Under the pieces are notes generated by a model. That model did not search any database. It had not been told where the DNA came from and saw nothing but the letters and a program-made list of their open reading frames with translations. From the NCBI GenBank assembly GCA_026990595.1, contig JALXCZ010000026.1, positions 22,331 through 54,562 on the forward strand: DNA of 32,232 nucleotides. Direction: 5' to 3'. This document shows positions 1 through 32,232 of the stretch, one piece after another; position 1 is the first letter of the stretch, and each line of letters begins with the position of its first letter. The DNA is from Sulfurovum sp. (GTDB taxonomy: Bacteria > Campylobacterota > Campylobacteria > Campylobacterales > Sulfurovaceae). Position numbers and translations under genes: made by a program.

Positions 1-3000
1 ATTCATGGAATTTAGCTTATATCGGGAAAACTGTAGGGCTACATACTCTTACCCTCACTGTGACAGATACCTATGGATTGACAGCAAGTGATGATGTCCT
101 CGTCTCCGTCTTCGGTTCTACAAAAGACAACTTCATAGTAAATGCAGGAGTAGACCAAAATATCACAACACAAGAGAGTGTTACCCTAGATGGAAGTGAA
201 ACGTATAATCTAGAATATAAAATAATCAAATATGAATGGACAGAAAATGGTACTGTACTAGGGAGCTCACCAGTTGTATGGTTGCAGAGTTTACCATTAG
301 GTGTCCATACCATTACGCTGAGTGCTACCGATATTACAGGAGTGACACTGAGTGATGATGTGATTGTGCGTGTCACCAATGGCACAGATCTTATAGCAGA
401 TGCAGGTAAAGACCAGTATGTTGAGCTTGGAGAGATGGTGACACTTGATGGATCAAACAGCTTTGATCCTAATGGAAACATTGTCTCTTATGTGTGGGAA
501 GAGGGGAACACAACACTCTCAACGCAAGCTACATTTAGCACGTCAAACTTTAGCTTAGGCACACATACACTCAATCTCACAGTTACCGACAATGACGGTA
601 ATGTATCGAGTGATAGTATGAGAGTCATTGTAAGCCCTGTCAATGACACTACTCCTCCACTGGCAGTGATTAGTTCACCTAGCAGTAACAGTGTAGTCAC
701 ATTGCAAACAGACATCATAGGAACAGCAAGTGACAAGCATATCGCTGGCTATAGAGTGCTCATCTCTCCAGTAGGTAAAAATGACTTTACACTCATAGCA
801 GAAAGTAACAACTCTGTCACAGATGATGTACTTGCGACACTAGATGCTACGACTCTTAAAAATGGTATATACGATGTCTCTTTAGAAGTGACAGATACCA
901 GTGGTCTCTCTGCCCATGCATCGACGAAAGTCATCATAGATGGCAAAGCCAAGATAGGAAACTTCTCTTTCACCGTAACCGACTTTAATATCCAAGTAGG
1001 GGGCATACCTGTACAAGTGAATCGTACATACTCAACATTACAAAGGTTTGAGAAGCTAGACTTTACTTACGCGTGGAGTATAGACTACCAGAACGTGAAG
1101 CTAGAAGAGAGCATTCATCCTGGAAAGGCATGGAAAGTTACACCAGATGTACTTATAGGTTCTTGTTTTAAGACTGATAAACAACATATAGTCAATGTAT
1201 CATTGCCAGATGGCACGACAGAGAGCTTTGAGTTTAAGTTTGAATATGAGTGTAGACACTACTTTGTAGGTAGCTTTTATGAAGCACCAATACTTGTCCC
1301 ACTAAATGGTACTGAAGCAAAACTGGAGGTTATAAATGCTCCTATAGATAGTGTTATGGTAAACAATAAAGGAGAACTTTTCAATGGGAGAACATTGGAG
1401 TTATACAATCCTGAAGCATATCGTCTAACTTTACCAAACGGTATGGTATATGAGCTAAGCCAAAAACATGGTATTACAAAAATAAAAGATATACGAGGTG
1501 ACACGCTTACCTATAATCATGATGGAATACTAAGTAGCCGTGGTGAGTCGCTTGCTTTTGAGCGTGATAGCCAAGATAGGATTACCAAAATTACAGACTT
1601 AGCAGGCAAGTCAGTCACCTATCACTATAACCAGAATGATGACCTTGACTACGTCATAGACCAACTCGGACAAAAGACTGAGTATCGTTACCAGGCAGGG
1701 CATCTTTTAGAAGAGTATTTTGATCCAAGCGGACTGAGACTTACTAAAAACATATATGATGCTAGTGGTAGACTCATACAAACTATAGATGCAGATGGCA
1801 ATGTGGTAGAGTTTACACATAATATAGACGGAAAAGAGGAGATAGTCAAAGATAAACTAGGGCGTACCTCTGTCTTTGTCTATGATGATCAGGGCAATGT
1901 ACTCAGCCAAACCAACCCTATGGGCGAGACCACTACCCATACCTATGATGCAAAAGGCAGAGAGCTTACCACCACTGATCCGTTAGGTAATACTATTACC
2001 AATAGCTACGATACTGCAGGAAACCTACTCAGCACAACCGATGCACTAGGTCATAGTGAAACAACGACTTACAATGACAAACAGTCACCGACAAGCAGCA
2101 GCGATAAAAATGGTAATACCCTGAATATCATCTACAACGATTATAATAATCCTCGTTATATAACTACTCCTAGTGGTGCAAAAACTACGTACTGGTATGA
2201 TAAGTTTGGTAATAAAATAGAGAGTATCAATGAGTATAATCAAACAACAAAATATACCTATAAAAACCGTTTTATCTCTTATATCGGTGATGTGTCATCT
2301 ACGGGTAAAGTGGCAAGTGAAACAAGACCTGACGGTACCAAAATCACCTATACCTATGATGAAAGTCTGAACCTACTTACTACCACTACAACCACAGCAG
2401 AAGGTACAACTACTAGTACATCTAACACCTACGATGCCTTCAACCGCGTAGTAAGCACCACAGATGAGCTAAATAATACCACCACCTACGAGTATGACAC
2501 AAGAGGAAACAAAGTAAGTACCACCGATGGCCAAAACAGAACCACACGCTACACATATAACAACCACAACAAGCTTACTAAAACCACTTACCCAGACGGC
2601 ACCACAGAGTCTAAAACCTATGATGCGATGGATAATCTACTTTCTGAAACAAATCAAGAGGGTGAAATCACAAGCTATGAGTATGATGGTGCAGATAGAC
2701 TCATTAAGACTACCTACGCTGATGGTAGCACTACCTCGTCAGAGTATGATGCTGCAGGGAGAGTTATAAGTACAACAGACCAAAGAGGTAACAGTACTAC
2801 CTACGAATATGACGCAGTAGGCAATAAGATTAGCACCACAGATGCACTGGGTAATAAGACTACTTATACTTATGATGCAGAAGGTAATATGCTTAGTGTT
2901 ACTGATGCACTTGGGCATACTATGGCATATACTTATGATGCAACAAATAACAGGATACTTACAACCTACGATGATGGTACAACAGAATCCAGTACCTATG

Positions 3001-5705
3001 ACATCTCGGGCAACAAAACAAGCCATACCAACCAAAAAGGCATCACAACCACTTACAAGTATGACACATACAACCGCCTCATAGAGGTAACAGATGCGCT
3101 AGGACAAAAAACTACCTTCACCTATGACAGTAGAGGAGATAAACTCACCCAAACAGATGCATTGGGTCGTACTACTTCATGGGAGTATGACAGATATGGT
3201 AACGAGATCAGCCGAATTCTCCCATTAGGACAAACTCAAACCGTAAGCTATGATGCACAAGGAAGAGTAGCCAGTAGAACAGACTTTAATGGGCAGGTGA
3301 GTACCTACAGTTATGACATCAATGACCGCATCACTGGTATAAACTATGCAGATGGAAGCTTAGATACCTTTGCTTATGATGCACAAGGGCGTACAAAAAG
3401 TGTCAGTGTTACAGACCCACAAGGGAATGTCTCTACCACAACGTATGCGTATGATGTTCTGGGAAGACTCACTTTGGAGACACAACCCACTGGAGCTACA
3501 CTGGCATACAGTTATGACAGTGCAGGAAACCTCCTTACCCTTACGGTGACCAATGCCTTAGGAGAGATCAGCACTACGACCTATACCTACGATGCCCTCA
3601 ACCGTCTCAAAACAGTAACCGCTAACACAGGCGAAGTCACAAGCTATAGTTATGATGCAGTAGGGAACCAAACAGAGGTGATACATAGCAATGGCACAAA
3701 AGCTCTCTACTCTTATAACACCCTTAACCGCTTAACCAATATAGTACACCAAGACAGCCAAGATACAACACTAGCAAGCTTCAGCTACACTTTAAGCCCC
3801 ACAGGGGAACGTACACAGATAACAGAACTTGCTAAAACCACAACTTACACTTACGATAACCTGGGAAGACTTACAAATGAAGTCATCGTAGACTCAAAAA
3901 ATGGTGACTATACTGCTTCGTATAGCTATGATGCTGTAAGCAACAGAGTACAAAGCATCATAGATGGTGTCACCACACAATACACCTATGATGACAACGA
4001 CAGACTTACCAAACAGGGTGGTACTACTTATACCTACGATGACAATGGCAATACGCTAACTCAAACACTAGATGGTGAGACTACCACTTATACATACAAC
4101 AGCAAAAATCAACTCATAGAACAGATAAGCCCTACCCAAACCATACGCTACACCTATGACAGTAACGGCATACGTACAAGTAAAACAGTCAATGATATAA
4201 CCACACAGTATCTGGTAGACTCCAACCAGCCTTACGCACAGGTACTGCAAGAGTCAGAAAACGACACCCTAACAGTAAGCTATACCTACGGCTCCGACCT
4301 CCTAAGCCAAACAAGAGATAACAAAACCACCACCTACCACTACGATGGTTTAGGAAGTGCCAGATACCTCTCAGACAGTACAGGAGCATTTACAGACAGC
4401 TACGACTACGAAGCCTTTGGAAAACTGCTAAACAAAGAGGGAAACACAACAAACCACTACCTCTACACAGGAGAACAGCAAGATGAAGAGAGCAAGCAGT
4501 ACTACCTCAGAGCCAGATACTACGCACCAACGACTGGACGCTTTACCCAAATGGACAGCTACCAAGGCTCACAGGCAGACCCTGTAAGCCTTCATAAATA
4601 CTTGTATGCCAATGCCAATCCAGTGATGTTCACTGACCCAACAGGGCATTTTTCTATGCTGGACCATACGATGGCAATGGGTATAGCCAATACACTTAGA
4701 GAAGGACAGATAACAGGCTGGACAAAGTCTGTGGAGATACTTCTTGGGCTTATCAATGGAGTGAAGTATGACAGTGTGACGGACTTTGTGAGTTTGCCTG
4801 CACTTGCTGGGACTGCTGTAGGGCTTAGGCTTATGATGCGATTTAGCCCTAAGTTGCAAAAAGCGTGTAAAAACAGTTTTGACGGTCAAACCCTTGTGGC
4901 TACCGAAAAAGGACTTGTGCCTATAGAAGATATAAAAATAGGAGACAGAGTTTGGGCATACAATGAAACAAACCAAACCAAGTCTCTTCAAGAGGTAACC
5001 CACCTAATAAGAGGCGAAGGCAATAAAACCTTAACCGATATAAAATTAGATAGTGGTGAGGTTATTACAGCTACAGCCAACCACCCATTCTGGGAAGTAG
5101 CAGACCATAACTGGACAGAGGCAAGCCAACTTACTCTTGATGATATACTCTTTAATATTCAAGAGAAAAACACTACCATATCATCACTCAAAAGCTACAG
5201 TCAAAATGCAATAGTGTATAATCTTACAGTTGCTAACGACCACACTTACTTTGTGGGTGTTGGTAGGGTTTTGGGGCATAATGCTGGGTGTGTGATACCT
5301 GGTAATGATACATGGGATCATATTTATAATCCATATGTTGAAAATCGTAGAATAAAAGGACTACATCATGCTCCAGCGGGTATATTGCCAAGGGGAGTAT
5401 ATCCTTATAGAGTTTTTCGGCGTAAACATGGGTTTTATGAATTAGGTTTTAATATGCAAGCTGTTGGTTCACAAGCAAGACGACAAAAGGTTACGACAAT
5501 GTTTCCAAATTCTTGGTCACCGAGAATGGTTCGAAGTACAATTAATAAAGCATATATTCGTGCTAAGCAACAAGGTAGTGGAGATATGAGTATACCACTG
5601 AATGATATATTGGGAGATAACCGATATAACGGAATTTCAATTACTGTACACATGCGTGGAAATACACAACAGCCATTTGCTTATCCTGTTATTGGAGGAA
5701 TATAA
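1..5705 (+). CDS. PKD/Rhs-repeat polymorphic toxin with Hint and EndoU-like C-terminal nuclease (5' partial)
   Basis: The reading frame is open from base 3 to the TAA at 5703-5705, so the gene starts left of the window; the in-frame GTG at 60 is used only as residue 1 for numbering. Order: end of one PKD domain, two complete PKD domains (about 26-105 and 112-192), an Ig-like domain (about 200-293), an Rhs N-terminal region, dozens of YD repeats (about 480-1440), an Rhs core ending in a DPTGH-type motif (about 1450-1530), a Hint domain starting near C1603 and ending GHN at 1739-1741, and a 140-residue tip. The tip has H1754, H1769/H1770 and a TMFPNSWS-type segment that recall bacterial EndoU RNases (known family trait: catalytic His-His-Lys). 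In such proteins the Rhs shell encloses the toxin and Hint is thought to release it; that role is inferred here. PKD domains suggest cell-surface display. The EndoU call is less certain than the Rhs/Hint call. Confidence 0.9.
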   Translation, partial: SWNLAYIGKTVGLHTLTLTVTDTYGLTASDDVLVSVFGSTKDNFIVNAGVDQNITTQESVTLDGSETYNLEYKIIKYEWTENGTVLGSSPVVWLQSLPLGVHTITLSATDITGVTLSDDVIVRVTNGTDLIADAGKDQYVELGEMVTLDGSNSFDPNGNIVSYVWEEGNTTLSTQATFSTSNFSLGTHTLNLTVTDNDGNVSSDSMRVIVSPVNDTTPPLAVISSPSSNSVVTLQTDIIGTASDKHIAGYRVLISPVGKNDFTLIAESNNSVTDDVLATLDATTLKNGIYDVSLEVTDTSGLSAHASTKVIIDGKAKIGNFSFTVTDFNIQVGGIPVQVNRTYSTLQRFEKLDFTYAWSIDYQNVKLEESIHPGKAWKVTPDVLIGSCFKTDKQHIVNVSLPDGTTESFEFKFEYECRHYFVGSFYEAPILVPLNGTEAKLEVINAPIDSVMVNNKGELFNGRTLELYNPEAYRLTLPNGMVYELSQKHGITKIKDIRGDTLTYNHDGILSSRGESLAFERDSQDRITKITDLAGKSVTYHYNQNDDLDYVIDQLGQKTEYRYQAGHLLEEYFDPSGLRLTKNIYDASGRLIQTIDADGNVVEFTHNIDGKEEIVKDKLGRTSVFVYDDQGNVLSQTNPMGETTTHTYDAKGRELTTTDPLGNTITNSYDTAGNLLSTTDALGHSETTTYNDKQSPTSSSDKNGNTLNIIYNDYNNPRYITTPSGAKTTYWYDKFGNKIESINEYNQTTKYTYKNRFISYIGDVSSTGKVASETRPDGTKITYTYDESLNLLTTTTTTAEGTTTSTSNTYDAFNRVVSTTDELNNTTTYEYDTRGNKVSTTDGQNRTTRYTYNNHNKLTKTTYPDGTTESKTYDAMDNLLSETNQEGEITSYEYDGADRLIKTTYADGSTTSSEYDAAGRVISTTDQRGNSTTYEYDAVGNKISTTDALGNKTTYTYDAEGNMLSVTDALGHTMAYTYDATNNRILTTYDDGTTESSTYDISGNKTSHTNQKGITTTYKYDTYNRLIEVTDALGQKTTFTYDSRGDKLTQTDALGRTTSWEYDRYGNEISRILPLGQTQTVSYDAQGRVASRTDFNGQVSTYSYDINDRITGINYADGSLDTFAYDAQGRTKSVSVTDPQGNVSTTTYAYDVLGRLTLETQPTGATLAYSYDSAGNLLTLTVTNALGEISTTTYTYDALNRLKTVTANTGEVTSYSYDAVGNQTEVIHSNGTKALYSYNTLNRLTNIVHQDSQDTTLASFSYTLSPTGERTQITELAKTTTYTYDNLGRLTNEVIVDSKNGDYTASYSYDAVSNRVQSIIDGVTTQYTYDDNDRLTKQGGTTYTYDDNGNTLTQTLDGETTTYTYNSKNQLIEQISPTQTIRYTYDSNGIRTSKTVNDITTQYLVDSNQPYAQVLQESENDTLTVSYTYGSDLLSQTRDNKTTTYHYDGLGSARYLSDSTGAFTDSYDYEAFGKLLNKEGNTTNHYLYTGEQQDEESKQYYLRARYYAPTTGRFTQMDSYQGSQADPVSLHKYLYANANPVMFTDPTGHFSMLDHTMAMGIANTLREGQITGWTKSVEILLGLINGVKYDSVTDFVSLPALAGTAVGLRLMMRFSPKLQKACKNSFDGQTLVATEKGLVPIEDIKIGDRVWAYNETNQTKSLQEVTHLIRGEGNKTLTDIKLDSGEVITATANHPFWEVADHNWTEASQLTLDDILFNIQEKNTTISSLKSYSQNAIVYNLTVANDHTYFVGVGRVLGHNAGCVIPGNDTWDHIYNPYVENRRIKGLHHAPAGILPRGVYPYRVFRRKHGFYELGFNMQAVGSQARRQKVTTMFPNSWSPRMVRSTINKAYIRAKQQGSGDMSIPLNDILGDNRYNGISITVHMRGNTQQPFAYPVIGGI

Positions 5706-6178
5706 TGTGGGATACTAACAATAAGCTTATAAGTTCAAAAGTTTTTAATCTCAGAGAATATTTAAATAAATATAAAAATATTGACATGAGTACTATGACT
5801 TTATATGAAATTCAAATCAATGAAGAATTCGGAATAGATATCTTTTATGAAAGAATAGATGCAAGTTGTAACATAGAAGAGTTTCTACTAAAAACAGTAA
5901 TTAAAAGTGAAGATTATACTAAGGTTCCAAGATGGGAAAAGGACGATTGGGATAAATTAGAAAATGCTGGTTATAACATCAATGAATCACTTTATTATAT
6001 TTCATCTGAGGATGCAAAGTTACATATTAAAGAAAAATTATTAGAGAAAAACATCAATGATATAAAGTTAAAGATTGAAAAAATATCAGAAGCTGCAAGG
6101 TGGGGGAAACCAGATCCTAATAAGTTGAACTTAATTTTTATTGATGATAATCATATCTATTTATTGTCTTATTATTAA
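5705..6178 (+). CDS. probable immunity protein of the Rhs/EndoU toxin
   Basis: A 157-residue acidic/lysine-rich protein without signal peptide or membrane segment, so probably cytosolic. Its ATG shares one base with the toxin stop (TAATG), and GGAGG lies just before it inside the toxin gene, which indicates translational coupling. I do not recognise the family from sequence. Position directly after a polymorphic toxin tip, size and composition fit an immunity protein that neutralises the EndoU-like domain; this is inference from context. The DNA is more AT-rich than the Rhs body, as is usual for exchangeable toxin-tip/immunity cassettes. Confidence 0.7.
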   Translation: MWDTNNKLISSKVFNLREYLNKYKNIDMSTMTLYEIQINEEFGIDIFYERIDASCNIEEFLLKTVIKSEDYTKVPRWEKDDWDKLENAGYNINESLYYISSEDAKLHIKEKLLEKNINDIKLKIEKISEAARWGKPDPNKLNLIFIDDNHIYLLSYY

Positions 6179-6188
6179 AAAAGCTTAG

Positions 6189-6287
6189 GGTAACAAACCA
6201 CAAATAAAAGAAATGAAAAAGTAATCGGATAACCCCTCTACCTAAAAGCCAACCTACGCTAAAATAATCCAAAAAGGAGAGTAGGCG
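6189..6287 (+). repeat. intergenic module, copy A
   Basis: Begins with GGTAACAAACCAC (6189-6201), has GTAATCG in the middle and ends in CGCTAAAATAA followed by AAAAAGGAGAG, directly before the next small ORF. Copy B at 6584-6671 has the same elements in the same order. The 3' end supplies the ribosome binding site of the following gene. Confidence 0.7.
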
Positions 6288-6578
6288 ATGAAGTACACAC
6301 GGCACATTCTTACCCTCCTGCTCCTTACTCTCACTCTCTTTGCCAATATCCCACAAAACACCTATGATGCAAGAGGCAACAAAGCATGCCACAACAGCTT
6401 CGACGGTCAAACACTTGTAGCTACCAAGCAAGGACTCATACCTATAGAAGATATCAAGATAGGTGATAGAGTCTGGGCATACAATGAAGCTAACCAAACT
6501 AAATCACTTCAAGAGGTTACGCACCTTATAAGAGGAGAAGGTAATAAGACATTAACCGACATCACCCTACAACTTTAG
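6288..6578 (+). pseudogene. signal peptide fused to truncated Hint domain (displaced Rhs tail)
   Basis: A 96-residue frame with a good GGAGAG ribosome binding site. Residues 1-20 form a hydrophobic signal peptide, then a YDARGN motif as in YD repeats, then about 62 residues matching the start of the Hint domain of the upstream Rhs protein (shared GQTLVAT, IPIEDIKIGDRVWAYNE-type and VTHLIRGEGNKTLTDI segments). The frame stops where the Hint of the upstream gene continues into its His-containing block, so the Hint cannot be complete. DNA similarity to 4866-5040 is obvious but with many silent changes, so the duplication is old or came from another locus. It is most likely a remnant of a displaced toxin cassette; a short secreted product is possible. 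Confidence 0.7.
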
Positions 6579-6583
6579 GGTCA

Positions 6584-6671
6584 GGTAACAAACCACTAAA
6601 AAATAAGGTGTCAGGTGAACGTAATCGTAGTAAAATCTTCGCTAAAATAAACAAAAAAGGAGAGGTAAGCC
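6584..6671 (+). repeat. intergenic module, copy B
   Basis: Second copy of the module at 6189: GGTAACAAACCAC at 6584-6596, a GTAATCG segment, then CGCTAAAATAA and AAAAAAGGAGAGG before the ATG at 6672. It shows that the whole unit of spacer, ribosome binding site and signal peptide was duplicated. Confidence 0.7.
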
Positions 6672-6836
6672 ATGAAACATATCTTCACTCTCTTACTTCT
6701 CGCTCTCAACCTTTTTACCAACATCCCACGCCAGATCACCTGCAATAACCAACACCAACCGTTGGTAATAGAATATACCAACGGCAACACAACTACGTAT
6801 GGATACCACAACGCAGAGCAAATATGTACCAGTTAG
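6672..6836 (+). CDS. 54-residue secreted peptide of the duplicated Rhs tail module
   Basis: Starts with ATG at 6672 after GGAGAGG and ends at TAG 6834-6836. Residues 1-19 are a signal peptide closely similar to the one at 6288 (leucine-rich core, then N-I-P). The mature part of about 35 residues contains two cysteines and a short YTNGNTTTYGY segment that looks like half a YD repeat. No function is recognised. Either it is a second eroded toxin-tail remnant or a real small secreted protein; conservation of signal peptide and ribosome binding site in both copies slightly favours expression. Confidence 0.5.
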   Translation: MKHIFTLLLLALNLFTNIPRQITCNNQHQPLVIEYTNGNTTTYGYHNAEQICTS

Positions 6837-6992
6837 CAACTAAAAAAGTTGCATATCATATTTCGTAGTAGTTTGCGTGACCAAAATCGTGCCCATTTTT
6901 TCGCTTAAAATGGAGTTTTGAAGAGGAGGGTATTTTAAAGCCACATGTGATAGGGCTATTTCGTATATTTTAAACTAAAAGGAGTCCTCATA

Positions 6993-7112
6993 ATGGATAC
7001 GTATAGACCAAGTATAACCGCTTTCTATACCACTTTGATAGTATTATTTTTTGGTATAATGATTATAGTCACGATAATAGCAAAAGAAATCAAAAAACTG
7101 GAGAAACTATAA
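6993..7112 (+). CDS. 39-residue single-pass membrane protein
   Basis: ATG at 6993 follows AAAGGAGTCC at a normal distance; stop TAA at 7110-7112. Residues 9-30 form one hydrophobic helix (FYTTLIVLFFGIMIIVTIIA), followed by a basic/amphipathic tail rich in K and E. It overlaps the next small gene by one base, so the two are probably co-translated. No family recognised. Small paired membrane proteins can be accessory subunits, holin-like or type I toxin-like, but nothing here decides. Confidence 0.5.
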   Translation: MDTYRPSITAFYTTLIVLFFGIMIIVTIIAKEIKKLEKL

Positions 7113-7201
7113 TGCATATATTTATTGTAGCCACAATGCTCATAGCTCTTGTTGTAATGCTGGGGTATACCATATGGAAATTAAATAGTATTTCAGACTA
7201 A
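7112..7201 (+). CDS. 29-residue single-pass membrane protein
   Basis: ATG shares its A with the stop of the preceding gene (TAATG), and GGAG at 7100-7103 provides a ribosome binding site. Residues 3-22 are a hydrophobic helix, followed by a short polar end. It is almost entirely membrane segment. Function unknown; the strict coupling with the 39-residue protein suggests the two act together. Confidence 0.45.
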   Translation: MHIFIVATMLIALVVMLGYTIWKLNSISD

Positions 7202-7235
7202 ATAGTATCATATTTTGCTGATGATATATCACCTA

Positions 7236-8159
7236 CTATTGGTTTCCCAGGTAATGCTCTGTAATATCTGCCCTAAAATGTTTCATCTCCCAACTTACTC
7301 CCTGTAGAGCCTGCTCGTAACTGTAGCCTGCTTCCTGGTAGGCTCGAACACGATTTTGTGCAAAGGTCCAACGGAATCCATGGGTCCCCTGTGGTGTCAT
7401 ATCCAACCTCAAACAACATTGACGGATATCATCTGCATACTCTTGATAATTTATTTTAAAAATAGGATGACACTCCAAATACCTATCAAGTTCCTCATAG
7501 AGCCAAACAGGTACAAGAATATCTCCAATCTTCCCACCTTTCTCTTTGGTCTCAATTACCCCAACAAGCTTATCTTCAATTTCATCCATACGCAAATCCA
7601 TGAGTTGTTCTTTGTAGATGCGTGTAACACCTTCTGCTCTTGCTCCACCATAAAATTGTATATATGCCGCTATTATATGTTTAGTGCTTGAGAGACTGTT
7701 TATAAGTCTTTCGGGGTGAGGGTAAACCCTGTTATGATACCCATTTGCAAGCATGTTTTGTACACGGGCATAATGTAAAAGCTGATGGGATATTGAAAAG
7801 TTATATATTCGATCTTCACCATGCATCAGTCTGCAAAAATAACGTAATGCCCATTCTAATTTTCCAATAGCCGCAACAATCTTCTCCAGGTATTGTCGGG
7901 AGGGATAATACTCTATCTTGTAAGAGATATATGCATGAATATGTTCTGCTGTGATTTTCTCAAAATCTTTGAGCTTCCAGTGTTCTTTAAGGTAGTTACC
8001 CAGATTGTTCCATACATTTCTGTATGTCTCCATGGTCTGAAATGATGCCACACATTGATAATATGGATGTTTCGAATCTATACGTTGATATTTCTTTGCA
8101 CCTTCTACGAAGATCGCTTTTGTTAGTTGCCCTGTTTGATAATATACAGATCCTCTCAT
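7236..8159 (-). CDS. tyrosine recombinase / site-specific integrase
   Basis: A 307-residue protein with the C-terminal catalytic fold of tyrosine recombinases: R174 in GGARAEGVTR, a lysine-rich beta-hairpin (K205-K210), H260-x-x-R263, H294 and nucleophile candidate Y303 in EHYL near the C terminus. Residues about 40-130 form the helical SAM-like core-binding domain. It cuts and rejoins DNA at specific sites. It is intact by these residues. It runs convergent to the small membrane genes and divergent from the abiE locus, and probably mobilises, or once mobilised, part of this accessory region. The start ATG at 8159 is preceded by AAGGGAC on the minus strand. Confidence 0.85.
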   Translation of the reverse strand: MRGSVYYQTGQLTKAIFVEGAKKYQRIDSKHPYYQCVASFQTMETYRNVWNNLGNYLKEHWKLKDFEKITAEHIHAYISYKIEYYPSRQYLEKIVAAIGKLEWALRYFCRLMHGEDRIYNFSISHQLLHYARVQNMLANGYHNRVYPHPERLINSLSSTKHIIAAYIQFYGGARAEGVTRIYKEQLMDLRMDEIEDKLVGVIETKEKGGKIGDILVPVWLYEELDRYLECHPIFKINYQEYADDIRQCCLRLDMTPQGTHGFRWTFAQNRVRAYQEAGYSYEQALQGVSWEMKHFRADITEHYLGNQ

Positions 8160-8518
8160 GGTTTATTTGTCCCTTATTGGGTGGTTTTTTCGTTGAGTCA
8201 TTCTGCTTTTTTTACCTTGTAGCATCCCAAGTTACTGTGCGGACAATGTACGCTACAGAGACCTTTCAATGAAAGGTTTTCACTGTTGTAGTACCAAGTA
8301 GAAGTGTGAGAACTTTTTACTACTTTGTACCTGCATTTTTACGATACCCAGCCCTGTATCGACTCTTGGAAAAGAGTAAGTTTGAAAGTACCAGCATAAC
8401 AGTTTCTGGATGTAAAGAGAAGAGTGACTCAAAAAGTTTCAATAGACATTTTAGAAAGTTCCCCGTTTCCATATCTGCTTGTGTGTTTTACGAATATAAG
8501 TATTAGAGGAGCTGTAGA

Positions 8519-8587
8519 TGTAAAGTGATGTTTTGGATTTTTATCACTTTACAGTACAATTTACAAAAGTTTACATTGTGGTTTACA
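8519..8587. repeat. 11-bp inverted repeat plus TTTACA iteron-like array
   Basis: TGTAAAGTGAT at 8519-8529 is the exact reverse complement of ATCACTTTACA at 8543-8553 (13-bp spacer). The right arm contains the first of four direct TTTACA copies starting at 8548, 8560, 8570 and 8582, spaced 12, 10 and 12 bp, about one helical turn. Such helically phased arrays are typical protein-binding sites (iterons, recombinase arm sites, repressor arrays). Which protein binds is unknown; the adjacent integrase is the obvious candidate. Confidence 0.6.
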
Positions 8588-8615
8588 AAACAACTCTCAC
8601 TATTCAATCCATTTT

Positions 8616-8744
8616 ATGATTTTAGCACCTGTTTTAGTAAATTTAATTTTTGCTTTTTTGGTAAAAATAGTATATTATCACAGCGATACAGAACCAAATG
8701 AAGATGGCTGGAATGCTTTATTTTATACAGAAAACATGAAATAA
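8616..8744 (+). CDS. possible 42-residue membrane protein or gene remnant
   Basis: ATG at 8616, TAA at 8742-8744. Residues 2-20 are hydrophobic and the rest is acidic with a DGWNALFYTEN segment that looks protein-like. No ribosome binding site precedes the ATG, and the frame stays open upstream to 8529, so it may be the 3' remnant of a longer gene. Weak call. Confidence 0.25.
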   Translation: MILAPVLVNLIFAFLVKIVYYHSDTEPNEDGWNALFYTENMK

Positions 8745-8746
8745 TC

Positions 8747-8774
8747 ATCATATCTATATAAAATATGATATAAT
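8747..8774 (+). promoter_or_regulatory. abiE promoter (extended -10) with 23-bp operator-like inverted repeat
   Basis: ATCATAT (8747-8753) and ATATGAT (8763-8769) form a perfect 7-bp inverted repeat spanning 23 bp. It touches the -10 box TATAAT (8769-8774), which is preceded by TG at 8766-8767 (extended -10). No good -35 is seen. Published AbiEi antitoxins repress their own operon by binding 23-bp inverted repeats at the promoter; the same use here is inferred. The -10 ends only 5 nt before the abiEi ATG, so the transcript should be leaderless or nearly so. Confidence 0.6.
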
Positions 8775-8779
8775 TTGTC

Positions 8780-9433
8780 ATGGAATTGATCAGAGCACTT
8801 AAAAAATTAAAAGCCGTACCTTTTACACATGCTGTACTATTGGCATTACTGAAAGACTACAGGAACCCGGAAGACAAGATAAAACAAATGGTCAAAAAGG
8901 GTGAGATCATTCGTCTTAGAAGAGGGTTGTATGTAGTAGATGAGATATACAGCAATGCCAAGCCCTCCGTGGAACTGGTAGCGAACCTGCTTTATGGACC
9001 TTCGTATATCTCTATGGATTATGCTCTGTCCTATTACGGACTGATCCCTGAACGGGTGTATGAAGTCACTTCCATGACAACAAAGCAAGTAAGATCATTT
9101 GCTACACCTCTAGGACGGTATACCTATATCAAAACATCTGCCTGCCTCTATGGCATTGGACTTGATACTCGGCAGAGCAGTGATGGGATCTATTATATGA
9201 TGGCCTCAAAAGAGAAAGCACTTTGTGACAAACTCCTGTTTACAAAAAAACTGGCTATTCGCTCACAAAAAGCGATGCATGTCTATCTTGAGGAAGACCT
9301 GCGTATAGAGCTTAGTGATCTGTGTAATTTTAATTTGGAAATAATTGAAGCGTGTATGGCTTGCGATCACAAAGTAAAGCTTTTGGAGCTACTGCATAAA
9401 GTAATACAGAAGGAACAGGAAAACAAATGTTAG
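8780..9433 (+). CDS. abiEi: AbiEi-family antitoxin / transcriptional repressor
   Basis: A 217-residue protein with an N-terminal winged helix-turn-helix (about 1-55, ending in EIIRLRRGLYVV) and the AbiEi C-terminal region containing the Y-G-x-S-Y-I-S-x-D-Y-A-L-x-Y-G-L segment (about 72-90) typical of the family. Known role: antitoxin of a type IV toxin-antitoxin and abortive phage infection pair, which also represses its own promoter. It overlaps the toxin gene by 7 bp. The start at 8780 lacks a Shine-Dalgarno but gives a complete N-terminal domain; with the -10 box immediately upstream a leaderless mRNA is plausible. Role in phage defence is inferred from the family and the surrounding island. 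Confidence 0.85.
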   Translation: MELIRALKKLKAVPFTHAVLLALLKDYRNPEDKIKQMVKKGEIIRLRRGLYVVDEIYSNAKPSVELVANLLYGPSYISMDYALSYYGLIPERVYEVTSMTTKQVRSFATPLGRYTYIKTSACLYGIGLDTRQSSDGIYYMMASKEKALCDKLLFTKKLAIRSQKAMHVYLEEDLRIELSDLCNFNLEIIEACMACDHKVKLLELLHKVIQKEQENKC

Positions 9434-10281
9434 AGACTATGCTTAAAAGATACCCCATTGAAAATGCCAATGACTACTACAATGCATTACGAGAAGTACT
9501 GCAGGAAATTGCCTTGGCAGGACTTTACAGAGGAGGGTTTTTTGACAAGGCTGCCTTTTATGGCGGAACCTGCCTGAGAATATTTTATGGCTTGGACAGA
9601 TATTCTGAAGATCTAGATTTTTCACTCCTTGCACCTGATAAAAATTTTACACTTGAACCTTATTTTAAAGCACTAAAAAAAGAGTTTGAATCTTTGGGTA
9701 TAGATATTGACATCACACAAAAGAAGAAGCGTGGCACTACTCCTATAGAGTCAGCTTTTTTAAAAAGCGGTACGATGATACACACTCTCTCTTTGGATAC
9801 AAAGAAACTTTTGAACAATGCACCCATCAAGCAGCAGATCAAGATCAAGTTTGAGGTAGATACCAATCCTCCTCCTGGCTTCAATACTGAAAGCAAATTG
9901 CTCCTGCAGCCTTTTTCATTTTATACACAATGTTATGTAATAGAAGACCTGTTCGCAGGCAAGATGCATGCTTTGCTTTTTAGAGCATGGAAACAACGCG
10001 TCAAAGGAAGAGACTGGTATGACTTTGAATGGTATGTTAAAAATGGCTATGCACTCAACCTGAAGCATTTAACTACCAGGGCTAAAGAGAGTGGAAACCT
10101 GGATGCAGACACCTCTTTTACAAAAGAGTCTCTTTTTCAATTACTCGAAGAGAAAATAAAGACTTTGGATATAGAGATGGTAAAAGTAGATATTAGACGT
10201 TTTATCAAAGATGACCAGGTACTCGATATCTGGTCGACCGAGTATTTTATGTCATTGGCTAAGATGGTGAAGATATCTTAA
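9427..10281 (+). CDS. abiEii: AbiEii-family nucleotidyltransferase toxin
   Basis: A 284-residue protein with the nucleotidyl transferase signature of AbiEii/AbiGii toxins: YGGTCLRIFY (about 46-55) followed by R-Y-SEDLDFS (about 59-67), where the two Asp are metal ligands. A further conserved block, EDLFAGKMHALLFR (about 175-188) and GRDWYDFEW, matches the family. Members modify tRNA 3' ends or similar targets and stop growth; the exact substrate here is unknown. It starts within the 3' end of abiEi (ATGTTAG; ATG or TTG choice at 9427), consistent with coupling. All key residues are present, so the toxin appears functional. Confidence 0.88.
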   Translation: MLETMLKRYPIENANDYYNALREVLQEIALAGLYRGGFFDKAAFYGGTCLRIFYGLDRYSEDLDFSLLAPDKNFTLEPYFKALKKEFESLGIDIDITQKKKRGTTPIESAFLKSGTMIHTLSLDTKKLLNNAPIKQQIKIKFEVDTNPPPGFNTESKLLLQPFSFYTQCYVIEDLFAGKMHALLFRAWKQRVKGRDWYDFEWYVKNGYALNLKHLTTRAKESGNLDADTSFTKESLFQLLEEKIKTLDIEMVKVDIRRFIKDDQVLDIWSTEYFMSLAKMVKIS

Positions 10282-10619
10282 TTCCCTTACTGTTTTGTAG
10301 AACTTTAGTTCAACTTGACAGCAGTTTAGCATAACCTTGCACTTATTTATTTTAGTCCAAAATGACAAGGTTTTGCCATGTTTGACATGGTTTTATCATT
10401 GGAGTTAAAAGGCAGGATAGGCATATATCCGACAAAAAATAATTTTTGCCTGCAATCTGCGTCCTGAGATTTATTCGCATCCTGAAGGATTCTCAACAAA
10501 AGGTAACATCACATTACTATTTCAGGTTATTTAACCTTAATCTTTATATATGTGAAAATAATACATTAAATAAAGGATATATTTATTATATTTTATTTAT
10601 ATATGTACTATATATTACA
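10282..10619. other. AT-rich intergenic region after abiE
   Basis: No gene recognised. An imperfect tandem repeat of about 20 bp occurs at about 10358-10400 (GACAAGGTTTT then GACATGGTTTT). From about 10540 the sequence is extremely AT-rich, leading into the operator/promoter of the next operon. No clear terminator for abiEii is seen. Confidence 0.5.
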
Positions 10620-10692
10620 AATATAGTATATATTAAGAAGATATTTACATTTAATATACTATATTACATAATGCATAATTTTTAAGAAGGAG
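10620..10692 (+). promoter_or_regulatory. promoter with 12-bp inverted repeat and ribosome binding site for the five-gene operon
   Basis: TTTACA (10644-10649), 17-bp spacer, CATAAT (10667-10672) is a good sigma70-type promoter; AAGGAG (10687-10692) lies 7 bp before the TTG start at 10700. AATATAGTATAT (10620-10631) and ATATACTATATT (10654-10665) are perfect 12-bp inverted repeats that bracket the -35, the right arm lying between -35 and -10. A further TACTATAT half site lies near 10608. This suggests repression or induction by a DNA-binding protein; the binder is unknown. Confidence 0.65.
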
Positions 10693-10699
10693 TTTCAGG

Positions 10700-10918
10700 T
10701 TGGATAAAAAAGAAAAATTCAAAGAACTTGCAGAAAAACGCATGGGTAAAGCCTTGCACTCTATTTATTTGATTGGTAACTTGAGCAATAGGAATAATTA
10801 CGAGTACACCGATAAAGAGGTGAAAAAAATTATAGCATCATTAGAAGATGCTGTAAAAAATGTTAAAAAAAGATTTGAATCATCTACCAAAGGTGATTTA
10901 TTTGAATTTAAATTATAA
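10700..10918 (+). CDS. 72-residue protein, first gene of GHKL/PP-loop operon
   Basis: TTG start chosen because AAGGAG sits 7 bp upstream. The product is a small, basic, probably all-helical protein with a distinctive SIYLIGNLSNRNNYEYTDKE segment (about 21-40). I recall similar LIGNLSNR-x-NYEYT small proteins beside restriction or other defence genes, but cannot verify this. No HTH is evident, though it is small enough to be a regulator or a complex subunit. It ends 13 bp before the ATPase gene and shares its promoter. Confidence 0.65.
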   Translation: MDKKEKFKELAEKRMGKALHSIYLIGNLSNRNNYEYTDKEVKKIIASLEDAVKNVKKRFESSTKGDLFEFKL

Positions 10919-10931
10919 AAAAGGGAAAAGA

Positions 10932-12824
10932 ATGAACGATCATCAATTAATTTTTAGTTCTGAACGTATTCAAAGTGGATTTACCAATGCTTCAATTTCT
11001 GCTTCTAATGATAGGAGCAGTTCGACAATAGTAAGGGAAATTCTACAAAACTCCTATGATTCAGCTATTAACGAAGCAGGTGAACCAACTGCCAAAGTAA
11101 AGTTTATAATTGACTATATATCTAAAAGTGATATTCCTGGTATTAAAGAATACGAACATGCAATAAGCCTTATTGAGAAAGAAGACCTACGTAAAAAAGA
11201 GCAAGAAAGAGATATTTTAAATACTATCAAAGAACAATTAAAAAAAGAAAAGATTCCTGTATTATATGTTATTGATAATGGAGTTGGGTTTACTCAAAAT
11301 AAATTAGTTGCTATTTTAAGTGATGGTATTAGTGATAAAGACAACCCTAATGACTCTGGTGGTTCATATGGTAATGGTCACTTCTCTGTCTTCAATATGT
11401 CTGACTTAAGATATATCATATACGGAGGTAAATTTAATGATGGATCAAAGCTTTGTTCAGGGCAAGCTCTTCTTAGAACATATACAGATAATGATGATTT
11501 AAAATCAGCAACAGGTTTATTGTTAACAAACGATAAGTCTGTAGAGATTAAAAATGATATTTTTTATAAAGACAACAATATACCTAACATCATTAGTTCA
11601 CAACTCGATACTATTGAAAATAGTGGTGCAGTTGTTGGAGTTCTGGGGTTTAACTTCTTTGGTAATGATAATAGCCTTGATAAAGTTATCCAGTTAATAT
11701 CAAGTTCCATAGTTAGAAACTTTTATGCAGCAATATATGAAAATCATCTAGAGGTCGAGATAGCTACAAGTAATAAGAATGTTCAAATTAATGCCAAAAC
11801 TTTAGATGATATATTTCTAGATACTAAAGATGAAAAAAGTAAGCCAAGCTATAACCTCGCAAAGCAATTTTATGATTTGTTAAGAAATGGCAGATGTGAA
11901 ACAATCCCTACCTTAGAGGGTGAAGTAAAAATATATTTTGATTTATCTGAAAGTAGTACCAAATTAGCAATATGTAGAAATGGTATGTGGATTAATGATG
12001 CTCTACCCAGTCCACTATATAAAACCAGTTTTCCAACGAATAAAACATTTAATGCATTAATACTTGCACAAAAAAGTACAAAGTTTTCAGCACTTGTTAG
12101 AAGAGCAGAAAGTAACTCTCATGATAATCTACAATTAAATAGATTTTCAAACGATAAAGAAGGAAAAGAAAAAAGAGCTAGGTTCTCTAATGCCTTAGCA
12201 GAGATAAAAGATTTTTTAGAAAATAATGTTGAGAAAAATGATTATGATTCTTTTGAGTATGAAATCCCTGAATTAGCAATTACAATGATAGGAGACTCAA
12301 AATCAAAAAAGGATCAAAAAAGAAAATCTAACAAAACTAAATCTATTCCTATTAAACCAAAAACAAAACCAACTGAAAAAGATAGTCAGGGTGAAGATAC
12401 TCCTTTTGATCCTAATGACCTAAAGCCTAGTCCACCAAATCCAAATCCACCAAATCCTAATCCGAGAAAAGGAAACCCTTTTGAAATTGGTAGACTAAGT
12501 GCATTTCACAATACAAAATCAAAAGAAGCAAAATTAAAATTTGTAGTCGAAAAAAATGCAACTAATTTATTAATTGCTTTAAGATTGGAAGACGGTACAG
12601 ATCCATCATGTGATAAACTAACTATGACTCCAAGACTTACAATCACAAAAGCCTCAAATAGTGGAAAAACCTGTAAAGTTATCCACAATGACACCGTAGA
12701 TGTAGGAAAGGTTGACAAAGATACAATTGTTGAATTAAGTGTTAATTATGAAACCGATGTGAAAGGTGACTATACAATTGATTATGAATTTTTAAATAGT
12801 GCATTAAAAAAGGATAATAAATGA
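10932..12824 (+). CDS. GHKL (Hsp90/MutL/MORC-like) ATPase
   Basis: The ATG at 10932 follows AAGGG and clears the previous gene; the longer frame from 10860 overlaps it and is rejected. The 630-residue product has the Bergerat ATP fold: N-box REILQNSYD (35-43; E36, N40), G1 box DNGVGF (115-120) and a glycine-rich lid GGSYGNGH (143-150). A coiled, lysine/glutamate-rich insertion (about 75-107) sits between N-box and G1. After the ATPase and transducer-like region comes a low-complexity K/P/N linker (about 455-520, with PPNPNPPNPNP) and a beta-rich C-terminal domain. No histidine-kinase dimerisation His is seen, so it is more like MutL/MORC-type molecular-clamp ATPases. Probable motor or switch of the operon (inference). 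Confidence 0.8.
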   Translation: MNDHQLIFSSERIQSGFTNASISASNDRSSSTIVREILQNSYDSAINEAGEPTAKVKFIIDYISKSDIPGIKEYEHAISLIEKEDLRKKEQERDILNTIKEQLKKEKIPVLYVIDNGVGFTQNKLVAILSDGISDKDNPNDSGGSYGNGHFSVFNMSDLRYIIYGGKFNDGSKLCSGQALLRTYTDNDDLKSATGLLLTNDKSVEIKNDIFYKDNNIPNIISSQLDTIENSGAVVGVLGFNFFGNDNSLDKVIQLISSSIVRNFYAAIYENHLEVEIATSNKNVQINAKTLDDIFLDTKDEKSKPSYNLAKQFYDLLRNGRCETIPTLEGEVKIYFDLSESSTKLAICRNGMWINDALPSPLYKTSFPTNKTFNALILAQKSTKFSALVRRAESNSHDNLQLNRFSNDKEGKEKRARFSNALAEIKDFLENNVEKNDYDSFEYEIPELAITMIGDSKSKKDQKRKSNKTKSIPIKPKTKPTEKDSQGEDTPFDPNDLKPSPPNPNPPNPNPRKGNPFEIGRLSAFHNTKSKEAKLKFVVEKNATNLLIALRLEDGTDPSCDKLTMTPRLTITKASNSGKTCKVIHNDTVDVGKVDKDTIVELSVNYETDVKGDYTIDYEFLNSALKKDNK

Positions 12825-13651
12825 ATAACCTAACAAATTCTCACTCCTTTCCTGTTTTAGAAAAAGGTAAGTTTGACTATAAAGATGATTCTATCTATGA
12901 AATAGAACAAATAAAAAATGATTCTAAGTCAAACTATATTATTTTTGAACATCATCTCAAGGGTGATAATTTAATTTCACAATTTTTAAGAAGTAATGAG
13001 GCAAAGTTTGTAACTACCGTTGTTCAAAAGTCTACAATGTATAGAGAAACCATTGATTCTATTTTAGAATCAAAATCACCCGTAAAGATTTGGCAAGAAG
13101 TACCCTTAAAAACAACACTAGAAACACAGAACTTCTTATCTAGCATTGTTTATATTGGAGAAAATAAAAAAATAACATTAAATTCTGAAACAATGGGCTT
13201 AGATGATTTTTGGGATGGTATTACTATTGAATTAAAAAAGGGAGCTATATTAGCTAGGGACGATTGGAGAGAACTTGAAAGTACAGCAAGTGACTTACTT
13301 ACTATTAGACGGGATGATACAATTAAGTATGGATTTGATGTTGATGTTATTTCTGAAGAGGGAGGTAGGTTCATGGCTAATGTACAACCGGAACTTTATG
13401 ACAAAATAAAACAACTCTCTAGAGATAATTCACATCTCAGAAGTTTAGTTATTCATATGTTATGTATTGGCTTTATGAATTTAGCTAAAGATTTTAAAGA
13501 AGATGATAGTGAATTAACTAACTTCAAAGGTATCAAATCTGACTTAGAAAATAAAGGTATTAAAACATGGTCAGAAGATGATTTTAATGCAAATCAAGTT
13601 GCATGTTATTTCTTGAGACACAATATAAAACTGGAGGAAGAAAATGAATGA
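12821..13651 (+). CDS. unrecognised 276-residue protein of the GHKL/PP-loop operon
   Basis: Overlaps the ATPase gene by 4 bp (ATGA), so it is translationally coupled. The first two thirds look beta-rich; there is a GLDDFWDGITIELKKGAILARDDW-type stretch (about 126-149) with conserved-looking W and acidic residues, and the last third (about 185-225) is helical (ELYDKIKQ, LRSLVIHMLCIGFMNLAKDF). No signal peptide, catalytic signature or metal site is apparent. I cannot assign a family. The context suggests a subunit acting with the ATPase. Confidence 0.75.
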   Translation: MNNLTNSHSFPVLEKGKFDYKDDSIYEIEQIKNDSKSNYIIFEHHLKGDNLISQFLRSNEAKFVTTVVQKSTMYRETIDSILESKSPVKIWQEVPLKTTLETQNFLSSIVYIGENKKITLNSETMGLDDFWDGITIELKKGAILARDDWRELESTASDLLTIRRDDTIKYGFDVDVISEEGGRFMANVQPELYDKIKQLSRDNSHLRSLVIHMLCIGFMNLAKDFKEDDSELTNFKGIKSDLENKGIKTWSEDDFNANQVACYFLRHNIKLEEENE

Positions 13652-14477
13652 TCTAAACAATGGTTTAAACAGACTAAAAAACATTACTGAAAACAGAGTA
13701 GAATCTATTAGATTACTAGAGTCGGCTTTAGACAAAAATAAATTCCTTGAATATCTTTCAAACTACTTTGATCCAGTAGACCTAAAAAGTGAAGTAGATT
13801 TTTCAAGTTTTCAAGAGAGACTATCCGAAAATGAATTTCAGCAACCCCATTATCAATATCACTACCCTGCTCTTTGGAGTACATTAGATAAAGCAAATTT
13901 TACCCCTCAAGAGGCTAAAAATCCAATAAAATGGCTTTCAATTACTTATCAAGCTATTGAAAATGATATAATTCACCCACATTATTTAGCATTCCTTGAT
14001 AAAAGTAGAGACGGCAAAAAGAATATTCACGAAGCATTAAGATTAGCACAAAAAGGTAATGATAATAAACTTTTTGAGGTTTGCAGAGCAATTCTTCGAC
14101 GAACATTTGGGAATATTAAAGAGCGTCGAGGAAATGGAGTATATCAAGACATACCTTTTGCTATTGCATGGTGGAAAATTTACCTTGCAAAAGAAATTTC
14201 AAAAACTACTTCTTTGGAAGAAAAAGATATAATTCAATTCTTTTTTAATTATAAAGACCACTATACTCACTTCATATTAAATATGAAGGGTCGATTAACG
14301 ATTATTGCTGATATAACAATAAGGAATGCTTTAATGTTATATATCATAAATAAAAAAACTACAGGAACTGCTTTTAAAAAAGTTATGGGAAAAATAGGTA
14401 TTGAATCATCATGGAGATCTATGGGAGCATTAAACGCTGAAGAAAACAAAAAAATCATTGAAAGTTTGGTTACGTGA
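13644..14477 (+). CDS. unrecognised 277-residue helical protein of the GHKL/PP-loop operon
   Basis: ATG at 13644 after GGAGGAAG; overlaps the preceding gene by 8 bp and the next by 4 bp. Predicted by eye to be mainly alpha-helical, soluble and basic, with aromatic motifs (QYHYPALWST, IAWWKIYLAK) and a basic patch CRAILRRTFGNIKERRG (about 150-166) that could contact nucleic acid. A DUF6339-like identity came to mind but is only a loose recollection and should not be relied on. Function unknown; gene order implies a dedicated component. Confidence 0.75.
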   Translation: MNDLNNGLNRLKNITENRVESIRLLESALDKNKFLEYLSNYFDPVDLKSEVDFSSFQERLSENEFQQPHYQYHYPALWSTLDKANFTPQEAKNPIKWLSITYQAIENDIIHPHYLAFLDKSRDGKKNIHEALRLAQKGNDNKLFEVCRAILRRTFGNIKERRGNGVYQDIPFAIAWWKIYLAKEISKTTSLEEKDIIQFFFNYKDHYTHFILNMKGRLTIIADITIRNALMLYIINKKTTGTAFKKVMGKIGIESSWRSMGALNAEENKKIIESLVT

Positions 14478-15700
14478 ACTTAAGTCATTATTACACTAAA
14501 GAATATCATTCTAAACTTTCTCATGTTGTAAAGTTCTCAGGCGGACGATCAAGTGGTGCATTACTATTTACAATGCTTGAAAATAATATGCTTGATGCTA
14601 ATCGAGGCGATGTTATTATATTTAATAACACGTCTGCAGAACACCATAAGACTTATGAATTTGTCATTGAATGCAAACGAAGATGTGAAGAGCAATATAA
14701 TATCCCTTTCTTCTTAACTGAATTTCAAACATACGAAGACAGTAAGAATGGTATTTATGATAGATTTTCTACATACAAACTTGTAAATGATAAACCATAT
14801 TCAAAAGATAATCCTCATGGCTATCATACAAAAGGTGAAGTTTTTGAAGAATTAATTTCATGGCAAGGCTATCTACCTAGTTTATTAAGTGGTCGAACTT
14901 GTACAAAAAACATGAAGATGGATACAACAGTCAACTTTTTAAATGACTGGTTTACATTTAAAGAGTTCAATCTTCCTTTAGCTAGATTAGGTCATTATGG
15001 TAGAGAAAGTCGAATTGATAGAGATTTATTGTATGAAAAACATTTGAAACATGGGGGAAGTGTTCCTAAGGAAATTTATTTAGAAAAAAAAGAGTATTGT
15101 CTTCAACGACCTTTTTATCGAGATGAACAAAATTTCAAAGATTATACCGCAGTAAATATAGAAAATAAATCCTTATACTCTAAAGATGGTTCAATAGAAT
15201 ATTGCAGTTTCATAGGTTTTAGAGCCGACGAACCATTAAGATTAGAAAAAATGAAGAAAAGAATTGATGAAGAGGACAATAATAAAATATCTGTTGCATA
15301 TCTTCGTGAAAAAAATGAACATATATATGCTCCTATGGTTGAATACGGTATTACTCAAAGTGATGTTAAAGATTTTTGGGATCAACAGGAATGGGATTTA
15401 GGATTACCCTATGATGGTAGTCTTGGAAATTGTGTTTATTGCTTTATGAAAGGTGGAGCAAAACTGGCTAGCATAGAAGAAACTACCAATGAATTAGTAC
15501 CTGAAAATATTGATTGGTGGATTGAAATTGAACGAAAATATCAAAGAGATCTAAAAGCCGAGGGGAGAGAAACTACAACAACAGAACACCCTTTTATTAA
15601 TTTCTTTGGAGTAGGGAAAAAACTTTCATATGAGGTTATAAAAAACCGTGATAACCCAGATATTATTGAAAATAGTTTACCCTGCAATTGTACTGATTAA
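14474..15700 (+). CDS. PAPS-reductase/PP-loop ATPase family protein (DndC-like class)
   Basis: GTG start at 14474 overlaps the previous stop (GTGA). The 408-residue protein has a PP-loop SGGRSSG (22-28, after VVKF) that binds and adenylates using ATP, with Arg where many relatives have Lys. It has a FNNTSAEHHKTYEF segment like the phage-type PAPS reductases, RTCTKNMKM (about 136-144), a CxxC pair in NCVYCFMKGG and a terminal PCNC. These Cys could hold an Fe-S cluster or carry sulfur, as in DndC, but that is inference. PP-loop enzymes of this group act in sulfur transfer, including DNA phosphorothioation; this one lacks any visible dndB/D/E or sspB-type partner. It is the last gene of the operon. 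Confidence 0.82.
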   Translation: MNLSHYYTKEYHSKLSHVVKFSGGRSSGALLFTMLENNMLDANRGDVIIFNNTSAEHHKTYEFVIECKRRCEEQYNIPFFLTEFQTYEDSKNGIYDRFSTYKLVNDKPYSKDNPHGYHTKGEVFEELISWQGYLPSLLSGRTCTKNMKMDTTVNFLNDWFTFKEFNLPLARLGHYGRESRIDRDLLYEKHLKHGGSVPKEIYLEKKEYCLQRPFYRDEQNFKDYTAVNIENKSLYSKDGSIEYCSFIGFRADEPLRLEKMKKRIDEEDNNKISVAYLREKNEHIYAPMVEYGITQSDVKDFWDQQEWDLGLPYDGSLGNCVYCFMKGGAKLASIEETTNELVPENIDWWIEIERKYQRDLKAEGRETTTTEHPFINFFGVGKKLSYEVIKNRDNPDIIENSLPCNCTD

Positions 15701-15739
15701 GTAATCTTAACCCCACAATTTAAGAAAATATATTCAAAT

Positions 15740-16576
15740 TTAACTATCCAATATCCCAGCCTCAATAAGAGCCGAAGCAAATCTCCCTTTGGCTTCTTTA
15801 TCCAAGCTATCAAGCATTTGTTTGTGATTTTTAAGTAATCTCTTATGCTCTGCTGTCATTTCTCCTAGAGCCTGAGAAAAATAATCAGTATAGTTTTCAA
15901 ACTCTCTCATAAGACGCTCTGTTTCTTTGTGGTAATCCGTCCCACCGATGGATTTGATCTCTATATGATGAGGATCAATCCTCTCAAGGTTCCAGATGGT
16001 GCCTTTTTTGGTTTTGATGATCCTGGCTTCCTGTTTTGTATGAGAGGTGAGGATATCCATGACATTTTGAGAATAACCGATCCTTGGTTTCCATGCAGAG
16101 AGCAACCCTGCATCCTCACACAAAAGCATAAAACGGTAAAAATCTATATGGCTACTACCAAGCGTACTCATGTGGATGTGAAAACCTGTCTCTTCATTGG
16201 TATAGCCATATTGCTCTATCAGAGGCAGGATCTTTTGAATATAGTGGAGTATCCCCTCTTTGGTAGAAATAGGCACCGATATCTCTACTCCATGATCTTC
16301 TAGTGAAATATCTGGCTTGATCTGCATACAGTGGTTTTTATCTGCTGCATGAGGGATAGATATCTCATCTACCAAAATATCCGCAGAAGTAAGTTCATAA
16401 AGAGCTTTTGCTAGAGTACCGATCACATCTGAGAAAAGATACTGTTCTGTATCTATATAAAACTCAAATTCGCACCCATAACGACAAAAATCATCTTTTT
16501 TTGGCGTAAAACTTTGGTATTTACAACTACCGTTACCTTGATAGCGTTTTGTTGTCCCCTCTAAAATATATTTCAT
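15740..16576 (-). CDS. amidoligase family enzyme
   Basis: A 278-residue protein with the signature blocks of the amidoligase (COOH-NH2 ligase, glutamine-synthetase-like fold) family: GCEFEFY (34-40), KPDISL-x-x-HGVEISVP (87-102) and TGFHIHMS (130-137), whose acidic and His residues bind metal-ATP. It likely forms an amide bond between a carboxyl and an amine, for instance a gamma-glutamyl-type linkage. Its ATG overlaps the stop of the cyclotransferase gene by one base, so both are made together. Amidoligases paired with AIG2-like cyclotransferases are a known genomic theme (Iyer, Aravind and colleagues), proposed to make and remove peptide tags or small metabolites. The C-terminal part (about 215-278) is helical. 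The substrate is unknown. Confidence 0.85.
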   Translation of the reverse strand: MKYILEGTTKRYQGNGSCKYQSFTPKKDDFCRYGCEFEFYIDTEQYLFSDVIGTLAKALYELTSADILVDEISIPHAADKNHCMQIKPDISLEDHGVEISVPISTKEGILHYIQKILPLIEQYGYTNEETGFHIHMSTLGSSHIDFYRFMLLCEDAGLLSAWKPRIGYSQNVMDILTSHTKQEARIIKTKKGTIWNLERIDPHHIEIKSIGGTDYHKETERLMREFENYTDYFSQALGEMTAEHKRLLKNHKQMLDSLDKEAKGRFASALIEAGILDS

Positions 16577-17187
16577 TATGCCCCTATCGCAGTCTCAAGA
16601 TAATCCTCAAGCTGCTTTACTTTATAATCTGTATCTGCTTTCCACTCTCTAAGCGGTTTTTGTCCCTGTGGTATAGCAGTGTGAGGCTGTATATATACAA
16701 ATGCTCTTACCGTGCCTCTATGCGTCTTTACAAGGATCTTTTTTCTCTCGTAGTAATCAGGATAGCCTTCAAACCTATCAAGTTTCTCTAAAAGCTCTTT
16801 TCGGTGTATCTCGTAGAGCTCTCCATGTATCCTCATTTGTGGTACAGGGATCAAATAAGGATAGTTCCCGAAACTGTCCTCAAACATCCCAAACTTACTC
16901 ACAGTAATAGCTTTACCGATCCTTTTGGCATGTTTACTTAACAGATGATGGTTATCAAAGCCTTTTTTGAGGGAGCCGTAAACAAAAAGCATCTCTCTAA
17001 AAGGCTCGATCCGCTTAAACTCTCCTCGTCCAGTGATCGTAATGATCCCTCTATCATGAAGGCGGTGCAGTATCTTTCTAAGCGTATCTGTTGAGATATC
17101 TTTTGTTTTTACCCTGGAAAAAGGCACTACAGTATTTATAGAAAGTTTATTTATTTTTCGTTCGATCTTGTCTATGTACTTATCCAT
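16576..17187 (-). CDS. winged-HTH / gamma-glutamylcyclotransferase (AIG2-like) fusion
   Basis: A 203-residue protein. Residues about 1-62 look like a winged helix (PFSRVKTKDISTDTLRKILHRLHDRGIITI, then a wing), and residues 66-190 form the cyclotransferase fold with the substrate loop VYGSLKKG (69-76) and the catalytic-type Glu E140 in LDRFEGYP, followed by YYERKK. The enzyme family cleaves gamma-glutamyl amides to 5-oxoproline. The fusion of a DNA-binding domain to this enzyme suggests ligand-controlled transcription, and a matching palindrome lies at its own promoter. It is the first gene of a two-gene operon with the amidoligase. ATG at 17187 is preceded by AAAGGA. Confidence 0.82.
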   Translation of the reverse strand: MDKYIDKIERKINKLSINTVVPFSRVKTKDISTDTLRKILHRLHDRGIITITGRGEFKRIEPFREMLFVYGSLKKGFDNHHLLSKHAKRIGKAITVSKFGMFEDSFGNYPYLIPVPQMRIHGELYEIHRKELLEKLDRFEGYPDYYERKKILVKTHRGTVRAFVYIQPHTAIPQGQKPLREWKADTDYKVKQLEDYLETAIGA

Positions 17188-17206
17188 AGTACTTTATCCT
17201 TTATAG

Positions 17207-17251
17207 TATCGTGACAATATTATAGCATTTTTTTATATTTTTGTCACGATA
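17207..17251 (-). promoter_or_regulatory. promoter and operator of the cyclotransferase-amidoligase operon
   Basis: TATCGTGACAA (17207-17217) and TTGTCACGATA (17241-17251) are a perfect 11-bp inverted repeat with a 23-bp spacer. Read on the minus strand, -35 GTGACA lies in the upstream arm, then a 17-bp spacer and -10 TATAAT (extended by TG), and the second arm covers the start-site area. This is a textbook repressor arrangement. The winged-HTH domain of the adjacent gene is the likely binder (inference). Confidence 0.75.
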
Positions 17252-17282
17252 TTTCACTCGATGCTCTGGATTGTACTTTGGT

Positions 17283-17290
17283 GGGGGGGG
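17283..17290. other. poly-G tract (8 G)
   Basis: A run of eight G lies between the cyclotransferase promoter and the tRNA cluster. No clear ORF crosses it in the window. Similar G tracts cause phase variation in Campylobacter, but here no coding effect is visible. Confidence 0.5.
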
Positions 17291-17379
17291 AATATGTGGG
17301 GAGAACGAGTATAGTAAAATAGCTTAAATGCTCTCAAGTTACGCTGTATTGGGACTTAGTTTGGATTGTTTAAAAATGA

Positions 17380-17467
17380 TGGCCGGGAGAGGGGGATTCG
17401 AACCCCCGGAGGTATTACCCTCACCGGTTTTCAAGACCGGCACGTTCAACCGCTCCGACATCTCCCG
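17380..17467 (-). tRNA. tRNA-Ser (UGA)
   Basis: Acceptor arms CGGGAGA and TCTCCCG pair fully; the anticodon loop is CTTGAAA with anticodon TGA (complement of 17431-17433), a long variable arm is present as in serine tRNAs, and CCA is encoded (17380-17382). It is the last gene of a minus-strand cluster of four tRNAs and the one nearest to the accessory region. Confidence 0.95.
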
Positions 17468-17520
17468 ACAATGTAGTAGAAATAGAATTCTATCCAAAAA
17501 AAATAAAATCCAGTTTATTA

Positions 17521-17596
17521 TGGAGGAGCCAACCAGACTCGAACTGGTGAATAGCAGATTTGCAATCTACGGCCTTACCAACTTGGCGATGGCTCC
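17521..17596 (-). tRNA. tRNA-Cys (GCA)
   Basis: Acceptor GGAGCCA/TGGCTCC, anticodon GCA in a TTGCAAA loop, normal short variable loop, and encoded CCA at 17521-17523. 76 nt. Confidence 0.95.
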
Positions 17597-17605
17597 ATAT
17601 TTTGG

Positions 17606-17692
17606 TGGTACCCGGAGCCGGACTTGAACCGGCACGGTCGCAATGACCGGGGGATTTTAAGTCCCCTGTGTCTACCATTCCACCACCCGGGC
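17606..17692 (-). tRNA. tRNA-Leu (UAA)
   Basis: Anticodon loop CTTAAAA between GGGGA and TCCCC stems gives anticodon TAA; a long variable arm is present as in leucine tRNAs, T-arm with GTTCAAG, and encoded CCA at 17606-17608. Acceptor closes with G-U pairs at both ends. 87 nt. Confidence 0.95.
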
Positions 17693-17779
17693 TTATTTGG
17701 TACCAAACTTATTTTAAAAGGTAAACTCTTCATATTTCTATAAAATTCAATGATTTTACCAAGAAGATACTGTTGTTCA

Positions 17780-17854
17780 TGGAGCGGGCGAAGGGAATCG
17801 AACCCTCTACCCCAACCTTGGCAAGGTTATGCTCTACCGATGAGCTACGCCCGC
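17780..17854 (-). tRNA. tRNA-Gly (GCC)
   Basis: Acceptor GCGGGCG/CGCCCGC, anticodon GCC in the loop TTGCCAA, T-arm with GTTCGAT, and encoded CCA at 17780-17782. First gene of the cluster in transcription order Gly, Leu, Cys, Ser. 75 nt. Confidence 0.95.
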
Positions 17855-17934
17855 ATATCCATACAATTAAAGAAAATAACCTAAAATTGGAGTGCGATTA
17901 TAGCTAATTTTTTTTTAAAAGTAAATAGTATTTG

Positions 17935-17943
17935 TGCTATAAT
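17935..17943 (+). promoter_or_regulatory. ilvD extended -10 promoter
   Basis: TGCTATAAT, an extended -10, lies 30 bp before the ilvD ATG; no good -35 is seen in the T/A-rich stretch upstream. AAAGG at about 17961 serves as ribosome binding site. Confidence 0.6.
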
Positions 17944-17973
17944 CCCAAAAACCATAATTAAAGGCTCAAAACA

Positions 17974-19662
17974 ATGAGAAGTGACGAGATAAAACAGGGG
18001 TTTTCCAGAGCTCCACATCGATCTTTGCTCCGTGCAACAGGCGTAAAAGATGAAGATTTTGCAAAACCGTTTATTGGTGTGGCAAACTCATTTATAGAAA
18101 TAATTCCGGGACATTTTTTCTTAAATAAAGTAGCGGAAGTGATCAAAGAAGAGATCCGCGCCAACGGGTGTGTACCTTTTGAATTCAACACGATCGGTGT
18201 AGATGACGGGATCGCCATGGGGCACGATGGTATGCTCTACTCTCTGCCAAGTCGTGAGATCATCGCCAACTCCATAGAGACGGTCATGAATGCTCATAAA
18301 CTGGATGCGATGATCGCTATTCCCAACTGTGACAAGATCGTTCCGGGTATGATCATGGGTGCGTTGCGTGTGAATGTACCTACTGTATTTGTAAGTGGTG
18401 GACCGATGGCTGCCGGGCACATGAATGACGGCACACCTATTGATCTTGCAACAGTTTTTGAAGGTGTCGGAGAATATGAAGCCGGAGAGATCACTGAAGA
18501 GACGCTGACTGAAATGGAATGCAATGCTTGTCCAAGTGGGGGTTCATGTTCAGGGATGTTTACAGCAAATTCCATGAATACACTCATGGAAGCAATGGGA
18601 ATTGCCCTTCCTGGGAACGGTACCATTCTTGCATTGACTCCTGAGAGGACGGAACTTTACAAAAAAGCCGCAAGACGCATCTGTGAGATCGCGAAATCTG
18701 AAGCAGCAGAGCGTGAAAAGTTCCGCATGCGAAACATCCTGGACGAAAATGCCGTACGTAATGCATTTGCAGTCGATATGGCTATGGGCGGATCTTCCAA
18801 TACTGTACTGCATATGCTTGCCATTGCAAAAGAGGCAGAAGTTGATTTTAATCTCAAAGATATTAATGCTATCTCCAAGCGTGTTTCACATATTGCCAAG
18901 ATCTCTCCATCGTTGACAACCGTACATATGGAAGATATTAACAAAGCCGGCGGGGTGAATGCGGTCATGCATGAAATGATGAAACGCGGAGATAATATTT
19001 TACTTGATAACCTCAGTATTAGCGGTGAAACACTGTATGAAAAAGTAAAAGATGCAAAGATCTTAGATACCCACATCATTCATACGATCGACAATCCCTA
19101 CTCCAAAGTAGGTGGACTTGCAATTCTTTACGGAAATCTTGCAGAACAGGGTGCCGTCATTAAAACAGCTGGGATCACAGGAGACAGAGCCTTTACCGGG
19201 ACAGCAGTATGTTTTAATTCTCAGGATGAAGCTATCAAGGGGATCATCGGAGGAAAAGTAAAAGCAGGAAATGTGGTAGTAATACGCTATGAAGGTCCTC
19301 GGGGCGGTCCCGGAATGCAGGAGATGCTCTCTCCTACCTCTCTGATCATGGGTATGGGTCTTGGAGATGATGTAGCACTTATTACCGATGGACGATTCTC
19401 CGGAGCTACAAGAGGAGCCAGTATCGGGCACGTAAGTCCTGAAGCGGCAGAAGGTGGTCTTATAGGATTACTGGAAGATGGGGATGAGATCCATCTTGAT
19501 GTAGACAAATATATCTTACAGGCAAACATCAGCGATGAAGAGATTGCAAAGAGAAGAGCAAATTTTAAGCCGTTTGTCAAACCATTAAAGAGTAAATGGT
19601 TAAGACAGTATAGAGCATTAGTTACCAATGCGAGCAATGGAGCGGTATTGGAAGCAGAATAG
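17974..19662 (+). CDS. ilvD: dihydroxy-acid dehydratase
   Basis: 562 residues, the normal length. IlvD dehydrates 2,3-dihydroxy-3-methyl acids to 2-keto acids in valine, leucine and isoleucine synthesis. Visible family motifs: [11 protein letters not shown] (77-87), NCDKIVPGM (118-126; C119), [17 protein letters not shown] (cluster Cys near the middle), [12 protein letters not shown] and [10 protein letters not shown] near the C terminus. The NSF-x-x-I-x-PGH segment (38-47) carries Gly-His rather than Cys, as in the E. coli enzyme. It stands alone on the plus strand, with its own promoter and a hairpin after the stop, diverging from the tRNA cluster. Confidence 0.97.
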
Positions 19663-19681
19663 GAGCTTCTCAATGAAGCTC
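19663..19681 (+). terminator. hairpin after ilvD
   Basis: GAGCTTC (19663-19669) and GAAGCTC (19675-19681) form a 7-bp stem with loop TCAAT, followed by ACTATTTTA. The T tract is weak; it may serve both converging genes. Confidence 0.55.
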
Positions 19682-19707
19682 ACTATTTTATATAGAGATA
19701 AGTGATT

Positions 19708-20859
19708 TTACGATGCAGAGGCAAATCTTCTTGCCACTTTGAATCTATGGGAATAGAACGGTTTACTCAAGCTCGTTATAATGACTTTTTTCTTTGCTGA
19801 ACTTGCATGAATGAATTTTCCGTTCCCGATGTAGATACCTACATGGTTCACATAGCCTCTATGTCCTTTAGAGGTATCAAAAAAGATAAGATCTCCAGGT
19901 CTTAGCTGGCTTCTTGCAATACGTTTACCTACTTTTGACTGAGCGATTGCTCTTCTTGGCAGATTGATTCCGTTCTTTTTATAGACATAGGTCGTCAATC
20001 CTGAACAATCAAATGTATTATTGCTTCCTGTTGCACCCCAAACATACCTTTTCCCCAACTTCTTCTTTGCCAGTTTTGTGATCTTTGTCGGTTTTGCATT
20101 CATTTTAGAAAAGCCGATATTTGGCTGTGCTGCTTTAAAAAAGATATCATCCATCGTATATTTTGTACGTAACCGTCTTTTAATACGTTTGCTTGGCATT
20201 GATATTGCATGTCTGTTGATCGCTGTTCGGAGTATTCTGTTGGATCTTTTGTTCTTTACTGATTTTTTTACACTTTTTTTTGCTTTGAGAAATTTCTTTT
20301 TATTTTTTGAAATAGCTGCAATTTTAAGTTTTTTCTTCGTTATTTCTGCTGTTACTTCTTTCTTTTTATTCGGGAAATAGGTATTTTTGGGAACTTTCAG
20401 TACTCTTCCGAGTTTAAGTCTTTCTCCTCTTTTCAATCCATTGGCTTTTTTAACTTCCGCAATAGTTGTATGGTGTTTATGGGCGATCGTAAAAAGTGTA
20501 TCTCCGTTTTTGATCGTATATTTCGCTATTTTGGCAGACTTCTTTATACGTATGGTTTTCTGTTTATTTTTTTGGGCAACTTTTACTTTTTGACTTTTCT
20601 TAGTCACTTTTACTATGTTTTTCTTTTTATCAGAGAAATAGGTATTTTGTGAAACCTTCAATACTCTTCCGAGTTTAAGTGTTTCTCCTTTTTTAAGTCC
20701 ATTGAGTTTTCTTACTTCCTCTATCGTGGTATGGTTCTTGTGTGCAATGGTATAAAGAGTCTCTCCATTTTTAATGGTATGTTTGACTGTCTTTACGGCG
20801 GCATGGGTTGTTACGGCAGTAAGAGACAAGGTTAATAATAATGTATAAAGTTTTTTCAA
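19708..20859 (-). CDS. LysM-LysM-NlpC/P60 cell-wall peptidase
   Basis: 383 residues. A signal peptide (1-20, cleavage after THA or A) exports it; two LysM repeats (about 26-70 and 113-157) with near-identical NGETLYTIAHKNHTTI/NGDTLFTIAHKHHTTI cores bind peptidoglycan, separated and followed by strongly lysine-rich linkers. The C-terminal NlpC/P60 domain (about 262-380) has the catalytic Cys in FDCSGL, His in VNHVGIYIG and third polar residue His in FIHASS. It cleaves peptide bonds in peptidoglycan stems and is probably involved in growth or daughter-cell separation. The start is TTG at 20859 with AGGAG upstream on the minus strand; no in-frame ATG is available there. Confidence 0.9.
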   Translation of the reverse strand: MKKLYTLLLTLSLTAVTTHAAVKTVKHTIKNGETLYTIAHKNHTTIEEVRKLNGLKKGETLKLGRVLKVSQNTYFSDKKKNIVKVTKKSQKVKVAQKNKQKTIRIKKSAKIAKYTIKNGDTLFTIAHKHHTTIAEVKKANGLKRGERLKLGRVLKVPKNTYFPNKKKEVTAEITKKKLKIAAISKNKKKFLKAKKSVKKSVKNKRSNRILRTAINRHAISMPSKRIKRRLRTKYTMDDIFFKAAQPNIGFSKMNAKPTKITKLAKKKLGKRYVWGATGSNNTFDCSGLTTYVYKKNGINLPRRAIAQSKVGKRIARSQLRPGDLIFFDTSKGHRGYVNHVGIYIGNGKFIHASSAKKKVIITSLSKPFYSHRFKVARRFASAS

Positions 20860-21033
20860 TGCATACTCCTAATAAATTGAAACAGTGACAGGATAATAAA
20901 AATCCATACTAAAAAATATGTGTAATTGTAACGATAGTTGATTAATCAAAAATAAACGTGAATTTAAATATGGCTTAAAGCTATACACACACTTTTAAGC
21001 ATAGCAAAAAAATGTCAAAAAATGTCAAATTTT

Positions 21034-22716
21034 TTATGTGTTTTTTCTCTTTAGCTGTTGTACCATATAATCCCCTACTCTTAAAGCATTCGCATAGATC
21101 GTCCAAGTATAGGGTACCGATCCGCCAGTAGGCATAAACGCAGCATCTGCAACAAAAAGATTAGGCACATCATGTGCCTGACAGTATTTGTTCAATACCG
21201 ACGTCTTGGGATCATTCCCAAAACGGCACCCGCCCGCTACCAGATTCTGAGGTGGAGCTGAAGAGACAGAAGAATAAATATTTTTTGCGCCCATCTCTTC
21301 CAATACTTTTTCACATTTTTTTGCAATATAGCTTCCTACTTTCAGATCATGGGGATGCCCCTCAAGACGCAGTTTTCCGACAGGCATACCGTATTTGTCT
21401 TTATGCGTAGGATCAAGTGCTACAAAACAGTTGTCGTTAGGAAGCCAGTCATTAAAAATTTCAAAGCGGATGCTTTTACTTTGGGTAAAACGTTTCACCA
21501 GCTTCTCTCCCAATGCCTTACCCCAGACCATATGCCCCTCTTCTTCATTATCTTTACGTGCCCGGGAAATGATATTTTGATGTTCGAACATGAACTCGAC
21601 CAGTCCACCTTTGAATTTACCGTCCCACCAATGATCGACAAAATACCAATCCAAAATGGAGCGGTTGACAAAAAATCCTGTCTGCATCAATGCCTCAAAT
21701 TTGATCTCTTTAAGGCTGTCCTGATGCAGTTCCCCCTGCCCGGAACCACCTGCTGAAAAAACAAGATTCTTTCCTAACTCTCCACTGCTGTTGGCAAGTC
21801 CGTCAGGATGATACCTGTTTGCCGAATTAAGCAGCAACCTTGCACTCTCATGTGCCTGTGCCGCAACAACGAACATCTTTGCAAAGATCTTTTTCTCTTT
21901 GCCTGTGATCGTATTAACAACAAGGGCATACTCTACTGCCTCTTTTTTGCCTGCATGTAACTTTTTGACATAGGTATTGCTCATCAGTGTAAGGTTGCCT
22001 GTTGCCAATGCCGGCTTGAGCAGTGCTTCTCTTGAACTGCTTTTTGCCCCGGAACTGCAACCGTAACTTCCACAGAAGTTGGAATAGTAACAGGCATTTC
22101 GATGCCCTTTGTCCTGGGAGAGTACAGCACGGGGTGTGACCAGCGGTACAATATTAAGATGCCTGCAGCTTTTATCGATCAGTTTTACTACATCATTCTC
22201 TTTGGTCGGAGGCTGAGGAAAATCAGAAGTGCTTCTGGGCGGCTCATAGGGATGTTCTTCCGCTTTCCCCGATATACCTACCAACTCTTCTGCCAAGGTA
22301 TAGTATGGTTCCAACTCTTCATACGAGATAGGCCAGTCCACAACATTGGCACCCCTGATCTCACCATATTTGCTTTTAAGTCTGAAATCATCCGGATGCA
22401 TACGGTGCAGCATACCACTCATAAAATTCGAAGATCCCCCAACAATATTACCATTCCAAAAACTCCAACCTGACTCATAGGTAGGCGTTGCAACCCATTT
22501 GCCTTCTACCTTTTCTTCTATAGTATGGTATTCTTCAAAAAGGTTTGGGGTCACGATATCTCTGCGACAGTATGCCAACTCATCTTTAGAAAATTCTTCT
22601 CTTTGAATAAGTCTTCCTTTTTCCAGAACCGCTACTTTGTAACCTGCTTTGCATAGTGTATAGGCAACTGCTCCGCCACTGGCTCCGGAACCTACAATAA
22701 GTACATCATACTTCAT
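21034..22716 (-). CDS. GMC-family FAD oxidoreductase (gluconate/sorbitol dehydrogenase-like large subunit)
   Basis: The ATG at 22716 gives a 560-residue protein whose FAD-binding motif VGSGASGGAVAYTL begins at residue 8, as expected; the longer frame to 22776 adds an unrelated overlap. The C-terminal block GGCRFGNDPKTSVLN with NLFVADAAFMPTGG and a final AN-A-LR-GDYM corresponds to the GMC C-terminal signature. It overlaps the small-subunit gene by 4 bp (ATGA). Such pairs oxidise sugars, alcohols or sugar acids in the periplasm or at the membrane; export would depend on the Tat-like signal of the small partner. The substrate is unknown, and the usual cytochrome c subunit is not adjacent. Confidence 0.88.
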   Translation of the reverse strand: MKYDVLIVGSGASGGAVAYTLCKAGYKVAVLEKGRLIQREEFSKDELAYCRRDIVTPNLFEEYHTIEEKVEGKWVATPTYESGWSFWNGNIVGGSSNFMSGMLHRMHPDDFRLKSKYGEIRGANVVDWPISYEELEPYYTLAEELVGISGKAEEHPYEPPRSTSDFPQPPTKENDVVKLIDKSCRHLNIVPLVTPRAVLSQDKGHRNACYYSNFCGSYGCSSGAKSSSREALLKPALATGNLTLMSNTYVKKLHAGKKEAVEYALVVNTITGKEKKIFAKMFVVAAQAHESARLLLNSANRYHPDGLANSSGELGKNLVFSAGGSGQGELHQDSLKEIKFEALMQTGFFVNRSILDWYFVDHWWDGKFKGGLVEFMFEHQNIISRARKDNEEEGHMVWGKALGEKLVKRFTQSKSIRFEIFNDWLPNDNCFVALDPTHKDKYGMPVGKLRLEGHPHDLKVGSYIAKKCEKVLEEMGAKNIYSSVSSAPPQNLVAGGCRFGNDPKTSVLNKYCQAHDVPNLFVADAAFMPTGGSVPYTWTIYANALRVGDYMVQQLKRKNT

Positions 22717-23216
22717 AATGCTATATACCTTGTTCTGGGTCTTGGTTGTCCGCCATAGGCACGTAATGCCTTCCACCCGGACTCTTGAATATTTGAGCCA
22801 TAAACAGGGTCACTGAAAAGCCCCTCCATACTCAGTGTCATGATCCTTTCGATCCAACTTTTTCCATATTCTGTCTTTTCATAAGCACGTAAAGCCTTCT
22901 CTTTTTGGCTCATTGATAAAGAGGGGAATCTGCCTTTTTCACGGATCTGCAGCTCTTTTGCCCCCTCTATGACAAATGCTCTGATATCTCTATCGTAACT
23001 TTGATCTCCTATAGTTTCAAACAGAAACTGTGTTAGCTGCATAGATTTAGCTGAAGGTATAGTATTTCCCTCGGGAAACAGATGCTCCTGCACCGCCTGG
23101 ATCGTTGCTTCTGTTTCCTTTTGCTGCTTAGAGGGAAGCAATGAGCGCTTTCCTGAAAGATGAGAAGAGAGTCCGAACAGTGAGCCTAAAATCAAAAAAT
23201 TTCTTCTTTTCATCAT
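22713..23216 (-). CDS. gluconate 2-dehydrogenase subunit 3-like protein
   Basis: 167 residues. The N terminus KRRNFLILGSLFGLSS resembles a twin-arginine signal (RR followed by a hydrophobic stretch). The remainder matches the gluconate 2-dehydrogenase subunit 3 family in layout (FPEGNTIPSA-type start, helical body, GS-x-x-x-GW-x-ALRAYGGQP near the end). It is the chaperone or export partner of the GMC subunit encoded directly downstream, with a 4-bp overlap. The start could be the first or second Met of MM. Confidence 0.8.
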   Translation of the reverse strand: MMKRRNFLILGSLFGLSSHLSGKRSLLPSKQQKETEATIQAVQEHLFPEGNTIPSAKSMQLTQFLFETIGDQSYDRDIRAFVIEGAKELQIREKGRFPSLSMSQKEKALRAYEKTEYGKSWIERIMTLSMEGLFSDPVYGSNIQESGWKALRAYGGQPRPRTRYIAL

Positions 23217-23345
23217 GATACTCTTTCTATATTTTTTACCATACTATCTGTTTTTTGTGTACTCTAAGTGCAATGACTACACACTCTTTACACAAATATG
23301 ATATTATACTTGTATCTGTTAACTAAACACATTAAGGAGAATAAA

Positions 23346-23567
23346 ATGAAAAAGTTAATTTTCGCTTCAATACTTGGACTTGCTCTCGTTGCTTTTACAG
23401 GATGTACTACAGGAAATGATGCTAATGCCGGAATGAAATGTCAGGCAGGCAAATGTCAAACCGGGAAATGCAAAGGTGCCAAGAAATGTTCTGCCAGCGG
23501 CAAATGTGCCAGTGCCAAAAAAGTAGCTAAAAAGTGTGCTGCAGGCAAATGTTCCAGCGGGAAGTAA
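23346..23567 (+). CDS. GKC-repeat cysteine-rich lipoprotein (HvfA-like precursor candidate)
   Basis: The start at 23346 follows AAGGAGAAT; the upstream in-frame codons to 23298 lack a ribosome binding site. 73 residues: signal peptide with lipobox AFTGC, then a lysine-rich mature part with seven Cys in repeated KCQ-GKC-KC units. The pattern resembles the GKC/EGKCG repeats of HvfA/bufferin-type RiPP precursors, which bind copper or other metals after modification of Cys. Metal binding is inferred from composition. It is the first of three paralogues (23346, 23628, 24487). Confidence 0.72.
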   Translation: MKKLIFASILGLALVAFTGCTTGNDANAGMKCQAGKCQTGKCKGAKKCSASGKCASAKKVAKKCAAGKCSSGK

Positions 23568-23581
23568 TACTTTGGTAAGCC

Positions 23582-23604
23582 AAACATACTACGATTGTAT
23601 GTTT
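23582..23604 (+). promoter_or_regulatory. hairpin between the first two GKC genes
   Basis: AAACATAC (23582-23589) and GTATGTTT (23597-23604) form an 8-bp stem with a 7-nt loop, without a T tract. It could modulate read-through or mRNA stability, or be an operator. Confidence 0.5.
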
Positions 23605-23627
23605 ACAAAACAGAATAAAGGACTTAC

Positions 23628-23813
23628 ATGAAAAAGATACTTTTAAGCGCATTGCTTGGATTTGCACTCATGACTTTAACCGGTTGTTATGACTCTAAAA
23701 GTGGTGCTACCAAAACAGAAGCAAAAAAATGCCAATCCGGAAAATGCGGTGAGGGTAAATGTAGTGATGCTAAAAAAGCTGAATCTAAAAAAGCAGAAAC
23801 ACCTGCAAAATAA
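23628..23813 (+). CDS. small GKCGEGKC lipoprotein (HvfA-like precursor candidate)
   Basis: 61 residues with signal peptide and lipobox TLTGC, then CQSGKCGEGKCSDAKK and a K/E/A-rich tail. Three Cys in GKC spacing fit the EGKCG core described for HvfA-type precursors. AAAGGA lies before the ATG. It sits 60 bp after the first GKC gene, so it is probably co-transcribed. Function inferred: metal binding or metal-stress protection in the envelope. Confidence 0.68.
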   Translation: MKKILLSALLGFALMTLTGCYDSKSGATKTEAKKCQSGKCGEGKCSDAKKAESKKAETPAK

Positions 23814-23818
23814 AACAG

Positions 23819-23842
23819 TGTAGGAATCTAATCATTCCTACA
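23819..23842 (+). terminator. hairpin after the second GKC gene
   Basis: TGTAGGAAT (23819-23827) and ATTCCTACA (23834-23842) form a perfect 9-bp stem with a 6-nt loop. The following sequence is not a clean T tract, so termination may be weak. Confidence 0.6.
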
Positions 23843-23974
23843 TCAGAAAACTTTCTTCTGCATTTTACTTTAGGGTAAAGTGCTGCTCATTCTACCTGCA
23901 ATCTTCTCTTATATTTATTGATCATACATTTTCTGAATACACAGATATTACACGTGCTTCATACTATACTTGTC

Positions 23975-24015
23975 TTGTATCAAAATTTGAAAAACAATCT
24001 TCTACTTAGATACAA
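23975..24015 (+). promoter_or_regulatory. inverted repeat in front of the DoxX gene
   Basis: TTGTATC (23975-23981) and GATACAA (24009-24015) are exact inverted repeats downstream of a possible -10 TATACT (about 23965). They may be an operator or leader stem. A strong AAGGAGG ribosome binding site follows. Confidence 0.4.
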
Positions 24016-24038
24016 ACCTATGAGGAAGGAGGTATAGT

Positions 24039-24476
24039 ATGTTAAAAAACATATACCCACTCACAAAAAATATACTAAGTTACGGACAAAGCCTTTCGCT
24101 TCTGTTAGCGAGACTTGCTGTTGCCTATGGATTTTATGAACCTGCCATGCAAAAATGGTCGGATATAGACAGTGTGGCAACATGGTTCGGATCTATCGGT
24201 ATCCCTTTCCCTACCCTGAATGCCTATATGGCTGCCAGTACGGAACTGACAGGTGTCATTCTTTTAACACTAGGACTTTTTACCAGACTGATCTCGATCC
24301 CGTTAATGGTCATTATGGTAGTAGCCATTACTACTGTACATTTGGCACACGGTTTTTCTGCAGGTGATAACGGATTTGAGATCCCAATGTATTACATGCT
24401 GTTTTTAGCAATATTTGCTTCATTTGGAGCCGGAAAATTTAGTTTGGATCACCTTTTATTCGGTGATGAACAATAA
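24039..24476 (+). CDS. DoxX-family membrane protein
   Basis: 145 residues with four hydrophobic helices (about 18-36, 60-82, 84-105, 118-136) and DoxX hallmarks: LLARLAVAYGFYEPAMQKW near the N terminus and TELTGVILLTLGLFTRL in the second helix. A strong AAGGAGG lies upstream. DoxX proteins are inner-membrane proteins of uncertain redox or electron role; they are the HvfD component in operons for GKC-type peptides. Its position between two GKC peptide genes supports a link with them. The next gene starts 10 bp later. Confidence 0.82.
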   Translation: MLKNIYPLTKNILSYGQSLSLLLARLAVAYGFYEPAMQKWSDIDSVATWFGSIGIPFPTLNAYMAASTELTGVILLTLGLFTRLISIPLMVIMVVAITTVHLAHGFSAGDNGFEIPMYYMLFLAIFASFGAGKFSLDHLLFGDEQ

Positions 24477-24486
24477 AGGAAATATG

Positions 24487-24744
24487 ATGAAAAAATTACT
24501 TCAATTAGGACTCATTCTTGTTGGCTCTGTTGCCCTCTCATTGACACTCTCAAGTGCAAAATGCGCTACAGGAGCAGATGCTCCAAAAACCATGAAAAAA
24601 TGCCAAAGTGGAAAATGCAGTGCCGGAAAATGCGGTGAAGCAGGCATGAAAGACGCTATGAAAAAAGAGATGAATGCAACAAAACCCTCCACAGAGAAAA
24701 AAGCACCGGCAAAAGGCAAATGTGGTGTAGGTAAATGCAGCTGA
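24487..24744 (+). CDS. GKC-repeat secreted peptide (HvfA-like precursor candidate)
   Basis: 85 residues from the second of two adjacent ATGs (24484, 24487), chosen because AGGA is 6 bp away; the first is also possible. Signal peptide 1-23, then KKCQSGKCSAGKCGEAG and a terminal KGKCGVGKCS separated by a K/A/E-rich linker. The CQSGKC core is shared with the gene at 23628. It directly follows doxX. Likely envelope metal-binding precursor; modification enzymes (DUF692/MNIO, DUF2063) are not in this window. Confidence 0.72.
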   Translation: MKKLLQLGLILVGSVALSLTLSSAKCATGADAPKTMKKCQSGKCSAGKCGEAGMKDAMKKEMNATKPSTEKKAPAKGKCGVGKCS

Positions 24745-24863
24745 TCTAACCCGCTGAAATACTTCTTCCTTTGCTGCCCCTTACATGGGGGGAGTCGGGT
24801 AACTTCACGATCTTTTCACAAATCATTGTATAATGCCTCTTATATTACTACAAAGGTATTTCC

Positions 24864-25349
24864 ATGAAACAACTCTTACTTACAATGATCCTGCTATTCT
24901 CTTTCTCTGGATGCCAGGATGCCAAAGAAAAACAGGCACAGCATGATGCTCAGGTGGCACAACAGGCTAAAGCAGAAGTTCTTGCTGAGCTTAAAGCGAA
25001 AGAGGAAGCCAAAAGAAAAAAAGAACTCGAAGCACAGAAAAACAGTAAACTCTCAAAGATCGGCATTACAGCCGAAGATGGCAAGATCATCATCGATACC
25101 AATAAAACCAGAGATTTTTTCAAAGATGTTGCAACAAAAATGAAGCATAAAATGGAAAAACTCTCCAACGATCTTGAACAGGGTATGATCAAAGATAAAA
25201 ATGCAGGCATAGAAGTAGATGAGACGCATATCAATATAGATTTGAACAAAACAAAAAGTTTTCTTGACAATTGGGGTGAAAAAATACAAGGATTCGTGAA
25301 AGAGTTTGATAATATTGCAAAAGAGATCAATAATACAGTTTCACACTAA
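24864..25349 (+). CDS. coiled-coil lipoprotein with duplicated unit
   Basis: 161 residues. Signal peptide with lipobox SFSGC (Cys 17), then a long charged coiled coil of K, E, A and Q (about 22-62). Residues about 66-105 and 113-152 are two copies of a unit: GITAEDGKIIIDTNKTRDFF and GIEVDETHINIDLNKTKSFL, each followed by an amphipathic helix. A -10 TATAAT lies about 30 bp upstream. Predicted to sit in the outer or inner membrane facing the periplasm. No known family recognised; convergent with rplT. Confidence 0.72.
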   Translation: MKQLLLTMILLFSFSGCQDAKEKQAQHDAQVAQQAKAEVLAELKAKEEAKRKKELEAQKNSKLSKIGITAEDGKIIIDTNKTRDFFKDVATKMKHKMEKLSNDLEQGMIKDKNAGIEVDETHINIDLNKTKSFLDNWGEKIQGFVKEFDNIAKEINNTVSH

Positions 25350-25358
25350 AGGATACCC

Positions 25359-25460
25359 ATGCAGCAAATAGATATGAATTCAGATGAATTTCAGACCGAA
25401 CTGGAAAAAACATGGACTTTTATAGAAAAAGTCACCATTACATCTTTAGAATTTGCATAA
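25359..25460 (+). CDS. 33-residue ORF or gene remnant
   Basis: ATG at 25359 after AAAGGA with good spacing, 10 bp after the lipoprotein stop, ending TAA 25458-25460. The acidic product has no recognisable motif. It may be the truncated first part of a lost gene. Confidence 0.3.
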   Translation: MQQIDMNSDEFQTELEKTWTFIEKVTITSLEFA

Positions 25461-25520
25461 GTAGACAATCCTATAAAGAAAATTTTAAATAAAAATTTGG
25501 AAAATAATTTAAGAGGGAAT

Positions 25521-25538
25521 GAGGAGCCAAGGCTCCTC
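25521..25538 (-). terminator. hairpin behind rplT
   Basis: GAGGAGC (25521-25527) and GCTCCTC (25532-25538) form a 7-bp GC-rich stem with loop CAAG, 25 bp beyond the rplT stop. The T-run in the minus-strand direction is poor, so termination strength is uncertain. Confidence 0.6.
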
Positions 25539-25562
25539 AAGAGATAACTAATTAATAGTTAA

Positions 25563-25919
25563 TTATTTAGCAAGTGCCGCTTTAGAAGCTTCAGCTACTT
25601 TTGTAAATGACTCAGGGGCATTCATTGCCATATCGGCAAGAATCTTTCTGTCAAGTTCAATGTTCGCTACTTTTAAACCGTGCATAAATGTAGAGTAATT
25701 CATACCGTTAAGTCTTGTCGCCGCATTGATACGCGTAATCCATAATCTTCTGAAATCTCTCTTCTTTTGTCTTCTATCTCTGTAAGCATATACGAGTGAA
25801 CGCTCAAGTTGCTCTTTAGCTTTTCTAAAGTGCTTTCTTCTACCACTGTAGAATCCTCTTGCTTGTTTTAGTAATTTTTTATGACGTCTATGTCTAACTA
25901 TACCTGTTTTTACTCTCAT
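25563..25919 (-). CDS. rplT: 50S ribosomal protein L20
   Basis: 118 residues, full length, beginning RVKTG and containing the hallmark basic N-terminal [27 protein letters not shown]-type region and WITRINAA. Binds 23S rRNA early in large-subunit assembly. It follows rpmI on the minus strand with a 108-bp gap; infC is not next to rpmI, as in Campylobacter. Confidence 0.97.
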
Positions 25920-26027
25920 GGTTATCCTTTACCTTATCTTTGAAAGAATCGGTGTCAAGCATTCTCTCTGCTCGAACTTGCCCCTGATCGGGGGATTAAT
26001 CGCTGTTCAAAATGTAACTAAGTAGTC

Positions 26028-26219
26028 TTAGTTGATCATCTCTTTAATGTTCTTAGCGTCTGCTTTATCAACATGCTTAGGACTTCTCATGCTTCTATGG
26101 TGACCACCGTCAACCTTAGTAAGAATGTGACTTCTATACGCAGTCCCTCTTTTGATCTTGCCGCTTTTTTTTACTTTAAAACGCTTTACCGCGCCTTTTA
26201 CACTTTTCATTTTTGGCAT
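26028..26219 (-). CDS. rpmI: 50S ribosomal protein L35
   Basis: 63 residues, full length: PKMKSVKGAVKRFKVKKSGKIKR-type N terminus and HILTK motif, strongly basic. First gene of the rpmI-rplT pair, with its own promoter (-10 TATAAT, complement of 26277-26282) and a short leader containing a hairpin. Confidence 0.96.
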   Translation of the reverse strand: MPKMKSVKGAVKRFKVKKSGKIKRGTAYRSHILTKVDGGHHRSMRSPKHVDKADAKNIKEMIN

Positions 26220-26245
26220 ATGCTTACTCCCTTGATAGATTTTTC

Positions 26246-26263
26246 ATGCCAATAGCTTGGCAT
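26246..26263 (-). promoter_or_regulatory. leader hairpin of rpmI-rplT
   Basis: ATGCCAA (26246-26252) and TTGGCAT (26257-26263) form a 7-bp stem with loop TAGC, within the minus-strand leader between the -10 (26277-26282) and the rpmI start. Ribosomal-protein leaders often bind their product (L20 in other bacteria); whether this one does is unknown. Confidence 0.5.
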
Positions 26264-26276
26264 AAAATGGGACGAT

Positions 26277-26282
26277 ATTATA
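26277..26282 (-). promoter_or_regulatory. -10 box of rpmI-rplT
   Basis: TATAAT on the minus strand, about 60 bp before the rpmI ATG. No convincing -35 is seen. Confidence 0.55.
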
Positions 26283-26398
26283 CCCAAATTATCTGAAATA
26301 TTTATAAAAGCCTTATATAATTGGTATTGTAAGGGTACAACACCCTACAAGGGTTTCTGTGTTAAAATCTAAATCTATTAAAAACGAGGGCTTGGCTA

Positions 26399-29329
26399 GT
26401 GGATAAAATCACCGAAATACTTTCCCAAAAAAAGAAACTTCTCACAGAAGTTTACTTTGATTTACAGCTTCATTTTGAGGAAAAGTACGGTAAAGATGCC
26501 CTTGTTCTCATGGAAATAGGCACTTTCTTTGAAGTCTACGAGGTTAACAATGACGAGATGAAAGTGGGCAAAGCCAAAGAGATTGCCGAACTGTTAAACA
26601 TCCAGCTCACACGTAAAAGCAAAGCCATTTTAGAGAACTCTGTCTCAAATCCTCTTCTGGCTGGTGTGCCTGCTGTCTCACTTGATCGTTACCTCTCACG
26701 ACTTATTGACACAAAAAAATATACCATCATTGTCGTGAAGCAAAAAGGAGAAATGCCCAACATCAAACGCTATGTCTCCAACATCATCTCTCCAGGGACA
26801 AACTTTGAGTATCTCAATGAGCCAACAGAGAACAACATCGTCTCTCTGCTCATCGATGAAAATGCTGATATTTACTCGGTGGGGTATGCCGCTATCGATG
26901 TGAGTACAGGTAAAACCATTTGTAATGAAATACACTCTACCCGTGATGATAAAACCTATGCTCTGGACGAAGCTTTTAATCTACTGCAGACATACAGTAC
27001 TTCTGAAGTCATTATCACGCTTGACTCTAAGGATATTGACAAAAAGTGGCTTATTCACTATTTGGAACTTGAGTCTCTACACTACTCTGTCAATACCAAG
27101 CGGTTTAAAATTACTTTTCAAAATGAACTTTTTACACGAATCTTTAGTATTAACTCATTTTTAAGTGCTATTGAATTCCTAGACCTTGAACGTCACCCTT
27201 ATACCACTGAGTCACTCGCTGTACTCATAGACTTTATCATCGAACATGATGAGAGTATCATCGAGAAGATGAATAAACCGCAATTCCTTGGGAACAACCG
27301 CTATATGTACATCGGCAACAATGCCATGGAACAACTCTCTATCATCTCTCGTGACCCAGCAGATATTACGCTACTTGACCTCATAGACAAAACCTCTACC
27401 GCTTTTGGAAAACGGCTTCTTAAAGAACGTCTACTTAACCCTATTTGCGACAAAGAGATTTTGGAAAAACGTTATGACTTAACAGAACTTTTACTGCCAA
27501 ATATTAACCGTTTCGAGACACACCTCAAACAAATTTATGATCTGGAACGTATCACACGGCGCATTAAACTTCGTAAACTGCACCCTGTAGAGTTGACCTA
27601 TATTGCTATGTCACTTGAAGCCATTTTGAAGCTTTTGGATGATGCCAAAGAACAGGGGTTAACGATAGAAGAAAACCTCTATGAAGAGAGCCAGGAAATG
27701 CTCAAAGTTCTCCATGACACCTTTGAACTGGATGTCTGTGCGAGATTTCGTATTGAGCAGATCAATGACAACCTTTTCAAAAATGGTATCTATCCTGCCA
27801 TTGACACCATTGTCAAGACTCAGGAAAAAGAAGTTGACAAAATGCAAACAGTCGCTTCTCATGTAGAATCACTCTTTGAAAAAGACAAACTCTTTACCGG
27901 AACCACCAAATATGCTACAGTTGCTTATCTGGAGAGTGAGGGATATTACCTCAATCTTACAAAAAACCGCTTTACTCTTATTGAGAAATCCTTGAAGGAC
28001 TCTTTTGTCACTATCGAAGGTCAACACTATTTCTTTAAGGATTTCCACTATAAATACTTGAAGAATGCCGTGAAAGTACAGGCACCACTCTTTGAAGAGA
28101 TCACACGGAATTATGAAACTTCCAAGGTGAAACTTATTTCACTTGTCAAGCAGCGTTATATTGAAAGTCTGGACTTGTTAGAAAATAGATTTTCTCTACT
28201 GCTTGACAAGCTTATTGTTTTTATTGCCAATATCGATGTAGCTATCTCCAATGCAAAATGTTCTAAGAGCATGAACCTTTCTCGTCCGCTGATAGAAGAG
28301 GGGTCATTTTATGAAGCCATAGGTTTACGCCACCCTATCATAGAATCCAATGATGAGCGGGGGATCTATGTACCCAATGATATTTTTTTAGGTACGAACA
28401 ATCAAACATCCCATAACCACATCACACTCAATGCAAGCAATGGGGAAGATGTTTTAGGTGTACTGCTTTACGGTATCAACTCCTCAGGTAAATCTTCACT
28501 GATGAAAAGTATAGGGCTCTCTGTCGTGCTGGCCCAAGCAGGCTTTTTTGTCCCTGCTGTGGAACTGCGTTTCGGACTCTATGACAAACTCTTTACACGC
28601 ATTGTCTCTCAGGATAACCTATATAAAGGATTGTCAACCTTTGCCGTAGAAATGATGGAGCTCAAAAACATCTTTAACCGTGCCAATGAACGCTCTTTGG
28701 TACTTGGTGATGAAATAAGCCAGGGAACAGAGACAGAATCAGCTCTTGCCATTGTCTCCAGTGCCATTTTAAAGCTTATCTCTTTAAAGTCAACGTTTAT
28801 CTTTGCCACGCATTTACATCAGTTAGGAAGCATCCCTCAGCTTCAGGACTTGAAACATCTTATCTTTTTACATTTAGGCATTAAATATGATGAAGTCAAT
28901 GATGCACTTATTTACAACCGTGTCCTGCAACTGGGCAGAGGGGACTCTCTTTACGGTCTGGAATTTGCAAGATCTTTACACATGGACAAGGAGTTCCTGC
29001 AAACAGCACAAACAATACGAGAGAACCTAAACCATTCAGGAAGCCAGATGAAAAAACTGCGTAGGCAAAAAAGCAGTAAATATAATAAAGATCTCTATCT
29101 GAGTAAATGTGCTCTTTGTGATGAGAGTGTGGAGGATGTACACCATATTGCCCAACAGAAAGAGGCAAATGAGGACGGTCACATTGACCATTTCCATAAA
29201 AATCACAAGTATAACCTCATACCGTTATGTAAAAAACACCATACGATGGTACATGAAGGTAAGATCAATATTTCCGGATTTGTAATGACCAGTGAGGGAT
29301 TGAAACTACATTATGAGATCAAGAGCTAA
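26399..29329 (+). CDS. MutS7-type MutS homologue with C-terminal HNH nuclease
   Basis: 976 residues from a GTG at 26399 with GAGGG 8 bp upstream. It has an N-terminal MutS mismatch-recognition domain with the Phe-x-Glu motif in GTFFEVY, connector, lever and clamp regions, and an ATPase with Walker [10 protein letters not shown] (about 691-699), Walker [13 protein letters not shown] (about 767) and ATHLHQL. After residue about 890 comes a linker and an HNH nuclease (about 902-970) with CALC and HH-N-PLC-x-x-HH-x-x-VH motifs that should bind zinc and cut DNA. Known: MutS7 proteins combine mismatch recognition and nuclease in one chain and occur in marine Epsilonproteobacteria, octocoral mitochondria and giant viruses. 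All ATPase and nuclease residues appear present. It can bypass the need for a MutL-type nicking enzyme (family inference). Confidence 0.93.
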
Positions 29330-29384
29330 AGCTCAATGCAGGGGAGCAACTAAATTGGGAGTCGTAAAATTTAAAATCGTAAAG

Positions 29385-29409
29385 AGATAAGAGGGAATTC
29401 CTCCTATCT
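29385..29409. terminator. imperfect bidirectional terminator-like hairpin
   Basis: AGATA-A-GAGG and CCTC-C-TATCT pair around GAATT; TTT follows on the plus strand. It sits between the convergent mutS7 and beta-barrel genes, 56 bp after the mutS7 stop. Confidence 0.45.
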
Positions 29410-30072
29410 TTAAAAATCGTAAGTTACACCTGCTGAAACAACATCCATATCCGGTACATCAGACTTGATAAGAAGGCGTTGGTAATCTACAAAAAGCCCC
29501 CATCCGTTCTCTTGATCCGCTTGTCCGTCAAAACCTCTATCATACATAGTGTCTTTTTCTCTGTCATCATCTTTGTCTGAAAGGTCATACTCCAAACCTA
29601 TCCCTGCAGAGAAACCGCTTTCATCCACTGTTGGAAGATTACCGTTACCGCCTGTAGTCGTTTTTGTCCATCCATACCCTAAAAGAGCATATACATTGAA
29701 ATCTTCTCCCAGCGGGTACATCGGTTTAGCAAACAAACCGATATGTCTGAGTTTTTGTCCTCCCAGATCATCAGCACCCCAGAATGTTGCAAGAGCTCTT
29801 GCTTCTATGCCTATATACTGATTCCATTCATAACCGGCTCTGACCATAGCACCATAAGTCACATCCTCATAAGGACAGTCTGCTGTATTTCCACATGTAC
29901 CGCTATATTTTCCCCACAGCAAACCCAAACCTACATACACGGGTGTAGGGGCATGCATTGCAGGAACAGGTTCAACCGGTGCTTCCACCGGAGCAACCAC
30001 TTTCCCTCCCCCATAAATCATTGTACTCATTGCAATAGTAGCTAACAATGAAAATAAAATATTGTGTCTCAT
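29410..30072 (-). CDS. outer-membrane beta-barrel protein
   Basis: 220 residues. A signal peptide (1-20) is followed by a short proline/valine/alanine-rich linker and alternating amphipathic strands (YVGLGLLWGKYSG, YGAMVRAGYEWNQYIGIEARAL, FNVYALLGYGWTKT, GFSAGIGLEYDLS, WGLFVDYQRLL), ending in the C-terminal Phe (GVTYDF) that the Bam machine recognises. Consistent with an 8-strand OmpA/OmpX-like small barrel. A D-rich loop (about 163-178) is on an exposed turn. The start lies one base after the stop of the surface-protein gene upstream, so translation is probably coupled. Confidence 0.8.
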   Translation of the reverse strand: MRHNILFSLLATIAMSTMIYGGGKVVAPVEAPVEPVPAMHAPTPVYVGLGLLWGKYSGTCGNTADCPYEDVTYGAMVRAGYEWNQYIGIEARALATFWGADDLGGQKLRHIGLFAKPMYPLGEDFNVYALLGYGWTKTTTGGNGNLPTVDESGFSAGIGLEYDLSDKDDDREKDTMYDRGFDGQADQENGWGLFVDYQRLLIKSDVPDMDVVSAGVTYDF

Positions 30073-30073
30073 A

Positions 30074-32232
30074 CTACGCTTCTCCTTTTTTTTCTTCTTC
30101 TTTTCTGATGAAATACAATCCCGTCATTCCTGTCATAAATAACATCATCAATATTCCTATAATACCTAATGTATCACCGCTGTCAGATTTTTGTGTACTT
30201 GAACAATCTACCTTCAATGTAACTATTGCACGTGATGTATCTCCATTTGCATCTGTAATCAGGTACTCAAAAGTATCTGTTACATTTGCCACATTTGCTT
30301 CTGGTGTATATATGAACTTGTCATCTGTAGGATCATCTGGTGTCCCACCATTGTCTAATACAACCGTACCATATTGTGGCTGTGCAGTGATAGTAATTTC
30401 TCCAACATTAGGTCCATCCAACCCAAAAGTATCATTGGCTAACACATTTATGATTGTTGGTCCATAATGTGTGATAGATACAGAAGGATCATCTACAGCC
30501 GTTGGCACATCCTGTTCATAGGTCACAGTCACTGTCGCTAGGTTTGATACTTCACCTTGGTCATCTGCTACAGTATACTGGATTGGCGCAGGGTTGCCTG
30601 TAAATCCTGCTTCTGGTGTGAATGTAATATCCCCACTTACTAGATCTACTACCCATTCACCTTCTTCTGGCACAACCAATTGCGTGATTGACGCATTTGT
30701 ATCCGGATCTATGATTTTTACTGTTGTTGGGTCAAGCGGATTATCTCCTGTATCATTACCAACAACATCAAGAGTAACTGGGTTCCCTGTTGTTCCTGTT
30801 GCATTGTCATCTTTCGCTTCAAGTGTCTGTGGATAATCCACTGTCACCGTTGCCGGGCTAGACACATTACCTTGGTCATCTTCTACAGTGTACTTAATTG
30901 GTGTAGGATCACCTGTAAATCCTGTTTCTGGTGTAAATGTAATTTTACCTGTTACTGGATCTACTGTCCACACACCTTCTCCAGGAACAGTTAATTCAGT
31001 AACTGGTGTACCTGGATTATTAGGGTCTATGATTTTTACTGTTGTTGGATCAAGCGGATTTTCTCCTGTATCATTACCAACAACATCAAGAGTAACTGGG
31101 TTCCCTGTTGTTCCTGTTGCATTGTCATCTTTCGCTTCAAGTGTCTGTGGATAATCCACTGTCACCGTTGCCGGGTTGGATACTTTACCTGTATCGTCCG
31201 TTACTGTGTAATTGATCGGAGTTGGGTCTGCTGTGAATCCTGCTTCAGGTGTGAAGGTCACCACACCCGCATCATCCACTGTCCAGGTTCCCTCACCCGG
31301 TACTACGACTTGATCGATATCTCCGTCACCATCTGTATCTGTACCTGTACTTCCCGGTACAGATGCCGGATCAAAGTTCACAGAGCTTGCATTGATATCA
31401 TTCTCCGGATCGGTATCATTGGTAAGTACATTCACGGTAGTCGGTGTACCTACGGTTCCTGCTTTTGTATCATTATTGGCTACCGGCGGATTCGTGAGTA
31501 CTGTCACTGTCGGATCATCCGGATCACCATCACCATCAGGGTCTGTGTTTGTTCCGTTGGTCGGATCATCAGAGTTATCTGTGATCGTATTGCCGTCTGG
31601 CGCTGTACCTGTGGCTACTGCCTGATTCGTTACTCCGCCTGCTGCTACATCTGCTGCGGTGATCACATGGGTAGCTGTGAAGGTTGTACTGTCACTTGCG
31701 CCTACTGCAAGATCGATCGGTCCGCCTGTTATGGTCGCATTGGCATCTGTAACGGTCACATTCGTCAATGGTACATTTCCTGTATTGGTCACATTGAGCT
31801 CATAGCTAATAGTGTCACCTATAATACCTGTACCACCTACTGTGGATATCTTCGTAATAGAGATATCCGGTGTCTGCGTATAATCAATCGTGACCGTTGC
31901 CGGGTTGGATACTTTACCTGTATCGTCCGTTACTGTGTAATTGATCGGAGTTGGGTCTGCTGTGAATCCTGCTTCAGGTGTGAAGGTCACCACACCCGCA
32001 TCATCCACTGTCCAGGTTCCCTCACCCGGTACTACGACTTGATCGATATCTCCGTCACCATCTGTATCTGTACCTGTACTTCCCGGTACAGATGCCGGAT
32101 CAAAGTTCACAGAGCTTGCATTGATATCATTCTCCGGATCGGTATCATTGGTAAGTACATTCACGGTAGTCGGTGTACCTACGGTTCCTGCTTTTGTATC
32201 ATTATTGGCTACCGGTGCCGTTTGCGGATAAT
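30074..32232 (-). CDS. repetitive surface adhesin, CshA-type and DUF11-type repeats (5' partial)
   Basis: The minus-strand frame is open from the right window edge to TAG at 30074-30076; the N terminus is outside. Residues visible: at least five CshA-fibril-like units of about 100 residues (each with a NVLTNDT or DVVGNDT start, a V-P-G-E-G-x-W-x-V-D middle and an I-x-Y-T-V-x-D-D end) and one DUF11-like immunoglobulin unit (ISITKIS, NTGNVPLTNVTVTDA). The C terminus has DCSSTQKSDSG followed by a hydrophobic helix (LGIIGILMMLFMTGMTGLYF) and RKEEEKKGEA, a tripartite anchor or sorting-like end. Predicted extracellular, long and flexible; probably an adhesin (inference). The repeats are nearly identical in DNA. 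Confidence 0.85.
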   Translation of the reverse strand, partial: YPQTAPVANNDTKAGTVGTPTTVNVLTNDTDPENDINASSVNFDPASVPGSTGTDTDGDGDIDQVVVPGEGTWTVDDAGVVTFTPEAGFTADPTPINYTVTDDTGKVSNPATVTIDYTQTPDISITKISTVGGTGIIGDTISYELNVTNTGNVPLTNVTVTDANATITGGPIDLAVGASDSTTFTATHVITAADVAAGGVTNQAVATGTAPDGNTITDNSDDPTNGTNTDPDGDGDPDDPTVTVLTNPPVANNDTKAGTVGTPTTVNVLTNDTDPENDINASSVNFDPASVPGSTGTDTDGDGDIDQVVVPGEGTWTVDDAGVVTFTPEAGFTADPTPINYTVTDDTGKVSNPATVTVDYPQTLEAKDDNATGTTGNPVTLDVVGNDTGENPLDPTTVKIIDPNNPGTPVTELTVPGEGVWTVDPVTGKITFTPETGFTGDPTPIKYTVEDDQGNVSSPATVTVDYPQTLEAKDDNATGTTGNPVTLDVVGNDTGDNPLDPTTVKIIDPDTNASITQLVVPEEGEWVVDLVSGDITFTPEAGFTGNPAPIQYTVADDQGEVSNLATVTVTYEQDVPTAVDDPSVSITHYGPTIINVLANDTFGLDGPNVGEITITAQPQYGTVVLDNGGTPDDPTDDKFIYTPEANVANVTDTFEYLITDANGDTSRAIVTLKVDCSSTQKSDSGDTLGIIGILMMLFMTGMTGLYFIRKEEEKKGEA
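30705..30857. repeat. intragenic repeat pair, 318-bp offset (copy 1)
   Basis: This stretch recurs at 31023-31175 with only a few base differences (318 bp = 106 codons apart, in frame). It is part of the adhesin repeat array. Confidence 0.75.
31164..31486. repeat. 323-bp perfect repeat, copy 1
   Basis: Identical by eye over 323 bp to 31893-32215, 729 bp apart (243 codons, in frame). It encodes one CshA-type unit. Confidence 0.85.
31893..32215. repeat. 323-bp perfect repeat, copy 2
   Basis: Second copy of the block at 31164-31486. Perfect identity suggests recent duplication or gene conversion; it also makes assembly of this region prone to collapse. Confidence 0.85.

Follow-up and report, generated by a model that had tools for sequence, protein, structure and literature searches.

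A conserved Campylobacterota operon joining a PDC-M33-like GHKL ATPase core to a PAPS-reductase-type PP-loop protein

What kind of system is encoded when a GHKL ATPase and a PP-loop protein of the PAPS-reductase type stand in one compact, AT-rich operon, and what does the PP-loop enzyme do there? We addressed this question for positions 10700-15700 of the window, which is the whole stretch of 32,232 nucleotides analysed. A sequence-only reading had proposed a five-gene defence or nucleic-acid modification operon at this place, with a combination of genes that could not be assigned to any known system. We refer to the genes as the small gene, A (the GHKL ATPase), B, C and PP (the PP-loop protein), and to operons that contain the latter as PP operons (Table 1).

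The operon and its copies in other genomes

The frame check finds all five reading frames at the places claimed. The compact arrangement described in the sequence-only reading was borne out as well: 13 nt separate the small gene from A, and the junctions downstream of A are overlaps (A/B -4, B/C -8, C/PP -4 nt). A starts at 10932, the mechanical call at 10860 being wrong, and a Shine-Dalgarno sequence (AAGGAG) lies a few bases ahead of the TTG start of the small gene at 10700. The promoter-like site upstream is suggestive at most, since 10/12 matches occur at about the same frequency in shuffled sequence. The operon is also AT-richer than its surroundings, as had been claimed, with a G+C content of 30.3% against 36.3% in the left and 41.7% in the right flank (28–31% compared with 36–45% around it).

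Table 1 Operon genes and neighbouring features in the window, with positions, strand and the basis of each assignment.
Feature	Position	Strand	Basis
Divergent tyrosine-recombinase-like protein, neighbour	7236..8159	-	Phage_int_SAM_1 E 0.03; HGFRWTF, EHYLG read
AbiEi antitoxin, neighbour, outside operon	8780..9433	+	PADLOC AbiEi E 5e-72
AbiEii nucleotidyltransferase toxin, neighbour	9427..10281	+	PADLOC AbiEii E 9e-118
Promoter-like site TTTACA-17-CATAAT	10644..10672	+	Ahead of operon, 10/12 consensus matches
72-aa small helical protein	10700..10918	+	Wider small-GHKL family marker; optional in PP clade
A, GHKL ATPase, paraMORC2-like, PDC-M33A	10932..12824	+	PDC-M33A E 9e-39; own family profile (40 canonical A proteins) E 2e-58
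B, PDC-M33B	12821..13651	+	PDC-M33B E 3e-12; profile-profile 98.3%, E 1e-14
C, divergent DUF6339 / PDC-M33C	13644..14477	+	Profile-profile (PP-clade against canonical C) 93.1%, E 3e-7
PP, PAPS-reductase-type PP-loop protein	14474..15700	+	phrog_424 E 3e-28; SspD E 2e-7; BrxP E 2e-5

Among the neighbours named earlier, the AbiE pair is confirmed by strong matches; the integrase is only weakly matched, although HxxR and a late tyrosine can be seen in it. Elsewhere in the window, positions 60-6178 encode an RHS/YD-repeat protein of 1881 aa that has a Hint-like region and a variable C-terminus; together with the 157-aa gene behind it, it resembles an interbacterial polymorphic toxin and its immunity gene. 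An amidoligase-like gene (no Pfam match) lies at 15740-17187 beside a GGACT gamma-glutamyl cyclotransferase (E 5e-25) and four tRNA genes, and 26399-29329 encodes a protein of the MutS family that carries an HNH nuclease domain at its C-terminus (MutS7-like by sequence reading).

A search for PP in 397 genomes of the phylum returned three further full-length copies, and a search for B in 399 genomes of the order added one more operon. All four loci (L107, L108, L109 and L142), which come from genomes of the same order, carry A, B, C and PP side by side on a single strand, in the same order and with conserved junctions. Identities to the window, given for A/B/C/PP, are 64/68/60/71% (L107), 65/66/56/72% (L142), 42/36/36/48% (L109) and 32/24/29/49% (L108). 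Such a recurrence is not due to chance. The five-gene unit proposed earlier thus stands as a four-gene set, the small gene being absent from these four operons.

The PP operons occupy unrelated sites. One of them, in genome G300, is inserted alone between rimP and ribD, which are contiguous in genome G266, and in L107, L108 and L109 the operon has housekeeping genes beside it. Every full-length PP of the Campylobacterota sample lies inside an A-B-C-PP operon, and the operon occurs sporadically, in 4 of about 400 genomes. In another genome, the sixth, which belongs to the same genus as the window, there remains a decayed PP of 100 aa beside transposase-like fragments (L143, 4870-5172), which indicates loss of the operon. 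Together, these observations support a conserved, horizontally moving A-B-C-PP operon of defence type. In a 200-genome sample of the class, window B found itself alone, and PDC-M33A found one further weak match. The viral contigs gave no match to window B, window C or the PP-clade alignments of A and B, and among plasmids only canonical A was found, with no match to window C.

Kinship of A, B and C and the link to cytosine methyltransferases

A carries the motifs E36/N40, DNGVGF and GGSYGNGHFS, an ExxxH in the S5 domain and a C-terminal DGTDxxCD. The GHKL glutamate and the G-rich motifs are kept in all A proteins and are intact in 5/5 PP operons; the ExxxH stands at 393-397 in 41/41 aligned A proteins. 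DGTDxxCD, on the other hand, is found near the C-terminus of A in 5/5 PP operons versus 0/40 canonical ones. Pfam gives weak GHKL/sacsin matches for A, and a PDB sequence search nothing better than a weak match to MORC3 (E 0.12).

Its closer relatives are found on plasmids of Deinococcus, Lactococcus, Arthrobacter and Ligilactobacillus, where A is followed by B and then by a DUF6339-type protein, several of these plasmids having a 75-aa gene in front of A. The plasmid operons tested match PDC-M33A, B and C, a candidate defence system of PADLOC. The PADLOC check named in the sequence-only reading gave a divided answer for the window, with A and B matching PDC-M33, no match for C, and weak SspD and BrxP matches for PP. 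Profiles extend this kinship: window A is found by the profile of 40 canonical A proteins (Table 1) and window B by that of canonical B (1e-9), and the PP-clade A profile matches canonical A at 100% and 8e-40 in profile-profile comparison. Window C matches neither PADLOC nor Pfam models, nor the canonical C profile alone; it has the third place and the size of PDC-M33C, and comparison of our own profiles (Table 1) links it to PDC-M33C / DUF6339 as a divergent homologue. Judged by sequence, A, B and C are not new; they are a divergent branch of PDC-M33, C probably so, with the same gene order and similar sizes. The branch differs from PDC-M33 in the added PP, in a C too divergent for the PADLOC models, in the absence of a linked cytosine methyltransferase or Vsr, and in the small gene, which is usually missing. 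The earlier claim of an unmatched combination holds for the pairing of GHKL and PP-loop proteins, which is undescribed in PADLOC, Pfam, NCBIfam and the literature searched; it does not hold for A-B-C.

A also fits, by its motif, the paraMORC2 family described in 2008. Iyer, Abhiman and Aravind (2008, PMC2292703) give a strongly conserved ExxxH in the C-terminal portion of the S5 domain as the hallmark of paraMORC2, and place the family among several of GHKL type that occur in restriction-modification loci together with cytosine methylases and Vsr. A neighbourhood with a cytosine methylase, Vsr or a helicase is typical of the family without strictly defining it. The Campylobacterota branch shares the GHKL-S5 ATPase with ExxxH and differs in its own DGTDxxCD and in its PP-loop gene, no such gene being mentioned in the sections of PMC2292703 used here. 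A further prokaryotic GHKL ATPase of an assayed anti-phage system is VcSduA, a Shedu protein with a paraMORC3-like GHKL domain (PMC12137116); unlike A, in which none is seen, it carries its own PD-(D/E)xK nuclease domain.

For B and C we used AF2 models of canonical homologues. The B family model (pLDDT 84) has an Fn3/Ig-like beta-sandwich at the N-terminus and a helical C-terminus, and fold searches with Foldseek and VIA-align return generic Fn3/Ig sandwiches (best Z 8.1, to an Fn3-type domain) that indicate no function. The C family model (pLDDT 89) is mostly helical and has no confident structural match in the PDB or among viral models (Foldseek best E 0.9), which is not proof of a new fold. 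No nuclease motif was recognised in A, B, C or PP.

The 72-aa protein is 40–60% identical to homologues in many phyla, usually encoded directly upstream of a GHKL gene. A resemblance to trigger factor (E 0.017) was taken as a chance match. We scanned one genome per species with an alignment of the small protein, which gave 187 matches, and kept 80 loci. Forty canonical operons of the order small-A-B-C were assembled, most of them at genome loci and others on plasmids or on one viral contig; at the other small-gene loci the protein in the GHKL position is longer, or B and C are lacking.

A cytosine methyltransferase (Dcm) lies within 6 kb in 32/40 canonical operons, at a median distance of 509 nt, as compared with a chance expectation of about 2% (our own estimate, taking a density of roughly 1.5 Dcm genes per Mb, as counted in five genomes). 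The linkage persists in operons with complete flanks (21/25) and in clusters at 70% identity (25/32). A Vsr nuclease accompanies 19/40, none of the 40 has a PP, and canonical copies adjoin AbiG, Shedu, type II restriction genes and related systems. This sample is biased, the small protein having served as bait; since PP operons usually lack the small gene, any that lie outside Campylobacterota could have escaped the search. At the non-canonical small-protein loci, Dcm was found within the searched flanks in 9/33, indicating that the GHKL part can also exist without methyltransferase linkage.

None of the five PP operons has a Dcm or a Vsr within 6 kb of available flank, the L142 contig ending about 1.1 kb upstream of the operon and 2.6 kb downstream of it. 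For Dcm, the difference from the canonical operons gives a Fisher p of 0.001, ignoring shared descent. Genome G300 has no Dcm anywhere, and the other four PP genomes have Dcm genes elsewhere. An unrelated Dcm restriction locus on the same contig in genome G366 was rejected as a partner; 6.7 kb separate it from A, with purA, a hisZ-like gene and alaS in between. In a maximum-likelihood tree of 60 A proteins, the five from PP operons form one clade (100/100) on a long branch inside the canonical A-B-C radiation; the exact sister group of this clade is unsure, given the program's warnings about long branches and atypical composition. The exchange of methyltransferase for PP would accordingly count as one event and not as a repeated pattern.

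The PP-loop protein

PP gives a weak PAPS_reduct match in Pfam and nothing in a PDB sequence search. It is closest to phage-type PAPS-reductase-like proteins of unassigned role (phrog_424, Table 1), to which it is clearly homologous, sharing the PP-loop SGGRSSG, C143, K148, R250-D252-E253, W302 and GNC320xxC323, together with a C-terminal cysteine. It differs from them in being about 100 residues longer and in its fixed four-gene operon. The arginine in SGGRSSG, which had been noted earlier, turned out not to be diagnostic, as the phage relatives have K, E, Q, R or Y at this position. Of the cysteines named earlier, the CxxC in GNCVYC (C320, C323) is kept, and one PP operon of the five lacks the terminal CNC. 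Among 14 operon and phage-type relatives, C143, C320 and C323 are present in 14/14 and C406 in 13/14, the exception being the PP of L109. The PP of G300 runs into ribD without the last cysteine. From the sequence pattern, the four cysteines could hold an iron-sulfur cluster.

Matches to BrxP (2e-5 to 2e-7) and SspD (2e-7) cover mainly the PP-loop region. The operon resembles type 4 BREX and the Ssp/Dnd systems in this weak match and in having a PAPS-reductase-type enzyme where other systems have a methyltransferase. It differs from them in its GHKL ATPase, in a PP nearer to phage-type proteins, and in its missing partners: the operons encode no SspA, SspB or SspC and no DndA/SspA-like desulfurase, and BrxC and PglZ have no match in the operon. 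In the PADLOC scan no Dnd model matches any operon protein, and Mza and Qat components give no match at E up to 1 (the library may not hold all their models). DndE was not found in the five genomes, in a search run without a positive control. The cysteine desulfurase of the window genome passes the cut-off of the epsilonproteobacterial model, which points to a Campylobacterota member as the probable host, and G300 has neither NifS-epsilon nor a strong Aminotran_5 match. A role of PP in assimilatory sulfate reduction is not supported, the operon being without any other sulfate gene.

Possible roles of the operon

The strong link to Dcm and Vsr suggests that the PDC-M33 core is probably modification-aware. 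We consider it plausible, while holding it with somewhat less than even confidence, that PP took over from the methyltransferase the role of marking enzyme for this core. The paraMORC2 GHKL core A-B-C would be a defence module that normally accompanies a cytosine-5 methyltransferase, often together with Vsr; in the Campylobacterota clade the methyltransferase linkage would have been lost and a PAPS-reductase-type PP taken into the operon. PP would activate a nucleic-acid group with ATP, by AMP transfer and release of PPi, and its cysteine cluster would install a modification, probably sulfur, on host DNA. A dimer of A may close as an ATP-driven clamp on DNA, with B as a binding adaptor and C as a helical coupler or effector, so that A, B and C together would act on unmarked DNA.

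This marking proposal is better motivated because canonical operons are Dcm-linked and PP operons are without Dcm. It is further favoured because the pattern repeats the swap documented for type 4 BREX, in which the methyltransferase has given way to a PAPS-reductase for phosphorothioation (PMC12839542); cytosine methylases are also reported to stand in place of PT genes beside CXC-ABC-ATPase systems (PMC10853773). Against it, the operons encode no desulfurase partner, the desulfurase complement of G300 is weak, and no nuclease can be recognised; the closeness of PP to phage-type proteins and the Dcm genes kept elsewhere in four of the five PP genomes count against it too. A more tentative reading is a GHKL (paraMORC2) restriction-like immunity whose self mark, sulfur or another ATP-activated DNA modification, would be set by a phage-type PP-loop enzyme independently of Dnd, Ssp and BREX, and which would have arisen by replacement of the cytosine-5 methyltransferase.

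The same genes could be wired differently, with A (together with B and C) sensing infection and switching on PP as an effector that attacks tRNA, a nucleotide pool or some other molecule of host or phage by adenylation or thio-chemistry and ends the infection. Several features agree with such a role, among them the 4/25 A-B-C loci with complete flanks that have no linked methyltransferase, the two-gene small-GHKL forms, which are often without Dcm, and the nearest PP relatives, which are phage proteins. PP is also the last gene of the operon and translationally coupled to C, and the DGTDxxCD of the PP-clade A could serve for docking or switching. The strong canonical Dcm linkage, however, points to a modification-aware core, and an enzyme swap is the simpler explanation for its disappearance from the PP operons. 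We regard an effector PP as the main rival and as less likely than a marking PP.

We judge it less probable again that A-B-C is complete without modification and that PP is an accessory, for example for repair or regulation, or a means of countering modified phage DNA by recognising or altering the phage modifications. The phrog_424 proteins are indeed common phage accessory genes, and the small gene illustrates that components of this family can be gained and lost; an accessory, however, sits poorly with a PP that is present in 5/5 intact operons with order and short junctions kept, and with the confinement of each full-length PP of the Campylobacterota sample to this operon. A nucleic-acid maintenance or sulfur-metabolism operon carried on mobile DNA, with no defence function, would agree with the housekeeping neighbours of L107, L108 and L109. 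It is quite improbable given that PDC-M33 is a PADLOC defence candidate, that canonical copies lie beside AbiG, Shedu and type II restriction and the window copy beside AbiE, and that the operon is AT-rich, sporadic (as counted above) and decayed to a remnant in one genome.

PDC-M33 is a widespread candidate for which we found no published experimental report; nor did the literature searched (bioRxiv through PMC-deposited preprints) contain a description of the A-B-C-PP system. The PP branch offers a natural experiment, with the methyltransferase lost from the locus and a PP-loop enzyme in the operon. If PP sets a mark, the branch would represent an independent lineage of non-methyl DNA marking and would suggest a role for a large group of phage PAPS-reductase-like proteins; if PP is the effector, it would be a new effector class for GHKL systems.

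The small gene also occurs in other arrangements. At L110 (G008:C1), in Campylobacterota, the small protein precedes a 741-aa protein, with a 580-aa Dcm nearby. On plasmids, the small and GHKL genes lie upstream of GajA-like and UvrD-helicase genes in a Gabija-like arrangement (L013, L015). A two-gene element of the small gene and a 621-aa GHKL gene is nearly identical in Maricaulis, Hirschia and Rhodobacteraceae (L073, L075, L077, L079), with no Dcm in the searched flanks, and this near-identity indicates that the element moved recently.
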